Shown: positions 1 to 64,000 of the stretch, piece after piece
Layout: each line of letters begins with the position of its first letter
Position numbering within the stretch: position 1 is the stretch's first letter
Assembly (NCBI RefSeq): GCF_017901175.1
Contig: NZ_CP072793.1
Coordinates: 2,480,001 to 2,544,000 of the forward strand
DNA: 64,000 bases
Direction of reading: 5' to 3'
From: Thiothrix unzii
GTDB lineage: Bacteria > Pseudomonadota > Gammaproteobacteria > Thiotrichales > Thiotrichaceae
Translations under genes and position numbers: made by a program
Notes under the pieces: generated by a model
Databases searched by the model: none
What the model saw: the letters and a program-made list of their open reading frames with translations, nothing else
What the model was told of the DNA's origin: nothing

Positions 1-111
1 CGACATTAAAAAGATGACCGCTCTTCGGTTTTAATTTGACCGCAAGCCCAGTCAAGGCTGTAAAATCACAAAGAATAATGAAAAATTATGCTAACAATAA
101 AGGGGCATTCC

Positions 112-2709
112 ATGAAAAGCTACAAGCAGCTATGGCTGGGTACGCTGGGGGCAACGCTATTTGTACCGCAAATGGTACTTGCAGATATTTCCGGGACAGT
201 GTTTCGCGACTTTAATGCTAATGGATCATTAGACAGCGGTGCGATCACTGATGCGGGGATTGCTGGCATTACGGTCAAAGCATTCAATGCTGCGGGTGCG
301 CAAGTCGGGGCAACTGCAACATCTGATGCAAGTGGTCATTACGCCCTCACTGGTTTAACCACTGGTGCAGATTACCGGGTTGAATTTGCTTGGACACAGC
401 AGTGGTTAAAACCGAGTGCCGCAGGTGGCACAGCCGTGCAATTCGTCAAGGATGGCGCAACTGCAAATTTTGCGCTGCACGACCCCAACCAATATTCGCA
501 AGCAGCTCCCTACCTAGCGATTCCCCAATATATTAATGGCGATCCTGCTGCTGCCGTTGACATCTCTTCTCAAACTGGCTTGTATGCATTCCCAAATAAT
601 GCCCAAAGCGTCGGTAGAAGTAGTCAATCACCAGTTCCAATTCCAAAAGCGAAAATCGGGCAAATTGGTGCGACATGGGGGGTAGCGTATCAACGTAGCA
701 CCAAAACTTTGTACGCTTCGGCTGTTTTAAGACGTTATTCTGGATTCGGTCCATTGGGCACGGGCGGGATTTACAAAATAGATATGTCAGACCCGATGGC
801 TGCAACCGATGGCGCAACGTCTCTGAACTATATTGACTTAAAAACGATCGGCATCCCCACTGGTGATGATCCGCGCGAAGCAACGGGGTGTAACAGTGTT
901 GCTAAAAATATCGGTGATCCTGCCCATGATGCTGCCACTTGGAATAAAGTCGGTCAGATAGGAATTGGCGGTATCACAATGGATAATGACCATAACCGTC
1001 TATGGTTGGTGAATCTTGCTGATAAAAAGCTCTACGCTATTCAAAATACCAGCCCAACCACCACGCCAACCTCAGCAGATGTTTTAGGTGGCTACGACAT
1101 CAGTTTACCCAGCGGTCAAACGTGTGCGGATGGCGAATTACGTCCTTGGGGCGTTACTTACCATCATGGAAAAGTTTATATTGGTGCTGTCTGCGATGGC
1201 TCTATCAGTATTTGGGATCCCGCCAAATTAATGGGATACATCTTAAATTTCGATCCTAATAATGCTGCAAATGGCTTTGGAATAGAGCATTCTTTTCCAC
1301 TCAATTATCCCCGTGGCGGATACGCTGGTACTAACTTTGCGACCTGGGGATCGTGGAGTAATTACTCCAATGATTCCCCAATCTTAAGCGGTATTGAGTT
1401 TGATATAGACGACTCACTTATCGTAGGCATTGCTAACCGTAACGGATTCCGTCATGCGCCAAACAATTACTACTCTACTGACTGTAACAACACAGATTTA
1501 GGTAGCCTTCCTAGTGAGGGTGATGTTTTACGCTTCTGTAAATCCAACAACAGCTACTTAAATGACGGAGATACTGGTTGCAGCACCACCATACCAGCTT
1601 CCACACAAGTGACGAGCGGCGGCATTACTCAGAAGGAATATTATTGGGGTGAACATGGCCCTGTTGCGGATACAAAAGATAACTTCAACGAAACAGCCCA
1701 AGGTGGTTTAGCTTTTCTGCCCGGTTCTGAAACATTGGTAACAAACGGCATGGATCCAACGGAGTTCCATCAAGGTGGCGTATTCTGGCTAAATAATAAA
1801 ACAGGTAATGCAACGAGCCGTTACTTTATTTATGACACCGCTTTGCAACCCGGTACGATGGCCAAAGCCGCAGGGGTAGGTGACGTAGAATTGTTAAGTG
1901 ATGCTGCCCCCATCGAAATCGGCAACCGCGTCTGGCTCGACACCGACAACGATGGTATCCAAGACGCGGGCGAAGGCGGTATTACCAACGTGCAGGTCAA
2001 ATTGTTTGCCGGGGCAACAGAACTAGCTACTGCCACTACCGCTGCTGATGGCACGTATTACTTCACCAATGCAGCGGGTACAAATACGGACAGCAAAAAG
2101 TACGACCTTAAGCAGTTGCAACCGAACACCGCTTATACCGTCAAGTTCCCCACCAGTGTGACGGTTTCTGGCACGACGTATAACCTGACGACGGCTACCG
2201 CAGGTGGCAATAGTCAAATCGACTCCAACGCTGCGGCAACGGGCGATGTGGTTGTGAATACCACCGACATTCCAACTGCGGGTGCGAACAACCATAGCTT
2301 TGACGTAGGGTACAGTGCCGTGCAGCCACCAACAGGCTGTACCAGCATCACCAACAATGCGAGTATCACTCAATCAGGAGTAAGCGACCCTGTTATTGAT
2401 AACAATAGCGCATCAGTAGCGATTCAAGCTAATTGCACTACGCCCAAAACCGACCTCAAGCTGGTGAAAACAGCCAGTAAAACCACAGTGCGTAAGGGAG
2501 ATACACTGACTTATACCATCACCTTGAGCAATGAAAGTGATGTGGATGCCACAGGTGTTGCCGTCAATGACAAATTGCCCGGTGCACTGACATACGTTAG
2601 TCACGCGCCAGCAACGGCAAACTACAACAGTACATCTGGTGACTGGACGGTTGGCACAGTTCCCGCCAGACAAACGTTAACCTTGAACATCAATGTGACG
2701 GTCAACTAA
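112..2709 (+). CDS. Secreted SdrD-B/DUF11 repeat-family protein (paralogue 1 of 4)
   Basis: 865-aa protein starting at the ATG at 112, preceded by AAAGGGGC; an in-frame upstream start at 88 would add eight residues before a normal signal peptide. Residues 1-24 look like a Sec signal peptide ending VLA. An SdrD-B-like domain follows (ISGTVFRDFNANG), then a long central region resembling a beta-propeller (for example GFGPLGTGGIYKID), a second SdrD-B domain from about residue 600 (IEIGNRVWLDTDNDG) and a C-terminal DUF11 domain from about 780 (TDLKLVKTASK). There is no LPXTG or PEP-CTERM sorting signal, so I infer release to the periplasm or cell surface. SdrD-B and DUF11 domains are typical of adhesins and surface or sheath proteins; the actual function is unknown. 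First of four tandem paralogues. Confidence 0.85.
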   Translation: MKSYKQLWLGTLGATLFVPQMVLADISGTVFRDFNANGSLDSGAITDAGIAGITVKAFNAAGAQVGATATSDASGHYALTGLTTGADYRVEFAWTQQWLKPSAAGGTAVQFVKDGATANFALHDPNQYSQAAPYLAIPQYINGDPAAAVDISSQTGLYAFPNNAQSVGRSSQSPVPIPKAKIGQIGATWGVAYQRSTKTLYASAVLRRYSGFGPLGTGGIYKIDMSDPMAATDGATSLNYIDLKTIGIPTGDDPREATGCNSVAKNIGDPAHDAATWNKVGQIGIGGITMDNDHNRLWLVNLADKKLYAIQNTSPTTTPTSADVLGGYDISLPSGQTCADGELRPWGVTYHHGKVYIGAVCDGSISIWDPAKLMGYILNFDPNNAANGFGIEHSFPLNYPRGGYAGTNFATWGSWSNYSNDSPILSGIEFDIDDSLIVGIANRNGFRHAPNNYYSTDCNNTDLGSLPSEGDVLRFCKSNNSYLNDGDTGCSTTIPASTQVTSGGITQKEYYWGEHGPVADTKDNFNETAQGGLAFLPGSETLVTNGMDPTEFHQGGVFWLNNKTGNATSRYFIYDTALQPGTMAKAAGVGDVELLSDAAPIEIGNRVWLDTDNDGIQDAGEGGITNVQVKLFAGATELATATTAADGTYYFTNAAGTNTDSKKYDLKQLQPNTAYTVKFPTSVTVSGTTYNLTTATAGGNSQIDSNAAATGDVVVNTTDIPTAGANNHSFDVGYSAVQPPTGCTSITNNASITQSGVSDPVIDNNSASVAIQANCTTPKTDLKLVKTASKTTVRKGDTLTYTITLSNESDVDATGVAVNDKLPGALTYVSHAPATANYNSTSGDWTVGTVPARQTLTLNINVTVN

Positions 2710-2724
2710 CCAGCCTAAGGCAAG

Positions 2725-2754
2725 GTGGCATTCAGCTTAAGTTCTGAATGCCAC
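2725..2754 (+). terminator. Intergenic hairpin after paralogue 1
   Basis: Inverted repeat GTGGCATTCAG (2725-2735) / CTGAATGCCAC (2744-2754), followed by TGTTATTTTT. Probable terminator or attenuator. A related hairpin follows paralogue 2, so it was duplicated with the gene unit. Confidence 0.7.
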
Positions 2755-2807
2755 TGTTATTTTTGTAATATCCATAAAAATAATCTGTGACACTCTAAGG
2801 AGGCTTG

Positions 2808-5800
2808 ATGCGTCACCAAACACTACTTCAAGGTTATGCTGGCGGTTTCATCCTGCTGTGCTCTTCTGCCACCGCATTCGCTGACATTTCCGGTAAAGTC
2901 TTTCTCGACTACAACCTGAATGGTCAATTGGACAACACCGCCAAAATCCGTAACTTTGCTGATAATCTAGACATTAATATTGCAGTGGATAAGGGGATTG
3001 CCGGGGCGCAAGTCCGTGCGGAATGTATAACCAATAGCGGCACAACTACATTTGGTCCTGTGACCACTGATGCCAGCGGACAATTTACCTTAACCACCAC
3101 TGGGGCTACCGCTGGTGCAAATAACTGTGTATTGCAATTAGCATATATTCCCTCCGGCTACAGTGTCGGGACACAAAATGGGAATGGCAATGTCCTCACC
3201 CAATTTGTCACACCGAACACGACATCAGCTAACTTTGCGGTCAAAGAAGCAAGTAGTTATTGCCAAAACAACCCGGATTTGGCAACCAGCCGTTATGCTT
3301 ACGGTCAACAAACGCCGAATCCCCCCTATGCCGGAAATAATGATGTTGCCAACTTGTTTGCATTTCCTTACAACAGCGGTTCTGTTGCTACTCATCAAAC
3401 CACGCCAACGGGATACAACGCCCCCGATATGGATGCCAATGATCCTACAATTAAAAATCTTGCGCTGGCAAAAGAAGTGGGTAGTGTATTTGGTTTAGGG
3501 TGGCATCCCGCTTCCAAAAGCCTGTTTGCGGCTGCTTACATGAAAACATGGACAGGCTTTGGTTCTCACGGTACGGGGGCAATCTATAGGGTAAACCTGA
3601 ATGACCCAGCCACCCCGACGACCAGTTTGTATGCTGACATTAACACTCTTTTTCCTGCTACGCCGCCAACCGCCGGAGCAGACCCTTTCGTGACAGGTAT
3701 CTTTTCACCTGCCAGCCCTGGTTATGTACAGATCTCAGATGGCAGTAATGGCACAGACCCAGATGGTGCATACATTGCTTCTGGTAATACTACACGGGAT
3801 GAACAAAGTGGTGATTTGATTAATGCTGTATGGAAGACTGCTTTTGGTGACCTTGACGTTACCGCTGATGGCAAATCCATTGTCACGGTTAACCTAGCTA
3901 ACCGCAGCTTGTATTTCCTGCCAGTACAAGATAATCCGTTAACAGCCGCCGATGCTGCTAAGGTTGAACATTATGCCATCCCCTTTGACAATGCCTGTTT
4001 AGCAGATGGCTTAGGTTACTTTGATAAGCAGGCTTTTGGTTTAGGTGAGTATCAAGGCGATATTTATGTCGGAACCCGTTGTGATACCGGATGGGGGGTT
4101 CCATTAACGGAAGTTCGTCGTTTTGATCGTTCAAATAAAACATTCGCTCCAGCCCCAAGCCTGCATTATCTGTATGTTTCAGATCAGGATGTATATGAAC
4201 GCCATCTGTTGATCCCTTCCGACATTGTATTTGATCCTACTGGCAATATGACTATCGCCTACCGCCAAACTGGGGCTGATACTGGCAAAGGAGCAGGTTA
4301 TGGTGCAGTACGTCGTGCTTGTGTGCAAGATGTTGCCAACCGTCTATGGAGTATGGAAAGCAATGGCTCCTGCGGAGGAATAACAACCGCAGGTGCAGGC
4401 AACAATAAAGGACCAAATGGTGGACAGTACTTCTTTCAGGAATGGCCATCAGACATGGGGGCAACTTATTGGATGGCTGGTTTTGGTGGGGCAACCCATG
4501 TTCCCGGCTTCCAAGAGTCGGCTTATACGATAGCCGATCCTTTCCAAGTCTACGAGTCAGGTGTGACATGGTTAGACGTAGGATTAGGGGATGTTGCAAC
4601 CGCAGGTCAACGTAAGCGTGCCTATTCTTTTTACCGTGGAAAGGGTTCATTCGAGTATCCTGACAACCGCCCGGTTAGCGGAAAAAACGGCGCATTGGGC
4701 GACTTGGAAGTTTTGTGTGAACAACCCTCTATCGAAATCGGCAACCGCGTTTGGCAAGACGGTAACAACAATGGTATCCAAGATGCGGGTGAAGCTCCCA
4801 TTGCTGGGGTCAAAGTTGAACTGTTTACTCAAGGGGTTGATGTCAATAGTGCAACACCATTGGCAACCACGTTGACCGATGCTGATGGCTATTATGTCTT
4901 TTCTAATGATCCACGCGGCTATCCAACCAGCGGAAACAATGCACCTAATGACACTGTTGGGGCAAATGGCGGATTTAATATTGCAGACATCCAAGGCGGA
5001 CGGGCAAGTACCGCCAGCCACAAATACGGTTTGAACACATTATTGCCTAATACCCAATACCAAATTGCCATTAGGAATGTAACGGGCGCAGGCAAGCAGG
5101 CTGCATTAACCACCTTAGCACTGACTACACCTTCTCAAGGAACAGATGAGGAGCGCAACTCTGACGGCGGTTTAGTTGGCACTAATGCCATTTCCAATGT
5201 CACCACACTGGATTCAGGCAACCATTATCACGCTGTGGATTTTGGTTTTGTTGCCAGCAATACCCCAACGTGCAGCATTAATACGCCAACGGTAACAAGC
5301 ACTTGTAATAATAACGGTACACCAAGTAACGCCAGCGACGACAAGTTCACCTACAAAATCACTGCAACAGGTTCAAATGTAGGGGCAACGTACAGCATCA
5401 GTGGTGGTGATACTTACGCCAACCGCAGTTATGGCACGGAGCATACCTCCACCAATAGTTTCCCGATTTCAGGTGGGAATTTAGCCTTGACGCTGACGGA
5501 TGATACGACCGCAAGCTGTAAGCTGGAAAACGTGACCATTACCGTGCCAAGCACCTGCTCCAGCAGTGCCCCAAGTGCTGACTTAGAGGTGACAAAAACA
5601 GCCAATGTCAGCAGTGCCAAATCAGGGGATACCGTGATTTACACCGTCAAGGTCAAGAATAATGGCCCTGATACCGCAACGGGTGTGGAAGTCACCGACC
5701 AATTGCCTGCGGGCGTAACCTATGCCAGCCATAATGCGGGTCAAGGTGCCTACACTTCCGGTACGGGGCTTTGGACGGTGGGTACATTGGCTAATGGTGT

Positions 5801-5837
5801 AACCGCAACCTTGACTATTAATGTAACTGTTAATTAA
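2808..5837 (+). CDS. Secreted SdrD-B/DUF11 repeat-family protein (paralogue 2 of 4)
   Basis: 1009 aa from the ATG at 2808, which has a strong TAAGGAGG site; the in-frame TTG at 2805 is less likely. Signal peptide about 1-26 (ends TAFA), SdrD-B-like domain (ISGKVFLDYNLNGQLD), central propeller-like region, second SdrD-B domain from about residue 640 (IEIGNRVWQDGNNNG), an extra cysteine-containing Ig-like segment about 815-920 not seen in the other paralogues, and C-terminal DUF11 from about 923 (ADLEVTKTANVSS). It is the longest of the four. Its DUF11 domain is nearly identical at DNA level to that of paralogue 4. Function unknown; inferred surface or extracellular protein. Confidence 0.85.
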   Translation: MRHQTLLQGYAGGFILLCSSATAFADISGKVFLDYNLNGQLDNTAKIRNFADNLDINIAVDKGIAGAQVRAECITNSGTTTFGPVTTDASGQFTLTTTGATAGANNCVLQLAYIPSGYSVGTQNGNGNVLTQFVTPNTTSANFAVKEASSYCQNNPDLATSRYAYGQQTPNPPYAGNNDVANLFAFPYNSGSVATHQTTPTGYNAPDMDANDPTIKNLALAKEVGSVFGLGWHPASKSLFAAAYMKTWTGFGSHGTGAIYRVNLNDPATPTTSLYADINTLFPATPPTAGADPFVTGIFSPASPGYVQISDGSNGTDPDGAYIASGNTTRDEQSGDLINAVWKTAFGDLDVTADGKSIVTVNLANRSLYFLPVQDNPLTAADAAKVEHYAIPFDNACLADGLGYFDKQAFGLGEYQGDIYVGTRCDTGWGVPLTEVRRFDRSNKTFAPAPSLHYLYVSDQDVYERHLLIPSDIVFDPTGNMTIAYRQTGADTGKGAGYGAVRRACVQDVANRLWSMESNGSCGGITTAGAGNNKGPNGGQYFFQEWPSDMGATYWMAGFGGATHVPGFQESAYTIADPFQVYESGVTWLDVGLGDVATAGQRKRAYSFYRGKGSFEYPDNRPVSGKNGALGDLEVLCEQPSIEIGNRVWQDGNNNGIQDAGEAPIAGVKVELFTQGVDVNSATPLATTLTDADGYYVFSNDPRGYPTSGNNAPNDTVGANGGFNIADIQGGRASTASHKYGLNTLLPNTQYQIAIRNVTGAGKQAALTTLALTTPSQGTDEERNSDGGLVGTNAISNVTTLDSGNHYHAVDFGFVASNTPTCSINTPTVTSTCNNNGTPSNASDDKFTYKITATGSNVGATYSISGGDTYANRSYGTEHTSTNSFPISGGNLALTLTDDTTASCKLENVTITVPSTCSSSAPSADLEVTKTANVSSAKSGDTVIYTVKVKNNGPDTATGVEVTDQLPAGVTYASHNAGQGAYTSGTGLWTVGTLANGVTATLTINVTVN

Positions 5838-5851
5838 TTAGCCAAAAAAAG

Positions 5852-5881
5852 GCGGCATTCAGATTAGGTTCTGAGTGCCGC
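5852..5881 (+). terminator. Intergenic hairpin after paralogue 2
   Basis: GCGGCATTCAG (5852-5862) can pair with CTGAGTGCCGC (5871-5881). It is a diverged copy of the hairpin at 2725-2754. No strong T-run follows, so it may attenuate rather than terminate. Confidence 0.5.
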
Positions 5882-5948
5882 TGCTATGTTACAGCGCAAT
5901 ACCGACTGAACTAGAAAAATAAGCCATGACATTTCAAAAGGGGGCTTA

Positions 5949-8576
5949 ATGCGTAACCAATCGTATTTCCGACGCTGTGCTGGCAGCATCATCCTGACAC
6001 TCTGCTCAACCGCTGCCTATGCCGATATTTCCGGTACGGTCTTCCGTGACTTCAATGCCAATGGTGTGAAAGACAATACCGCAACATTTAATGAAATCGG
6101 GGTTGCGGGCGTAACTGTCACCGCACACGGGGCAAGTGGTGTCCTAGGTTCTGCGACAACAGCGACGGATGGCTCGTATACCATTGCGGGGGCAACAGGT
6201 GCGGCACGGGTGGAGTTCGGCGCATTCCCAACAGGTTACTACCCAACTGTAGCCAGCAAACCTGCTGTGCAATTTGTCACCGCTCCGACTACCGATACCA
6301 ACCTCGGTTTGAACTATCCAACGGATTATGTAGGTAATACCGATCCTGTAGTCGTCGTAACCCATCAAGTAGGTGGGCATCCGCTAGTAAACGCCGGTGC
6401 AGGTTCATCCCCTAGCCTTCCGGTAATGACTATTTTTAATTACAGCAACCGTAATTACAAAACTAATCCAGACGGAACAATTAAAAAGGAGCTACCTGAT
6501 GGGGTCAGTAGCTTAGTGGCGAATAAGCAAGTCGGTACGGTTTTTGGTGCTACTTACTCGCCTTATAGCAAAAAGCTTTTCACTGCGGCATTTCTCAAAC
6601 GCCATTCCGGTTTGGGAACCTTAGGCAGTGGTGGTATTTACATGGTTGACCCAGCGGGCACATTCCCCAATACCACCGTTACGCCTTTTGCTGATTTGGA
6701 TAGCTTGGGTATTCAAACCAATCACCCCAATACCAGCGATGCGCTGCACGTAAAGACCAACGATGATCGTGGTCTACAATGGGGAGATTTTTTACCGACT
6801 AACGACCAGAGTGCTTTTGCCCAAGTTGGACGTGTAAGTTTAGGCGACGTGGACTTATCAGATGATGGTCGTTACTTATTTGTTACCAACCTTTATAAGA
6901 AAAACATCGTAAAAATTGACTTACGGGATGTGAAAAATCCACAAATACCAACGGCAGCGCAGCTACAAGAACTCACAATAACGCCACCGACTTGCACCGG
7001 GGGTGAGTTCCATCCTTTTGCATTAAAATACTACCGCAACGAGCTTTATATTGGCTCATTGTGTGATGGCTCGACATCAAATAACCAAGATGATGTTACA
7101 TTCCAAGTCATCAAAATGAATCCAAATACCGGCACAAATAGCATCGTGTTTAATTTTGGCAGCTATAACAAGGCAACTGTTTTTGGATTCCCCAGTAAAT
7201 GGGCAACTTGGTTGAATAACCCCAATACCACTGCTGCACCAATGCAACCGATGTTCACAGACTTAGAAATTGATGTGGACGGTTCGCTTATTATGGGTTT
7301 TGCTGACCGCACAGGCCATCAACGGGGTCATGATAATTACCAGCCGCATAATAATGATAGCGAAGACGTGGCTATCGCAGGTGATATTTTAAGAGCATCA
7401 TACAATGCTGCAACAGGGGCTTACACCCTAGAAAACAACGGTTCAGATGGAACGAATGCGACAATAGGTGGGGTAGATAATAACCAAGGTCCCGGTGGTG
7501 GTGAATTCTATCTGGGGGATACCCAAAAAATACAGTGGTGGAGTGGCAATACCACTCCTGACATTGATGACCATAAGGAAAAATCCCAAGGAGGGTTAGC
7601 CTTGTTACCCGGTAGTAACAAAGTAACCATGGGGACGATGAACCCCAAAGGCATGGCGTGGACAAGCGGTGTCGCGTGGTTAAGCAATACAACCGGGGCA
7701 CTGACACAAGATTTGTACATCACTGACCGTTTAGGCAAAGCCAACGGCATGGGGGATATTGAAATCCTCAACGACATCCCACCTATCGAAATCGGCAACC
7801 GCGTTTGGCTGGATAGCGATAATGATGGCTTACAAGATGCGGGTGAAACAGGCATTGCAGGCGTACAGGTAAAACTCATGCAAGGGGCAACGGAACTCGC
7901 CAGTGCCACCACCACCGCCGATGGTACATATGCTTTCAGCAGCGCAACAGGCACAACGACAACCAGCCATATTTATGGTTTAACTGCGTTAGTGCCGAAT
8001 ACCACTTACACGGTGAAATTCCCCACAACAACAACCGTCGGCGCAACCACCTATAACCTGACGAGTGCCAGTGCAGGCAGCAACCGGGAAGTGGATTCCA
8101 ACGCACCTGCAACAGGTGAAGTCAGCGTTGACGCAAGTGATATTCCACAATCCGGGGCAAATAACTACTCGTTTGACGTAGGATACGGGACAACACCTCC
8201 AGCAGCGGGGTGTACCACTATCGCGAATATAGCCAACGTCAGTAAGCTAACCGAAACTGATCCGACGGCTGCCAACAATAGTGCATCAGCAGCTATCCAA
8301 GCCAATTGCGTCACACCGAAAACCGACCTCAAGCTGGTCAAAACCGTCAGCAAACCCACCGTGCGCCACGGAGACGCTATCACCTATACCATCACCTTGA
8401 TCAATGATAGTGATGTAGAGGCAACGGGCGTAAAAGTGGAAGACCGCCTCCCCACTGGTCTTACGCTGGTCACTGCTACACCAAGCCAAGGCACGTTTGC
8501 TGCTGGTGTGTGGAATGTTGGCACTGTCGCGGCTCGCGCTACATTGACCCTAACATTGGCGGTAACGGTGGATTAA
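5949..8576 (+). CDS. Secreted SdrD-B/DUF11 repeat-family protein (paralogue 3 of 4)
   Basis: 875 aa, ATG preceded by AAAGGGGGC. Signal peptide about 1-25 (ends AAYA), SdrD-B-like domain (ISGTVFRDFNANGVKD), propeller-like central region with the shared motif GLGTLGSGGIYMVD, second SdrD-B domain from about residue 612 (IEIGNRVWLDSDNDG) and DUF11 from about 791 (TDLKLVKTVSKPTVRHGD). The DUF11 belongs to the same subtype as paralogue 1 (TDLKLVK) rather than paralogues 2 and 4 (ADLEVTK/TDLEVTK). Same inferred role as the neighbours; substrate or partner unknown. Confidence 0.85.
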   Translation: MRNQSYFRRCAGSIILTLCSTAAYADISGTVFRDFNANGVKDNTATFNEIGVAGVTVTAHGASGVLGSATTATDGSYTIAGATGAARVEFGAFPTGYYPTVASKPAVQFVTAPTTDTNLGLNYPTDYVGNTDPVVVVTHQVGGHPLVNAGAGSSPSLPVMTIFNYSNRNYKTNPDGTIKKELPDGVSSLVANKQVGTVFGATYSPYSKKLFTAAFLKRHSGLGTLGSGGIYMVDPAGTFPNTTVTPFADLDSLGIQTNHPNTSDALHVKTNDDRGLQWGDFLPTNDQSAFAQVGRVSLGDVDLSDDGRYLFVTNLYKKNIVKIDLRDVKNPQIPTAAQLQELTITPPTCTGGEFHPFALKYYRNELYIGSLCDGSTSNNQDDVTFQVIKMNPNTGTNSIVFNFGSYNKATVFGFPSKWATWLNNPNTTAAPMQPMFTDLEIDVDGSLIMGFADRTGHQRGHDNYQPHNNDSEDVAIAGDILRASYNAATGAYTLENNGSDGTNATIGGVDNNQGPGGGEFYLGDTQKIQWWSGNTTPDIDDHKEKSQGGLALLPGSNKVTMGTMNPKGMAWTSGVAWLSNTTGALTQDLYITDRLGKANGMGDIEILNDIPPIEIGNRVWLDSDNDGLQDAGETGIAGVQVKLMQGATELASATTTADGTYAFSSATGTTTTSHIYGLTALVPNTTYTVKFPTTTTVGATTYNLTSASAGSNREVDSNAPATGEVSVDASDIPQSGANNYSFDVGYGTTPPAAGCTTIANIANVSKLTETDPTAANNSASAAIQANCVTPKTDLKLVKTVSKPTVRHGDAITYTITLINDSDVEATGVKVEDRLPTGLTLVTATPSQGTFAAGVWNVGTVAARATLTLTLAVTVD

Positions 8577-8636
8577 ACCTCATCGAACCAACAAATCTAA
8601 TACGAACACCATAATGATAATAACTAGGTGAAACTG

Positions 8637-11054
8637 ATGCGCTACAGACTATTTTGGTTAGGAACATTAGGGGCGACACTACTCGCCCCCCAAGTCACTT
8701 TTGCGGATATTTCTGGCAAAGTTTTCCGTGATTTCAATGCCAACGGTGTATTTGATAGTAGTGCTAACTTCAATGAAGTTGGTATGGCTGGGGTCTCCAT
8801 CAAAGCGTTTGATGCTAATGGTGTGCAAGCAGGATCAACTGTCAGCTCTGACATCAATGGTAATTACACACTAACCGGACTTCTCAACAGAGCAGATTAC
8901 CGTGTCGAATTTTCATGGAGTGGGGATTGGCTAAAACCGGGGGCATCAGGTGGCACATCGGTACAATTTGTTAATGATGGTGCATCGGATGTCAATTTAG
9001 GGTTAAACAACCCGCTTGATTACTCCCAAGCCGATACGAATATTTTTATTACAACGCCCGTTGCCATCGTTGGCCCTGCCGATCAAGCAGTTGCAACTGG
9101 GCGCGACTATCGGACTTACCCAGCATTGGTCAAATTTCCATTCAATGCAACAGGTAAACCCGCAGACCCCGGTTACATCCTACCAACGTCATTAGCCACT
9201 CATCAGCAAATAGGCTCGACCTCAGGGGTGGCATTTCAGCGGGAGAATAAACGCTTATTCGCCAGCGCCTATTACAAACGTGCTGTTGGTTTTGGTCCCG
9301 GCGGTGTGGGGGCAATTTACAGCATTGATGATAATGGCACTGTGGATGTACACGCCACCATCCCCAATGCGGGCACAGATACCCACGATTTCACCGGCGA
9401 CTACACAACCATCAATTACGATACAGCCTCTGTGCCCAACGTAGGTAAAAGCTCATTAGGCGATATGGAAATTTCTGCGGATGGTCAATGGCTCTATGTC
9501 ATCAACCTCAATAATCGCCACCTGTATGCTGTTGCCACTAATACCACTAACACCGTTAACGATTTAGGGGAAATTACCCGTCCGGCAAGTTGCCCCGACA
9601 ATGACTTTCGTCCATTCGGTTTAGGTATGGATGAAACGAATACGCTCTATATCGGCACAGTTTGTACAAACGAGTCAGGCACTTCTGCAACCGGACACCC
9701 CAGCGCAATGGTATTAAAATACAATGGCGCAGGTAGCTTCACAGAGACCTTAAACTTCGACCTGTTTTTCAATAGCCAAAGCTTCTGGAAAAACTGGAGC
9801 GACACACTGATCGCAGGCTCTCCATTTCAACCCATCACCTCCCATCAGCCCATGCTGTCCGATATTGTATTTGACGGAAAAGACATGGTGCTGGCATTCC
9901 GTAATCGTGCATGGGAAGCTGGCTACATGCCCGGTGGTAGTAGCCCCAGTATGAGCCATATCTTAAAAGCCTGTTGGAATGGTGCTGACTGGACTCTGGA
10001 AAACAACGGTACTTGTGGCGGTGTCACTGGTGCGCTCCCCAACTACAGTGTTACGGCAGAAGCAGGCCCTGGTGGCGGATACTTTTTCGATATGCGAGAT
10101 ATTTTAGCGAGCTTCGGCGGACAACCCGTCATTAATGCACTGGGTAGTGTAGCCATCGCACCGGGGCGAAGCATCGTTGCAACTTTAGCCGACCCCAACG
10201 ATTTAATCAGTGGCGGTATTAAGCACCTGAATCTTGCTAACGGTAGTGGCAGTATGCCTTATCAGGTTTTTAGAGGCTCTGCTGATGGCTCTAATGGCGG
10301 AGGCTCGGGTGGGTATTTCGGTAAATCTGGCGGTTTAGGCGATATAGAATTGTTACTTGACCCTGCTCCCATCGAAATCGGCAACCGGGTCTGGCTCGAC
10401 ACCGACAACGACGGCATCCAAGACGCGGGTGAAAACGGCATTCCCAACGTGCAGGTCAAATTGTTTGCCGGGGCAACAGAGCTGGCTACCGCCACTACCG
10501 CTGCTGATGGCACGTATTACTTCACCAATGCAGCGGGGACAGATACGGACAGTAAAAAGTACGGCCTTAACCAGTTGCAACCGAATACCGCTTATACCGT
10601 CAAGTTCCCCACCAGTGTGACGGTATCTGGCACGACGTATAACCTGACGACTGCTATTGCAGGCAGTAATACCTTAATTGACTCGAATGCACCCGCATCC
10701 GGGGAAGTGACCGTCACAGCAGCGGACATCCCAACCGCTGGGGCAAACAATCACTCGTTTGACGTAGGGTATACCCTGCCCACACCCAAAATGACCGATC
10801 TGGAAGTAACAAAAACTGCCAATCTCAGCAGTGTCAAATCAGGGGATACCGTGATTTACACTGTCAAGGTCAAGAACAATGGCCCAGATACCGCAACGGG
10901 CGTGGAAGTCACCGACCAATTGCCTGCGGGCGTAACCTATGTCAGCCATAATGCTGACCAAGGTGCATACACTTCCGGCACGGGAATTTGGACTGTTGGT
11001 ACATTGGCTAATGGTGCAACCGCAACCTTGACCATTACCGTAACAATTAAGTAA
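8637..11054 (+). CDS. Secreted SdrD-B/DUF11 repeat-family protein (paralogue 4 of 4, mosaic)
   Basis: 805 aa from the ATG at 8637, giving MRYRLFWLGTLGATLL, which aligns with the paralogue 1 start (WLGTLGATLF). An in-frame GTG at 8628 overlaps the likely AGGTG ribosome site and is not preferred. Signal peptide about 1-24, SdrD-B domain, propeller-like centre, second SdrD-B from about residue 578 and DUF11 from about 719. The second SdrD-B domain is nearly identical in DNA to paralogue 1, while the DUF11 domain is nearly identical to paralogue 2, so the gene is a domain mosaic. Shortest member; it lacks the SITNNASIT-type linker found in 1 and 3. Confidence 0.85.
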   Translation: MRYRLFWLGTLGATLLAPQVTFADISGKVFRDFNANGVFDSSANFNEVGMAGVSIKAFDANGVQAGSTVSSDINGNYTLTGLLNRADYRVEFSWSGDWLKPGASGGTSVQFVNDGASDVNLGLNNPLDYSQADTNIFITTPVAIVGPADQAVATGRDYRTYPALVKFPFNATGKPADPGYILPTSLATHQQIGSTSGVAFQRENKRLFASAYYKRAVGFGPGGVGAIYSIDDNGTVDVHATIPNAGTDTHDFTGDYTTINYDTASVPNVGKSSLGDMEISADGQWLYVINLNNRHLYAVATNTTNTVNDLGEITRPASCPDNDFRPFGLGMDETNTLYIGTVCTNESGTSATGHPSAMVLKYNGAGSFTETLNFDLFFNSQSFWKNWSDTLIAGSPFQPITSHQPMLSDIVFDGKDMVLAFRNRAWEAGYMPGGSSPSMSHILKACWNGADWTLENNGTCGGVTGALPNYSVTAEAGPGGGYFFDMRDILASFGGQPVINALGSVAIAPGRSIVATLADPNDLISGGIKHLNLANGSGSMPYQVFRGSADGSNGGGSGGYFGKSGGLGDIELLLDPAPIEIGNRVWLDTDNDGIQDAGENGIPNVQVKLFAGATELATATTAADGTYYFTNAAGTDTDSKKYGLNQLQPNTAYTVKFPTSVTVSGTTYNLTTAIAGSNTLIDSNAPASGEVTVTAADIPTAGANNHSFDVGYTLPTPKMTDLEVTKTANLSSVKSGDTVIYTVKVKNNGPDTATGVEVTDQLPAGVTYVSHNADQGAYTSGTGIWTVGTLANGATATLTITVTIK

Positions 11055-11060
11055 GCCCCG

Positions 11061-11090
11061 CCCCAGCCTGTAGCACATGACAGGCTGGGG
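11061..11090 (+). terminator. Strong hairpin terminator after the SdrD-B cluster
   Basis: Perfect inverted repeat CCCCAGCCTGT (11061-11071) / ACAGGCTGGGG (11080-11090) right after the last paralogue. Only a short T pair follows, but the stem is GC-rich. It separates the cluster from the next gene. Confidence 0.65.
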
Positions 11091-11185
11091 TTCCCTCCCC
11101 TTCCGCACAATTCCCTCTTGAACTTCCCCCCGCTTTGCAGGCATTCTGTCGGTTCTAATCAAAACCAGACACCGAGGGAATTACA

Positions 11186-12076
11186 ATGAAAATAGCATTA
11201 CGCCTGACCGTGCTTACCGCGCTCCTCTTACTGCCATTACAGAGCACGTTTGCTGCCAGTTTCAACTGCGCTAAAGCCAAAACGTGGGCGGAAAAAACCA
11301 TCTGTAACACCAAGCAATTATCGAATTTGGATGAATTACTCGACGCTTCCTACAAAAAAGCCCTTGCCAGCACCAGCGCGAAATCTGCCTTAAAAGCGGC
11401 GCAAACGGATTGGTTAGTGATGGAGCGCGACACCTGCGAAGACGTGGATTGCTTAAAATCCGTTTATACCTCACGCATCGCGGTCTTAAATGAAATGATT
11501 GCGGATGCCGCAGATTCCACCACCTCCAGCAGTACCCAAACAGCAGCGGGCTGGTACAAAGCAACCGCAACACCCAACTTAGTGGTTCGCAGCAAGCCCG
11601 ATGTAACCGGCACTAAACTCGGCAATGTTCCCACGGGCGGCAAGCTCAAAGTACTGGCAACGACCAAGCAAACCGACTTCATCGGCGGGCGCAACGGCAC
11701 ATGGGTCAAAGTCGAGTGGCAAGGTAAAGAAGCTTACGCCTTCGACGCTTTTCTGGAAAAACTTTCCGCACAACAACAATCCAGTAATAACACCCAACCA
11801 CCCGCCAGCAGCACCGGTAAAACACTGGAAGGCGTAATTACCTCGTATGAATGTGGCGATAACTGCTACTTAACCATTACCGATAAACAAGGTGACGCGC
11901 ACTCTGGTTTGTGCACCGCACCACTGTGTGACTCATGGAACGAAATCGCTGAAATGCCCGCCAATTACCAAAACAAGAAAGTAAAAGTCGGTATCAGTAT
12001 TGGTAAACAATACGATGCCGCTGGTAATGTCATGGGCGAAATGGATGCTTTTGAAACCATTACCTTATTAAAGTAA
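11186..12076 (+). CDS. Periplasmic LprI-like / SH3-like domain protein
   Basis: 296 aa. Signal peptide about 1-23 (LLPLQSTFA). Residues about 25-95 match the LprI/DUF1311 pattern (FNCAKAKTWAEKTICNTKQLSNLDELLDASYKKAL, shown in parts: FNCAKAKTWAEKTIC and NLDELLDASY) with paired cysteines; members of that family include lysozyme-inhibitor-like proteins. Residues about 115-175 resemble a bacterial SH3 domain (LVVRSKPDVTGTKLGNV). The C-terminal part has four more cysteines (YECGDNCY, CTAPLCDSW) and is not recognised. The combination suggests envelope or peptidoglycan interaction, which is inference. Monocistronic by spacing; the TRAP genes start 47 bp later. Confidence 0.75.
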   Translation: MKIALRLTVLTALLLLPLQSTFAASFNCAKAKTWAEKTICNTKQLSNLDELLDASYKKALASTSAKSALKAAQTDWLVMERDTCEDVDCLKSVYTSRIAVLNEMIADAADSTTSSSTQTAAGWYKATATPNLVVRSKPDVTGTKLGNVPTGGKLKVLATTKQTDFIGGRNGTWVKVEWQGKEAYAFDAFLEKLSAQQQSSNNTQPPASSTGKTLEGVITSYECGDNCYLTITDKQGDAHSGLCTAPLCDSWNEIAEMPANYQNKKVKVGISIGKQYDAAGNVMGEMDAFETITLLK

Positions 12077-12123
12077 AAAGTGTTTTGCGCCTTACACCCG
12101 TTAGTTTAGCAAGAGGAGACATC

Positions 12124-13236
12124 ATGGAACGCCGTTCATTCTTCAAACACGCTGCCGCCAGCACCGTTGCCTTAGCCGCAGCACCCGCCACTTTATTAGC
12201 CGAAGAAGCCGCCAAAGCTGCCGCATCCAGCGACTTACCCACCGTTAGCTGGCGGTTAACCTCCAGCTTCCCCAAGTCACTCGACACCATTTTCGGTGCG
12301 TCCGATGTACTCGCCGCCGCCCTTTCCAAAATCACTGGCGGTAAATTCACCATAAAAGTCTTCGCAGCGGGCGAAATCGTTCCCGGCTTGCAAGTGTTAG
12401 ACGCAATCCAAAACGGCACTGTCGAAGCGGGTCACACTGCCTCTTACTACTACTTCGGCAAAAATCCCGCCCTCGCCTTCGATTGCGCAGTGCCATTCGG
12501 CCTAACCTCACGCCAGCAAACCGCGTGGATGTTGCACGGCAATGGCATGAAACTGATGCGCGAACTCTTCGCCGAATACAACGTCGTCAATTTCATGGGC
12601 GGCAATACCGGCGTGCAGATGGGCGGCTGGTTCAACAAAGAAATCAATACTGTCAAAGACTTGGAAGGCTTGAAATTCCGCGTCGGTGGCTTTGCAGGGC
12701 GCGTCCTGAGCAAGCTCGGCGTAGTGCCGCAGCAATTACCCGGCGGCGAAATTTACCCCGCGCTGGAAAAAGGCACAATTGACGCAGCGGAATGGGTCGG
12801 GCCTTACGACGACGAAAAACTCGGCTTCGCCAAAATCGTCAAAAACTACTACACCCCCGGTTGGTGGGAAGCAGGCCCGCAACTCTCCTTCTACGTCAAC
12901 AAAGAGCAGTGGGAAAAATTGCCTGATGCCTACAAAGCCGCATGGGAAGCCGCGTGCCAACTCGCCCACAACGATATGCAGGCGAAATACGACGCAAATA
13001 ACCCGCAAGCCCTCGCCAACTTGCTGCAAGGTGACGTGAAATTGCGCCAGTTCAGTGACGAAATCATGGAAGCCTGCTTCAAAGCCACGCTGGAAACTTA
13101 CGACGAAGAATCCAAATCCAACCCCAAATTCAAGAAAATCTACGACGACTGGAAAGTGTTCCGCAACAACCAAGCGCAATGGTTTAGCGTCGCAGAACAA
13201 TCCTACGCCAAGTTCGCGTTCGCCAAAAAACTCTAA
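12124..13236 (+). CDS. TRAP transporter solute-binding protein (DctP family, TakP-like)
   Basis: 370 aa from the ATG at 12124 with AAGAGGAGA upstream; the longer reading from 12085 is rejected because it buries the signal. The N-terminus ERRSFFKHAAAS followed by an Ala-rich segment is a twin-arginine-type signal. The mature protein fits periplasmic DctP/TakP binding proteins (PALAFDCAVPFGLTSRQ, GTIDAAEWVGPYDDEKLGF, YYTPGWWEAG). TakP-like members bind 2-oxo monocarboxylates such as pyruvate; the ligand here is inferred. It supplies the DctQ/DctM permease encoded just downstream. Confidence 0.88.
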   Translation: MERRSFFKHAAASTVALAAAPATLLAEEAAKAAASSDLPTVSWRLTSSFPKSLDTIFGASDVLAAALSKITGGKFTIKVFAAGEIVPGLQVLDAIQNGTVEAGHTASYYYFGKNPALAFDCAVPFGLTSRQQTAWMLHGNGMKLMRELFAEYNVVNFMGGNTGVQMGGWFNKEINTVKDLEGLKFRVGGFAGRVLSKLGVVPQQLPGGEIYPALEKGTIDAAEWVGPYDDEKLGFAKIVKNYYTPGWWEAGPQLSFYVNKEQWEKLPDAYKAAWEAACQLAHNDMQAKYDANNPQALANLLQGDVKLRQFSDEIMEACFKATLETYDEESKSNPKFKKIYDDWKVFRNNQAQWFSVAEQSYAKFAFAKKL

Positions 13237-13250
13237 TTAAACCTCTTACT

Positions 13251-13276
13251 CCCTTCCCCCCTTGCGGGGGTAAGGG
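13251..13276 (+). repeat. GC-rich intergenic hairpin between dctP and dctQ
   Basis: CCCTTCCCCCC (13251-13261) pairs with GGGGGTAAGGG (13266-13276) with one mismatch, followed by further G-rich sequence up to 13290. It resembles the dispersed CCCTTCCC-type intergenic repeats seen in many proteobacteria, and may lower permease expression relative to the binding protein. Confidence 0.55.
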
Positions 13277-13300
13277 CTGGGGATGGGGGGTATCTTCACC

Positions 13301-13837
13301 ATGCTATTAAAATTCTCCCACGCCGTTGACGCGATGAACGCCAAGTTCGGGCAACTCGCCAACGTCCTCATTCTGCTCGCCTGCGTCGTCAGTGCAGGCA
13401 ACGCCCTACTCCGCTACAGCCTAGACATCAGCGACAACTGGCCACTCGAATTGCAGTGGTACTTGTTCGGCGCAGCCGTCATGCTGGGCGCATCTTACAC
13501 ACTCGCGCAAAATGGTCATGTGCGCGTTGACATTATTTACGGCAATGTCTCCGACCGCGCCCGCTTGTGGATCGACATTTTCGGCTTACTGCTATTCCTG
13601 CTCCCCGCCTGCACCTTGTTCGCGTGGCTGTCATGGAAAACCTTGTTCTTGCCCTCGTGGGACATTATGGAACACTCCAGCAATTCCGGCGGATTACCGC
13701 GTTACCCGATCAAATTCATGCTGCCGCTAGGCTTCGCTTTACTCGTCTTGCAAGGCTTGTCGGAATTGGTGAAACGCTTCGCCGCGCTCAAAGGCGAGAT
13801 CCAGCTTGATACCCACTACGAGAGGCCAGAGCAATGA
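13301..13837 (+). CDS. TRAP transporter small permease (DctQ family)
   Basis: 178 aa from the ATG at 13301; the ATG at 13283 lies within the G-rich hairpin region. Four hydrophobic segments fit the DctQ fold (LANVLILLACVVSAGNALLR, WYLFGAAVMLGASYTLA, IFGLLLFLLPACTLFAWLSW and a last one near the C-terminus). The motif HVRVDIIYG is typical of DctQ. It acts in the inner membrane with DctM. The stop overlaps the dctM start (ATGA), indicating translational coupling. Confidence 0.85.
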   Translation: MLLKFSHAVDAMNAKFGQLANVLILLACVVSAGNALLRYSLDISDNWPLELQWYLFGAAVMLGASYTLAQNGHVRVDIIYGNVSDRARLWIDIFGLLLFLLPACTLFAWLSWKTLFLPSWDIMEHSSNSGGLPRYPIKFMLPLGFALLVLQGLSELVKRFAALKGEIQLDTHYERPEQ

Positions 13838-15426
13838 TTACTTTGGAAATGATGCCCCTGCTGATGTTCGCGGGGTTGGTATTATTTATGCTGGTCGGCT
13901 TCCCAGTGGCGTTTTCGCTGATGGCGGTCGGGCTGTTTTTTGGCTTTATTTCGATTGAAATGGGCTTTTTCACCCTGTCTTTTTTACAGGCGATTCCGCA
14001 GCGAATTTTTGGCAGCGTGATTGCCAATGAGCTGTTGCTGGCGATACCGTTTTTCACGTTTATGGGTGCAGTGCTGGAACGTAGCCGCCTTGCCGAAGAC
14101 ATGCTCGATTCGATGGGACAATTGTTTGGGCGGGTACGCGGCGGCTTGGGTTATTCCGTCATATTGGTGAGTTTTGTACTGGGCGCAATTACTGGCACGG
14201 TCGCGGCACAAGTGATTGCGATGGCGATGATTTCACTCCCGGTGATGATGCGTTATGGCTACAACATGCGCTACACCACGGGCGTATTGGCGGCTTCGGG
14301 AACGATTGCGCAGATTGTCCCACCCTCGTTGGTGCTGATTATTCTGGCTGACCAGTTGAAAACACCGACCGCCAGTGCCGACGTGGGCAGCATGTATTTG
14401 GGTGCGTGGATTCCGGCAGCCATGCAAATCGGCTTGTTCATGCTCTACACCTTTTTCCTGACACGCATCAAACCTGAATGGCTACCCGGCATTCCTGAAA
14501 ATGAGATTACCCTGAAAGGTTCGGCCCTGTGGAAGAAAGCCTTACGCGGCATTATTCCGACCGCTGTGCTGATTTTCTTGGTGTTGGGCACGATCATGCT
14601 GGGCATCGCCACCCCGACCGAATCGGGCGCAATGGGCGCGATGGGGGCAGTATTTCTGGCGTATTTGCGGCGTAAACAGTTGGGCGGTACGGCTGAATGG
14701 TGGAGTTTGATCAAGCAAGCCTACAAAAATACCGCACGCATTACTTCAATGGTTATCTTTATTCTGATCGGCGCGACGACATTTTCGGTAGTATTCCAAG
14801 GTGTGGATGGCGGGCATTGGGTGGAAAGCCTGTTTTCGGATTTGCCCGGTGGCTGGGTCAGTTTCATGCTGATCGTCAACTTATTTATTTTCTTCCTCGC
14901 GTTCTTCCTCGACTTTTTTGAGATTGTGTTTATTCTCGTGCCATTGCTTGCACCTGTGGCACAGAAGATTCTCACCCCTGTGTTACTGGCAAGTTTTGGC
15001 GGCAATGAACAGGCAGCAGCAACCGGCGCATTGATCTGGTTCGGGATTACCTTGAGCGTGAATATTCAAACCTCATTCATGCACCCGCCGTTTGGGTTTG
15101 CACTGTTCTATTTGCGCGGGGTTGCGCCGAAAGAGGTGAAAAGTAGCGATATTTACTGGGGCGCATTGCCGTGGGTCGGGCTGCAAATGATCATGACGTT
15201 GATCGTGATGTTCTCACCGGGGTTGGTGACAACCTTGCTGGATAAGGGTCATGCACCTGCGCCAAAGGGTCAAGAAATCAATTTCCAGATGGAAAGCAGC
15301 AGCAAACCAGCGGCAAATTCAGGCAGCAATGAATTACAGTTTAACCTGGATGGGCAAGCTCCGGCGAAACCACCAGAGCCAGCCAAAAAAGACAGTAACG
15401 AACTGAATTTTCAGCTGGATAAGTAG
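13834..15426 (+). CDS. TRAP transporter large permease (DctM family) with repeat tail
   Basis: 530 aa, start overlapping the dctQ stop. About twelve membrane segments; motifs such as FTFMGAVLERSRLAEDML, IVPPSLVLIILADQ and TPTESGAMGA are characteristic of the DctM sodium-coupled transport subunit. Typical DctM proteins are about 430 aa; TakM-like ones are longer. The last about 55 residues form a polar tail with a motif used three times: EINFQME, NELQFNLD and NELNFQLD. The tail is not part of the transport fold and its role is unknown. Substrate inferred from the TakP-like binding protein. Confidence 0.88.
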   Translation: MITLEMMPLLMFAGLVLFMLVGFPVAFSLMAVGLFFGFISIEMGFFTLSFLQAIPQRIFGSVIANELLLAIPFFTFMGAVLERSRLAEDMLDSMGQLFGRVRGGLGYSVILVSFVLGAITGTVAAQVIAMAMISLPVMMRYGYNMRYTTGVLAASGTIAQIVPPSLVLIILADQLKTPTASADVGSMYLGAWIPAAMQIGLFMLYTFFLTRIKPEWLPGIPENEITLKGSALWKKALRGIIPTAVLIFLVLGTIMLGIATPTESGAMGAMGAVFLAYLRRKQLGGTAEWWSLIKQAYKNTARITSMVIFILIGATTFSVVFQGVDGGHWVESLFSDLPGGWVSFMLIVNLFIFFLAFFLDFFEIVFILVPLLAPVAQKILTPVLLASFGGNEQAAATGALIWFGITLSVNIQTSFMHPPFGFALFYLRGVAPKEVKSSDIYWGALPWVGLQMIMTLIVMFSPGLVTTLLDKGHAPAPKGQEINFQMESSSKPAANSGSNELQFNLDGQAPAKPPEPAKKDSNELNFQLDK

Positions 15427-15447
15427 CCGTTGATAAACCACACCACC

Positions 15448-15475
15448 GTAGAGACGCAAAATTTTGCGTCTCTAC
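15448..15475. repeat. Perfect 28-bp palindrome between convergent genes
   Basis: GTAGAGACGCAAAA (15448-15461) is followed directly by its exact reverse complement (15462-15475). It sits between the convergent dctM and rraA genes, so it probably works as a bidirectional terminator. The sequence resembles small dispersed palindromes found in several bacterial genomes. Confidence 0.65.
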
Positions 15476-15513
15476 CCCGTCGCTACCCCATCCATCATTC
15501 GTTATCGTGTCCG

Positions 15514-16005
15514 TTATTCGCCCAATAGCGCAACGGGAGACACGATCATCCCGTCCTCATCCGAATACAGATATTGACCCGGCGTAAACGTCACGTCGTG
15601 GAAATGCACCACTTCGTTACGCAAACCCACGCCACGCTTGACGCTTTTCAGCGGCAAAGTGCCGAGGGCTTTTACACCAATATCCATCTGCCCAATATCC
15701 ACGGAATCGCGGATCAGACCGTAAACGACGATACCGTTCCAGCCATTTTTCACGGCTTTTTCGGCCAGCATATCGCCCAGCAGTGCACAACGGGTAGAGC
15801 CACCGCCATCCACCACCAGTACTTTGCCTTTGCCATCTTCAGCAACCAGTTCACGTACTAGTGAGTTGTCTTCATAAATCTTGATGGTGACAATTTCACC
15901 TGCAAATTTAGAACGACCACCGTAGTTATTGAAACCCGGTTGTACCACTTGCAGTGGCTTATCTTCGTTGTCGTCGAGCAGGTCGGCTGTTTTGAAATCT
16001 GTCAT
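15514..16005 (-). CDS. rraA: RraA-family protein (regulator of RNase E activity)
   Basis: 163 aa, ATG with AAGGAG seven bases upstream. Full length for RraA (about 160 aa). Motifs [19 protein letters not shown] and [14 protein letters not shown] are typical of the family. In E. coli RraA binds RNase E and inhibits mRNA decay; related proteins are 4-hydroxy-4-methyl-2-oxoglutarate aldolases, and sequence alone does not fully separate the two. It is the last gene of the minus-strand block and lies downstream of the aceA terminator, so it probably has its own promoter. Confidence 0.85.
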
Positions 16006-16032
16006 GAAAATCTCCTTGCAATGGCTGAAATT

Positions 16033-16064
16033 AAAAAGCCCGACGTTGTTAGCGTCGGGCTTTT
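16033..16064 (-). terminator. Rho-independent terminator of aceA
   Basis: AAAAGCCCGACG pairs with CGTCGGGCTTTT around a seven-base loop, and a T-run follows in the minus direction. It lies between the aceA stop and the rraA start. Confidence 0.85.
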
Positions 16065-16105
16065 CCAGATTACTTATTCAAACCGTGCGGTCTGAACATC
16101 AAATC

Positions 16106-17419
16106 TTAATGGAATTGCTCTTCTTCAGTAGAGCCAGTCAACGCTGTTACGGATGAAGAACCGCCCTGGATAACAGTGGTAACGTCATCGAAGTAGCCAA
16201 CGCCAACTTCTTGCTGGTGAGAAACGAAGGTGTAACCTTCTTCACGCGCAGCAAATTCTGGTTCCTGAACCATGTTGACGTAGTGCTTCATGCCTTCGCC
16301 GCGAGCGTAAGCGTGTGCGAACTTGAAGGTGTTGTACCAGTTGACGTGGATACCCGCCAAGGTAATGAACTGGTATTTGTAACCCATTGCTGCCAAATCT
16401 TCTTGGAAAGAAGCGATTTGTGAGTCAGACAGGTTTTTCTTCCAGTTGAAAGACGGTGAGCAGTTGTAAGACAACAATTGGCCTGGGCAAGCTGCTTGAA
16501 CCGCTTGTGCGAATTCACGCGCAAAGCCAAGGTCAGGCTTGCCAGTTTCACACCACACCATGTCAGCGTAAGGTGCATAAGCAACGCCACGGCTGATGGA
16601 CTGTTCCAGACCGTTCTTAACGCGGTAGAAACCTTCAGCAGTGCGCTCGCCAGTCAGGAACGGCTTGTCGTTTGCGTCGTGGTCAGAAGTGATCAGGTTA
16701 GCTGCTTCAGCGTCAGTACGTGCCAAGATAACGGTAGGAACGCCCATTACGTCAGCCGCGAAACGTGCAGAAATCAGTTTTTCAACCGCTTCAGAAGTTG
16801 GAACCAATACTTTGCCGCCCATGTGACCGCATTTCTTAACAGCAGCCAATTGGTCTTCAAAGTGAACGCCAGCCGCGCCTGCGGTGATCATGTTCTTCAT
16901 CAGTTCAAATGCGTTCAGAACGCCGCCGAAACCGGCTTCTGCATCAGCAACGATAGGCAGGAAGTAGTCCAGACCGCCTTCGTCAGTTGGGCTGATGCCA
17001 CGACCCCATTGGATTTCGTCAGCACGCTTGAAAGTGTTGTTGATACGGCGAACCATAGTAGGCACGGAATCGTATGCATACAAAGATTGGTCAGGGTACA
17101 TGGTTTCTGAGGTGTTGCCATCAGCAGCAACTTGCCAGCCGGACAGGTAAACTGCTTCCAGACCTGCTTTAGCTTGTTGCATGGCTTGACCTGCGCTGAT
17201 CGCGCCGAAAGCGTTAACGTAGCCTTTTTTCGCGCCGCCGTTAACCAGATCCCACAGCTTGGCAGCACCACGCTTTGCCAGCGTGTGATCAACTTGCAAA
17301 GAACCGCGCAAGCGTACTACGTCAGCCGCACTGTAAGTGCGCTTAACGCTTGCCCAACGTGGATTTTCTGCCCAGTCTTTTTCCAGAGCTGCAATTTGCG
17401 CTTCACGAGTCATAGTCAT
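16106..17419 (-). CDS. aceA: Isocitrate lyase
   Basis: 437 aa, ATG preceded by GAGGAA. Catalytic signature KKCGHMGGKVLVPT around residue 205 contains the active-site cysteine; the usual family sequence is KKCGHLGGK. Also seen: WNNAGT-free fold markers such as DQSLYAYDSVPTMVRRINNT and VWCETGKPDL. It splits isocitrate into glyoxylate and succinate in the glyoxylate shunt. Malate synthase is not in the window. The adjacent mqo oxidises malate, so the two genes belong to the same acetate/C2 carbon logic. A TGTCAACAA motif lies upstream (17509-17517). Confidence 0.95.
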   Translation of the reverse strand: MTMTREAQIAALEKDWAENPRWASVKRTYSAADVVRLRGSLQVDHTLAKRGAAKLWDLVNGGAKKGYVNAFGAISAGQAMQQAKAGLEAVYLSGWQVAADGNTSETMYPDQSLYAYDSVPTMVRRINNTFKRADEIQWGRGISPTDEGGLDYFLPIVADAEAGFGGVLNAFELMKNMITAGAAGVHFEDQLAAVKKCGHMGGKVLVPTSEAVEKLISARFAADVMGVPTVILARTDAEAANLITSDHDANDKPFLTGERTAEGFYRVKNGLEQSISRGVAYAPYADMVWCETGKPDLGFAREFAQAVQAACPGQLLSYNCSPSFNWKKNLSDSQIASFQEDLAAMGYKYQFITLAGIHVNWYNTFKFAHAYARGEGMKHYVNMVQEPEFAAREEGYTFVSHQQEVGVGYFDDVTTVIQGGSSSVTALTGSTEEEQFH

Positions 17420-17506
17420 GTAGTGTTCCTCAGAATCAATAAAAGTGAACGAAACCGGTAAAAAATAAAAAAGTTCGTGTCCGCTTTTTGCGAATCTCTC
17501 AATTAT

Positions 17507-17525
17507 GTGTCAACAATCTTGTTGA
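17507..17525. promoter_or_regulatory. Possible operator upstream of aceA
   Basis: GTGTCAACAATC (17507-17518) shares TGTCAACAA with a site before mqo, and overlaps the inverted repeat TCAACAA/TTGTTGA (17510-17525). It lies about 90 bp upstream of the aceA start. It could bind a GntR-type or similar regulator; this is inference. Confidence 0.35.
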
Positions 17526-17583
17526 TTGATGGTTTTTAGATAGTATTCGACCGCCAAAGTGTCGACAATAAATTTTATTCAAT

Positions 17584-17612
17584 GTTAAGTATTAGCTGAG
17601 CCAATACTTAAC
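17584..17612 (-). terminator. Inverted repeat after mqo
   Basis: GTTAAGTATT (17584-17593) / AATACTTAAC (17603-17612), perfect 10-bp arms with a nine-base loop, just downstream of the mqo stop. It is followed by AT-rich sequence but no clean T-run; likely the mqo terminator. Confidence 0.5.
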
Positions 17613-17622
17613 CTGATAAGCA

Positions 17623-19110
17623 TTAAAGGGTATTCAATCGCAACACGGAAAGTGTTTGTGCACGCACACGTTGGAGTAACGCAGTGTCAGTGATTAAGGA
17701 TTCACCATAAGATGGAATCATGGTTTTCAAGGTATTTTGCCATTCAGCCGAAGCCATTTGCTGCGGAAAGCATTTTTCAAGGACTTGCAACATCGCCGGA
17801 ACCGCCACCGATGCTCCCGGTGATGCCCCCAGCAATGCAGCCACGGAACCATCCGCCGCCGCCACGACTTCTGTACCGAACTCCAGCTTGCCGCCGAGCT
17901 TAGGGTCTTTTTTAATGATTTGAACGCGCTGCCCAGCGACAGCCAGCTCCCAATCAGTTTCAACCGCTTCGGGGAAATACTCACGCAATGCTTTCATACG
18001 CGAATGACGGGTTTGCAACACTTCCGTAATCAGGTAACGGATTAAATCCATGCTGCTCAAACCCACCTTCACCATCGGCCACAAGTTATTGAGGCGAATC
18101 GAGGCAAACAGGTCAAAGAACGAACCTTGCTTCAAGAACTTGGTGGTAAAACCGGCAAATGGCCCGAATAACAGCGCGTTTTCACCGTCAATCACGCGAG
18201 TATCCAAATGCGGTACGGACATCGGCGGCGCACCAATCGACGCTTTACCGTAGACTTTTGCCAGATGATGTTTCACCACTTCCGGCTTTTTGCAGACTAA
18301 CCATTGACCACTGACAGGGAAACCGCCGTAACCTTGGCTTTCTGCAATTTGGGTTTTTTGCAGCAATGGTAAGGCCGCACCGCCCGCCCCCAAAAACACG
18401 AAACCAGCTTGAAAGACGGTTTTAGTCGCCGTTTTGGTATCCTGACAAGTCACCAGCCAATGACCGGCTGCGTCTTTTTCCAAAGTGCTGACACTATGGT
18501 TTAATAGCAGTTCAAAACCTTCAGAAGCTTGCAAATGCCCTACCATGCTGCGGCTTAAAGCGGCAAAGTTAACATCCGAGCCGTGCTTAACTCGCGTACC
18601 TGCCACTGGCTGTGCAGGGTCACGCCCTTGCATCACCAAAGGAACCCATTCCTGCAATACTGCCGGGTCTTCGCTGTATTCCATGCCTTCAAACATGGGA
18701 TGATCGCGCAATGCCTCAAAACGTTTGCGCAAATACGCAACATTCGCCTCACCCCAAACAAAACTCATGTGGGGCGTAGGATTAATGAAAAAGTGTGGCT
18801 CAGGCAAAGCCTTGATGCGCACCAAGTGCGTCCAAAACTGCAAGGTTTGTTCAAAAGCTTCATTGATAGCAAAAGCTTTGCTGGCATTGATGCTGCCATC
18901 GGGATTTTGTGGGGTGTAATTTAATTCGCAATAAGCGGCGTGCCCAGTACCGGCATTATTCCAACCACTGGTGCTTTCTTGCGCAACGTCATCCAAACGT
19001 TCGACCATGCTCATTGTCAACGCCGGGTTTAATTGCTTGAGCAATACCCCTAATGTCGCACTCATTGCCCCAGCACCAACCAGCAATACATCAACATTTT
19101 TAGTCAGCAT
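17623..19110 (-). CDS. mqo: Malate:quinone oxidoreductase
   Basis: 495 aa from the ATG at 19110; the in-frame TTG four codons earlier is less likely. N-terminal FAD-binding motif LLVGAGAMSATLGVLL, then STSGWNNAGTGHAAYCELNY and FINPTPHMSFVWG, which are standard for Mqo. It is a membrane-associated flavoenzyme oxidising malate to oxaloacetate and passing electrons to quinone, replacing or adding to NAD malate dehydrogenase. Lies upstream of aceA on the same strand but with a hairpin between, so separately transcribed. A palindromic ATTGTCAACAAT lies about 95 bp upstream. Confidence 0.94.
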   Translation of the reverse strand: MLTKNVDVLLVGAGAMSATLGVLLKQLNPALTMSMVERLDDVAQESTSGWNNAGTGHAAYCELNYTPQNPDGSINASKAFAINEAFEQTLQFWTHLVRIKALPEPHFFINPTPHMSFVWGEANVAYLRKRFEALRDHPMFEGMEYSEDPAVLQEWVPLVMQGRDPAQPVAGTRVKHGSDVNFAALSRSMVGHLQASEGFELLLNHSVSTLEKDAAGHWLVTCQDTKTATKTVFQAGFVFLGAGGAALPLLQKTQIAESQGYGGFPVSGQWLVCKKPEVVKHHLAKVYGKASIGAPPMSVPHLDTRVIDGENALLFGPFAGFTTKFLKQGSFFDLFASIRLNNLWPMVKVGLSSMDLIRYLITEVLQTRHSRMKALREYFPEAVETDWELAVAGQRVQIIKKDPKLGGKLEFGTEVVAAADGSVAALLGASPGASVAVPAMLQVLEKCFPQQMASAEWQNTLKTMIPSYGESLITDTALLQRVRAQTLSVLRLNTL

Positions 19111-19202
19111 AACCACTCTCAAACATTCAAGATGACGGAAGTGCAGATAATAAAACGGTAATGCTGGTAATTTCCACTAGCTGAGCGATTATTTTTTGCC
19201 CA

Positions 19203-19214
19203 ATTGTCAACAAT
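19203..19214. promoter_or_regulatory. Possible operator upstream of mqo
   Basis: ATTGTCAACAAT is a near-perfect palindrome (five-base arms ATTGT/ACAAT). The core TTGTCAACAA recurs at 19350-19359, overlapping the pgl stop, and a shorter form lies before aceA. The rest of 19111-19352 holds no gene that I can see. Confidence 0.35.
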
Positions 19215-19352
19215 GCTGCATAGCAAAACAACCAAACCCTATACCAGATGCGGCATTGCAGCATTCGAGGCAGGTCGCGTTTTTATTCAGTTTTTTTATA
19301 AAAAAATGCAGTTTTCACATCTGGGCGCATCAACACGCCAAAATACTGATTG

Positions 19353-19997
19353 TCAACAAGTGGCAGCTTGATCCAATAACACCCAAGCATCAGCACGCAC
19401 GGCGGCGGCAATCGGCAACGTCGCCCCGGCACGCCATGCCGCCACCGCCTGCGCTTTACCCGCGCCAGTCACTAACACCAATTGCTGGCGGCACGCTTGC
19501 AAAGCTTCAATGGTTAAACTGACACGTTCGACGGGTGGTTTCGGTGCGTGATAAACCGCAACGCTCAAACCTTGCGCAAGATCAGCACCAGGGAACAAGC
19601 TTGCGGTATGCCCGTCCTCGCCCATGCCCAATAACACCAGATCAAACGGCAGATACTGCGCTACGGTTTGCGCGTATTGTGTGGCGGCGATTTGCGCCCC
19701 CAACTCGGAGGGAATTGGGAAATGTTGTGCACCCGACCATCGCCATTGCGAATTACGTTGCGGATCAGCTACTGGCACACAGCGTTCATCCCCCCAAAAC
19801 ACCTGCCAACGCGCCCAGTCCTGCGCGGTCGTTGCCAACAGCGCGTAAGCCCGTTGCGGTGTTGTACCACCGGCTAACACAATCCGAAACACCCCACGTT
19901 CGGCAATCGCTTGCGCTGCCGCCACACTGATCAAGGCACACGCTTGCTCCGCTACGGCTTGCGCATCCGCCAATACGCGGGTATCAAGGGGTAACAT
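19353..19997 (-). CDS. pgl: 6-phosphogluconolactonase
   Basis: 214 aa from the ATG at 19997, which overlaps the zwf stop (TGATG); the preceding TTG is not needed. Motifs VLAGGTTPQRAYALL, FWGDERCVP and LLGMGEDGHTASLFPG identify the DevB/Pgl family. It hydrolyses 6-phosphogluconolactone to 6-phosphogluconate in the cytoplasm. Third gene of a gnd-zwf-pgl operon covering the whole oxidative branch of the pentose phosphate pathway. Confidence 0.92.
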   Translation of the reverse strand: MLPLDTRVLADAQAVAEQACALISVAAAQAIAERGVFRIVLAGGTTPQRAYALLATTAQDWARWQVFWGDERCVPVADPQRNSQWRWSGAQHFPIPSELGAQIAATQYAQTVAQYLPFDLVLLGMGEDGHTASLFPGADLAQGLSVAVYHAPKPPVERVSLTIEALQACRQQLVLVTGAGKAQAVAAWRAGATLPIAAAVRADAWVLLDQAATC

Positions 19998-21463
19998 CAA
20001 GCTTTCCCTGCCAAGCAGTTATTGCACGCCAAGCTATGCCGCCAAACGCGGAGACTGTCACCAAAAACACGTTCAGCAGCTTTTGGCCCCCAACTACCTA
20101 ACGGGTATTGCAACGGCGGATGCTCATCCAGTGACCATGCTTGCATTACTGGGTCAACCACTTGCCAAGCGGCGGTTACTTCGTCGTAACGCAGGAATAA
20201 CGCACGATCCCCCTTAATCACGTCCAGCAATAATTCCTCATAGGCTTCGGCTTTGCGCTCACCGGGGCTGCTGACGCTGGCATCCATGGTAATTTGGCGA
20301 GTACGCATTTCCAAACCCGGCACTTTCGCGGTAATTTCCATACGCACCGCATCTTCTGGCTGAATCCCGATCATTAACCAATTCGGTAACGCTGACGCGC
20401 CTTGCCCCTGAAACAACGAAACCGGTGCGGGTTTGAAACATACCGATACCATCGAACGCTTTTCCGCCAAGCCTTTGCCGGTGCGCAAGTAAAACGGCAC
20501 GCCTTGCCACCGCCAGTTATCCACGTACAACTGCAATGCCGCGTAAGTTTCGGTGTGACTGCCAGCGGTTACGCCCTCTTCCTGCTGATAGCCTGCGTAT
20601 TGTGCCCGCACCGCGTGAGTCGCCAGTTGTGAAACATCGACGGGGCGAATCGACTTCAGTACTTTCACTTTTTCATCACGTAAGGCTTCAGCGGTTTGCG
20701 ACACCGGCGGTTCCATCGCCAGCAATGCCAACACTTGCAACAAGTGGCTTTGAATCATGTCACGCATTGCCCCGCCGCTGCGGTCGTAATAACTGGCACG
20801 CCCGTCAACGCCCACGGTTTCGCTGTGGGTAATTTGCACATGGTCGATGTAATGACGGTTCCACAACGGTTCGAGAATCACATTCGCAAAGCGTAATACC
20901 AGCAAGTTTTGTACCGACGCTTTGCCCACGTAATGGTCAATGCGGTAAATCTGTTCTTCTTTAAGGTGCTGTTCGAGACTGCGTTGCAACGCCTGCGCCG
21001 ACGGTAAATCGTACCCAAACGGCTTTTCAATCACCATGCGCCGCCAACCGCTGGTTTCCTGCAACAAGCCCACGTTCGCCAACCCGTCCGTCACTCCCAC
21101 GTACAAATCCGGGCTGACTGACAGGTAAAAAATCACATTGTTTTCACAACCGTTATCGCCGACCCAAGTGTGCAATGCTTGGTAAAATCCGGGGTCGGTT
21201 AAACTCCCCGCCAAGTAATCCAGCCGCTGAATAAAGCCGTCCAAGTGCGCATCGCCCTCCACTAACCCCACCAACTTAGCACGCACTTCGGCCTGCCAAG
21301 TCGCTTGGGTAAACGGCGAACGTCCACAACCCAAAATTTCCACATCTGCCGCCAACTGCCCTTGGCAATGCAACTGGTACAACGCAGGTAATAATTTGTG
21401 GGTCGCAAGATTGCCTGTCGCGCCAAAAATGACGTAGGCGTGGGAAATATTACCGCAGGTCAT
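19997..21463 (-). CDS. zwf: Glucose-6-phosphate 1-dehydrogenase
   Basis: 488 aa, start overlapping the gnd stop (ATGA) with GGAGGAG upstream. N-terminal nucleotide-binding motif VIFGATGNLATHKLLPALY and active-site motif YRIDHYVGKASVQN are diagnostic. It oxidises glucose 6-phosphate to the lactone with NADP reduction. Full length for the family (about 490 aa). Translationally coupled to gnd and pgl. Confidence 0.95.
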   Translation of the reverse strand: MTCGNISHAYVIFGATGNLATHKLLPALYQLHCQGQLAADVEILGCGRSPFTQATWQAEVRAKLVGLVEGDAHLDGFIQRLDYLAGSLTDPGFYQALHTWVGDNGCENNVIFYLSVSPDLYVGVTDGLANVGLLQETSGWRRMVIEKPFGYDLPSAQALQRSLEQHLKEEQIYRIDHYVGKASVQNLLVLRFANVILEPLWNRHYIDHVQITHSETVGVDGRASYYDRSGGAMRDMIQSHLLQVLALLAMEPPVSQTAEALRDEKVKVLKSIRPVDVSQLATHAVRAQYAGYQQEEGVTAGSHTETYAALQLYVDNWRWQGVPFYLRTGKGLAEKRSMVSVCFKPAPVSLFQGQGASALPNWLMIGIQPEDAVRMEITAKVPGLEMRTRQITMDASVSSPGERKAEAYEELLLDVIKGDRALFLRYDEVTAAWQVVDPVMQAWSLDEHPPLQYPLGSWGPKAAERVFGDSLRVWRHSLACNNCLAGKA

Positions 21464-22893
21464 GGTAGTTGCTCCTCCACCCCATCCCCGCCCCAGCGCG
21501 TATGGAAATGCAACGCCGGATCACGATCCACCCGTTGATAGCCGTGCGCCCCGAAGAAATCGCGTTGCGCCTGCAAAATATTCGCCGAACCATTCGCGCA
21601 ACGGTAGCCGTCATAAAACGCCAGTGCCGACGACAACGCTGGCGCAGGCACACCCTGCATCACCGCCAAAACCACCGCCTTACGCCATCCACTTTCCGCT
21701 TGTTGGAGTTCGGCGGCAAAAAACGGGTCTTGCAACAAACTTTGCGGCACGGGTTCACGGGCAAAGCTGGCTTTAATATCGCCCAGAAAACGGCTGCGGA
21801 TAATGCAGCCCGCTCGCCACAACAAAGCAATATCACCGTAAGGTAAATCCCAAGCGTATTGCCGCGCCGCCGTTTGCAGCAACATAAAACCTTGCGCGTA
21901 AGACACCACTTTGGCGGCATACAGCGCGTCGTGTAACGCTTCCAAGTAAGCTTGCCGCTGGTTTTCCGGCACAGGCTCTGTCGGCTTACCCAGCAATTGT
22001 GACGCTGCCACGCGCTCGTCTTTACGCGCTGACAACATCCGTGCGTGCACTGCTTCGGCAATCAACGTCAGCGGTACGGCGTGTTCCAAAGCGTCTTGCG
22101 CTGTCCACAAACCCGTGCCTTTTTGCCCTGCGCGGTCGAGGATTTTCTCCACCAACGGGCTACCATCAGCATCTTTGTGGCGTAATAGTTGGCTGGTGAT
22201 TTCGATCAAATACGATTCCAAACGGCCTTGATTCCACAGCGCGAAGGTGTCCGCCATTGCCGCGTAATCCATCCCCAGCGCGTGCCGCATCAGGTGACAA
22301 ACTTCCGCAATCAGTTGCATATCGCCGTATTCGATACCGTTATGCACCATTTTAACGTAATGCCCCGCCCCGCCTTCGCCCAGCCATTGGCAACACGCCA
22401 CGCCATCCACTTGCGCCGCGACGGTTTGAAACATCTCACGGATCACAGGCCACGCTTCCACATCACCACCGGGCATTAGCGACGGGCCATGACGCGCCCC
22501 CTCTTCCCCGCCGGAAACGCCCATGCCCACAAAGCGAATGCCCTGAGCGCGAAGCTCCTGCCAACGGCGCGTACTGTCGGGGTAATGGGAGTTGCCGCCG
22601 TCGATAATAATATCGCCGGGGTTAAGCAACGGTAATAACTGCGCAATCACCGCATCCACCGCACGACCAGCGGTAATCATCAGTAAAATCACCCGTGGCG
22701 CGGTTAATGAAGCCACAAACTCTGGTAAATTATCCGCCGCTACGATAGCTCGCCCCTGCGCGTGCACTGCCATGAATTGCTCGGTGAGCGCGAAAGTGCG
22801 GTTATAAACGCTAAGTGCGTAACCTTTATCGCTCAAATTTAACGCCAGATTCGCGCCCATGACCCCAAGGCCAATCAAACCGATACTGCTCAT
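21460..22893 (-). CDS. gnd: 6-phosphogluconate dehydrogenase (decarboxylating)
   Basis: 477 aa, typical of the long dimeric 6PGDH class. Motifs IGLGVMGANLALN (Rossmann), GVSGGEEGARHGPSLMPGG and WNQGRLESYLIEI are family signatures. It converts 6-phosphogluconate to ribulose 5-phosphate with NADPH. First gene of the operon, ATG preceded by AGGAG. A nearby M1 peptidase gene ends 25 bp downstream-side of its start and may share transcription from further upstream. Confidence 0.95.
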   Translation of the reverse strand: MSSIGLIGLGVMGANLALNLSDKGYALSVYNRTFALTEQFMAVHAQGRAIVAADNLPEFVASLTAPRVILLMITAGRAVDAVIAQLLPLLNPGDIIIDGGNSHYPDSTRRWQELRAQGIRFVGMGVSGGEEGARHGPSLMPGGDVEAWPVIREMFQTVAAQVDGVACCQWLGEGGAGHYVKMVHNGIEYGDMQLIAEVCHLMRHALGMDYAAMADTFALWNQGRLESYLIEITSQLLRHKDADGSPLVEKILDRAGQKGTGLWTAQDALEHAVPLTLIAEAVHARMLSARKDERVAASQLLGKPTEPVPENQRQAYLEALHDALYAAKVVSYAQGFMLLQTAARQYAWDLPYGDIALLWRAGCIIRSRFLGDIKASFAREPVPQSLLQDPFFAAELQQAESGWRKAVVLAVMQGVPAPALSSALAFYDGYRCANGSANILQAQRDFFGAHGYQRVDRDPALHFHTRWGGDGVEEQLP

Positions 22894-22918
22894 TGTGGTG
22901 CTCCTATTTTCTTAATTT

Positions 22919-24817
22919 CTATTCATTGCCGAACGTAGTCATGAGCGGCGAATCCGTCACATCCCACTGTCCCTTCGCCATATTATCGCCCGTGGCACTA
23001 TTAAAAACCACGTAACTGTATTTGCCGTAATGCGGTAATTTCTTCAGCAAATTATTCAGGCTCGTTGCGCTACTCGCATTCAACAAGACAATATCCCGCT
23101 GCCCCATCCGCAAGCTCAACGCCAAGGTATAAAAACCGCGCCCAAAAAAAACCAACGTGCCAGTTTCGGGCAAAGGCTGATCATCGTATTGCACCCTCAG
23201 CTCTTTATCACGCGCTTTTAGGGTATCCAACCAAGTCTCCCACGCCACCTGCATGGCTGCATCGGTTTTACGCGATAACACGTAAGTTTTTGGCGTTTTC
23301 GCGTATAAACTGGTTAACGCCGCCGGAAGTTCCGCCGCATCCGGCACACGAAATACGTCAAAATCCGGGTCAATCGCCAACTGCTGCGGCTTTTCGTTGA
23401 GCATCACCTCAAATGTTTGCGTGGTTTGCGTCATCGTCACTGTCGCTTGGTGTGGCACAGTTTTAGTATCCGCAAACTTCACCCGCAGCGGAATCACCAA
23501 CGGTAACGCCTCACCACCTTGCTGCTGCGTTAAGGTAAATTGCAGCCGATAACCTGCCGCCTGTGGCGTTGCGCTGACGGCACTCAAGGCTAAACGTGCC
23601 GCACTCGCACCCGTTAACCAACGCTGTTGCCACGCCTGATCCGCCCCCAACGCGGTCAGCAAATCCCCGAAAGTGGCCGATTGAAACCGATAACGCTGGT
23701 AAAAATGCTTTAAACCCGCAAAAAATGCCGCATCCCCCACCTCTCGGCGCAACTCATGAAACAGCATTAATGCTTTACCATAACCAATCGCTTGAGTAGT
23801 TTCATCGTGCCGACCTCGAAACTCACGCAACGGGAACGCCGCGCCCTGCCCCACAAACGCCGCGTATTTCTGCAAGGTCGACCGCCGATATTCAGTCCCC
23901 TCGCCTGCTTTCGCTTTGATACGATGATCCGCTAAATACGCCGTCAAACCTTCCGACCAATTGCCCTGACTGGCATCAACATACACCCCGTTGCCCCACC
24001 AGTTATGCAAAATTTCATGCGGAAACGACGAATGCAAAATAAACGGCAAGCGCATCACCCGCGAACCCAGCAACGTAAACGACGGCATTCCCCAACCCGT
24101 TTCCCAAAAGCTTTCGACCGTCGCAAATTTTGCATAAGGGTAATCGCCCAACAGCTCAGAATATTCCGCCAAATACTGCTCGGTTGCCTGCAAATAGCGT
24201 TGCGCCAACGCGGCATCATCGCTTTGCAAATACACCATCGCATTGGCATGTTTGCCTTGTTGCTGATACACGTGGAATTTGCCTGCCAGTAAATAAATGC
24301 TGTCCTGCGGCTGCATTTCCTGCCAACCATCCGCAAGAGCTTTACCCTGACTCAAGCTCACCCAACCCTCTGGCAAGGTTACGTGCAGCTCGAAAGTGTG
24401 TAAGGCATTTGCTGCCTGCGGATACCATTGCGCACCACCATCAAGATAAACGCCGCGCTGATTCAACAATACGCACGCCTGCGTCAGCCAGGCACAATCG
24501 GGAGTTGAAGTTAATTTGCCACGGTAACGCAATGTCACCGTTGTTTGCTCCGGTGCAAGTGCGATGCGGTAATGATGATCAGCAGAGGTAGTAACGGATG
24601 GTATGTCGAGTTGAAAAGCATCGCCCAACACAAAAGCGAATTCACCGTTGGTACGCAAATTCGGCGGCACGCTCACGGTGTCTTCCACCTGTAAACTACC
24701 GGTTGCAAGGTCTGGCGTTACCTGCAATACATGATGCAAAACGGGCGGGGTGTCTGCCGCCGCATTTAGCGACAGGCATAACAACAATAACAGGCAACAA
24801 TGCTTGAAGAGGTGCAC
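22919..24817 (-). CDS. Secreted M1-family metallopeptidase-like protein
   Basis: 632 aa with a GTG start supported by CTGGAG seven bases upstream. Signal peptide about 1-22 (CCLLLLLCLSLNAAA). The zinc motif HEILHNWWGN (about residue 270) with the downstream glutamate in NWSEGLTAYLADH matches the M1 aminopeptidase HExxH-18-E arrangement. The N-terminal beta domain typical of M1 is present; the usual GAMEN motif is not clearly seen (there is WGMPSFTLLG), so aminopeptidase activity is not certain. Predicted periplasmic. The gene lies next to the left border of the integrated element. Confidence 0.8.
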   Translation of the reverse strand: MHLFKHCCLLLLLCLSLNAAADTPPVLHHVLQVTPDLATGSLQVEDTVSVPPNLRTNGEFAFVLGDAFQLDIPSVTTSADHHYRIALAPEQTTVTLRYRGKLTSTPDCAWLTQACVLLNQRGVYLDGGAQWYPQAANALHTFELHVTLPEGWVSLSQGKALADGWQEMQPQDSIYLLAGKFHVYQQQGKHANAMVYLQSDDAALAQRYLQATEQYLAEYSELLGDYPYAKFATVESFWETGWGMPSFTLLGSRVMRLPFILHSSFPHEILHNWWGNGVYVDASQGNWSEGLTAYLADHRIKAKAGEGTEYRRSTLQKYAAFVGQGAAFPLREFRGRHDETTQAIGYGKALMLFHELRREVGDAAFFAGLKHFYQRYRFQSATFGDLLTALGADQAWQQRWLTGASAARLALSAVSATPQAAGYRLQFTLTQQQGGEALPLVIPLRVKFADTKTVPHQATVTMTQTTQTFEVMLNEKPQQLAIDPDFDVFRVPDAAELPAALTSLYAKTPKTYVLSRKTDAAMQVAWETWLDTLKARDKELRVQYDDQPLPETGTLVFFGRGFYTLALSLRMGQRDIVLLNASSATSLNNLLKKLPHYGKYSYVVFNSATGDNMAKGQWDVTDSPLMTTFGNE

Positions 24818-24879
24818 GGAATACTCCAGCCACGAATTAACTCAATGGCTGAAGACTACTCTGGGGAGTAAGAGTGAGG

Positions 24880-24910
24880 CAATACGAAGTTATTCAGGAC
24901 GCATGTGAGG
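24880..24910 (+). repeat. Left border repeat: duplicated lysS 3' tail
   Basis: Read on the minus strand it encodes PHMRPE and stop, exactly as the end of lysS, with a synonymous change (CGT for CGC), and also includes bases beyond the stop. 29 of 31 bases match 36480-36512 apart from a two-base gap. It is the likely attL. Confidence 0.7.
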
Positions 24911-24980
24911 CGTTTATTGTTGACGCATAATCACTTGATTTACAAAGACTGAATTAGAAAATACGCGGTATTTAATGAAA

Positions 24981-25009
24981 AAAGTACCGTGTGTTATACG
25001 GTATCAGCA
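24981..25009 (+). repeat. Inner 29-bp border repeat, left copy
   Basis: Starts AAAGTACCGTGTG and ends ACGGTATCAGCA; 27 of 29 bases match 36397-36425 in the same orientation. The core TACCGTGT...ATACGGTA is palindromic. Probably an integrase-binding or alternative attachment site. Confidence 0.65.
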
Positions 25010-25018
25010 GAAACAATA

Positions 25019-25045
25019 AAGCCGGGTATTTCCCGGCTTCTTTTT
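25019..25045. terminator. Bidirectional terminator after the resolvase gene
   Basis: AAGCCGGG (25019-25026) / CCCGGCTT (25032-25039) followed by CTTTTT on the plus strand. On the minus strand it follows the resolvase stop. Confidence 0.7.
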
Positions 25046-25063
25046 GGATTGTGGGGGCGTGAC

Positions 25064-25627
25064 TTATGCCGCCTCTTTTGCACCTGCCAGCCTGTAAACG
25101 CTATTGCGGGCAATACCATATTTGTCTGCGATTGCCTGCATAGAAAGAATACCGGCCTTAACGTCTGCTTTCAGGGTGTCAAGCTGTTCATCGGTCATCT
25201 TTGGTTTACGTCCAAACTGCACACCCTTGGCCTTAGCCGCCTTGCGCCCTTCGTCACATCTGGCGTTTATCAGGTCACGTTCAAACTCTGCCAGACTGCC
25301 CAAAATGTTGAACAGTAACTTTCCCGTTGGGGTGGTGGTGTCTATCTGCTGGTCTGTGACAACAAACCCTACGCCCTTCTTTTGTAATTGGCTTGTAATG
25401 GTGGTTAGGTCGTTCATTGAACGCGCCAGACGGTCAAGCTTGGTAATTACGAACACATCACCTTCACGGGCAAACTCTAAAGCCGCTTGCAGTTGCGCCC
25501 GGTCGTCTGCACTTTTCCCGCTTTGCTTTTCATGGAAGATTTTTTCACATCCAGCCGCTTGCAGCTTGTCGAGTTGGGTTTGATAGTCTTGCCCGGTGCT
25601 TGAAACTCTTGCGTATCCGATTTTCAT
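25064..25627 (-). CDS. Serine recombinase (resolvase/invertase family)
   Basis: 187 aa, ATG with AAGGCGG upstream. N-terminal catalytic domain with the nucleophile serine in YARVSSTGQD, and the conserved LDRLARS and GSLAEFERDLI segments; C-terminal helix-turn-helix about 145-185 (SMQAIADKYGIARNSVYRL). Small resolvases of this type resolve multimers or invert DNA. It lies at the left end of the element, in its own unit between terminators, and its upstream region carries five copies of a decamer that could be its recombination site. Confidence 0.93.
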   Translation of the reverse strand: MKIGYARVSSTGQDYQTQLDKLQAAGCEKIFHEKQSGKSADDRAQLQAALEFAREGDVFVITKLDRLARSMNDLTTITSQLQKKGVGFVVTDQQIDTTTPTGKLLFNILGSLAEFERDLINARCDEGRKAAKAKGVQFGRKPKMTDEQLDTLKADVKAGILSMQAIADKYGIARNSVYRLAGAKEAA

Positions 25628-25676
25628 ATTATGCCGCCTTATGTTGTATCAACAGTGTAACTTAACTTGTCCTTAT

Positions 25677-25813
25677 TGTACTAAATATCCTAGATGATAG
25701 CTAACATTATTTTAGTACAACTTTTAGTACATACATGACACGCTGTAACCCGCATTGCTACGTGGTGACACAAACAAGCCGCGTTTGTACTAAATGTTTC
25801 AATATTTAGTACA
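25677..25813. promoter_or_regulatory. Five-copy decamer array, candidate res site or operator
   Basis: TGTACTAAAT occurs at 25677-25686 and 25786-25795; its complement (A/T)TTTAGTACA at 25710-25719, 25722-25731 and 25804-25813. The pair 25786-25813 is a perfect inverted repeat of 28 bp overall with an eight-base spacer, similar in size to subsite I of Tn3-type res sites. It lies just upstream of the resolvase gene in a 253-bp gene-free stretch. Confidence 0.55.
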
Positions 25814-25837
25814 GTTTCTTTCCTGACTTCCAGACGT

Positions 25838-25860
25838 AAAAAAGCCGCATCAGGTGCGGC
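25838..25860 (-). terminator. Terminator of the alpA-to-orf189 operon
   Basis: GCCGCA (25844-25849) / TGCGGC (25855-25860) with six T in the minus direction (A-run 25838-25843), located 20 bp after the stop of the 25881-26450 gene. Confidence 0.85.
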
Positions 25861-25880
25861 TCTTAGGGGTTGGGTGTTGG

Positions 25881-26450
25881 CTATCGTTTGCGGTAGTCGT
25901 CAAGGTTGTGAACCCGTGCCGTGTAATCATCACACCACCGCCATGCTGGTGAACTCTGCATAACCACATTACCGTAGGGCGTAACCTGCCGGTAAGTGCA
26001 GCGATTTTGCAGGCAGTCAGTGCAGCGCACCATTCCCGCTGGTATTTCTTCGGGTTGGGGTTCTTCCCTGCCCTTGTACTGGTAAGCGTACCAGCGCACC
26101 GCCTGAACAATACCCGCTTGTTTTACTCTGCCCTCCCCGAACTCTTGCAAGTCATCAGCGAAAAAAACCGCCAATTCTTCAAGAGTAACAGGCAATCCCG
26201 CCGCCGCTGCCTCTAGCCGGTTCATACCCTGTTTTTTCAGTTCTGGCGCGTTGCTAATGCTAATCTTGCTAATCCTGCTAATCCTAGATTTTTCGTCAAT
26301 AGAATCAGTATGTTGCAGATTAGCAGAACTTGCTAATCGTTTGCTAATCGTTGCTAATCCTGCTAATTGTGGCTCACTTTTTAAGCAACTAGCCGGATTT
26401 ACGGTAGCAAGCGGGTCATAATCGGGGTTTAGCCAGTCTCTAAGTGCCAT
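25881..26450 (-). CDS. Hypothetical element protein containing the iteron cluster
   Basis: 189 aa; start overlaps the stop of the upstream DUF3987 gene (TAATG). Not recognised. Residues about 28-70 are encoded by nine copies of a heptamer repeat and read as repeats such as RISRISKISIS and LATISKRLASS; the coding constraint seems secondary to the DNA repeat. The middle (MNRLEAAAAGLPVTLEELAVFFADDLQEF) is helical, and the C-terminus has four cysteines (RCTDCLQNRCTY...WRWCDDY) that could bind zinc. Found in a replication operon, so possibly an accessory replication protein; no firm function. Confidence 0.65.
   Translation of the reverse strand: MALRDWLNPDYDPLATVNPASCLKSEPQLAGLATISKRLASSANLQHTDSIDEKSRISRISKISISNAPELKKQGMNRLEAAAAGLPVTLEELAVFFADDLQEFGEGRVKQAGIVQAVRWYAYQYKGREEPQPEEIPAGMVRCTDCLQNRCTYRQVTPYGNVVMQSSPAWRWCDDYTARVHNLDDYRKR
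26252..26367 (-). repeat. Iteron cluster A (nine ATTAGCA heptamers) inside a coding region
   Basis: TGCTAAT (complement of ATTAGCA) starts at 26252, 26258, 26267, 26276, 26331, 26342, 26352 and 26361; one copy in the other orientation starts at 26319. Spacing is often 9 bp, in two sub-clusters. The same heptamer forms cluster B at 34815-35051. Confidence 0.8.
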
Positions 26451-28024
26451 TACTTCACCTCTTTCAGCAGTGCCGGGTTAACTTCAATCACTGCGGTTTT
26501 GCCCTCTTTGATCTGGCGAATGCGGTTTGCACGTTCCAGCGTATCCAGTGCCTTATTCAGCTTGTCGGCCTTGCGCAAATTGGCTGGGGTTACGCGCTGC
26601 AATACACGGCTTTTGCTAATGCTGGGTTCACCATTGGCCTTGCATTCAGCGATTAACCACGCATCCAGCTTGACCGCTTCAAGGTCATCTTTAGGTAAGG
26701 CAACATCACCAAAAAACCGCCGCGCTTCGTACAAGTGCCAGCCCGCCAAACGACAAGCCGCTCTCATGGTTTCGCCGCTGATTGCGTCCAGCACATCGCC
26801 GCCGTTGAATAGGTGGAACAATCCCGCTAAACGTGCCGCGTTGTTGGGGTTCTTGCCTGCTATCTTGCCTTCGCCTTCAAAATCGCCGCCTGAAACAAGT
26901 TCGCGTTCAACAGAATTCAGATAATTAACCCATATTCCCAGTGCTTCACGGGAGAGTTTGAGCGTTGGCAGGTTGTCGAACTTGCCGCCCTTCCCGTTTG
27001 TGTATTGCTGTTCAAGTATTCCGTGCAATTGCTTACGGAATGCTTCAATGCTTGGTGTTTGCGCCTCAGTTAACAGGGTTTCAACGTCTTCAAAGCGCGT
27101 GCCTTGCGTCGTATCAGGAAAGGACAAGAGCCAACGTGCAAAGAAACCCGAACCCGTTGCACCCCTGCCGTTTGTCTCGAAAAACTCCCGGATAAGGTCG
27201 GGTTGAATAGCTATGCCCATTGAGAACCTTACGCCGGTAATAATAAAGCTGTCATCATCGCTACTACGGGTTACTTCCTGCTTCCCGCCTTCCCATAATT
27301 CATTGATTCGCGAAAAGTTGCGCATCGCTTTATCTTTTGCCATGCCATGACCGCCAAACACCGCCCCACCTTCAGCCGATAGGTTGCACAAACTAGCCCA
27401 CTTGTTTCTAAGGTGGTTTGCTATGCCTTCGGGTGTTGCGTCCTTGGTTGTCATCCTTGGGGCGTAAACTCTTGCGGGTTCGTTCTGTTCCAACATTACA
27501 AGCTTCTTACCTGCCTCTTCGCCTTTTTGCAGGTTTGCCGGGTCGCACTTGGATTCCGCGCTTTCAATGGCTTTCTCTAATCCGCGCTTTTGGGCATTCC
27601 ATCTTGCAAATTCAGCCTTGTATGCTTTTAGTTCTGGTTCAAGCTCTTGCGTTTTGTTGTCGCACCATTCGCCGATTTCCTCAGAAAAGAAGTCGTCAGC
27701 CGCGCTTTTGCGTTCGTTTGGGTCGCCAATTGTGACCATAATCAAGCTAAGTGGTGACGGCTTTTTTAATCGTGGGTTAGGTTTGATATTGGCAACACCT
27801 TGGCACGCTGTCGCCAGTACCGACAAAGCAGAGTTTGCAGCGAGTGCCGCCGGACATTTGACGATTGCCACAACCTCACGCACCGCCGCGCCAATAATGC
27901 CCGGTAGTGCGTCAAGCGGGTACGGTGCTGCGCTGCTTTGTTGGGTGAGCGGTTCGGGTGTATCCCACTGATAAGCGGGTTTTTCAATGGTTGCCATTTG
28001 TAGGATTTTCGCTGGTACTGCCAT
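26450..28024 (-). CDS. DUF3987/YfjI-type primase-helicase-like ATPase
   Basis: 524 aa from the ATG at 28024, one base after the Toprim stop, with TGAGG nine bases upstream; the ATG at 28039 lacks a ribosome site. Resembles DUF3987 proteins of mobile elements: N-terminal PAALAANSALSVLATACQG, a Walker-A-like GDPNERKSAADDFF near residue 100, and STGF-type core segments such as NGRGATGSGFFARWLLSFPD. Members are thought to act in replication of satellites and integrative elements, often together with a Toprim protein, as here. It is the best candidate to recognise the ATTAGCA iterons. C-terminal residues about 430-524 look like a winged-helix (KSRVLQRVTPANLRKADKLNKALDTLERANRI, in parts). Confidence 0.8.
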   Translation of the reverse strand: MAVPAKILQMATIEKPAYQWDTPEPLTQQSSAAPYPLDALPGIIGAAVREVVAIVKCPAALAANSALSVLATACQGVANIKPNPRLKKPSPLSLIMVTIGDPNERKSAADDFFSEEIGEWCDNKTQELEPELKAYKAEFARWNAQKRGLEKAIESAESKCDPANLQKGEEAGKKLVMLEQNEPARVYAPRMTTKDATPEGIANHLRNKWASLCNLSAEGGAVFGGHGMAKDKAMRNFSRINELWEGGKQEVTRSSDDDSFIITGVRFSMGIAIQPDLIREFFETNGRGATGSGFFARWLLSFPDTTQGTRFEDVETLLTEAQTPSIEAFRKQLHGILEQQYTNGKGGKFDNLPTLKLSREALGIWVNYLNSVERELVSGGDFEGEGKIAGKNPNNAARLAGLFHLFNGGDVLDAISGETMRAACRLAGWHLYEARRFFGDVALPKDDLEAVKLDAWLIAECKANGEPSISKSRVLQRVTPANLRKADKLNKALDTLERANRIRQIKEGKTAVIEVNPALLKEVK

Positions 28025-28025
28025 G

Positions 28026-28925
28026 TTATGCGGCCTCATTAATCAGGTCGTTAAAGTCGGCCTTGTTGGTGGTGTTCGGGGTTAGCACATAGCCGTTACA
28101 GGCAATCGCGGCTTGTCTGGCGTAGTGAACGCCGGGGTTTTGAATGTTGCCCGCCTTAACGCCTATGTCATTGTCAGCAGCAAACACTAATTCAGATTCA
28201 GGGTAGCGGGTGCGTATCGCCTGCCCTACTGGGGTTAGGTTGCCCGCGTCGAATGCAATAACGACACATTGCCGGGTTAGCTGGTGCAACGTTGCGCCGG
28301 TTGCGTAGCCTTCGCACACATAAACCGTATCCGTTGGGGTTTCGGGCTTGCCAATGTGGTGAAAACCGCCGCGCTTGCTCCCTAAGATAATCTTGTCAGT
28401 TTTCCCGCCGTCTGCGGTTTCCACTTTTGCCGGGTAGATGTATTGCAGGGCTTGCAGTTGCCCGGATACGTCACGGATAGGCACAAGCAAGGCGGTGTTG
28501 TGTTGGCGGATACCGAACGCGCCTACCTGCTTACGGACTAAATACGGGTGGTCTGGATTAGCAGGCTGTGAGGCTGCCCACGTTTGCCGCTGTTTGGCGA
28601 TACGTTGCGCCCTTGCCAATGCCGCCGCCGCTTGCTGGCGTGCGTTGTGTGCGTCAATTTCGGCCTTACGTTGCGCGTATTCTTCGGGTGAAAGTCGAGT
28701 GTTATCCGTTCCCCATGATTTCCAAGTGAAATACGCCTCACCTTGGCGGTGGTCGTGGTAACGGACAATCACACCCTTAACGTGCTGGATAACGATGTAA
28801 CGGCACTTGCCCTTGTTGGGGACTTCGCCGCCGTCGTGCCACTGTCCATCCTCTTTCAGGTTGTCGAATGAATAGCCGATGTTTTGCAGTGTGTGTGCTT
28901 GCAGGTCGTGCATATTGGGTATCAT
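28026..28925 (-). CDS. Toprim-domain protein (primase-like)
   Basis: 299 aa; start overlaps the stop of the preceding small ORF (ATGA). The Toprim domain spans about 195-299, with VCEGYATGATLHQL (catalytic Glu) and VFAADNDIG (DxD-like acidic motif). The N-terminal part has YIVIQHVKGVIVRYHDHRQGEAYFTWKSWG-type beta strands and an Ala/Gln/Arg-rich helix at about 85-115. No zinc-finger motif is seen. Such proteins on P4-like elements pair with a helicase to prime replication; with the DUF3987 gene downstream this is probably a split primase-helicase system. Confidence 0.85.
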   Translation of the reverse strand: MIPNMHDLQAHTLQNIGYSFDNLKEDGQWHDGGEVPNKGKCRYIVIQHVKGVIVRYHDHRQGEAYFTWKSWGTDNTRLSPEEYAQRKAEIDAHNARQQAAAALARAQRIAKQRQTWAASQPANPDHPYLVRKQVGAFGIRQHNTALLVPIRDVSGQLQALQYIYPAKVETADGGKTDKIILGSKRGGFHHIGKPETPTDTVYVCEGYATGATLHQLTRQCVVIAFDAGNLTPVGQAIRTRYPESELVFAADNDIGVKAGNIQNPGVHYARQAAIACNGYVLTPNTTNKADFNDLINEAA

Positions 28926-29188
28926 GGCAACACCTCGAAAATGTAACGGTTAATCCAGCCGCGCCAATGGTGCGCCCGGTCGTGCTGTGGTCGAGTGGTT
29001 GGAGTGCTGCGGATACGCTGAATAATCACGGCTTTTACCTTGTGAACGTGCTGAATAAATGCCGGTGATATGCCATAATGCAAAGCATCCGCGCCGTTAA
29101 TAGTGGATTCTCCAAAAGCCCGCCCGACTTGTCCCCGGTGCGGGCTTTCTCGTTTTGGGGGATACCCTCCCCCGGTTTCCTGAATCAT
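28922..29188 (-). CDS. Small Ash-like ORF, may be an RNA gene rather than a protein
   Basis: 88 aa, start overlapping the alpA stop (ATGA) and stop overlapping the Toprim start (ATGA). The protein is Arg/His-rich and not recognised with certainty; GRAFGESTINGADAL and FIQHVHKVKAV recall small ORFs in the same place of P4-like elements (Ash type), from memory. Its first third is encoded by a strong hairpin (29115-29148), so part of the conservation may reflect an RNA. The coupling at both ends argues for real translation. Confidence 0.4.
   Translation of the reverse strand: MIQETGGGYPPKRESPHRGQVGRAFGESTINGADALHYGISPAFIQHVHKVKAVIIQRIRSTPTTRPQHDRAHHWRGWINRYIFEVLP
29060..29165 (-). ncRNA. Candidate immunity-type structured RNA (C4/CI-like)
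   Basis: AAAGCCCGC (29115-29123) and GCGGGCTTT (29140-29148) form a perfect nine-base-pair stem with a G/C-rich loop, in the leader of the Toprim-DUF3987 genes. P1 C4 and P4 CI antisense RNAs sit in comparable places. A plus-strand reading is also possible because CTCGTTTT follows the stem. Strand and ends are uncertain. Confidence 0.3.
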
Positions 29189-29364
29189 GCCGCCGCGTCC
29201 ATGAATGCTTTCAACTCTGAATACTTCCAGCGTGCCGCGTTAAATCCAACCTTCACGGGTTTAGGAATTTTGCCAACCCGTGCCAGCCGCCAAATGCTTG
29301 AACGGGATAGTTTCAACACGCCAGCAACTTCTTTATCTGTAAGCATTTGTTCTAGGGTTTCCAT
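29185..29364 (-). CDS. AlpA-family transcriptional regulator
   Basis: 59-aa protein beginning METLEQMLTDKEVAGVLKLS, with AAAGGAT upstream of the ATG. It has the MerR-like helix-turn-helix of AlpA/excisionase proteins: LTDKEVAGVLKLSRSSIWRL, then GKIPKPVKVG and ARWKYSELKAFMDA. AlpA-like proteins on P4-type elements activate excision or replication genes. It is the first gene of a coupled chain alpA - small ORF - Toprim - DUF3987 - orf189. Two 16-bp direct repeats lie about 65 bp upstream. Confidence 0.9.
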   Translation of the reverse strand: METLEQMLTDKEVAGVLKLSRSSIWRLARVGKIPKPVKVGFNAARWKYSELKAFMDAAA

Positions 29365-29426
29365 AGTTTTATCCTTTATAGATTGATGTGCCGCTATATT
29401 GTCTTATCCCGCCGCGTTATTAGTAG

Positions 29427-29462
29427 ATGTTTCCGATTTGGTCGGAATGTTTCCGATTTGGT
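29427..29462. promoter_or_regulatory. Two 16-bp direct repeats upstream of alpA
   Basis: ATGTTTCCGATTTGGT at 29427-29442 and again at 29447-29462, 20 bp apart, about two helix turns. Located between alpA and the end of the upstream gene; a plausible operator for AlpA or another element regulator. Confidence 0.5.
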
Positions 29463-29469
29463 AGGCGAT

Positions 29470-30042
29470 TTATCCGGCTTCGGAAAAATACCGGATAAAT
29501 GTTTTCCTGAATGTTTCCCAATCGTCATAACCATGAACATCTTTACCCATATCAAATAGTTCACGCCCGTAAGGATACCATCCATTTTCATCATGAAATT
29601 TTTGTGCAGCCGTTAGCATCATTCTAACCCTAGGCTTCTTTGCCTCTTTTATAGATTTAGGAATATCTTTCAATGGAATCATCCTATCTTTCTTCGTTAT
29701 CGGCTCTATTTCTTCAATTGAATCAAAATTCCCATCACTTTTGAATATCGAGTCACAAAGCTTTATCACATCACGCTTTCTTATCATCGTAATACTTGTC
29801 GGCTTTGGTAAATTTTGCTCCTCTCTTGGCTTTCCATATCCGGCTGCCATAGCAATAAGTATTTCCCCACCGTTTGTTATCTCCCATAAATCAAAGAAAT
29901 CCTTTTCAGCCAGTCTTATTATAAGTTCTTCATCTATTACTAAATCGTTCTTAATTATCTTAATGGCTGAAATAATATCGCTTAACTTAAAGCTTTCATC
30001 ATCAGCAGCATACTTGAAGCCATATATAGGCAAATCACACAT
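29470..30042 (-). CDS. AT-rich hypothetical gene, likely cargo
   Basis: 190 aa from the ATG at 30042 (AGAGG nine bases upstream), beginning MCDLPIYGFKYAADDES; a longer version from 30081 is possible but overlaps no good ribosome site. Rich in Ile, Lys and Asp, with clearly higher A+T than neighbours, a sign of recent transfer. The C-terminal 50 residues (AAQKFHDENGWYPYGRELF, YDDWETFRKTFIRYF) look like a compact folded domain, and residues 30-70 suggest another. Not recognised. Its position between a transposition-neutral operon and the membrane genes fits a swapped-in cargo gene of the kind that often encodes defence in P4-like elements; that is inference only. Confidence 0.7.
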   Translation of the reverse strand: MCDLPIYGFKYAADDESFKLSDIISAIKIIKNDLVIDEELIIRLAEKDFFDLWEITNGGEILIAMAAGYGKPREEQNLPKPTSITMIRKRDVIKLCDSIFKSDGNFDSIEEIEPITKKDRMIPLKDIPKSIKEAKKPRVRMMLTAAQKFHDENGWYPYGRELFDMGKDVHGYDDWETFRKTFIRYFSEAG

Positions 30043-30082
30043 AAAACACCTCTGGCCTACCCTAGATGCTGAAAAAACCATT

Positions 30083-31636
30083 TTACACTTTCCGCCGCCG
30101 TGACTTTGCTTTCAGGGCTTCGAGCCGCGCCGGGTCTTGGCTGTTATGCCATTCGTCCGAACAATTCCCGCCGTCTTCCCGCTTCTTTCTGGAATGACTG
30201 CAAAAGATGTGAAACCTATTAACTTTCCTGAACGGCTTACCGCAATTTGGGCAGTTAATGACAGTTCCCGCCGCTGCGCTTTCCGCCTTACTGTAAGCGT
30301 CTACAGAGGTCTGTAATACAGAGGTCTGTAGGTTGGTGGTGTCTGTAACTACAGAGGTCTGTAGGGCGTTCTGTAAGTCCTTACGCGGTACTGCACCATA
30401 GTCGTGAGGGGTAGGGCGTTTGGTCATTGGCATAATGATTTCTTGCGGATACCTTGCACGGTTTGCCGCGTCTTGGCCTTGGTTGGAACGGGTAGGGATA
30501 AACCCGAATCCGGGCTTTTCCGCCTGCACTTCGTCGGCCTGCCATTTAAACAACTTGGCAGTTTGGGGAATAAACCCGAACCCGGTTTTATTGTCAGCGT
30601 ATGGCGTGCCTTTGGTTCTGATTTCAAAGTCCGCGCCTTGGTCATCCATTGGGACATTTAACGGCTTGTCGGACAAATCAATGGTGCGATTGTCTTTGAA
30701 GTCGCCAGAATCGAAGGTCTTACCCGTTGCCCGGAAATACTCACCATTCAAACCTTTCAGCGAGAAACTGTAGGTATCAATGCCGCGTAATGCCCGTGCC
30801 TCATTAAAGATCGTGGTAATGTGGATCAACTCAAAGAACAACGCGGCAATAATGACAATAATCATGGTTCCCGCATCGTTGGACATATCCACCAGTTCAG
30901 CCGCGTACTTGGCGGCGGGTAGGGCGTGTTCGTCACGTTCCTTGCTTAACGCTGCCTGCTTTGCCCCAATTGCCGCGACATTGGCAGTTGCTACGCTTTC
31001 CCGTTCGGCCTGCGCTTGCTGTTTCAGGCTGGAAACCTTGGCGGTACTGTTGTCACAGTCTTTCGTCTTACCCTCTGCCAATTTGCGCTGGCAAGCCACG
31101 AGCTTAAATTCAGCATCAGCGATTAACCCGGCAATAGTCCCCGTGGACGAACTGCCCACGGTGGTATTCAGGATAGCCGCGCCTGCTTTGCTGGTTTCCA
31201 CCGAATGAAACGCCTTGGCCTGTAGGTTCGAGCTTGCGCTAATCGCTTCGTAGTAAAGCCCGCTAATCAACGCAAGACTAATAATCGCGTGAATGATTAC
31301 CTGCCCACGGTGGTTGCGCTCTACGCTGTTTTTAGCAATCGCCTTGTAGTTGAAATGCTTTGCCAGCGACAACGCCAGTGGTACAGCAAAAACCGTTACC
31401 AGTGCCCATGTCATGCCGATAACGTTGGTGTAATTCCCAAAGATGTAATCTTGCAGGTTCCACACCGTCACCCCGGCAAAAATAACGCTGGTGAACGAGA
31501 AGTAAATGAAATAGGTGGCAATCGTGAAAACCTTCTGACTGGTTTTAATACCCTTCAAGTCCTCTTGATGCGTTTCCAGCTTTTGGGTGTTTTCGCTCAA
31601 ATCTTGCGAGAGGGTATAAGCGTTTGATAGGTTCAT
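30083..31636 (-). CDS. Multi-pass membrane protein with coiled coil and C-terminal zinc-ribbon-like motif
   Basis: 517 aa from the ATG at 31636, two bases after the preceding stop, with GGGGGTG upstream; the ATG at 31654 lacks a ribosome site. Predicted membrane segments at about 38-60, 72-95, 115-135 and 265-285; between the last two an extracytoplasmic or cytoplasmic helical stretch of about 120 residues with two cysteines (VACQRKLAEGKTKDC). The soluble C-terminal half has a twice-used GFGFIP motif, tandem LQTSV repeats and CPNCGKPFRKVNRFHIFCSH...C, which could bind zinc and nucleic acid. I do not recognise the family. It forms a unit with the 94-aa membrane protein upstream. Confidence 0.8.
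   Translation of the reverse strand: MNLSNAYTLSQDLSENTQKLETHQEDLKGIKTSQKVFTIATYFIYFSFTSVIFAGVTVWNLQDYIFGNYTNVIGMTWALVTVFAVPLALSLAKHFNYKAIAKNSVERNHRGQVIIHAIISLALISGLYYEAISASSNLQAKAFHSVETSKAGAAILNTTVGSSSTGTIAGLIADAEFKLVACQRKLAEGKTKDCDNSTAKVSSLKQQAQAERESVATANVAAIGAKQAALSKERDEHALPAAKYAAELVDMSNDAGTMIIVIIAALFFELIHITTIFNEARALRGIDTYSFSLKGLNGEYFRATGKTFDSGDFKDNRTIDLSDKPLNVPMDDQGADFEIRTKGTPYADNKTGFGFIPQTAKLFKWQADEVQAEKPGFGFIPTRSNQGQDAANRARYPQEIIMPMTKRPTPHDYGAVPRKDLQNALQTSVVTDTTNLQTSVLQTSVDAYSKAESAAAGTVINCPNCGKPFRKVNRFHIFCSHSRKKREDGGNCSDEWHNSQDPARLEALKAKSRRRKV
30302..30363. repeat. Three copies of a 14-bp near-palindrome inside a coding region
   Basis: TACAGAGGTCTGTA at 30302-30315, 30317-30330 and 30350-30363, with partial copies on both sides. 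In the minus-strand gene they encode LQTSV units. Confidence 0.75.
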
Positions 31637-31638
31637 CG

Positions 31639-31923
31639 TTACACCCCCAACCATGAAATAGCGAATAAACCCGCCAGATAAAACAACCTTAATAGGCTGT
31701 TATCCGGTAGCCGCCACATTGATAGCGTGATTGCCAATGATGCAACCACGGGAAAGAACCGATAAATCGTGTAGATGTGGTTGCCGTTGCTGGCAATGCT
31801 GGCGAAAGCCACGACATACAGCCCGACAAATCCCAGTGCTAGGCCGTTGGTGGCGTGCTTGAAGAGCTTTAACCGCTGAATGGTGTTGCCCATTTGGGGC
31901 ATGTTTTTGCTATCATTTAGCAT
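31639..31923 (-). CDS. Small membrane protein
   Basis: 94 aa, ATG preceded by TAGGTAA. Three hydrophobic stretches (GLALGFVGLYVVAFASIAS, FFPVVASLAITLSMWRL, LLRLFYLAGLFAISWLGV), so probably three membrane helices with a short charged N-terminus. Not recognised. Two bases separate it from the 517-aa membrane protein, suggesting a shared complex. A candidate plus-strand RNA starts opposite its translation start. Confidence 0.7.
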   Translation of the reverse strand: MLNDSKNMPQMGNTIQRLKLFKHATNGLALGFVGLYVVAFASIASNGNHIYTIYRFFPVVASLAITLSMWRLPDNSLLRLFYLAGLFAISWLGV

Positions 31924-32011
31924 ACTGTTACCTATTGAGTGGGTCAGTAAATGGCTGTTTTGGTGCTTCCAACACCTTGCAGCCGGAATGCCCCAGTAAT
32001 GGGGCGTTTTT
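31907..32011 (+). ncRNA. Candidate small RNA 2 (antisense to the membrane operon leader)
   Basis: TTGCTATCATT (31907-31917) contains an extended -10 (TGC-TATCAT). The predicted transcript from about 31923 can fold GGCTG...CAGCC with an inner GGTG/CACC, and ends in GCCCC-AGTAAT-GGGGC (31990-32005) followed by GTTTTTG. No plus-strand gene precedes this terminator. The same 11-mer precedes candidate RNA 1. Confidence 0.45.
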
Positions 32012-32020
32012 GTTTGCGGA

Positions 32021-32170
32021 CTATGCCGCCGCCTTCTGTTCCTCTTCCTTTGCTTTTACCTCCTTCAAGATGCGGACTAGTTCCGCGTTCATGCTTCTAT
32101 CGTTCACTTTGGCGCGGTCTGTCAGCCATTGGTGAACATCGGCGGGAATTCTGACTTGTGTTTGCTTCAT
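32021..32170 (-). CDS. Arc-like ribbon-helix-helix protein (minus-strand partner)
   Basis: 49 aa starting MKQTQVRIPADVHQWLTDRA, with AAGGAAT upstream; the longer ORF to 32395 is not plausible because this start has the ribosome site and matches the family. The pattern QTQVRIP-(strand)...RSMNAELVRILKE is the Arc/Mnt fold: one strand and two helices. It is transcribed divergently from another protein of the same fold at 32286, so the pair probably forms a regulatory switch for the membrane operon or the plus-strand gene. Confidence 0.85.
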   Translation of the reverse strand: MKQTQVRIPADVHQWLTDRAKVNDRSMNAELVRILKEVKAKEEEQKAAA

Positions 32171-32238
32171 GGTATTTATTCCTTGATTTGGTACTGAAAT
32201 AGTAGCCAATAGATACTGTAACACTACCATTTGTGACT

Positions 32239-32257
32239 TGCAACTATCACAGTTGCA
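32239..32257. promoter_or_regulatory. Inverted repeat between the divergent ribbon-helix-helix genes
   Basis: TGCAACT-ATCAC-AGTTGCA, perfect seven-base arms, in the 115-bp divergent region. Nearby TACTG/TAGTA-type motifs recur at 32190-32225. Likely operator for one or both regulators. Confidence 0.5.
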
Positions 32258-32285
32258 TAATGCTGATTTTCTAAAGGTGGTGAGA

Positions 32286-32507
32286 ATGGCAAGGGAAAAC
32301 GTGACACAAACACAAGTCAGGCTACCGAATGAACTACTGGAAGCTTTAAGGGTATCGGCTGAAAAAAACTTACGTAGCCTAAACGCTGAAATCATTTACC
32401 AGCTACAGGCAGGAATAGGGCTTACGTCGCCACACGCGACACCCGAACAGGTGCGGGAAATCGTTGCAGATGTTGTAAAGTCGGAACTGGCGAAGGCTGG
32501 AAAGTAA
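32286..32507 (+). CDS. Arc-like ribbon-helix-helix protein (plus-strand partner)
   Basis: 73 aa from the ATG at 32286 with AAAGGTGG upstream. TQTQVRLPNELLEALRVSAE and RSLNAEIIYQLQAGI match Arc/Mnt; the C-terminal tail (PEQVREIVADVVKSELAKAG) may be an oligomerisation helix. It is the only plus-strand protein gene I see in the element. Head-to-head with the 49-aa relative, as in repressor/antirepressor switches. Confidence 0.85.
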   Translation: MARENVTQTQVRLPNELLEALRVSAEKNLRSLNAEIIYQLQAGIGLTSPHATPEQVREIVADVVKSELAKAGK

Positions 32508-32576
32508 CCCCAACGCGCATCCTTAGAGGGTGCGCGGGTGTTTCGGTGTGTGCGGTGTGGGCGGGTTATTGAATAT

Positions 32577-32903
32577 CTATAGCGCGTGCAAATTGCGTGT
32601 TTGTTGTGCTATCTCTAACGCCGTTGCTTCATTCCATCGCGCGGTAATGCCCGACAGCCTAAACAGGTCAACGAGCCACCAGATAAACATTCCCCCAGCC
32701 GTGAAAATGAATAAAGCCTGCATACCCCACTTGCCGTAATACGCATAGTGAAAGCCGATAATCCAAAGAAGCAGCGCGGGGAATGTGTGCTTGCTCTTGC
32801 GTGCAAATTGGTTGATTGCAAACTGTTTAGCGTCATCGTCCATCTTTGACATGATGCGACTGAATCCGGGAACGAGTTTGTTTAGTTGCTCTTCGACTGT
32901 CAT
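32577..32903 (-). CDS. TM2-domain-like small membrane protein
   Basis: 108 aa; ATG overlaps the stop of the HTH gene (ATGA). Two membrane helices with the charged turn typical of TM2 domains (ALLLWIIGFHYAYYGKWGMQ, then FIFTAGGMFIWWLVDLFRL). The N-terminal 45 residues are soluble (VEEQLNKLVPGFSRIMSKMD). TM2 proteins are found in many mobile elements; function unknown. Probably works with, or is controlled by, its HTH neighbour. Confidence 0.75.
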   Translation of the reverse strand: MTVEEQLNKLVPGFSRIMSKMDDDAKQFAINQFARKSKHTFPALLLWIIGFHYAYYGKWGMQALFIFTAGGMFIWWLVDLFRLSGITARWNEATALEIAQQTRNLHAL

Positions 32904-33262
32904 TGAATAGCCTCCTCTTGTTCCGCAATGTTGCCCTTAAGGAATAATTCATCATTGAACCACGGGTGAGCCTGCTTTATTGCTTGAAGGTAATCGCGTG
33001 GTATTTTTTCATCAGATAGCCAGTTCTGTACTCTTTGACGATCAACACCAAGCAATTTTGCAACCTTGGTTTGCCCGCCTTTTATCTTGCCGCTCTCTGC
33101 AAACAGCAAAAGCCTTATTTCAAGCATTTCATCGGATGGTGAGTCAGAGGTATCAACAACCCCCTTGAAGTCTCCCAGTACGGTCTCACGCAAACTTAAT
33201 GACAGCTCATTCATTCTTTTCTTTAGCTGTTCAATTTCTTTCATGATAGCTTTTTCTTTCAT
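32900..33262 (-). CDS. HTH DNA-binding protein
   Basis: 120 aa (a start at 33244 is equally possible; neither has a strong ribosome site). N-terminal coiled-coil-like region (KEIEQLKKRMNELSLSL) followed by a helix-turn-helix at about 66-100: GGQTKVAKLLGVDRQRVQNW, then LSDEKIPRDYLQAIK. The layout suggests a Cro/CI-like or transposon-type regulator. It lies downstream of candidate small RNA 1 and is coupled to the TM2 gene. Confidence 0.75.
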   Translation of the reverse strand: MKEKAIMKEIEQLKKRMNELSLSLRETVLGDFKGVVDTSDSPSDEMLEIRLLLFAESGKIKGGQTKVAKLLGVDRQRVQNWLSDEKIPRDYLQAIKQAHPWFNDELFLKGNIAEQEEAIQ

Positions 33263-33359
33263 ATCAGCCCGATTGTGTTAGTTGATAAGGTATAAAAAAC
33301 TACCACCATCCATGATGATTGGCGCATAAAATCAGACAAGTGGTATTTTGTACAAAGTG

Positions 33360-33463
33360 TTTAAAATCATAGCGCACATTGCTATCATTCATATTCACCC
33401 TTATGGAACTGATACCTCTTTGGGGGTGAATCGCCCGAACTGGTAACGGTTCGGGCTTTTTTA
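33360..33463 (+). ncRNA. Candidate small RNA 1 with own promoter and terminator
   Basis: -35-like TTTAAA (33360-33365), 17-bp spacer, -10 TATCAT (33383-33388) inside TTGCTATCATT. The predicted RNA of about 68 nt starts near 33395, folds TTCACCC (33394-33400)/GGGTGAA (33424-33430), then ends in GCCCGAAC-TGGTAACG-GTTCGGGC (33433-33457? outer stem) and TTTTTT. A tiny reading frame (MELIPLWG) lies inside. It is antisense to the leader of the minus-strand HTH gene. The strand assignment comes from the T-run. Confidence 0.45.
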
Positions 33464-33479
33464 TGCCTGTTATATCGCG

Positions 33480-33782
33480 TTAGGCTGCTTTTCTCCTTCC
33501 TAGCAATCGCGTGCTGAACACATCAATCACAACCTGAACATGAAACGGCGCGTTAATGCTGGCAAGGTCAAGCGGAACGGCTTTAAGCATTGCCACAATG
33601 TCGCCCTGCCAGTCTTTCCACGTCATACCATTGCGGCGATGATGTGCAACAACCCGCGCTTTATATTGCCGGATTTGTTCAGCCAATCCCCGCCCTTCTG
33701 GTGAACTCCACGTTAACCCGTTGGCTGCGTGCATTGCGTTGATCTGCTGCGCAAAAGCTTTAGTGGCTTGTGTTGATTTCAT
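33480..33782 (-). CDS. Small hypothetical protein (paralogue of the next gene)
   Basis: 100 aa from the ATG at 33782 with AAGGGG upstream; the longer ORF to 33863 overlaps the neighbour. The middle YKARVVAHHRRNGMTWKDW resembles YKAQVAAYHAKHGRNWAQW in the gene just upstream, and the later AVPLDLAS resembles AIPFDWET, so the two are likely diverged copies. Not recognised; no membrane segment. Located in the small-gene block between the DUF5681-like gene and the HTH gene. Confidence 0.7.
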   Translation of the reverse strand: MKSTQATKAFAQQINAMHAANGLTWSSPEGRGLAEQIRQYKARVVAHHRRNGMTWKDWQGDIVAMLKAVPLDLASINAPFHVQVVIDVFSTRLLGRRKAA

Positions 33783-33792
33783 TGCTAACCCC

Positions 33793-33996
33793 TTATTGCT
33801 GTTCAGCTTTCGCGGCTTCAACTTCATCAAACACGGCATTAAAAAGCTGTTCGCCCTCTTCATCGGTCAACGTTTCCCAATCGAATGGGATAGCGTCAAA
33901 AACTGATTCAGCGTCAGCCCATTGCGCCCAATTCCGCCCATGCTTTGCGTGATAGGCCGCTACTTGTGCTTTGTATGCTTCAATGATTGCGTTCAT
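33793..33996 (-). CDS. Small hypothetical protein (paralogue of the previous gene)
   Basis: 67 aa, ATG with GAGG about ten bases upstream. Starts MNAIIEAYKAQVAAYHAKHG; acidic C-terminus (DEEGEQLFNAVFDEVEAAK). Shares a YKA-V-A-H-G-W-W pattern with the 100-aa product encoded ten bases downstream. A small DNA- or protein-binding factor is possible; no function can be assigned. Confidence 0.7.
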   Translation of the reverse strand: MNAIIEAYKAQVAAYHAKHGRNWAQWADAESVFDAIPFDWETLTDEEGEQLFNAVFDEVEAAKAEQQ

Positions 33997-34076
33997 GTTG
34001 TCTTGTCCTCTGCTTAGTTTTTGGTTGGTTTGCAGCGTTTCGGTGTTCCGTTGCGCTATGTGTTCATTATGCAGGG

Positions 34077-34265
34077 TTATGAATTACGACGTAAGCCATT
34101 GAAAAAGCTAATTATTGTAAACGTTTTCTTTCCAGCAAGGCGGGTAAAAGCTGGGTATTTTGGCGCGTGATTGCCTGAAATGGCGATGTATTGCGGGGGC
34201 GTGTAAAAGTCTTGCGGGTGACTTTGCTTTACAGCGTGCCGGAAACCCCGAAAAGTTCCCGACAA
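34077..34265 (-). CDS. Possible small ORF, weak
   Basis: 62 aa reading SGTFRGFRHAVKQSHPQ after a TTG start; a stop lies four codons upstream, so no ATG is available. A different frame opens with an ATG coupled to the stop of the DUF5681-like gene (34285) but ends after 18 codons. It may be a frameshifted or degenerate gene. The rest of 33997-34284 shows nothing else. Confidence 0.2.
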   Translation of the reverse strand: MSGTFRGFRHAVKQSHPQDFYTPPQYIAISGNHAPKYPAFTRLAGKKTFTIISFFNGLRRNS

Positions 34266-34284
34266 ACGGTAGCATTAGGCGGCA

Positions 34285-34689
34285 TTAATTCCCGTGTTCT
34301 TCCATGAACTTCAAGCGTAATTCTGTTGCATAGTCGTTGTAGCGTTGTGAATTCGCTGATTCGGTTATTACCTGTTCAATCCGTTGCGCCGGTCTGCCCT
34401 CTGCCCTATCTAACAACTCCCTGCACGCCGCAACCCGTGCGCTTGCAGGTGCGTCTTTGTCTTGTGCAATTTCAAGCAATGCGCCCACAATCGCTTCAAG
34501 GTGTTGCCCTACCAGCTCCCGCACGCTTGCCGTCGTTTTGTTTGGCGTGCCAGCTTTGCGCCCGCCCGCTTTTGGGTGTCTTGGCTTGAATTGCGTAATC
34601 CGTGAGCCTTCACCGCCGCCCTTTCCTTCACTTAACATCTGATTAGCTCCAAAGTAGTTTCCCACTATTTTAGTGGATAATTCTATCAT
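34285..34689 (-). CDS. DUF5681-like / terminase-small-subunit-like protein
   Basis: 134 aa from the ATG at 34689 (AAAAGG six bases upstream); the TTG at 34713 is less likely. The signature KAGGRKAGTPNKTTASVREL with a basic N-terminus is typical of DUF5681 and of small-terminase-like proteins found in phages and satellites. Residues 70-134 are helical (APASARVAACRELLDRAEGRPAQRI, in parts). It may bind DNA near a packaging or origin site. The adjacent noncoding region carries the iterons, so an origin-linked role is possible. Confidence 0.65.
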   Translation of the reverse strand: MIELSTKIVGNYFGANQMLSEGKGGGEGSRITQFKPRHPKAGGRKAGTPNKTTASVRELVGQHLEAIVGALLEIAQDKDAPASARVAACRELLDRAEGRPAQRIEQVITESANSQRYNDYATELRLKFMEEHGN

Positions 34690-34814
34690 GTTCGCCTTTT
34701 GTTCGTTTTTCAATATCTGGCGTGTGTTTCGTTGCCGTTGGGTTTGGTTCAGGTGGTTAGCCGTTGGGGTGTTGAATGCCTGCTTTTTCCTGATTGCCTA
34801 AAAACCAAGCCAAA

Positions 34815-35051
34815 ATTAGCAGGATTAGCAAGATTAGCATTAGCAAGCACTGCCACATGAAAACGATGGGTTGATAGATTAGTTAAGTTATTGATTAATA
34901 TAATAATGATTAATTATCAACCTTATACCTATACCTAATATTGATTAAGAATTAATCTAAAATTAGCAGGATTAGCAAGATTAGCAGAAAAACAGAGGAG
35001 AATTAGCAAGGTTTTCAGGTATCAGCATTAGCAACACGGGCAAAATTAGCA
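34815..35051 (+). other. Candidate replication origin: iteron cluster B with AT-rich segment
   Basis: Ten copies of ATTAGCA in one orientation start at 34815, 34824, 34833, 34839, 34962, 34971, 34980, 35002, 35027 and 35045; neighbouring copies are often 9 bp apart, reading (A/G)GATTAGCA. Between the two sub-clusters lies a roughly 100-bp segment of mostly A and T (34862-34960), with a weak DnaA-box-like TTATCAACC at 34914. This 436-bp stretch (34690-35125) has no gene. The layout is like iteron-type origins. Confidence 0.6.
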
Positions 35052-35079
35052 AGCTATCAAACCCCCAACGGTGAGGCAC

Positions 35080-35103
35080 AAAAAAGCCGGGTATGTTCCC
35101 GGC
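35080..35103 (-). terminator. Terminator of the integrase gene
   Basis: GCCGGG (35086-35091) / CCCGGC (35098-35103) with six T in the minus direction, 23 bp after the integrase stop. Confidence 0.85.
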
Positions 35104-35125
35104 CTTGGTTGTGTGGTGGTGGAAG

Positions 35126-36361
35126 TTATCCCGCCCGTAACGTATCCAGATAATCAGCCCATGCTTGCAGCATTTCGCGCCTTTTATCCAAGTGCTTTGT
35201 CCGGTCATACGCCCCCTTGTGCGGGTCATTGCCCTTGTGTGCAAGCTGCCGTTCTGCGGTCTTTGCGTCATAACCTAATTCATCTTCAAGCAGTGTCCGT
35301 GCTGTCGCCCGGAATCCGTGCCCGGTCATAGTGTCGCTGTCATATCCCATATTTCGGATTGCATAGCGTATGGTATCCCGGCACATATGCCCTGAACCGC
35401 CTTTTAGACTTGGGAACACGTACTTGCTGCCGGTGTTGTACTGTTCAAGCTCTCTCAAAATTGCGATTGATTGACGGCTTAACGGTACTATGTGGGAATC
35501 TTCTTCCCTGTTTTCCGCCTTGATGTGCTGCCGGTTCTTCATGCGCTTGGCTTCGATTGTCCATGTCGCTGTTTCAAAGTCGATTTCACGCCATTCAGCC
35601 GCCACCAACTCACCCGGCCTAAGCATTACCAAGGCCGCTAATTTAAGTAGGCATGTTGTCGCGTAGTATCCGTGGTAATGGCCTATATCCCGTAAGAATT
35701 GCCCCAATAGTTCAGGGTTGGTAATCGCTGCATGTGGCTTTGACCTGCGGGGCTTGAGTATTACGCTTAGGTCAATGTCTGCCGGGTTGTTATCGGTGAA
35801 TCCTTTGGTTTTCGCATACCTGAATATTTTGAACAACCACCGCCCAACGCGCCTTGCTTGTTCCCCCGCCCCACGGTTAGCCACTCTTTCCACTGCTTCG
35901 GTTATCTTGCTGGTTCTGACTTCGTTTATGGGTGTGTCTTTGCCGATAACGGGGAAAATGTCATTGTTGAAGTAAGCCGTAATGCTCTTTTTGCCCCTAA
36001 TCGCCCCCTCTTTATTTTCCAGCCACGCATGGGCAACCGTTCCAAAGCTGGTATAAGTTGATTCTGCTACCTTTGCCGCTCTCTTTATTGCCATTGGGTC
36101 AACGCCCTTGGTAAGCCCTACCCGTGCCTCACGGTGCGTCTTGCGTGCTTCACTAACGGTTATGAGTGGATACGTGCCAATGGGTAAGGTTTTGCGCTTG
36201 CCTGCAAACTGATAGTCATAACGCCAGTACATGCCAAACTTGCCGGATTTCAGCGGCTTCAGGTGGATGTACAGCCCTTCGCCGTCGACTAGCTTTTGCT
36301 TGTCCGGCACTGATTCGCCGCGATGAATTGCCTTTAGGTCTACGTCTTTGAGAATGCCCAC
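35126..36361 (-). CDS. P4-type tyrosine integrase
   Basis: 411 aa. N-terminal DUF4102-type arm-binding domain (KLVDGEGLYIHLKP, KTLPIGTYPLITVSEAR), SAM-like core-binding domain about 105-190, and catalytic domain with Arg in ALVMLRPGELVAAEW, HGFRATART (HxxR), and HKGNDPHKGAYDR, where the tyrosine nucleophile follows. These are the R-H-R-H-Y residues of the family. It integrates and, with a helper, excises the element. It lies 119 bp from the right border, the usual place for P4-type int genes. Several GTACCG motifs precede its start (36359-36420) and may be arm sites or autoregulatory sites. Confidence 0.95.
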   Translation of the reverse strand: MGILKDVDLKAIHRGESVPDKQKLVDGEGLYIHLKPLKSGKFGMYWRYDYQFAGKRKTLPIGTYPLITVSEARKTHREARVGLTKGVDPMAIKRAAKVAESTYTSFGTVAHAWLENKEGAIRGKKSITAYFNNDIFPVIGKDTPINEVRTSKITEAVERVANRGAGEQARRVGRWLFKIFRYAKTKGFTDNNPADIDLSVILKPRRSKPHAAITNPELLGQFLRDIGHYHGYYATTCLLKLAALVMLRPGELVAAEWREIDFETATWTIEAKRMKNRQHIKAENREEDSHIVPLSRQSIAILRELEQYNTGSKYVFPSLKGGSGHMCRDTIRYAIRNMGYDSDTMTGHGFRATARTLLEDELGYDAKTAERQLAHKGNDPHKGAYDRTKHLDKRREMLQAWADYLDTLRAG

Positions 36362-36396
36362 GGTACTTGCTCCAAGGTGTTAGGGTAGTACCGGAC

Positions 36397-36425
36397 AAAG
36401 TACCGTGTATTACACGGTATCAGCA
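36397..36425 (+). repeat. Inner 29-bp border repeat, right copy
   Basis: Contains the perfect inverted repeat TACCGTGT-ATT-ACACGGTA (36401-36419). Direct copy of 24981-25009 (two mismatches). It sits between the integrase start and the lysS end. Confidence 0.65.
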
Positions 36426-36479
36426 AGGCTTAAAGGTGGGTGTTCCCCGTGAAAAACCTATATTTAACACGGGGTAAGA

Positions 36480-36512
36480 CAATATGAAGTATTATTCAGG
36501 GCGCATGTGAGG
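36480..36512 (+). repeat. Right border repeat at the lysS 3' end
   Basis: The functional copy of the lysS tail (PHMRPE stop) that matches 24880-24910. Likely attR. Just outside, CCCCGTG (36445-36451) / CACGGGG (36468-36474) could be a weak lysS terminator. Confidence 0.7.
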
Positions 36513-37988
36513 GAATAAAATCACATCCCTAATCGAAGGCGCGTCAGTAAACAGCATCACCAGACGGTCAATCCCAATCCCTTCCCCTGCGGTTGGCGGC
36601 ATTCCGTATTCCAGTGCACGGATGTAATCCGCGTCGTAATGCATCGCCTCATCATCGCCTGCGTCTTTATCCGCGACTTGTTGCATGAAACGTTCTGCTT
36701 GGTCTTCCGCATCATTCAACTCGGAGAAGCCGTTGCCGATTTCACGCCCACCCACAAAAAATTCAAAGCGGTCGGTAATGAACGGGTTTTGATCGTTACG
36801 ACGCGCTAGTGGCGACACTTCCGCCGGGTATTCAGTGATAAACGTCGGTTGCATCAAGCGGTGTTCAACCGTTTTCTCGAAAATCTCGATCTGTACTTTA
36901 CCCAAACCGTAGCTGTCTTTCAGCGGAATACCTAAACCTTTAGCTACTGCACGCGCTGCATCCAAGCTATCAATATCCGCCCCCGTCAAGGTCGGGTTGA
37001 AATGCAAAATGGAGTCACGCACACTGATACGCGCAAACGGCTGGCTGAAATCGAAGCTTTCCCCTTGATAAACAATGTCTTTGCTGCCCACCACGTCAGT
37101 CGCAATACCGCGCATCAAGGTTTCGGTCAAATCCATCAAATCATGGTAAGTCGCATACGCCTGATAGAATTCAATCATGGTGAATTCTGGGTTATGGCGC
37201 GTCGAAACCCCTTCGTTACGGAAGTTACGGTTAATTTCAAACACCCGCTCGAAACCACCCACCACCAAACGCTTCAAATACAACTCCGGCGCGATGCGTA
37301 AATACATCGGCAAATCCAGTGCGTTATGGTGCGTCACAAACGGACGCGCCGTAGCACCACCGGGAATCACTTGCAGCATCGGGGTTTCCACTTCCAAGAA
37401 GTCGCGCTGCGTAAAGAAGTTGCGGATATAACTGACGATTTTGGAACGCATTACAAACGTATCGCGGGTTTCATGATTCATAATCAAATCAATGTAACGC
37501 TGGCGATAACGTTGCTCGTGGTCGGTCAAACCGTGGAACTTTTCCGGTAATGGACGCAGCGATTTAGTCAGTAAGCGAATTTCCTTCACCTTGACTGACA
37601 ACTCACCTGTTTGCGTTTTAAACAGTGTGCCACTTGCCCACACAATGTCGCCCAAATCCCAGTGGGTATAAGCCTCAAACACCGCATCACCCAACACGTT
37701 TTTCTGGGTGTAAAGCTGGATGCGCCCCGACGTATCGGAAAGCGTCGCAAAACTGGCTTTACCCATCACCCGCTTGAGCATCATGCGCCCTGCAACCGTG
37801 ACTTCAACCGGGTTTTCTTCAAACCACGGCTTCTCGTATTCACCGTATTGCGTCTGTAAATCGGCGGCTTTATGCTCACGCACAACGTCGTTAGGGAATG
37901 GCACACCCTGTTCACGCAACACGGCGAGTTTTTCGCGGCGTTGAGTAATCAGTTTGTTATCGTCGTGATGAAGTTCATGTTCGCTCAT
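36492..37988 (-). CDS. lysS: Lysyl-tRNA synthetase (class II)
   Basis: 498 aa from the ATG at 37988, three bases after the prfB stop; the extra 49 residues available upstream overlap prfB and are rejected. Class II motifs: [21 protein letters not shown] (in parts ETPMLQ and PGGATARPF), [26 protein letters not shown] and [11 protein letters not shown]. It charges tRNA-Lys. The prfB-lysS order is the usual proteobacterial arrangement. Its 3' end is the integration site of the element; the protein is restored to full length by the element's copy of the tail. Confidence 0.97.
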
Positions 37989-37990
37989 AA

Positions 37991-39086
37991 TTACAGTCCG
38001 CTTTTTAAGCTTGCTTCGATAAATCGATCTAAATTGCCGTCGAGTACCGCTTGCGTGTTCGAGGTTTCCACACCGGTACGCAAATCCTTGATACGCGACT
38101 GATCCAGCACATAAGAACGGATTTGGCTGCCCCAACCCACGTCGGATTTGCTGTCTTCCATCGCCTGCTTTTCCGCATTGCGCTTGAGCATTTCCAACTC
38201 ATACAATTTCGCACGCAATTGCTTCATCGCGGTGTCTTTGTTTTGATGCTGGGAACGTCCGCTTTGGCACTGCACCACGGTATTGGTCGGTAAATGGGTA
38301 ATCCGCACTGCCGATTCGGTTTTATTGATGTGCTGCCCACCCGCACCGGATGCACGATAAACGTCGATGCGCAAATCCGCCGGATTGATGTCAATTTCAA
38401 TATTGTCGTCAACTTCGGGGGAAACAAACACGCCTGCAAACGAGGTATGCCGCGCCCCGGCTGAACTGAATGGCGATTTACGCACCAACCGATGCACGCC
38501 CGTTTCAGTGCGCAACCAGCCAAAAGCGTAAGGGCCTTCAAAGCCAATCGTGGCACTTTTCACCCCAGCAACATCACCGGGTGACGCTTCAATCAGCTCC
38601 ACTTTAAAGCCTTTGGCCTCACCCCAACGCAAATACATGCGCAGCAAGATTTCTGTCCAGTCCTGTGCTTCCGTACCGCCCGCGCCGGATTGAATGTCCA
38701 AGAAGGCGTTATTCGCATCCATTGGCCCGGAAAACATCCGCTGGAATTCGAGTTTGGCAACATCTGCTTCAATGCCTTCCACGTCGGCAATCACCGCGTC
38801 GGCACTTTCCTCGTCATCTTCCATTTCGGCGAGTTCGAGTAACTCCTTGGCATCGGCAAGTCCGGCAGTCATGCGGTCGAGGCCGCCGACAATATTATCC
38901 AGTAAGGCACGTTCTTTGCCGAGGTCCTGGGCGCGTTGCGGACTATCCCACACTTTGGGGTCTTCGAGTTCGCGACTGACTTCTTCTAGGCGTTCGTGTT
39001 TGGTTTCATAGTCAAAGATACCCCCTCAGAGCGTCCACGCGCCCTTGAAGGTCTTTGATCTTGGTGTAGGTGGGGTTGAGTTCCAT
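37991..39086 (-). CDS. prfB: Peptide chain release factor 2, with programmed +1 frameshift
   Basis: 364 aa after frameshift. Frame 1 runs from the ATG at 39086 ([24 protein letters not shown]) and stops at TGA 39014-39012; skipping the T at 39014 gives GAC and the remaining 340 codons to 37991. The slippery context is AGGGGG-TAT-CTT-TGA-C, as in E. coli. Later motifs: SPF in [15 protein letters not shown] (stop-codon recognition) and [16 protein letters not shown] (peptidyl hydrolysis GGQ). It releases peptides at UGA and UAA. The frameshift autoregulates RF2. Confidence 0.97.
39012..39026 (-). other. RF2 programmed frameshift site
   Basis: SD-like AGGGGG (39026-39021), TAT, CTT, in-frame TGA (39014-39012), then C: the conserved prfB recoding element. 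Confidence 0.95.
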
Positions 39087-39159
39087 GATAATCTGCTAAT
39101 AATGCGAAAAGCGGGGATGATACCAACCCCGCTTGCAGATTCCTAGCACGCCCCAGCCA

Positions 39160-39561
39160 CTACCAGCAATTACCAGACTCAATACACTTACCAATCAGCG
39201 TTACTGCGCCATTAACCAGCAATTGTTTCATGCTTGCTTGGGAAGTTGCCTCTGTTGTGGAAGCTGCTTCAACCGGCGTTTCTGTACTCACGCTGCTGGT
39301 GCTGGCGGCATCTGGTAATGGCTCCTGCGCCGTTGTCGCCTGCGTTTCTTGGGCTGGTGCAGGCGTTGGGTTAACAAAACTGGCTTGCCCGACACTTGAG
39401 TTAGCCGCGTTGCTCGTATGCCCATACGTTAATAAAACGGGATTTAACGGCTTGACCCCATGCCCCAGCATGGGATTGCTGGCATCGGCGTTCACCGTTA
39501 CGCACCCTGCTAACATTACGCTAAGCAGGCAAACACTTGTTGTCGTTACTGTTGCTTTCAT
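39160..39561 (-). CDS. Small lipoprotein
   Basis: 133 aa from the ATG at 39561 (GGAG nine bases upstream). Lipobox VMLAGC around residue 20. The middle is low complexity (Ala, Thr, Ser, Glu, Pro), and the last residues contain two cysteines (LIGKCIESGNCW). Typical of small periplasmic or outer-membrane lipoproteins; function unknown. Stands alone, with about 160 bp of AT-rich intergenic DNA before the divergent regulator. Confidence 0.7.
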   Translation of the reverse strand: MKATVTTTSVCLLSVMLAGCVTVNADASNPMLGHGVKPLNPVLLTYGHTSNAANSSVGQASFVNPTPAPAQETQATTAQEPLPDAASTSSVSTETPVEAASTTEATSQASMKQLLVNGAVTLIGKCIESGNCW

Positions 39562-39747
39562 TGGGATTTGCTCCGTGTTTGTGATGATCATTATTATTTC
39601 AGAGCAAATTCTAACCTTATTGATTAAAAGTTGTTATTCCTATCATTCAGCTAACGTTCAGCTTATGCGATATGAAAAAATTGCATATTGACTAAATATA
39701 TGGCATATCTGTGAACTTTTATAACAAACAATGAAACGTAATTAAGA

Positions 39748-40731
39748 ATGAACAGGGCTAACAAAAAAACGCTGTCCCATATTCCTCAAAATGGTTTCAA
39801 ACTGAAGGAGTTAAGGGATTCGCAAGGCTACACACAGGCAGACATGGCAAACGCGCTGGAAACACCGCTGAAGCCGCATATGCGTGCCGGTTTTACGATC
39901 CAACAATCTGACATCTCGCGAATGGAACGCGAGGAAACACCACTGGATATTCCAGAGCTGCTGGCGTATGCGAGTGTTTTCAATGTTGATATAGGCGCGA
40001 TACTCAAGCCGCATTTTCAAGGGCTGTACCAAAATGAAATACGTCTGCAACGCTTTGCAACGGACAAGGCGGCTGACCGCTATCTGTGCGATATGGAAAA
40101 TGAGGGAAGAATTTTAGCCTTCAGTCACTTTCCTTCGTCGTTTTTTTATACCGACCATGACACCGCCAGATTTCAGCAAATTGCCCAGCCGGGTTACGCC
40201 GAAACGGAAATTTATACGCTGGATTCCTACCTGAGCTTTATTTTCTCGCCGATCAGCCGTTACAGCAACGATGAAAAAATTAGCATACTGACACGCTACA
40301 TTGAATATTTTCGTGGCAGTTTCATTAAGCATCTGCGGTTTTTCTCACGTACCGCGTTTCCGACCATGAGCCGCTTCCCGAATTTAGAGCTGTTACCTGC
40401 TAAATCCACGCTGATTATGCTAGCTCCGGTCATGCAGTACGAACAAGGTGATGTCTTTCTGGAAGTTCGCAGCAAGGAAATCTGCCAAGAAGTATCCGAT
40501 TTTTACCATTTCAAGGTGGAAAAGCTGGATGCCGACATTTCACTGCTCAAGATTGGCTTGCAAGCACTGGAAATGATGCAAAACGATGGTTCGCGTGAGG
40601 ATGCCCTGATCTTCTTTTACCAAGAAGTCGTGAGCCGTAGCCATGATGACCGTACCGCGATTTTGGAAAATTTCAGCCCTGATACCCAAACCATGCTGAA
40701 ACGACAAGTGGGTATCGGCACGAAAAAATAG
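39748..40731 (+). CDS. XRE-family regulator with large C-terminal domain
   Basis: 327 aa. Helix-turn-helix in residues about 15-85: FKLKELRDSQGYTQADMANALE, with the unusual insertion QQSDISRMEREETPLDIPEL before the second half. The C-terminal about 240 residues are not recognised; they are helical and aromatic-rich and may sense a ligand. The IS256 element landed 18 bp after its stop. Its target is unknown; the nearest gene beyond the IS insertions is the metallo-beta-lactamase-fold gene. Confidence 0.75.
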   Translation: MNRANKKTLSHIPQNGFKLKELRDSQGYTQADMANALETPLKPHMRAGFTIQQSDISRMEREETPLDIPELLAYASVFNVDIGAILKPHFQGLYQNEIRLQRFATDKAADRYLCDMENEGRILAFSHFPSSFFYTDHDTARFQQIAQPGYAETEIYTLDSYLSFIFSPISRYSNDEKISILTRYIEYFRGSFIKHLRFFSRTAFPTMSRFPNLELLPAKSTLIMLAPVMQYEQGDVFLEVRSKEICQEVSDFYHFKVEKLDADISLLKIGLQALEMMQNDGSREDALIFFYQEVVSRSHDDRTAILENFSPDTQTMLKRQVGIGTKK

Positions 40732-40749
40732 TCCGATACCCACACAAGC

Positions 40750-42063
40750 GAGACTGTAAACTGAACTGTGTAACTGCTATATAACGTGAATCCCAAGAAG
40801 GAGCAGTAACATGGAACGCCTCGACCCGAAACTCATGGATGACTTACTCAGCGATTGCAAAACGCCTGCTGATGTCAAAAACCTTTACAGCCAGCTCTTG
40901 CAGCGGATGATCAACCGCAGCTTGGAAGCCGAATTGGATGTGCACCTAAACTACGACAAGGGTGAGCGTAGCGAAGCCGGGCAACGGCGCAGCAATACCC
41001 GTAACGGCAAAGGCAACAAGACCATCAAAGGCGAATTTGGTGAGTTGCAGGTAGAGACACCGCGTGACCGTGATGGCAGCTTTGAGCCGAAGTTGATACA
41101 AAAACGCCAAATACGGTTAGCAGGGATGGAAGAACACATCCTGACGCTGTACGCCAAAGGCATGACCACCCGCGACATCGAAGACACGATCAAACGCCTG
41201 TACGGGGTGGACATCTCGCATACGCTGATCGCGGAAGTAACCGAAGCCGTTCAGGGCGAAGCTAAAGCGTGGCAGACGCGAGCACTGGATAATATCTACC
41301 CGATTGTCTGGCTCGATGGGATTGTCGTTAAAGTTCAACAAGATAAGCAGGTCATCAATAAATCAGCCCATGTGGTATTGGCGGTCAACTTACGCGGTGA
41401 AAAGGACGTGTTGGGCATCTGGTTGGCAGAAAATGAAGGTGCCAAGTTCTGGTTATCGGTCTTGACGGAACTACGCCACCGGGGCGTACAAGACATCTAC
41501 GTGGCGTGCATGGATGGCTTAAACGGCTTGCCTGAAGCCGTCAACGCGGTCTTCCCCAAAACGCTGACCCAGTTGTGCATGGTACACATGGTTCGCGCCA
41601 GCTTGCGCTACGTCACCGCCAAGGATACCAAAGGTGTGGTCGCTGCCCTCAAGCGCATTTACCAGTCCAGCACTGCTGAAGAAGCCGAACACGAACTGGA
41701 AGCCCTCGACACCGAATGGGGTAACAAATACAAAGCAGTCGTGCGTCTATGGCGCGGTAACTGGGCGAATGTCATCCCGTTTTTCCAGTTCCAGCCGGAG
41801 ATCCGCAAAGTGATTTACACCACCAATGCGATTGAATCCCTGAACATGAGTTTGCGCAAGTTTACCCGCAACCGGCGCATCTTTCCCAATGACAGTTCAG
41901 CCCTCAAAAGCCTGTATTTGGCGGTACGCGAAGCCTCGCAAAAGTGGTCGGTCATTCACCACTGGAAACCCGCTTTGCAGACTTTTTTACTTATGTTCGG
42001 TGAAGAGCGGGTTCCGCTCTCCGCCCTATGAAAAACGTGTTACACAGTTTATTTGACAGACTC
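40750..42063 (+). mobile_element. Intact IS256-family insertion sequence
   Basis: 1314 bp. Left end GAGACTGTAAACTGAACTGT (40750) and right end complement GAGTCTGTCAAATAAACTGT (ending 42063) are imperfect inverted repeats of about 25 bp sharing AACTGTGTAAC. Target duplication ACACAAGC at 40742-40749 and 42064-42071. Confidence 0.92.
40811..42031 (+). CDS. IS256-family (mutator-type) transposase
   Basis: 406 aa, ATG preceded by AAGGAG. DDE residues fit IS256: Asp in PIVWLDGIVVKVQQD, Asp in VACMDGLNGLPEAV, Glu in YTTNAIESLNMSLRK. N-terminal part includes the characteristic LLQRMINRSLEAELDVHL and RNTRNGKG-type segment (RRSNTRNGKGNKTIKGE). Full length, no frameshift, so probably active. Confidence 0.95.
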   Translation: MERLDPKLMDDLLSDCKTPADVKNLYSQLLQRMINRSLEAELDVHLNYDKGERSEAGQRRSNTRNGKGNKTIKGEFGELQVETPRDRDGSFEPKLIQKRQIRLAGMEEHILTLYAKGMTTRDIEDTIKRLYGVDISHTLIAEVTEAVQGEAKAWQTRALDNIYPIVWLDGIVVKVQQDKQVINKSAHVVLAVNLRGEKDVLGIWLAENEGAKFWLSVLTELRHRGVQDIYVACMDGLNGLPEAVNAVFPKTLTQLCMVHMVRASLRYVTAKDTKGVVAALKRIYQSSTAEEAEHELEALDTEWGNKYKAVVRLWRGNWANVIPFFQFQPEIRKVIYTTNAIESLNMSLRKFTRNRRIFPNDSSALKSLYLAVREASQKWSVIHHWKPALQTFLLMFGEERVPLSAL

Positions 42064-42082
42064 ACACAAGCAGTCACTTAAC

Positions 42083-42127
42083 TTAGAAATCTTCCTGTTC
42101 GGCTTCCAGTGCTGCCAAACTAATGTG
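42083..42127 (-). pseudogene. Stranded original 3' end of the metallo-beta-lactamase-fold gene
   Basis: Minus-strand codons read HISLAALEAEQEDF and stop, continuous in frame with ...LGK at 43243 if the IS and one duplication copy (TAATGTG) are removed. So this is the native C-terminus, cut off by the insertion. Confidence 0.85.
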
Positions 42128-43235
42128 CTGATGTTACGCAGTCCGACCTCTCCTCGACTATATTTCAGGTATGAATCAAACACGTCTTGACCTCTACACC
42201 GACTACCTGACCGTGACCTTTGGCTACGCCACAGCAACGGGTTTATCCCAATTATTGGACGGCGAAATTAGCCACGATGCGATCAGTCGTTTTCTTTCGG
42301 GAGATGAGTACACCTCGAAAGACCTGTGGAAACAGGTAAAAAAGACCGTCAGGGAGGTCGAATCAGCCGATGGCATCCTGATCATCGACGATACGGTGCA
42401 AGAAAAGCCCTACATGGACGAAAACGATCTAATTTGTTGGCATTACGACCACTGCAAAGGGCGTAATATCAAGGGAATCAACTTGTTAAACTGTCTATAT
42501 CATAGCAATGGTGCATCCATTCCTGTTGCATTTGAACTGATACGGAAACCGTTCCGTTTCTGTGACATCAATACACGCCAAGAAAAGCGGTGCAGCGATG
42601 TCACCAAAAATGAGCAAATGCGCTCCATGATTGACACCTGCATTCAAAACCAACTGACATTTTCATGGGTGTTGAGCGACATTTGGTTCGCCTCCGCCGA
42701 GAATATGGAACACATCAAGGAGAAACGGCAAAAGGACTTCATTATGGCATTGAAAAGTAACCGATTAGTGGCATTGAGCGAAGTAGACAGCAAGGCAAAA
42801 CGTTACACACGACTCGACCAATTGGTATGGACAGAACAAAAAGCCATCAAGGGCTGGTTGAAGGGGCTAACCTTCCCCGTCAAGCTCGCCCGGCAAGTCT
42901 TTACGAACAAAGACGGCAGCAGCGGCATTTTGTATCTGGTCTGTAGCCGCTTGGCAGCAGAGTGGGACGAAATCACGACAACCTACCAAAAACGGTGGAA
43001 AGTCGAGGTCTTCCATAAATCGCTCAAATCCAATGCTGCCTTTGCGAAATCCCCTGCCCACACCGCTAAAACACAAGCGAATCACTTATTCGCCTCCATC
43101 GTCGCCGTCTTCAAAATGGAGTGTTTGACCATCAGCAAGCATCTTAACCACTTTGCCTTGCGTTCAAAGCTCTACGCCAAGGCAATTCGGGGCGCTTTTG
43201 ATGAGCTACAGGTGCTTAGGGCTGCGTAACATCAG
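42128..43235 (+). mobile_element. Intact YREK-type (IS4-like) insertion sequence
   Basis: 1108 bp. Terminal inverted repeats CTGATGTTACGCAG (42128-42141) and its complement (43222-43235), extended imperfectly inward. Perfect seven-base target duplication TAATGTG at 42121-42127 and 43236-43242. Inserted into the 3' end of the metallo-beta-lactamase-fold gene. Confidence 0.93.
42171..43229 (+). CDS. IS4-type DDE transposase
   Basis: 352 aa. Catalytic Asp in LIIDDTVQEKPY, second Asp in VLSDIWFASAENM, and the Y-(2)-R-(3)-E-(6)-K signature in YQKRWKVEVFHKSLK, which defines IS4-type transposases. It fills the element almost completely; the stop is just inside the right terminal repeat. No frameshift, so presumably active. 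Confidence 0.9.
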   Translation: MNQTRLDLYTDYLTVTFGYATATGLSQLLDGEISHDAISRFLSGDEYTSKDLWKQVKKTVREVESADGILIIDDTVQEKPYMDENDLICWHYDHCKGRNIKGINLLNCLYHSNGASIPVAFELIRKPFRFCDINTRQEKRCSDVTKNEQMRSMIDTCIQNQLTFSWVLSDIWFASAENMEHIKEKRQKDFIMALKSNRLVALSEVDSKAKRYTRLDQLVWTEQKAIKGWLKGLTFPVKLARQVFTNKDGSSGILYLVCSRLAAEWDEITTTYQKRWKVEVFHKSLKSNAAFAKSPAHTAKTQANHLFASIVAVFKMECLTISKHLNHFALRSKLYAKAIRGAFDELQVLRAA

Positions 43236-44169
43236 TAATGTGCTTGCCGAGGGTATCGTCCATGCTGTGCCAGTCGTTGTAGGCTGTCAGTTTTTCAGCA
43301 ATTTTCGGTTTCATTTCGTGCGCTTCCATGTCATCGCGTAAGGCTTTAACACCTTCATAGACTTTGCTCATGTAATCGCCATAAGCCGTGACAATGCTGT
43401 TATCGCCGGTTGCACCGTGACCAGGAACAATGGTTTTCATCCCCATCGCAACAATACGTTCAGCGTTTTTAGCACTGCCGGGGAAGCTGCCTTCGTCCAT
43501 CAGAATCAAACGTTTGTTGCTAATGGTGTCACCGGTAAACAACAATTTATCTTCAACCACTTCAAACATGACTTCGTTGGAAGTGTGTGCTTTACCGTCG
43601 ACCAAATGCGCCTTGACTGTAACGCTGCCGACTTTGATGGCCTGATCTTGGGTTAACACTTCGGTTGGAATGACCAATTCCGTGCCCGCCGTTGCGTTTT
43701 CGGTCATGGTATTCATGGTTTCAATCCAGCTATCGCCTGCGCCATTTTTCGCGTCTTCAATCATACCTGCGCTGGCGTAAAACTTAGCATCCGCATTGGA
43801 CTCTTTCATGGCTTGATTGCCTAACCAATGATCGCCATGAATATGGGTAATAAACACTTTGGTAATCGGTTTATCAGTAACTTTACGGATATGCGCCAAT
43901 ACTGCCCGCCCAATCGCAGCACTGGAACCGGGGTCAATCACCGCCACTTCGCTATCGCCCACGATGAAGCCCGGATTATTGATGAAGCCTTGGTTCTCCT
44001 TGTCGGGCTGCCCTGCGGGGCCGTGAATCACATAAACATGATCCGAGACTTTTTCGGCTTTATAGTTATCCACTATGCCTTGATGAATCGGCTTATCGGC
44101 TGCCCAAGTGTTCAAGCTCAATGCCAGCAGCGCGATACCACCCAGCCAATGCAGTACGGGTTGTTTCAT
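43216..44169 (-). CDS. Secreted metallo-beta-lactamase-fold hydrolase, C-terminus altered by an IS
   Basis: 317 aa with a signal peptide (LLALSLNTWAADK). Zinc motif THIHGDHWLGN (HxHxDH), then HTSNEVMFEV and VPGHGATGD for the later ligands, as in quinoprotein-relay/SoxH-like hydrolases. The last six residues TDVTQP are encoded by the terminal repeat of the IS at 42128-43235; the original end (SLAALEAEQEDF) is stranded at 42083. Loss of 12 residues at the tail may or may not affect activity, since the core is intact. Confidence 0.88.
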   Translation of the reverse strand: MKQPVLHWLGGIALLALSLNTWAADKPIHQGIVDNYKAEKVSDHVYVIHGPAGQPDKENQGFINNPGFIVGDSEVAVIDPGSSAAIGRAVLAHIRKVTDKPITKVFITHIHGDHWLGNQAMKESNADAKFYASAGMIEDAKNGAGDSWIETMNTMTENATAGTELVIPTEVLTQDQAIKVGSVTVKAHLVDGKAHTSNEVMFEVVEDKLLFTGDTISNKRLILMDEGSFPGSAKNAERIVAMGMKTIVPGHGATGDNSIVTAYGDYMSKVYEGVKALRDDMEAHEMKPKIAEKLTAYNDWHSMDDTLGKHITDVTQP

Positions 44170-44243
44170 GTTGGTTCCTCCTCATTCGGTGTTATAAGAC
44201 TGACAGTCTAACTGATGCAGGAGGTCGGGAAAAAATTCCCGTT

Positions 44244-47200
44244 TCATGAAGGCTTTTTCAATTCCTTGCGCATTTCCTCAGGCCAGGTTTTGTACGCATC
44301 CGGTAAACGCTTTTCCTGCTGAAGCTTTTCCAAAATCGCGATGGCCTCTTGTAGCAAAGCATCGTGTTGGTCAGCCACAATTTGTGCCATTTGGTACTTG
44401 CTGCCGACGATACCCAATTGCCACTCCACCACTGCTGGTTCGGCTTTAGCCAAGGGGGTGAATAGTGTGAGTGCCTCCTCAAAAGCTGCCAAGGCTTTGG
44501 CGTTATCTTTCAAAGCGAAATGTGCCGTGCCAATGCGGTTTAAGTTGGTAGCGATTTCCCCACGAAAAGCACTCACGTCGGGCTTTGCTGCCGACAATTG
44601 TTGATTCAGTTCGAGAGCCTGTTGGTAAGCTTGTAACGCTGCCCGGTTATCGTTTTGCAACTGCTGGGTTTCACCCAAACGCCCGTAATTGAGGTACAAA
44701 GCAGTTTTTTGTTCGAGGTTATCCGGCTCAAGGTCAACCAGACGCTTTTGCACTGGAATCACTGCCGCCAACAACCCGCTAAGTGCCTTGTTATCGTCAG
44801 ATGCTTGGTAAAATTCGCGCAAGGTTTCGCCAGTCGTTACAAAATCTCGCTGCCACTGCTGGTTATCTGGGTCGAGTTTTGCCAAGGTTTGGGTGATTGC
44901 CCAAGCTTCCTGCTGGGCTTTCAACGCCGCTGGCTGATCGGCTTTGGCACTGTAGGCCGTTGCTAAACGTTCCAGCAAAATGGAGCGGTCACGTTGCCAC
45001 TCACGGTTGTGGGGGTCACGTTGGGTCAGTTGCTGGCTGAGCGTATCCGCACGTTGCAATAAGGGCAAAACCGCTGCGTCATTGCCTAACGCGCCTTCGA
45101 CCAAAGCCATATTGCTCACGCTCACGAACAAATCACGCTGCCACAAGCGGTTATCGGGTGCAGTTCCCACTAATGTTTCACGCAATGCCAGTGCCTCTTG
45201 ATGCACTTGACGAGCAGCCGTTACATCACCTTGGATGCGGTACAATTCACCCGCCTCGCTCAACGCAACGGCAAGATCACGTTGCAACACCGTGTCAGTC
45301 GGCGTTTGTTGGTGGAGTTGCCTCTGCAAACTGACAGATTCTTGCACTGTTTTCAGAGCTTGCTCAAGGTCTTTTTCGGCCTGTACTTTACCGAGGCTGA
45401 GCAAGCTGGATGCCAGCAATTCTGAGGCACGCCCTTTGTCTGGCTGCTTGTCGTGCCAAGTACGGCTGGCTGTCACCGCCGTTTGATAAACCTTGAGGGC
45501 TTCGGCGTTGCGCTCCTGCAAGAACAAAATATCGCCTTCACCCAGCAACGCAGTGATGTAAACCGCAGGCTCCAGCGTTTGGCTGACGTTTTGCTGCAAT
45601 TGTTGCCACGCTTGCAATGCCTGTGAGGTGTTGCCTTGTTTCTGCGCCAATAACGCCAGATTTTGCCATGCGGTGAAATTATCCGGCTGACGCTGGGTCA
45701 CTTCCTGATAACGCGCCGTCGCTTTGGGGTAATCCAGCTTTAATTCGCTGATTTCCGCCAGCGCAAACGCCCGTTGCGCCAGTTGTTGGTCTGCCAGTTT
45801 TTGGTCGCGGGCGTAAACCCTTTCCAGCAAGGTTTCCGCCACATCCAAATGCCCTGCTTGCAAGGCTTTGCGGGCTTGTTGAGCGAGTTCGTCGGTAGCC
45901 GCATAACTGCCCAAACGCGCTTGCAAGGCAACATAGGTTTGCGCAAGTTGGCTAAACGCTTCGGTACGACTGGCTAAATCCACGTTTTTATCCGCCAAGT
46001 TTTTCAGCAGCGCATCGGCTTGTTGCTTGTCCAGTTGCAGCTTGTCTTGCAGTTGCTTGACTGCCTGCTCATCCGCCCCGTAAAAGTTGGTGACGTACTG
46101 GATGGTGACGTTGCCTTGCACCTGCGTGACGATGGCACTTTGATCGCCAGAGGTTTTGAGTTCCTCCGTTAGCGGTGCGGTTTGCGCGGGGTTTTGCTCA
46201 GTTTGTTGCAATACCTGCCCATTCGCGGTGGTAATTTGCTGCACACTGGCTTTGCCCTCAATGCCTGCTAACGTCGGGCTTTGCTTAGTCGCAGGCGCGT
46301 CGGTAGCTGATGCGAGACTTTGTTGAGCCTGCACAATGCGCTCACGATCAATCACCAAATCCGCCTGCCACGCGCTGTTGTTGGGGTCAAGTTTCACCAA
46401 CTGCTCAGTAATCAGCAAACTGTCCTGAAAATGTTGCACCGCTGCCTGCTTATCACCCAAAACAAGGGACACTTCGCCCAATTTACTAACAATTACCCCT
46501 AAACTGCGCTGCCAATCGGTGCGGGTTGGGGAGGCTGCGCTAAGTTTTTTGCCAATCACCAAGGCTTGTTGGAATACCTCAAGCGCGGCGGTTGGATTGT
46601 TTGCTGCTTGCTGCGCCTTGCCCAGATGATCAAGCACCACCAACACATCGTGCTGACGCTCAAGGTTGTCAGGTTCGCCAGCCACCAAGACTTGCGCAAT
46701 TTTCAATGCTTTGTTGTAACTGTCGATAGCGGCAGGCGCATTGCCTTGCTCACGTTGCACATCCGCTACCGCACTGTAAACCGGGAGCAATTCACGTTGC
46801 CACTGGCTGTTATTCGGCTCGGCTTGTGCCAATTTCTCAATCAGTGCAACGCTGTGCTGGTAAGCAGTTTGTGCCGCAGGCATATCGCCATTGGCACGCT
46901 GAATATACCCGCTATAGAGATAACTCTGTGCGAGGCTGTGTTGCCACGCGCTATTTTGCGGGGACTCAGCAAGCAATTGTTGCGCGGTTTGTTGGGCAAG
47001 TTGGTAATTAGCCAATGCGCCCGTGGAATCACCTGACGAACCCAAGACTTTGCCCTCATGCAACAGGGCATTCAAGTAGTCGGCAGGCTCGTTACTGATG
47101 CTGGTTTGCTTGCGCACTTGTTGCCACGCGCTCACTGCCAGCGTTATATCCCCCACCCGTTCAGCCAGCAGGGCAAGTTCCGCCCAAGCTTGCCGATTAT

Positions 47201-47858
47201 CAGGCTGTAATGTTACCGCTTGCTGATAACGCTCAATGGATTTACTGTTTTCCAGCTTCAAGGCACTGAGTTGCGCCAATAATAAAGTGTGCTGTCCAAG
47301 GCGTTTATCGGCTTGTTGTTGATTGCGCTGGTAAGCCGCTTCCAAGAGCTTTTCAGCCTTATCCAAATCACCAGTTTGCAAAGCAGCTTGAGCTTGATGA
47401 CTCAGCGCATCTGCGGTATCAACCTCGCCTAATGCGTGTTGCAAGTCTGCGTATTTTCGGGCGAGACGTTCAAATTCTTGGGTACGGCTATTCACCGCCA
47501 CGTCTTTGTCAGCAAGGTTTTTTAGCAGGGCTTCGGCGGCTTGTTTGGAAAGCTTGAGGTCGTCTTGCAGGTGTTTGACTTCTTCGGCATTTGCACCGTA
47601 AAAGTTGGTGACGTATTGGACGCTGGCATCGCCGCTGACTTGATTGATGATGGGGCTTTGGTCGCCATTCGTGCCAGCTTCTTTGGCAGGTACATCGGCG
47701 GCGGAATGTTCATCCTTGTATTGGATGTTGACGCTGCCGGTTACGTCGCTAACTACGGCACTTTGACTGCCAGTGGTGTGTGCGGGGGGAGCAGCAGGCT
47801 CTTTTTCCCCGCACGCGACAAGCAGCAATACCGTGCTGCATAACAAAACAACACGCAT
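44244..47858 (-). CDS. Internally duplicated TPR lipoprotein with GDQSP motifs
   Basis: 1204 aa. Lipobox LLVAC at residues 12-16. Two long halves (about 60-560 and 575-1200) start with the same sequence: GDQSPIINQVSGDASVQYVT (about 65-84) and GDQSAIVTQVQGNVTIQYVT (about 583-602), each followed by NFYGA, a helical stretch (AEALLKNLADKDV / ADALLKNLADKNV) and many TPR-like repeats (for example NSAWQHSLAQSYLYSGYIQ). A third motif copy, TGSQSAVVSDVTGSVNIQY, lies at about 29-47. TPR arrays mediate protein interaction. Likely anchored in the membrane as a scaffold; no enzyme domain is seen. The gene follows a small membrane protein bearing the same motif. Confidence 0.8.
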   Translation of the reverse strand: MRVVLLCSTVLLLVACGEKEPAAPPAHTTGSQSAVVSDVTGSVNIQYKDEHSAADVPAKEAGTNGDQSPIINQVSGDASVQYVTNFYGANAEEVKHLQDDLKLSKQAAEALLKNLADKDVAVNSRTQEFERLARKYADLQHALGEVDTADALSHQAQAALQTGDLDKAEKLLEAAYQRNQQQADKRLGQHTLLLAQLSALKLENSKSIERYQQAVTLQPDNRQAWAELALLAERVGDITLAVSAWQQVRKQTSISNEPADYLNALLHEGKVLGSSGDSTGALANYQLAQQTAQQLLAESPQNSAWQHSLAQSYLYSGYIQRANGDMPAAQTAYQHSVALIEKLAQAEPNNSQWQRELLPVYSAVADVQREQGNAPAAIDSYNKALKIAQVLVAGEPDNLERQHDVLVVLDHLGKAQQAANNPTAALEVFQQALVIGKKLSAASPTRTDWQRSLGVIVSKLGEVSLVLGDKQAAVQHFQDSLLITEQLVKLDPNNSAWQADLVIDRERIVQAQQSLASATDAPATKQSPTLAGIEGKASVQQITTANGQVLQQTEQNPAQTAPLTEELKTSGDQSAIVTQVQGNVTIQYVTNFYGADEQAVKQLQDKLQLDKQQADALLKNLADKNVDLASRTEAFSQLAQTYVALQARLGSYAATDELAQQARKALQAGHLDVAETLLERVYARDQKLADQQLAQRAFALAEISELKLDYPKATARYQEVTQRQPDNFTAWQNLALLAQKQGNTSQALQAWQQLQQNVSQTLEPAVYITALLGEGDILFLQERNAEALKVYQTAVTASRTWHDKQPDKGRASELLASSLLSLGKVQAEKDLEQALKTVQESVSLQRQLHQQTPTDTVLQRDLAVALSEAGELYRIQGDVTAARQVHQEALALRETLVGTAPDNRLWQRDLFVSVSNMALVEGALGNDAAVLPLLQRADTLSQQLTQRDPHNREWQRDRSILLERLATAYSAKADQPAALKAQQEAWAITQTLAKLDPDNQQWQRDFVTTGETLREFYQASDDNKALSGLLAAVIPVQKRLVDLEPDNLEQKTALYLNYGRLGETQQLQNDNRAALQAYQQALELNQQLSAAKPDVSAFRGEIATNLNRIGTAHFALKDNAKALAAFEEALTLFTPLAKAEPAVVEWQLGIVGSKYQMAQIVADQHDALLQEAIAILEKLQQEKRLPDAYKTWPEEMRKELKKPS

Positions 47859-47878
47859 ATTACTTACCCCTGATTGAG

Positions 47879-48217
47879 TTATTGTTTAACAGGTGGCGCA
47901 CCAAAATTGATATTCACGTCCCCTTGGCTACCACTAACAACGGGGCTTTGGTCGCCTGTAGTCAAGGGTGCGGCGGCGGCACTACTGGCTGGCGCAGGCG
48001 GTGCATTCACAATGCTGTAGGCAAACCCACCCACAATAATCAGCACCCCAAGGATAAACACAAAATTCATCCCCTTGTGGAGTATGCGTTCATTGGTCGC
48101 GCTTAAATCTTTGCTTCCCATGAACATTTTCAGTAAGCCAACCAACACAAATAGTACAAAGCCAGCCAGCACCATCGGGTGTTTGAGATGCTCCAGCCAA
48201 TCACCTAAATTATCCAT
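47879..48217 (-). CDS. Small two-helix membrane protein with a GDQSP motif
   Basis: 112 aa. Two membrane helices (VLAGFVLFVLVGLLKMFMG, VFILGVLIIVGGFAYSIV) and a C-terminal tail containing TTGDQSPVVSGSQGDVNINF. The tail motif matches that in the large TPR lipoprotein encoded 20 bp downstream, so the two products likely act together. No family recognised. Confidence 0.75.
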   Translation of the reverse strand: MDNLGDWLEHLKHPMVLAGFVLFVLVGLLKMFMGSKDLSATNERILHKGMNFVFILGVLIIVGGFAYSIVNAPPAPASSAAAAPLTTGDQSPVVSGSQGDVNINFGAPPVKQ

Positions 48218-48340
48218 ACGAACCCTCGCATTACGGTATTGTTATCGACGTTGAAAGTTTAGCACACGCTGGCAATCACTCTAGGGTGGCATGACGATCG
48301 GATTGATGACATTAAGCAAATAGCCGATTGCCGGAATTAG

Positions 48341-48368
48341 CTGACTTTTTCGTAAGTTTGTCTACAAT
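48341..48368 (+). promoter_or_regulatory. Possible promoter of the polysaccharide operon
   Basis: CTGACT (48341-48346), 16-bp spacer, TACAAT (48363-48368), 43 bp before the rfbA start. Weak match to sigma-70 -35, good -10. Confidence 0.4.
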
Positions 48369-48410
48369 TGGTAACTTCACAAGCCAACACAGCAAAGAAA
48401 GTAACCAATC

Positions 48411-49292
48411 ATGCAAAATAACCAGAACCGTAAAGGCATTATCCTCGCTGGTGGTAGCGGCACACGCCTGTACCCCCTGACTCGCGCAGTCAGTAAGCAA
48501 TTGATGCCCATCTACGACAAGCCCATGATTTATTACCCACTAACGGTACTCATGCTGGCTGGTATCCGTGACATTTTAATCATTACCACCCCAGAAGATG
48601 CGCCGCAATTCCAGCATTTGTTGGGCGACGGTTCGCATTGGGGCATTAACATTCAATACGCGGTGCAACCCAAGCCGGAAGGATTAGCCCAAGCCTTTTT
48701 AATCGGCGCGGAATTTGTCGGCAATGCGCCCTGCACCTTGATTCTCGGCGACAATATTTACTACGGTGAAGGGCTTTCCTCGCGCCTGCAAGCCGTTGCC
48801 CAACAAACCAGCGGTGCAACGGTATTCGCGTATTACGTGCGTGACCCGGAACGTTACGGCGTGGTGGAATTTGACGCACACGGTAAAGCCTTAACCATTG
48901 AAGAAAAGCCAGCAGAACCCCGTTCTAATTACGCGGTCACTGGCTTGTATTTCTACGACAATAATGTGGTGGCAATGGCGCGTGAAGTGCGTCCGTCCCC
49001 GCGCGGTGAGTTGGAAATTACCACACTCAATCAAATGTACCTCACCAGTGGGCAATTACAGGTGGAAATGCTCAAACGCGGCACCGCATGGCTGGATACT
49101 GGCACGCACGCTTCGTTGCTGGATGCCTCCAATTACATTCGCGTGATTGAGGAACGTCAGGGTTTGAAGATTGCCTGCCCCGAAGAAGTGGCCTGGCGCA
49201 TGGGCTATATTGATGCCGCACAATTGCTGCGTTTAGCCGAACCGTTGATGAAAAGCGGTTATGGACTCTATTTGACGGGGTTACTAACATGA
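48411..49292 (+). CDS. rfbA: Glucose-1-phosphate thymidylyltransferase
   Basis: 293 aa. Nucleotide-binding motif [20 protein letters not shown] and [14 protein letters not shown] are family signatures. It makes dTDP-glucose from glucose 1-phosphate and dTTP, the first step of dTDP-L-rhamnose synthesis. Opens an operon in the order rfbA-C-D-B; stop overlaps rfbC (ATGA). Confidence 0.96.
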
Positions 49293-49837
49293 AAATTATC
49301 ACTACTCGCATCCCCGATGTGAAAATCATTGAACCGGCGGTGTTTGGTGATCCGCGTGGCTTTTTTATGGAAAGCTGGCATTCGCAAAAATTTGCTGAAC
49401 TCGGTCTGGATTTGCACTTTGTGCAAGACAATCACAGCCGTTCACGCCAAGGTATTTTACGTGGCCTGCATTACCAAATGCAGCAAACCCAAGGCAAACT
49501 GGTGCGCGTTACCAGCGGGTGCGTGTTTGATGTGGCTGTGGATGTACGCCGCAGTTCCCCCAGTTTCGGGCAATGGGTAGGGGTGGAATTATCCGATGAA
49601 AATCACCGGATGTTGTGGGTTCCGCCCGGCTTTGCGCACGGCTTTTATGTGATGAGCGAGTCCGCTGATTTCTTGTATAAATGCACCGACTTTTATAATC
49701 CCACTCACGAAACTTGCATCCGTTGGAATGACCCGACGCTGGCGATTGATTGGCCTTTAGTCGATGGGCAAGCCCCGCTGGTATCCGCTAAAGATGCTGA
49801 AGGCAGGCTGTGGCAGGACGCGGAGACTTTTGCATGA
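49289..49837 (+). CDS. rfbC: dTDP-4-dehydrorhamnose 3,5-epimerase
   Basis: 182 aa, usual length. RmlC cupin motifs: [31 protein letters not shown] and [13 protein letters not shown] (catalytic His and Tyr region). It epimerises dTDP-4-keto-6-deoxyglucose. Start and stop overlap the neighbours. Confidence 0.96.
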
Positions 49838-50709
49838 AAATCTTACTGACAGGTGCAAACGGGCAACTGGGTTCGGAATTGCAAGCCACCTGCCCTGCAC
49901 ACATAACGCTAATTGCCACGGATTACAGCAGCTTGGACATTACCCAAACTGCGCAAATTCAAGCCGCACTGGATCAGCATCAACCCAGCGTCATTATTAA
50001 CGCGGCGGCTTACACCGCAGTGGATAAAGCCGAAACTGACGTGGAACGCGCTTACGCCATCAACCATCACGCCGCAGCGCACTTAGCGCAAGCTGCACAG
50101 CAACGCGGGTTGTATTTGCTGCACGTTTCCACCGATTTTGTGTTTGACGGGCAGCAAAGCACCCCATATATGCCCACCGATGTCGCGCAACCGTTAGGGA
50201 TTTACGGCGCAAGTAAACTCGCAGGCGATAACGCGGTGCAACAGATTTGCCCAACGGCAGCGATTGTGCGGACTTCTTGGCTGTATTCGGCTTACGGGAA
50301 TAATTTCGTCAAAACCATGCTGCGCTTAATGGCAGAGCGCGAATCACTGGGCGTAGTCGCGGATCAAATCGGCACACCCACCTGGACACGCACCTTGAGT
50401 GATACGCTATGGTCATTCGTCGTACAAAAACCGCAGGGTATCTTTCATTGCTCGGATAACGGGGTGGCAAGCTGGTACGATTTCGCCATTGCCATTCAGG
50501 AAGAAGCACTTGCCTTGGGGTTACTCAGCAAGGCAATCCCGGTCAAACCGTTGCGTACAGAGGAATACCCTACCCCTGCACGCCGTCCGGCTTATAGCGT
50601 GATGGATAAACGCGCAACAGAAACCCTTATGGATTGCACCTTCGCACACTGGCGGTCACGCCTGCGGGAGATGCTGATCCAATTACAACAACAGGCTATC
50701 TTGAAATGA
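49834..50709 (+). CDS. rfbD: dTDP-4-dehydrorhamnose reductase
   Basis: 291 aa from the ATG at 49834 overlapping the rfbC stop; an earlier start at 49810 would overlap more. [16 protein letters not shown] is the NADP-binding motif, and YGASKLAGDNAV carries the YxxxK catalytic pair. It performs the last step to dTDP-L-rhamnose. Confidence 0.95.
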   Translation: MKILLTGANGQLGSELQATCPAHITLIATDYSSLDITQTAQIQAALDQHQPSVIINAAAYTAVDKAETDVERAYAINHHAAAHLAQAAQQRGLYLLHVSTDFVFDGQQSTPYMPTDVAQPLGIYGASKLAGDNAVQQICPTAAIVRTSWLYSAYGNNFVKTMLRLMAERESLGVVADQIGTPTWTRTLSDTLWSFVVQKPQGIFHCSDNGVASWYDFAIAIQEEALALGLLSKAIPVKPLRTEEYPTPARRPAYSVMDKRATETLMDCTFAHWRSRLREMLIQLQQQAILK

Positions 50710-51773
50710 CAACAACTTACCAACCTAAACAGCTTTTGGTAACGGGCGGCGCGGGCTTTATCGGCACAAACTTTGTGCATTACTGGCTGGCAAGCTACCC
50801 CGACACCCGCATTGTGGTGCTGGACGCGCTCACTTACGCCGGACGTTACGAAAACCTGCAAATCCTTGAAGGGCAAACCAATTTCCGTTTTGTACACGGT
50901 GATATTCTGGATCAACCGCTGGTTGAGCAGTTATTACGTGAAGAAAACATCGACACCATCGTGCATTTCGCGGCGGAATCCCATGTTGACCGCTCGATTT
51001 ACGGCCCCGATGCATTTTTACGCACCAACATTGATGGCACGCACAGCTTGCTGAAAGCCGCGAAAATCGTGTGGCTGGATGAAAAACCGGGGTTTGCGCA
51101 CCGTTTCCACCACGTTTCCACCGACGAAGTGTACGGCACGCTCTCCGCGACTGATCCGGCGTTTACCGAAACCACACCGTATGCACCGAACTCGCCGTAT
51201 GCTGCGAGTAAAGCTTCATCGGATCATATTGTGCGTGCTTATCAGCATACTTACGGGCTGCAAACCACTACCAGCAATTGCTCCAACAATTACGGGCCTT
51301 ACCAGTACCCGGAAAAATTGATTCCGTTAGCGATTTCGCGCTTGTTGCAAGGCCAAGCTGTGCCAATTTACGGCGATGGGCAACAAATTCGCGACTGGTT
51401 ATACGTGGATGACCACAACCGGGGCATTGATCTGATTATGCGCAACGGGCGCATCGGTGAAACCTACAATATTGGCGGCAATAATGAACAGGCCAATTTA
51501 AGCCTGATCCATGAATTGTGCGATTTATTGGATGCGCGTTTCCCAGATTCCCCGCACGTGCCGCACCGTCAACACATTACTTACGTGCAAGACCGCCCAG
51601 GACACGACCGCCGTTACGCCATCGACAACAGCAAGATTTGCCGCGAGCTGGGCTATGTGCCATCGGAAACCTTCCAAAGTGGTTTGGCAAAAACCTTGGA
51701 TTGGTATCTGGATCGCCCTGAGTTTTGGCAAGACGGTGTTTCCCTGTTTGGCTCACACGGGGAAAAAGCCTGA
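50706..51773 (+). CDS. rfbB: dTDP-glucose 4,6-dehydratase
   Basis: 355 aa from the ATG at 50706. LLVTGGAGFIGTNFVHYW binds NAD; YAASKASSDHIVRAY carries the catalytic Tyr/Lys; STDEVYG is diagnostic. Completes the four-gene rhamnose set. Overlaps neighbours at both ends. Confidence 0.96.
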   Translation: MTTTYQPKQLLVTGGAGFIGTNFVHYWLASYPDTRIVVLDALTYAGRYENLQILEGQTNFRFVHGDILDQPLVEQLLREENIDTIVHFAAESHVDRSIYGPDAFLRTNIDGTHSLLKAAKIVWLDEKPGFAHRFHHVSTDEVYGTLSATDPAFTETTPYAPNSPYAASKASSDHIVRAYQHTYGLQTTTSNCSNNYGPYQYPEKLIPLAISRLLQGQAVPIYGDGQQIRDWLYVDDHNRGIDLIMRNGRIGETYNIGGNNEQANLSLIHELCDLLDARFPDSPHVPHRQHITYVQDRPGHDRRYAIDNSKICRELGYVPSETFQSGLAKTLDWYLDRPEFWQDGVSLFGSHGEKA

Positions 51774-52729
51774 TGGAATGTCGCATTTGTGGCGCGATTG
51801 ACGAACACCGCACTTATACCGCCAAAGAAATGATGCTCGGAATGCGTGATGAACACCGTTATTTCGAGTGTAAACAGTGCGGCTGCCTGCAAATTGTGAC
51901 GATTCCGCCCGATCTGGCGCGTTATTATCCGGCAGATTATTACTCCTACAGCGATGCGGAAAAATCCGTAAATCCGCTGAAAAAAGCCCTGATCCGAATG
52001 CGCGATACTTGGGCAGCAACGCGGCACTGCCAAATGGGACGTTTGCTGCATTTTGTCAGCCCCAATGACAAACTCACCAGCTTACGTCCGCTCAAGCTCA
52101 CCAAAGGTATGCGGGTGCTGGACGTAGGTTGCGGCGCAGGACACCTATTACTGTCGCTGTATGAAGCGGGCTTTACCCAAGTGCTGGGTATTGACCCGTT
52201 TAACCGCGAAGACATTGCCTACCGCAACGGTTTACGCATTGAAAAGCGCGATATTTTCAGTGAAACCGCGCAGTGGGACGTGGTGATGTTCCACCACTCG
52301 TTTGAGCATTTAGTGGAGCAACAAGCCACTTTGCAACAGGCTTACGACATCCTCAAACCGGGCGGTATGGTGTTATTGCGTGTACCTACGGTATCGTCGT
52401 TTGCTTGGCAGCATTACGGGGTGCATTGGGTGCAACTGGACGCGCCGCGCCATTTATACCTGCATTCCCTGCAAAGCATTCAGATGTTGGCGAAACAAAC
52501 CGGCTTTACACTGGAGCAAACACTTTACGATTCCAATGCCTTCCAGTTTTGGGGAAGCGAGCAGTACGAACAAAATATTCCGCTGCAAGATCCGCGTTCT
52601 TACGCCGTCGCACCGCAAAACGCACCGTTTGATGCGCAACGGATCCGCGATTTCGCCACCCGTGCCAATGAATTAAACGCAGCACAACAAGGCGACCAAG
52701 CTGCATTTTATTTAAGGAAACCGGGATGA
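51773..52729 (+). CDS. SAM-dependent methyltransferase with N-terminal zinc-binding motif
   Basis: 318 aa; ATG overlaps the rfbB stop (TGATG). N-terminal CRICGAIDEHRTY...CKQCGCLQI looks like a four-cysteine zinc site, as in sugar C-methyltransferase-like proteins. SAM motif MRVLDVGCGAGHLLLSL at about 125, then DVVMFHHSFEHLVEQ. Likely methylates a sugar or lipid-linked polymer in the locus; substrate unknown. Confidence 0.85.
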   Translation: MECRICGAIDEHRTYTAKEMMLGMRDEHRYFECKQCGCLQIVTIPPDLARYYPADYYSYSDAEKSVNPLKKALIRMRDTWAATRHCQMGRLLHFVSPNDKLTSLRPLKLTKGMRVLDVGCGAGHLLLSLYEAGFTQVLGIDPFNREDIAYRNGLRIEKRDIFSETAQWDVVMFHHSFEHLVEQQATLQQAYDILKPGGMVLLRVPTVSSFAWQHYGVHWVQLDAPRHLYLHSLQSIQMLAKQTGFTLEQTLYDSNAFQFWGSEQYEQNIPLQDPRSYAVAPQNAPFDAQRIRDFATRANELNAAQQGDQAAFYLRKPG

Positions 52730-53190
52730 ACGCCAAGCCCAAACTCTTGGCAATTTCTTCACCCGGTGGGCATTGGATTCAGCTCACCCGCGTGTGTGCG
52801 CGATTGGAAGACCGTTACCAACTGGTCTACGCGATGCCCAGCACCCGCTTTAATAGTGCCGCTACCCACCAAGGGCATAAACTGTATTCGATTACCGATG
52901 TCAGTGCCGATGATAAATGGCGGTTGATTCCGTGTGCGCTGCAAGTGTTGTGGATTTTGTTAAAAGAGCGTCCAGCAGCGATTATTTCCACGGGGGCAGC
53001 ACCGGGTGCGGTGGCGATTGGTTTAGGCAAACTGTTACGGATTCGCACCATTTGGGTCGATAGCATTGCCAATGTGCGCCAAATCTCACGGGCGGGGCGT
53101 TTAATTCAACACCAAGCGGATGTGTTTTTAACGCAATGGGAACACTTGAGCGATGGGCAACAGGTATTGTTTAAGGGGGCGGTGTTGTGA
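52726..53190 (+). CDS. Alg14/PssD-like glycosyltransferase subunit
   Basis: 154 aa. AISSPGGHWIQLTRV and ISTGAAPGAVAIGLGKLL match the Alg14/PssD acceptor-binding, membrane-anchoring half of split GT28 enzymes. The catalytic half follows immediately with a four-base overlap. Together they transfer a sugar to a lipid-linked intermediate. Confidence 0.88.
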   Translation: MNAKPKLLAISSPGGHWIQLTRVCARLEDRYQLVYAMPSTRFNSAATHQGHKLYSITDVSADDKWRLIPCALQVLWILLKERPAAIISTGAAPGAVAIGLGKLLRIRTIWVDSIANVRQISRAGRLIQHQADVFLTQWEHLSDGQQVLFKGAVL

Positions 53191-53660
53191 TTTTCGTCAC
53201 CGTCGGCACGCAATTTCCGTTTGATCGCCTGATCCGTTACGTGGATGAATGGGTTGGGCAACACGCCGTCAAGGGTATTGCACAAACCGCTGAAGGTGAC
53301 TACCAACCGCAGCATTTACGCGGGGAAGCCTTCATGCCCGCCGAGACGTTTAACCAGCACTTGCAAGCTGCCAGCCTGATTATTTCTCATGCTGGTATGG
53401 GCAATATCATTACCGCACTGGAAAATCGCAAGCCAATTATTGTGATGAATCGTCAGCACGCCCTCGGTGAACACCGCAATGATCACCAATTAGACGGCTT
53501 AAGCTGGATGGGTAAATTGCCCGGTGTTTACACTGCTACCGATCAAGCCGAGTTGTACGCGTTACTGGCACGCCGCCACCAACTCACCCCACCCACTGCA
53601 ACCCCGGATGCACGGCTACAACCCTTAGCGGATTTTATTGATCAGGCGATTCGCCGATGA
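53187..53660 (+). CDS. Alg13/PssE-like glycosyltransferase catalytic subunit
   Basis: 157 aa. FVTVGTQFPFDRLIRYVDEW is the typical N-terminus, and SLIISHAGMGNIITALENRKP plus MNRQHALGEHRNDHQLD is the GT28 C-terminal nucleotide-sugar site. Needs the preceding PssD-like partner. Overlaps the flippase gene by four bases. Confidence 0.88.
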   Translation: MIFVTVGTQFPFDRLIRYVDEWVGQHAVKGIAQTAEGDYQPQHLRGEAFMPAETFNQHLQAASLIISHAGMGNIITALENRKPIIVMNRQHALGEHRNDHQLDGLSWMGKLPGVYTATDQAELYALLARRHQLTPPTATPDARLQPLADFIDQAIRR

Positions 53661-54955
53661 ATCAGCAACCGCGCTCCTTACTCATGATCAGCTTGCTGTC
53701 GACCATCGCACGGTTTGCAGGTGTGGGTTTGAATTTTGCGGTGGCGATTGTCCTCACCCGGCATTTACCGATGGCAGAAGCCGGGATGGTATTTATGCTG
53801 ATGACACTGGTAACAGGTGTGTCTTTATTCAGTCGCTTGGGGGTGGAACAGTGGTTGGTGCGCGATGTGGCACGTTTGCCAGTGGAACAGATGGCGGTGC
53901 AGGCACAACATTTACGCGATGCTTACCGTATGGTGATGGTGAGCAGCGGTATTTTTATGCTGGGGTGGCTAGTCTTTACCCCATTGGTGCAGCACTGGTT
54001 ATTTGATGATTTAATCAAAATCGAAGCGTTATTGCTGGCTGGCACGGGCATTGTTACCTTTAATCTGGTGATGATGAATGCGGCATTCCTTAAGGCAGTG
54101 CGCCACACTTCACCGTCGATTCTGGTGCAAAATTCGTTACCGGCGATTAGCTATATGCTGTTGCTGCTGGTGTTTTGGCAAGGGTTTCAACACGAACAGC
54201 ATTATTTGTGGCTGTATATGGTGTCGTTGGCGTTGGCAGGTATTGCCTCATTTTACTGGTTGCGCCCTTGGTGGCAGCACTTCCAACCCTTATCACCGCC
54301 AAGTTTGACTATCCGTGAAGTCTTGCGACAATCGTTACCGCTGGCTCCGGTGTCGTTCTTTTCGTTTTTAATGTTGTGGGCAGACACCCTAATGACTGGT
54401 TGGCTGCTGAGCAATGAAGATGTGGCGTTATTTACCGTTGCTGCACGTTTGTCATTCGTGAGTTTGTTCTTTCTTGGGGCATTAGACGCAACGATTTACC
54501 CGCGTTTATTGGCTATTCAACAACACCAAGCCGCACGTTTGCCGCGCTTTTTCTGGCAAGCCACTTTATTGGTCGCGGGCGTGTTGGGGATTGTGACCCT
54601 AATCTTATTGCTCATGGGCGAAATCCTGTTGGAAGTGTTTCGCCCGGAATACCGCCAAGCCGCATCAACCCTCGCGCTCTTATTGGTGGCGCAATTGGTG
54701 CGTGCCTTGAGTTTGACTTTCTCGTTTATGTTTATTATCCGCGCACAGGTTAGATTTTTAAACAGCCTACTAATGCTGGCGTTGTTGGTCAATATCGTCG
54801 CAAACCTATTATTGATTCCGCGTTACGGGATTGAAGGGGCGGCAATGGCTACATTGGTGGCAAATTTATTGATGACCGGAGCCATCGCTTTCCTGTTTTT
54901 CCACAAACGCTTATTGCGCGAACCGGAACCGGCTACACAAGGAACACCATGCTAA
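53657..54955 (+). CDS. Wzx-type polysaccharide flippase
   Basis: 432 aa, about twelve to fourteen membrane segments without other domains. N-terminal LLMISLLSTIARFAGVGLNF and repeated FLGALDATIYPRLLAI-type segments fit the MOP/Wzx family. It moves lipid-linked repeat units across the inner membrane. Overlaps the next gene. Confidence 0.85.
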   Translation: MNQQPRSLLMISLLSTIARFAGVGLNFAVAIVLTRHLPMAEAGMVFMLMTLVTGVSLFSRLGVEQWLVRDVARLPVEQMAVQAQHLRDAYRMVMVSSGIFMLGWLVFTPLVQHWLFDDLIKIEALLLAGTGIVTFNLVMMNAAFLKAVRHTSPSILVQNSLPAISYMLLLLVFWQGFQHEQHYLWLYMVSLALAGIASFYWLRPWWQHFQPLSPPSLTIREVLRQSLPLAPVSFFSFLMLWADTLMTGWLLSNEDVALFTVAARLSFVSLFFLGALDATIYPRLLAIQQHQAARLPRFFWQATLLVAGVLGIVTLILLLMGEILLEVFRPEYRQAASTLALLLVAQLVRALSLTFSFMFIIRAQVRFLNSLLMLALLVNIVANLLLIPRYGIEGAAMATLVANLLMTGAIAFLFFHKRLLREPEPATQGTPC

Positions 54956-56202
54956 GACTACTTGCCATTCTGTTCGTTATTGCCATTTTCATCCCGGTAG
55001 AATTTTACGTGATGGCAGGCTCAGTTCGGATTGAACCCTATCGCGTGGTGTTGGGCGTAGCGTTGGTGTACGCGCTGCTTAATTTCAAAATGGTACTGGA
55101 GCGTGCGGATCTGGTTGATATATTGCTCGTGGGTTTATTGGGATTTGCGTTTGCCAGCATTTGGAACAATCACGATCTGCAACAAGCCGTCGAGTCAACC
55201 GGCATCTACGCGATTGAAACCCTCGGCGCGTTTTACCTTGCACGGATGTACCTCAATACGCCGGAAAACTTTTTTCAGATCAATCGCTTGTTTGTTCTGA
55301 TTTTGGCAGGTTTAACCCTCTTTAGTGCTTACGAAGCCTTTGCACAACACCGTTTCTTGCATGAAATTGCCAAAAACATAACCGGGCATGACTCCTTGGA
55401 TTTCCGCTTGTATATGCACTATTACATCCGTAATGGCGTGATGCGGGCGGCGAGTTTGTTTGAACACCCGATTTTGTACGGGTCTTTATTGGCGTTGTGT
55501 TTCCCGTTTGCGTTTTTGTGGTTTAGGCAAACGCGGAGCATTGGCACAGGCAGCAGTGTGGTAGCGTTGATTGCCTCGATGTTACTGACGCTTTCTTCCG
55601 CACCACTGTTGTCGCTGATTTTCCAAGCGGGTATCGCGGTTTTGGTGAAGTTCTGGAATAGCGCACGCCGCTTGTGGATTGCGCTATTGTTCGCAAGTTT
55701 GGCGGGATCATTGCTGATTAATGCATTTTCCAATCGCGGCTTTTTTGGCATTTTGATTTCTTACCTGACCTTTAACCCTAACACGGGCTATTTCCGTCTG
55801 CTGCAATGGGAACACAGCATGGACGATATTGCCGCAAGCCCGATTCTCGGTATCGGCTTGATTGGGCCGGGATTGCACGATTGGACGCGCCCTTATTGGA
55901 TTTCCAGTTGGTTTGGTAACAGCATTGACAGTTTTTGGTTATTACTGGCATTGCAACACGGGCTGTTTGCCGCCGGATTGTTGTTATTCGCCAGTTTGTA
56001 TGCCTCGTTCAATACCCTGAATTTACTGCACAAACACGATGATGATACGCGCTGGATGGTCACTGCATGGCTACTGGCGTTTTTCTCGCTGATTTTGATT
56101 GGCTTTACCGTCGATTATTTTGGCAAGTTGCAACCGATGTTCTTTTTTACCCTTGGCGCAATCAGTTGGGCACGGGATTACTCGCGATGGAATAAACCAT
56201 GA
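54949..56202 (+). CDS. Wzy-like polymerase/O-antigen ligase
   Basis: 417 aa, about ten membrane segments with a large loop holding [20 protein letters not shown] and [14 protein letters not shown], typical of Wzy_C/O-antigen polymerase proteins. It probably polymerises repeat units in the periplasm. Overlaps both neighbours. Confidence 0.82.
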
Positions 56203-56657
56203 GACTACGATTCGTTAACCAGCGTGTGTTTATGTGGCTAGTATGGCTACGCGACAGCCTGTTATGGCTACGGACTTGGTATTTTCGCACCTTGTACGGG
56301 ATGAAAATTGCCCCGGATGTACGCATCTCGTTTAAAGCCCGTTTGGACAAAACCAACCCACGTTGTCTGGAAATCGGTGAAAAAACTTACGTGGCATTCG
56401 ATGCGATTATCCTTGCCCACGACTACGCCACGCGCCGACACGGTGGTGGTTTTGAGCAAGTTACCCGCATTGGAGCCAATTGTTTTATCGGTTGCGGCTC
56501 GATTATCTTACCGGGTGTGACCATTGGCGATCAGGTGATCGTCGGCGCGGGCAGCGTTGTTACCAAAGATGTGCCAGCAGGTAGCATTGTTGGCGGTAAT
56601 CCAGCCAAAGTGTTACGCAGCGATATTCAAACCATTGCTTACGGGAGATTAGCGTGA
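56199..56657 (+). CDS. Hexapeptide-repeat acyltransferase
   Basis: 152 aa. Left-handed beta-helix pattern: [20 protein letters not shown], then [20 protein letters not shown] and [10 protein letters not shown]. Likely O-acetylates a sugar of the polymer. The N-terminal 25 residues are hydrophobic and may contact the membrane. Confidence 0.85.
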
Positions 56658-57577
56658 ATTCCCCCGATCTCAGCATTATTTTGGTGTCGTACAATACCGC
56701 CGCCTATATTCGGCGCGCTATCGAATCCGTGCTTCAGGAAACCCGTTTAACCCGCTATGAAATCATCGTGGTCGATAATGCCTCCAGCGATGATTCGGTA
56801 GCCATGATTCGCACCCATTTTCCGCAAGTACACTTAATTGCCGCGCCCGATAACAGCGGATTTGCCGGTGGCGTGCAACAAGGTGCGGCAGTAGCGCGGG
56901 GTAAATACCTGTTATTGCTCAACCCCGACACCGTAATTTTGAATGCTGCGATTGACCGTTTGCTGCATTTTGCGCAATTACACCCTGACAATGGCATTTG
57001 GGGCGGGGTAACACTCAACAACGATCTTACCTTGAACAGCCAGCACGCTTGGGCAAAACCCAGCTTCCTCGATTTATTATTCAGCACATTGGGCTTGAGT
57101 AAGCTGTTTAAAAGTTCCTGCTGGTTTAACCACGCCAATTACGGTTGCTGGCAGCGCGACACCACTAAAGCGGTTGATATTACTTCCGGCTGCTTTTTCC
57201 TCACCACCCGTAAATTGTGGGATCAACTTGGCGGCTTAGATACCGGCTTTTTTATGTATGCCGAAGAAGCTGATTATTGCCTCCGCGCCCAAGCTCTCGG
57301 CTATCAACCGTTGGTCACGCCTGATGCCCGGATTATTCATCACGGCGGTGTTAGCCATAATCGTCTTGCCGCAAAAATGGTGAAACTGTTAACCGGCAAA
57401 GTGGAACTGATTAATCGCCACATTGCCCCCTGGCAGCGTGGGGCGTGCAAAGCCTTGCTGTACGGTTACGTGCTGAATAAATACCTGATGCATTCACTGA
57501 TTCCAAACTCACCACAACGTAGCGAATGGCGCGAAGTTTTTCAGCAACGCACCCGTTGGTTACAAGGATACCACTGA
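56654..57577 (+). CDS. Glycosyltransferase family 2 (WcaA/rhamnosyltransferase-like)
   Basis: 307 aa. Family 2 motifs: [40 protein letters not shown] and LLNPDTVI (DxD-like). C-terminal [20 protein letters not shown] is typical of rhamnosyltransferase-type GT2. Could use the dTDP-rhamnose made here. Overlaps both neighbours. Confidence 0.88.
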
Positions 57578-58419
57578 TGGCAACGGTCATTGTTCCCGCA
57601 CATAACGAAGCCACGGTTATCCGCCAGTGTTTAGACAGCTTGGTTAATCAAGCCGGTTTGGATACCCTGATCGTTGCTTGCAATGGTTGCACCGATGACA
57701 CCGCACTGCTGGTGCGCGCCCATTACCCACAAGCCATTTGTCTGGATATTGCCACGCCTTCCAAAGTCAACGCACTCAATGAAGCCGAGCAATACATCAC
57801 CAGTTGGCCGGTGTTTTACATTGATGCAGACACCCGCTTATCCCCCGACGCGATTCAAGTAATTAGCACTGCAATGCAGGACGGTAAAACCTTACTCGCC
57901 GCTCCCGAACCGATGATTGATACGCGCTTGTCGTCTTGGAGTGTGCGCCAGTTTTACCGAGTTTGGCTGCAATTACCCTATATCCGCGATGGCGTGGTAG
58001 CGACATGCAGCTACGTGATTAGCCAAGCCGGACATCAGCGTTTCACGCGATTCCCCAGTGTAATTAATGATGACGGTTTTGTGCGTTGCCAATTTGAGCG
58101 CGGTGAACGCCGTAATATTCCGGGGGCGCAAATTTTTATTAGTGCGCCCCGCAACCTCAGTTCGCTGATTAAAATCAAAACACGCGCACGCCTCGGCAAC
58201 CAACAACTCGCGGCTGCCAAACTGTGTACTTGTGCAGAAAAAAAGCCCTACTCGCGAATTTTGCGTGAAAAATTATTCAGCCGGGAAGCCGTCCCTGTAC
58301 TAATCTATCTAGCGATTACGCTGGTTATCCGTGTGAGGGCCGCATGGCAGTACCGCAATGTACAAACGTACCAATGGGAGAAAGATCAAACCTCCCGCAC
58401 CACCGCAGCCGGTGAGTGA
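57577..58419 (+). CDS. Glycosyltransferase family 2
   Basis: 280 aa from the ATG at 57577 overlapping the previous stop. TVIVPAHNEATVIRQCLDSL, VACNGCTDDTALLV and VFYIDADTRLSPDAI are the GT2 core. A hydrophobic stretch near the C-terminus (AVPVLIYLAITLVIRVRAAW) suggests membrane contact. Last gene of the overlapping run. Confidence 0.87.
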   Translation: MATVIVPAHNEATVIRQCLDSLVNQAGLDTLIVACNGCTDDTALLVRAHYPQAICLDIATPSKVNALNEAEQYITSWPVFYIDADTRLSPDAIQVISTAMQDGKTLLAAPEPMIDTRLSSWSVRQFYRVWLQLPYIRDGVVATCSYVISQAGHQRFTRFPSVINDDGFVRCQFERGERRNIPGAQIFISAPRNLSSLIKIKTRARLGNQQLAAAKLCTCAEKKPYSRILREKLFSREAVPVLIYLAITLVIRVRAAWQYRNVQTYQWEKDQTSRTTAAGE

Positions 58420-58507
58420 TTATTTTAATTGATCGAGAAAATACGACCGTTTGTGTGTTTTTAGCTACAGACAAGCTATAAATGGTCTATATTTAAAAGC
58501 AGTTTTT

Positions 58508-58536
58508 ACAGCCGCCGAGTGTCATAAATCGGCTGT
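58508..58536 (+). terminator. Hairpins in the gap after the overlapping polysaccharide genes
   Basis: ACAGCCG (58508-58514) / CGGCTGT (58530-58536), then ATTTCTACTTTTT. Further small hairpins follow at 58562-58580 (AAGGGATG/CATCCCTT) and 58615-58634 (CTGTTG/CAACAG). The 299-bp gap has no gene. Confidence 0.5.
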
Positions 58537-58718
58537 ATTTCTACTTTTTGTTTAAATAACAAAGGGATGATGCATCCCTTGGCGTAGTTAGTGGCGCGTT
58601 AATACTCACACAAGCTGTTGCTTCCCCACAACAGCCTAGTATGATGTGCGCACTGAACAAAGTGACAATAAAATCCATGATGGCTAAGGCGCGGTCATCA
58701 GCAGAGGATAACGGTTGA

Positions 58719-60119
58719 ATGGAAAACATTAAGGTAGACAAAAAAATCAGCTCAGAGTTCATCTACCGCATTGCGGATACCCTCATTATTTTGGGTATAC
58801 TGATTCTTGCTTCCTTGTACTCCAAAGCATACAACATCGAAGGCTACTGGGCCGCTGGCTTTGGTGCATCGCTGTTGTTCGGCTTTGTAGGACGCTTCAC
58901 CGAAATTTACACCTCTTGGAGTGGTAGACCCTTCCTGCGCGATGAAGTCATTCGCATTATTGTGACTTGGTTAACCACCTTTTTGTTCCTGATCTTTGTC
59001 ATTTTCACCGTAAAAACTTCCGCAGAATTTTCACGTTTCGTGCTGATTAGCTGGTTGGTGGTTACGCCTGCACTGCTGATTCTCAACCGTTATGCCCTAC
59101 GCGCCTTACTCGCCAGCCTCAAGCGGGTAGGCATTAATAACCGCACCATTGCGATTGCGGGGATCACTGAACAAGGAATTCGCTTTGCGCAATCACTGGA
59201 ACGTCAGCCCGACTCAGGCTTCCAGATCGCCGGTTTTTATGATTTAGAAGACAACACCTGCACCACAAAATTGCCCGACTCTTTCGCCTGCATTGGCAAT
59301 CAGGCGGCAATGATCGAAGCAGCACGCAACGGCGAATGGGATCAAATTTATCTCGCACCTAATGCCACCCAACAAAGTGCCTCGTTAGGTCTGATCAATA
59401 AACTATCCGAAAGCATTACCCCTATCCGCTTAATTCCCGATAATTTCATCAACACCCTGATACATACCCGCTATCTGGAAATCGCCGATACACCGGTACT
59501 GTGTATCTACGACTCCCCTTTATCAGCGCAACACGCTTTCATTAAGCGCATCGAAGACGTGTTGGTAGGGCTATTGATTTTAGTGCTGGTCGCGCCGCTG
59601 ATGCTGATCATTGCCACCATTATTAAGCTGACTTCACCCGGCCCTGTACTGTTCAAACAAACACGCCACGGCTTACGCGGGGAAAAGTTCCAAGTGCTAA
59701 AATTCCGCACCATGACCGTGTGTGAGAATGGCAGTGACATTAAACAAGCCACCCGCAACGACCACCGCATTACCCGCATCGGCGCGTTCTTACGCAAAAC
59801 TTCACTGGACGAACTGCCACAGTTTTTGAATGTATTGCAGGGCAATATGTCGATTGTCGGGCCGCGCCCCCACGCTGTTGCCCACAATGAGGAGTACCGC
59901 CAATTGATTCCGGGGTACATGCTGCGCCACTTGATGAAACCGGGCATTACCGGATTAGCGCAAGTCAACGGCTGGCGCGGCGAAACTGATACGCTGTTCA
60001 AGATGCAAAAGCGCGTCGAATATGACATGGAATACATTCATCGTTGGAGCTTAGGACTGGACATTAAAATCATTCTGGTCACTGCATTCAAAACGTTGCA
60101 TGATAAAAATGCATACTAA
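58719..60119 (+). CDS. Undecaprenyl-phosphate glycosyl-1-phosphate transferase (WcaJ-type)
   Basis: 466 aa. Four N-terminal membrane segments, a central CoA-binding-like region (VGINNRTIAIAGITEQGIRF), a fifth membrane helix about 285-305, then the bacterial sugar transferase domain with KFQVLKFRTMTV, LRKTSLDELPQFLNVLQGNM and SIVGPRPHAV. It primes repeat-unit synthesis by adding a sugar phosphate to the lipid carrier. Probably glucose-specific like WcaJ; specificity is inferred. Confidence 0.93.
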   Translation: MENIKVDKKISSEFIYRIADTLIILGILILASLYSKAYNIEGYWAAGFGASLLFGFVGRFTEIYTSWSGRPFLRDEVIRIIVTWLTTFLFLIFVIFTVKTSAEFSRFVLISWLVVTPALLILNRYALRALLASLKRVGINNRTIAIAGITEQGIRFAQSLERQPDSGFQIAGFYDLEDNTCTTKLPDSFACIGNQAAMIEAARNGEWDQIYLAPNATQQSASLGLINKLSESITPIRLIPDNFINTLIHTRYLEIADTPVLCIYDSPLSAQHAFIKRIEDVLVGLLILVLVAPLMLIIATIIKLTSPGPVLFKQTRHGLRGEKFQVLKFRTMTVCENGSDIKQATRNDHRITRIGAFLRKTSLDELPQFLNVLQGNMSIVGPRPHAVAHNEEYRQLIPGYMLRHLMKPGITGLAQVNGWRGETDTLFKMQKRVEYDMEYIHRWSLGLDIKIILVTAFKTLHDKNAY

Positions 60120-60134
60120 CCCCAGCGTGTCGCC

Positions 60135-61259
60135 GTGAAACTGGAGCAACTCACTTTTACCCGCTATATCGCGGCACTGAGCGTGGTCTTTTTTCACTAC
60201 GGCGCACAGATTTTCCCAGCCAATATCCCTTGGTTGAATCCGATCCTTGCCGCTGGCCCGATTGCCGTCAGTTACTTCTATGTGCTTTCCGGGTTCATTA
60301 TGGCAATTGCCTACTACCGCCCTGGCAACACCGCACCCTTTAAAGGCGGACGCTACTGGTTGGCACGCTTTGCCCGCATTTACCCTATTTACGTCTTGGC
60401 ACTGTTACTCATGATTGGGGCAAAAATTAACGGTGCTGGCAGCGACGCACTCACTGTTTCACTCAGTTTGAGCATGTTACAGGCATGGGTTCCCGGTTAT
60501 CCGCTGACCTTAAACGCGCCCGGCTGGTCGATTTCCGTGGAAATGTTTTTCTACCTTTGCTTTCCATTGCTAATGCTGGTGGTTAAACGCCATCACTTGC
60601 CTTGGTTAACGCTGGGCATGGCGGGCTTATGGCTGGTGACGCAAATTCTCCATACCAGCTTGCTAAATACCGCAGGCTATCAAGCTTTTAGCCCGTTGCA
60701 TGACTTTATTTATTACCACCCGGTCATGCATCTCAGCACCTTTTTGATGGGCTTTGTTGCAGGTGTGTGGTTACGTCTTGGCAAGTTTCAGTATTTCGCG
60801 CAAGCTGGTGTCAACGCCATCAGCCTGATAGCCGTGTTAAGTGTTACCCTGCTGCTATTGGCGTGGCGCGAAACCTTCATTAACACAACCGGCATCGCAG
60901 TGGATTACACCAACGGGCTGATTGCACCGCTCTTTATTAGCCTTATTGTGTTACTGGCGATCAATACATCAGCATTGCGCGATTGGCTCAGTCATCAATG
61001 GCTGGTATTACTGGGTGAAGCGAGTTTTTCGCTCTATATCCTGCAAAAACCACTGCACGGCATTTATGAAAGCCTTGTCGGTCGCTGGTTAGACACCGGC
61101 AGTGCGAGCTATTTTTACCTGTTTATCATCCTACTAACTGTCGCAGCTATCGTGTCTTTTCAATGGATTGAGACCCCATTCAGACGCTTTATCAATGCAT
61201 TTGGCAGTTCATCCGATAAATCTGGTGAGAGCCGTCACCGAAAAGGCAGACTTACCTAA
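60135..61259 (+). CDS. Acyltransferase 3 family membrane protein
   Basis: 374 aa with a GTG start (weak ribosome site). About ten membrane helices; motifs RYIAALSVVFFHYGAQIF (catalytic His), FYVLSGFIMAIAYYR and RYWLARFARIYPIY define acyltransferase family 3. It probably transfers acetyl or another acyl group to polymer sugars. Confidence 0.88.
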   Translation: MKLEQLTFTRYIAALSVVFFHYGAQIFPANIPWLNPILAAGPIAVSYFYVLSGFIMAIAYYRPGNTAPFKGGRYWLARFARIYPIYVLALLLMIGAKINGAGSDALTVSLSLSMLQAWVPGYPLTLNAPGWSISVEMFFYLCFPLLMLVVKRHHLPWLTLGMAGLWLVTQILHTSLLNTAGYQAFSPLHDFIYYHPVMHLSTFLMGFVAGVWLRLGKFQYFAQAGVNAISLIAVLSVTLLLLAWRETFINTTGIAVDYTNGLIAPLFISLIVLLAINTSALRDWLSHQWLVLLGEASFSLYILQKPLHGIYESLVGRWLDTGSASYFYLFIILLTVAAIVSFQWIETPFRRFINAFGSSSDKSGESRHRKGRLT

Positions 61260-61332
61260 CAAGCTAATGAACTAGGAAGGCGGAAGTAATGAAATATTCA
61301 GCTCATATTCATCAACAAGATTGTCAGCCAAA

Positions 61333-61348
61333 TGGCACAAGACTTGCT
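61333..61348 (+). promoter_or_regulatory. Sigma-54-type promoter motif before wzc
   Basis: TGGCACAAGACTTGCT matches the -24/-12 consensus TGGCAC-N5-TTGCW, with GG and GC ten bases apart. About 94 bp before the kinase start. The 182-bp gap holds no gene. Confidence 0.5.
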
Positions 61349-61441
61349 ACAATCCTGATTAATGCAACGTTGTTAACTAATTAGATGCTTCCGTGCTGCG
61401 TTAATACTGAAACTTTACCAAATATTTAGACGTACCCGACC

Positions 61442-63640
61442 ATGCAACAAGACAAACACAATACTTCACATAATCGTGGCAATCATCCCCAGCGTCTTGA
61501 GGCGAAACCTCAGGACACACTTGATCTGCGTGAGTTCTGGAAAACACTGGTACGACACAAACGCATGATCCTCGTGATGAGTGGTGCAACGTTAGCCTTA
61601 GCCCTATTGTTCACTTTGGGGTCTAAGAACGTCTACCGCGCCACAGCCACCCTACAAATCGAACGCGAATCCACCAAGGTCATGAATTTCGACTTCCTCG
61701 AACTCAGTGGTGACATTCGCGACACCCGCGATTTTTATCAAACGCAGTTTGAGCTGATCCGCAGCCGTGCCTTGGCTGCTCAAGTCATTAAAGACCTCAA
61801 ACTGGACGATAAATTATCCAGTACCTCGCCGCTGACATCCGTAAAACAATGGCTGGGCATCGCCAGCAAACCAACAGAACCCAGCGCGTTAGAAAATGCT
61901 TTCTTGGAAAACCTGAGTGTTGAGCCAGTAAAAACCTCACGTTTAGTGTTGGTACACTACGATTCATCCAACCCCGAACAGGCTGCACAAATCGCCAATG
62001 CGGTTGTTGCCACCTTCCAAAAGATGAACACCGAGCGGCGCATCAATACCACTGATGATGCAAAAACCTACTTGGAAGCCAGTGTCAAAGAATCTAAGGC
62101 GAAACTGGACGAATCCGTACAGCGTTTGGATACCTACTCCAAAGAAAACAGCATCATTATCGTCAATGATAAAATTGAAACCACCACTTCGTTGCAACTC
62201 AACAATTTGGCGGCAGATTTGCAAAAAGTTGAAAAAGACCTCGCTGAAAAAGAGAGCATCTACGCTATTCTCTCAGACAAAACCAAACCTATGACCGAGC
62301 GCGTAGGTGCTTTGCAAGAAAACGTGGCATACATCCAAACCCTGCTTAAAAATTTGGACGATCTTAAAGCACTGAATGCCAAAGCCCCCAATGCCAACCT
62401 GCGCAAACAAATTCGCCAACGCGAAGACGAAGTTGAAATGCATATCAACGTCAAGCGCGGTGCATTACCCGGCGAGATCGAAAACCTCAAAAACAATAAA
62501 AGAGCTTTTCTTGAAAGTGAAGCTAAAGCCAAAGCCGCAGCCATCCAAGAACAGGAAAAATTCATCGCTTACGGCACATTGCGCCGTCAAGTAGAGATCA
62601 ATCAGGAACTCTACCAAGACTTATTCAAACGTCTGAACCAAGTCAGCATTGCTGGCGGCATTGCAGCCAACAATATTGCCATTATTGACGATGCCCAAGT
62701 GCCGTTGAAAAAGTTCAAGCCCAACTTACTGACTAACCTCTCGTTTGGCGCATTGCTGGGTATGCTATTAGGTATTTCTGCTGCATTCCTGCGTGAGTTC
62801 ATGGATGACACCGTGAAAAATGCCAACGAACTGGAACGCATTTCTCAACTGGCGATTCTGGGTGTCGTGCCTGAAGTATTGAACAACACGCCGAGCCAGT
62901 TAGCGCAACTCACCATCAAAGAACCGAAGTCCAGCGTTGCCGAAGCATTCCGCTCATTACGCACCGCAATGCGCTTTGTACTGCGCAACGATAACAGCGT
63001 GGTGTTTGTCACCAGTGCGTGCGCAGGTGAAGGCAAAAGCACCACCGCCACCAACCTTGCTTGCGCTTATGCCAATGCAGGCAGCCGGGTATTGCTGATT
63101 GATGCGGATTTGCGTAACCCATCGCTGCATCGCACTCTGGATGTTCACGCCACCACGGGCTTGGCTGATTACCTGCAAGGCAATATTGATACCAGCGAAC
63201 TGGTACAAGCCACCGCGTTTAGCAATTTGAGCCTGATCCCCGCTGGGAAACTGCCGGAAGATCCTTCCGAGTTGTTATCGTCACCTAGCATGAAAGCGTT
63301 GCTGGCTACCGCACGCACCGAGTATGACCACATTCTCATTGATGGCCCGCCGGTGTTAGGCTTGGCAGACGCATTGGTATTAGCTTCACTGGCGGATACT
63401 ACCTTGATCGCAGTCCGTGCCGAAAACACCCGCATGGCAGCCGTCACCAACGCCTTAAAACGTTTGCGCCAAGCCAATGCCAGCCTGTCAGGGTTGCTGT
63501 TGAACCGCGTGGCACTGCATCGTGGTGGTAGCTATGGCTATGATTATTCCAATTACTACTACAATGATGATAAACAAACAGAAGCTGGAGCGGCGAAAAA
63601 AGGGGTTGTTACCACCTTGCGCAGCCTCAAATTACTGTAA
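61442..63640 (+). CDS. Wzc-like tyrosine autokinase / chain-length regulator
   Basis: 732 aa. Wzz-type N-terminus with two membrane segments (about 40-60 and 430-450) around a long periplasmic coiled-coil region, then a cytoplasmic BY-kinase domain: Walker A SACAGEGKSTTATNLA, Walker A' LLIDADLRNPSL and Walker B HILIDGPPVLGL. The C-terminal tyrosine cluster YGYDYSNYYYNDD is the autophosphorylation site. It controls polymer length and export. No matching phosphatase or outer-membrane Wza gene is in the window. Confidence 0.94.
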   Translation: MQQDKHNTSHNRGNHPQRLEAKPQDTLDLREFWKTLVRHKRMILVMSGATLALALLFTLGSKNVYRATATLQIERESTKVMNFDFLELSGDIRDTRDFYQTQFELIRSRALAAQVIKDLKLDDKLSSTSPLTSVKQWLGIASKPTEPSALENAFLENLSVEPVKTSRLVLVHYDSSNPEQAAQIANAVVATFQKMNTERRINTTDDAKTYLEASVKESKAKLDESVQRLDTYSKENSIIIVNDKIETTTSLQLNNLAADLQKVEKDLAEKESIYAILSDKTKPMTERVGALQENVAYIQTLLKNLDDLKALNAKAPNANLRKQIRQREDEVEMHINVKRGALPGEIENLKNNKRAFLESEAKAKAAAIQEQEKFIAYGTLRRQVEINQELYQDLFKRLNQVSIAGGIAANNIAIIDDAQVPLKKFKPNLLTNLSFGALLGMLLGISAAFLREFMDDTVKNANELERISQLAILGVVPEVLNNTPSQLAQLTIKEPKSSVAEAFRSLRTAMRFVLRNDNSVVFVTSACAGEGKSTTATNLACAYANAGSRVLLIDADLRNPSLHRTLDVHATTGLADYLQGNIDTSELVQATAFSNLSLIPAGKLPEDPSELLSSPSMKALLATARTEYDHILIDGPPVLGLADALVLASLADTTLIAVRAENTRMAAVTNALKRLRQANASLSGLLLNRVALHRGGSYGYDYSNYYYNDDKQTEAGAAKKGVVTTLRSLKLL

Positions 63641-63693
63641 TCATTCATTGATCCGCGTAGAATAGCGCGATTAAAAATTACAGGGGATAACCC

Positions 63694-64000
63694 ATGTCAA
63701 TCGCGCTTACTTTTCACATTCTTGCCATCGTCATTTGGGTCGGTGGCATGTTTTTCGCTTACATGGCCTTGCGTCCAGCCGCCGCTTCGGTGCTGGAACC
63801 GCAACAACGCCTTACCCTGTGGTCGGCAGTTTTTGCCCGCTTTTTCCCATGGGTATGGTTAGCGGTCATTAGCATTCTCGCTTCTGGTTACTGGATGTTA
63901 TTAGGCCCGTTTGGTGGCATGGCTAACGCGCCAATATTCGTCCACATTATGAACGGCTTAGGCTTACTAATGATGGCTATTTTCGCCTACGTTTACTTCG
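63694..64000 (+). CDS. CopD-like membrane protein, cut by the window end
   Basis: Partial; 102 codons to the edge, ATG preceded by AGGGGA. Begins MSIALTFHILAIVIWVGGMF, with at least three membrane segments (ARFFPWVWLAVISILASGYW, NGLGLLMMAIFAYVYF). The pattern HILAIVIWVGGMFF resembles CopD/DUF2269-like proteins. Not part of the polysaccharide locus as far as visible. Confidence 0.6.
   Translation, partial: MSIALTFHILAIVIWVGGMFFAYMALRPAAASVLEPQQRLTLWSAVFARFFPWVWLAVISILASGYWMLLGPFGGMANAPIFVHIMNGLGLLMMAIFAYVYF

Follow-up and report, generated by a model that had tools for sequence, protein, structure and literature searches.

A DUF3987/YfjI-family helicase with an MCM-like AAA+ fold probably acts as the initiator of an integrative element of approximately 11.6 kb in Thiothrix unzii, binding the iterons of the element's bipartite origin, with residues of its winged helix setting the repeat word. 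The window analyzed, a 64,000-nucleotide stretch of contig NZ_CP072793.1, carries this element at the 3' end of lysS (36492-38135, minus strand), where a 20-bp near-repeat found by eye (19/20 identical; left copy 24891..24910, right copy at the lysS 3' end, 36493..36512) marks the presumed att sites. Its minus-strand genes include a serine resolvase/invertase (25064..25627), orf189 (189 aa, 25881..26450, with a conserved domain at about residues 70-130), the 529-residue helicase (26450..28039), a primase-like Toprim protein of 299 aa (28026..28925) and a tyrosine integrase (35126..36361).

With both strands counted, the window contains 30 exact copies of the heptamer ATTAGCA where 8.7 +/- 2.6 would be expected, and none of 100 shuffles reached this number. 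Nine copies, eight on the minus strand and one on the plus strand, form cluster 1 (26252..26367, minus strand) within orf189; the first lies about 80 bp 3' of the DUF3987 stop codon, and the coding product of the cluster is a low-complexity ...RISRISKISIS... segment. Ten copies, all on the plus strand in groups of four and six, form cluster 2 (34815..35051), located in the intergenic int/orf142 interval, and its two halves are separated by a stretch of 75% A+T (34846..34961) that overlaps the most A+T-rich 116 bp of the element and is likely an unwinding element. Spacings within the clusters run 6-9-9 and 9-9-6 and are looser after that. The first-pass annotation had given precisely these coordinates and copy numbers, the location of cluster 1 within a coding sequence (the 189-aa ORF) and the A+T-rich stretch flanked by cluster 2. 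Its statement that only one other isolated copy exists, at 28557, requires correction: 11 copies are scattered outside the clusters, two in the element (26614 and 28557) and nine elsewhere, close to the number expected by chance. The single-heptamer count covers the window, while the genome-wide count that had been proposed was conducted with the tandem form ATTAGCANNATTAGCA, all seven matches of which in the whole 3.72-Mb genome lie within the two clusters; the reversed control pattern gave none, and tandem pairs of ATTAGCA are found nowhere else in it.

In the mechanism proposed here, the two clusters would be the two halves of the element's replication origin. The DUF3987 protein would bind the ATTAGCA repeats via its C-terminal winged helix (residues 450-521; 26477..26692, minus strand), assemble at cluster 2 and open the A+T-rich stretch there, with priming assisted by the Toprim protein as its putative partner, while cluster 1 would serve as a second cis site, separated from cluster 2 by about 2.8 kb through the junction formed when the element excises as a circle. 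Two winged-helix residues, Ser477 (codon 26609..26611, minus strand) and Gln481 (26597..26599, minus strand), are predicted to determine the word recognized and, thus, may allow co-resident elements to keep their origins apart. The genome that contains the window carries three elements, in which residues 477/481 and the word are Ser/Gln with ATTAGCA, Asn/Gln with AATAGCA and Arg/Arg with TGTCGCA.

Comparison with related elements of the same genus revealed that the two clusters change together. When scored for known words, six elements, including that of the window, exhibited one element-specific word at both places: ATTAGCA in the window (9 + 10 copies), AATAGCA in L012/L037, L013 and L015 (9 + 8, 9 + 11 and 9 + 10) and CATCACA in L017 and L018/L035 (4 + 8 and 3 + 7). 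Inspection by eye found other sites common to both places in L014 and L016, so that a site is shared between the two places in eight of 12 same-genus elements. Because the word has changed identically at both places in these elements, an initiator-iteron system with two clusters, as originally suggested, remains the best reading.

Arrays of this kind are not confined to the genus but accompany DUF3987/YfjI genes in many bacteria. A second set of 88 loci, consisting of the best 80 of 377 by similarity together with eight viral records, was reduced to 87 by removal of L175, which has no stop, and a 9-bp-spaced T[A/C]GC-type array was called 3' of the DUF3987/YfjI gene in 80 of these; control calls were made in 22/87 gene-body windows, 8/69 windows further downstream and a mean of 5/87 shuffled sequences. 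Because the call also fires in gene bodies, single lag-9 calls can be false (L191), and because only the best 80 of 377 were taken, remote homologues are under-represented. No call was obtained for L117, L132, L156, L189, L190, L197 and L199, and the remote YfjI homologues L062, L069, L071-L074 and L095-L098 lacked such an array at this place. The arrays are inside an ORF starting at the DUF3987 stop in 94 of 118 cases and use both strands in 101 of 118. That the array is written into the coding sequence 3' of the helicase gene explains the low-complexity segment (ATVATVAVA, RISRISKIS) with which this sequence often starts.

The origin might instead be the cluster behind the helicase gene alone, with cluster 2 acting in copy control or incompatibility, or these roles might be swapped. 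We regard this as a possible but doubtful arrangement. A second distant cluster was absent from the stretch fetched for four of the 12 same-genus elements (L019, L028, L029 and L031), of which L019 had no cluster at all and L028 had its arrays flanked by the helicase region on one side and the integrase on the other. Second arrays were likewise missing from 78 of the 80 loci outside the genus (present in L123 and L193), a count limited by flanks of mostly about 4 kb, which do not extend as far as the opposite end of an element. However, the eight elements with a site common to both places argue against a single cluster, as does the Burkholderia locus L188, in which a search of the whole record found a further copy of the array at a distance of 7 kb (32 matches vs. 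12 for the reversed control).

The bipartite arrangement had been compared with ori and crr of P4, in which the alpha protein recognizes repeats at two cis places, one of them beside an A+T-rich stretch. P4 alpha is a single primase-helicase of another helicase type, labeled D5_N/DUF5906, and its repeat word differs from ATTAGCA. The comparison holds in its logic, since one word is found at two separate cis sites, one beside A+T-rich DNA, but it does not extend to the helicase, as the element has an MCM-like helicase of the DUF3987 family, with Toprim on a second protein. The crr site is named without description in the accessible text of one source (PMC9942202).

The helicase of the window matches the Pfam family DUF3987 (PF13148) with 249.9 bits (cut-off 27) and the phrog_2373 DNA helicase; its Pfam match is to neither D5_N nor DUF5906. 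Searches with a DUF3987 profile against PDB sequences gave no match up to an E value of 1, and those with alignment A1 of the family against genome contigs and viral contigs gave no confirmed relatives. In the structural model (pLDDT 90.9), an AAA+ core resembling MCM (6mii_B; Z 18.6, rmsd 3.7, 275 aligned) is followed by a winged helix resembling that of Mcm4 (5u8s_4; Z 9.5, rmsd 2.0, 70 aligned). Residues 477 and 481 lie one turn apart on helix H2 (residues 476-483), which precedes H3 (residues 491-503), the canonical recognition helix. This position of the code residues, ahead of H3, counts against the proposed mechanism, since it leaves the contact geometry unexplained.

The word of an array is associated with these two residues. 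In 114 of 119 loci, TAGC was accompanied by Gln at residue 481 and TCGC by Arg, the exceptions at base 4 being L083 (Gln, C), L084, L128 and L181 (Arg, A) and L171 (Asn, C). In an unbiased scan of the columns of the helicase alignment, residue 481 gave a z score for base 4 of 24.5 in 42 loci (next column, 7.9) and of 56.7 in 119 loci (next, 23.6 for the neighboring residue 482), and the scores of residue 477 were 28.1 (base 1) and 27.7 (base 2). At residue 477, Arg accompanies TG, Ser or Ala accompanies AT, Thr accompanies AA, and Asn accompanies AG or AA. In held-out loci from the best 80 of 377 and the eight viral records, base 4 was correctly given by residue 481 in 74/77, bases 1-2 by residue 477 in 61/77 and all four bases in 58/77, versus 26/77 for always picking the commonest word. 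Seven of the 16 misses at bases 1-2 have Ala477, which was absent from the training loci, and all seven read AT. When the winged helix was excluded from tree construction, the resulting tree had 25 changes at base 4; among 16 independent pairs, residue 481 differed in the same direction in about 13, in the opposite direction in none and not at all in about three. The corresponding values for T at base 2 were 12.9 of 13 pairs and for TG 14.5 of 17 pairs, with none opposed in either case.

The loci behind these counts were assembled as follows. A first set of 60 was reduced to the 42 used by dropping 17 without an array call (L050, L051, L062, L069-L076, L085, L087 and L095-L098) and L054, which was in the wrong reading frame; words read by eye in some of these and left uncounted were TTAAGCA with Asn (L050/L051), ATCCGCA with Arg (L070) and TGCCGCA with Lys (L076). 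Duplicates and fragments were left out (L078, L080, L088, L099, L100 and L108-L112, among others), and L113, L114 and L191, which duplicate first-set loci, were excluded from the 77 and the 119 but kept in the 80/87. With duplicates still included, 76/80 loci of the second set agreed at base 4; L191 was scored as an exception in this count, yet its array by eye is TTTAGC/ATTAGCA. An earlier held-out set of 19 loci was inspected by eye before the automatic array call and was held out for the residue rule, not for scoring, while both the scoring and the alignment column had been fixed before the 77 second-set loci were tested. The rule for bases 1-2 was first noticed on all loci pooled and was later evaluated on 77 loci after retraining on 41 others. 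An early rule, which located the residue by its distance ahead of a proline and had been settled on the discovery set, gave way to the single alignment column from the scan; this alignment places a one-residue insertion near residues 477 and 481 in the subfamily of the window. Residue 487 was rejected as the word setter, as Lys and Arg at this position both occur with TGTCGCA.

Short-repeat arrays also serve as centromeres and operators, and the clusters might be a partition or operator site, rather than an origin, recognized by some regulator or by the DUF3987 winged helix. We consider this unlikely. The partition protein TubR was among the weak Foldseek matches of the winged helix, but no partition ATPase was recognized when 14 element proteins were compared with Pfam, the reader residues are in the helicase itself, and the A+T content of the element peaks between the halves of cluster 2. 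SaPI and SCCmec elements offer precedents, described in the accessible text of PMC7581432, for an origin that immediately follows the gene of an initiator helicase: the iterons directly downstream of the SaPI Rep gene are recognized by the C-terminal domain of Rep, and the C-terminal domain of SCCmec Cch2 binds direct repeats just 3' of its own gene. The present element resembles these self-recognizing helicases in having iterons behind the helicase gene, and reading by the C-terminal domain is predicted for it from residues 477 and 481. It differs from SaPI in that cluster 1 is within the next coding sequence and a second distant cluster exists, and from Cch2 in its repeat, with neither a second cluster nor a residue code described for Cch2 in that text; both likenesses concern gene and repeat arrangement, apart from helicase kinship.

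The binder had originally been given as either the DUF3987 protein or the orf189 protein. That the latter is the initiator, binding iterons inside the gene that encodes it in the manner of lambda O, would agree with the location of cluster 1 inside orf189 and of most arrays in the ORF that begins at the DUF3987 stop, but we find it very improbable. The word tracks the DUF3987 winged helix across 119 loci in a scan that covered helicase columns, while the conserved domain of orf189 does not track the word, and orf189 was rejected as the reader. This domain is found, together with other words, beside a distant DUF3987 protein in L014 (70-72% identity) and beside D5_N/DUF5906 helicases in L016 and L017, and the L017 equivalent of cluster 1 is in the 3' end of the helicase gene, outside the orf189 relative. 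Comparison of orf189 with phages and plasmids gave no match at an E value of 0.01. With the DUF3987 protein as the presumed initiator, cluster 1 lies in the gene after that of the initiator, unlike the lambda O arrangement. An initiator of the Rep_3 type, as in iteron plasmids, was also rejected, as none of 14 element proteins, a set that omits a few small ORFs, matched this family in Pfam. Chance or a by-product of repetitive protein sequence is hardly credible, since, although cluster 1 encodes a RIS repeat, intergenic cluster 2 has the same word, most arrays use both strands, the ATTAGCA count exceeds that of every shuffle, and the joint change of both clusters already refutes it.

Genes for DUF3987/YfjI proteins are found in integrative elements, plasmids and viral contigs, and a previous study predicted that DUF3987 domains represent new helicases carried by mobile elements (PMC5862659); the accessible text of that study describes no DUF3987 origin, iterons or winged-helix specificity. 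PICMI satellites of Vibrionaceae are small integrative elements for which the primase term of the search model combines DUF3987 with DUF5906, and deletion of the primase gene lowers copy number (PMC10803314). In contrast to the element of the window, they are inserted downstream of fis and have a different gene set, and the word iteron is absent from the accessible text. Among the matches listed in searches of full-text literature, no paper contained both DUF3987 and iteron, no title on YfjI concerned origins, and no paper on islands named Thiothrix.

No origin seems to have been described so far for the DUF3987/YfjI family, and the arrays would provide it with one, with iteron binding and replication as the predicted functions. 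We incline to the broader view that a two-residue winged-helix code sets origin identity across this widespread MCM-like family, residue 481 (Gln or Arg) specifying A or C at base 4 and residue 477 specifying bases 1-2, with the origin written in the next coding sequence and co-resident elements avoiding cross-firing by differing at these positions. Natural variants offer a direct test of how specific the origins of integrative elements are and of the incompatibility between such elements. The two-residue rule would predict the origin word from protein sequence and, if true, the sequence of the helicase alone would give both the word and the compatibility group of an element.

The first-pass annotation had placed nine copies of ATTAGCA within a coding sequence at 26252-26367 and ten more flanking an AT-rich stretch at 34815-35051, and both clusters were confirmed. 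The first (cluster 1) lies in orf189, a 189-aa ORF (25881-26450, minus strand) directly 3' of the DUF3987 (YfjI-family) helicase gene (26450-28039, minus strand). The second (cluster 2) is intergenic, with an integrase on one side and a 142-aa ORF on the other, and its A+T-rich part (34846-34961, 75% A+T) coincides in part with the element's 116-bp stretch of highest A+T content. The 9-bp spacing attributed to the copies is present, though as only part of a layout that also includes 6-bp steps (6-9-9 and 9-9-6). Exact copies of ATTAGCA number 30 in the window versus 8.7 +/- 2.6 expected, and a genome-wide check in the tandem form ATTAGCANNATTAGCA agreed with the described clustering: all 7 occurrences in the 3.72-Mb Thiothrix unzii genome fall inside the two clusters, and the reversed control gave 0.

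By eye, a 20-bp near-repeat has one copy at 24891-24910 and another, at the 3' end of lysS, at 36493-36512, bounding a span of ~11.6 kb. Just inside both element ends, AGTACCGTGT...ACGGTATCAGCA repeats in the same orientation (24981-25010 and 36397-36426) are probably integrase arm sites. TTTAGTACA words in alternating orientation occur at 25677-25813 and in three loci of relatives (L016 645-775; L017 76-206; L035 1956-2086); they lie upstream of a resolvase gene in the window, L016 and L017, and are perhaps resolvase or regulator sites. A 523-aa membrane protein (orf523, 30083-31654) has matches in 7/8 same-genus loci, at 23-72% identity.

A search of 57 genomes with the orf189 protein gave matches in 8, T. 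unzii included, and comparison of the surrounding same-genus stretches revealed a common architecture with differing words, which were detected without being named beforehand. Beside ATTAGCA in the window (9 + 10 copies at the two places), AATAGCA occurs in a second T. unzii element (L012/L037, 9 + 8) and in relatives L013 (9 + 11) and L015 (9 + 10), and CATCACA in L017 (4 + 8) and L018/L035 (3 + 7). The DUF3987 proteins of the three AATAGCA elements (L012, L013, L015) are 83-91% identical to that of the window, and their clusters contain no ATTAGCA. By eye, a 15-bp site in L014 and an ACCCTGC word in L016 are each found at both the helicase end and a distant site. A word or site common to two places was present in 8/12 same-genus elements scanned; L019 had no cluster at all in the stretch scanned, and L028, L029 and L031 had arrays behind the helicase region only, with no second distant cluster in the stretch fetched. 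The helicase of L016 and L017 is D5_N/DUF5906 instead of DUF3987, and that of L014 is a distant DUF3987; the word thus changes with the helicase, and the conserved orf189 domain is kept.

The second T. unzii element (L037, L012; G000:C2:3129497-3141677) encodes DUF3987 and Toprim proteins 91% and 96% identical to those of the window, has AATAGCA at both clusters, and shows a partial tandem duplication of orf189 together with the iteron array in it. A third DUF3987 element (G000:C2:2687317-2689400; L029 9300-11400) carries TGTCGCA as three triplets, spaced by 108 bp, in intergenic sequence behind the next ORF.

Alignment-based searches covered 63, 369, 398, 179, 180 and 8 genomes (some overlapping), together with genome_contigs and viral_contigs. 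Arrays were called where 6 or more consecutive bases recurred exactly at lag 9 between -100 and +700 relative to the DUF3987 stop, and the calls were scored for T[A/C]G[C/G]; this procedure detects lag-9 arrays near the stop only. Such an array was called in 80/87 contig-set loci, compared with 22/87 gene-body windows, 8/69 windows at +1500 to +2300, and a mean of 5/87 for dinucleotide shuffles. Runs at lag 6 (73/87) and lag 15 (81/87) fit the window's 9-9-6 layout. Both strands are used by the array in 101/118 loci, and in 94/118 it lies within an ORF starting -30 to +90 of the stop; placement in the next coding sequence is therefore the rule among the loci examined. Near the DUF3987 stop of remote YfjI homologues, the lag-9 array is absent. 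Outside the genus, a second cluster was found in L123 and L193 (2/80 loci, within the flanks examined) and, when 30 records were searched over their whole length, in L188 (32 pattern matches versus 12 for the reversed control). In L090 and L091, which belong to another class of the phylum, TAGGA takes the place of TAGCA in the array and the winged helix has a distinct RGPFK motif, a possible case of an altered word core. Three successive arrays 3' of the stop in L057 (NTTAGCA, TGTCGCA, AGTAGCA) are perhaps remnants of several elements.

Variation in the word tracks two helicase residues. For base 4 (A in TAGC, C in TCGC), the top column of the whole helicase alignment across 42 called loci was Gln481 of the window helicase (z 24.5), followed by 477 (z 7.9) and 482 (z 7.0), with remaining columns at or below 5.3; across 119 loci the values were 56.7 for 481, 23.6 for 482 and 13.7 for 477, with Gln in 66/70 TAG-type and Arg in 46/49 TCG-type loci. 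Column 477 tops the scan for both base 1 and base 2 (z 28.1 and 27.7, respectively), its residues pairing with these bases as Arg-TG (60 loci), Asn-AG (16) or AA (5), Ser-AT (12), Ala-AT (7) and Thr-AA (4). The 481 rule, formed on the first loci, was kept in 17/19 further loci. When a mapping fitted to 41 loci was applied to 77 others, it named base 4 correctly in 74/77, bases 1-2 in 61/77, and all four bases in 58/77 versus 26/77 by naming the commonest word. Relatedness was addressed with a quick helicase tree excluding the winged helix. There were 25 changes of base 4 on this tree, and in 16 independent pairs lying on supported branches residue 481 was concordant in ~13, opposed in 0 and unchanged in ~3 (median p 0.00024); T at base 2 gave 12.9 of 13 pairs concordant and TG 14.5 of 17, with 0 opposed in either case. 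The T. unzii elements follow the same pattern: Ser477/Gln481 with ATTAGCA in the window, Asn/Gln with AATAGCA and Arg/Arg with TGTCGCA in the others. Because the window's subfamily has one extra residue just after 482 relative to most relatives (Q-R-V-T-P vs R-L-A-P), the residue occupying the column is the aligner's choice. In gap-free comparison within this subfamily (VTP/ITP endings), Arg goes with TCGC in L053, L118, L136, L140, L143, L146 and L166, and Gln with TAGC in the window, L012, L013, L015, L120 and L125; the 481 rule holds here too.

In an AlphaFold model of the window helicase (56 sequences; pLDDT 90.9, pTM 0.87), residues 46-445 make up a core that matches MCM helicases (6mii_B, Z 18.6, rmsd 3.7, 275 aligned), and residues 450-521 are predicted to adopt a winged-helix fold much like the one in Mcm4 (5u8s_4, Z 9.5, rmsd 2.0, 70 aligned), with many other winged helices within 1 to 2 Z of this match. 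Residues 477 and 481 lie on or at the start of the second helix, which the full model places at 478-483 and the domain model at 476-482, and the canonical recognition helix is modeled at 491-503, without them. Arg489, just before the recognition helix, is invariant in both alignments (56 and 32 rows); on one reading, it would serve the constant GC core, with 477/481 reading the variable bases.

Published accounts present the helicases SaPI Rep and SCCmec Cch2 as recognizing, with their C-terminal domains, repeats immediately 3' of their own genes (PMC7581432). Two other papers give an earlier prediction of DUF3987 as a mobile-element helicase (PMC5862659) and a PICMI search model with DUF3987 within its primase term (PMC10803314). 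Among the papers listed by a full-text search that covers few subscription journals, none combines 'DUF3987' and 'iteron'.

The relations among array, word and helicase are established at the sequence level, and a role in replication is proposed. In the excised element, ~2.8 kb would separate the clusters, counted through the junction of its two ends. The helicase may assemble on the iterons via its winged helices, the A+T-rich stretch at cluster 2 would melt, and the helicase would load there, with synthesis started by the Toprim protein or a host primase. In P4, crr helps in cis; by analogy, cluster 1 may likewise act as a helper in cis, or it may serve as a brake on copy number.
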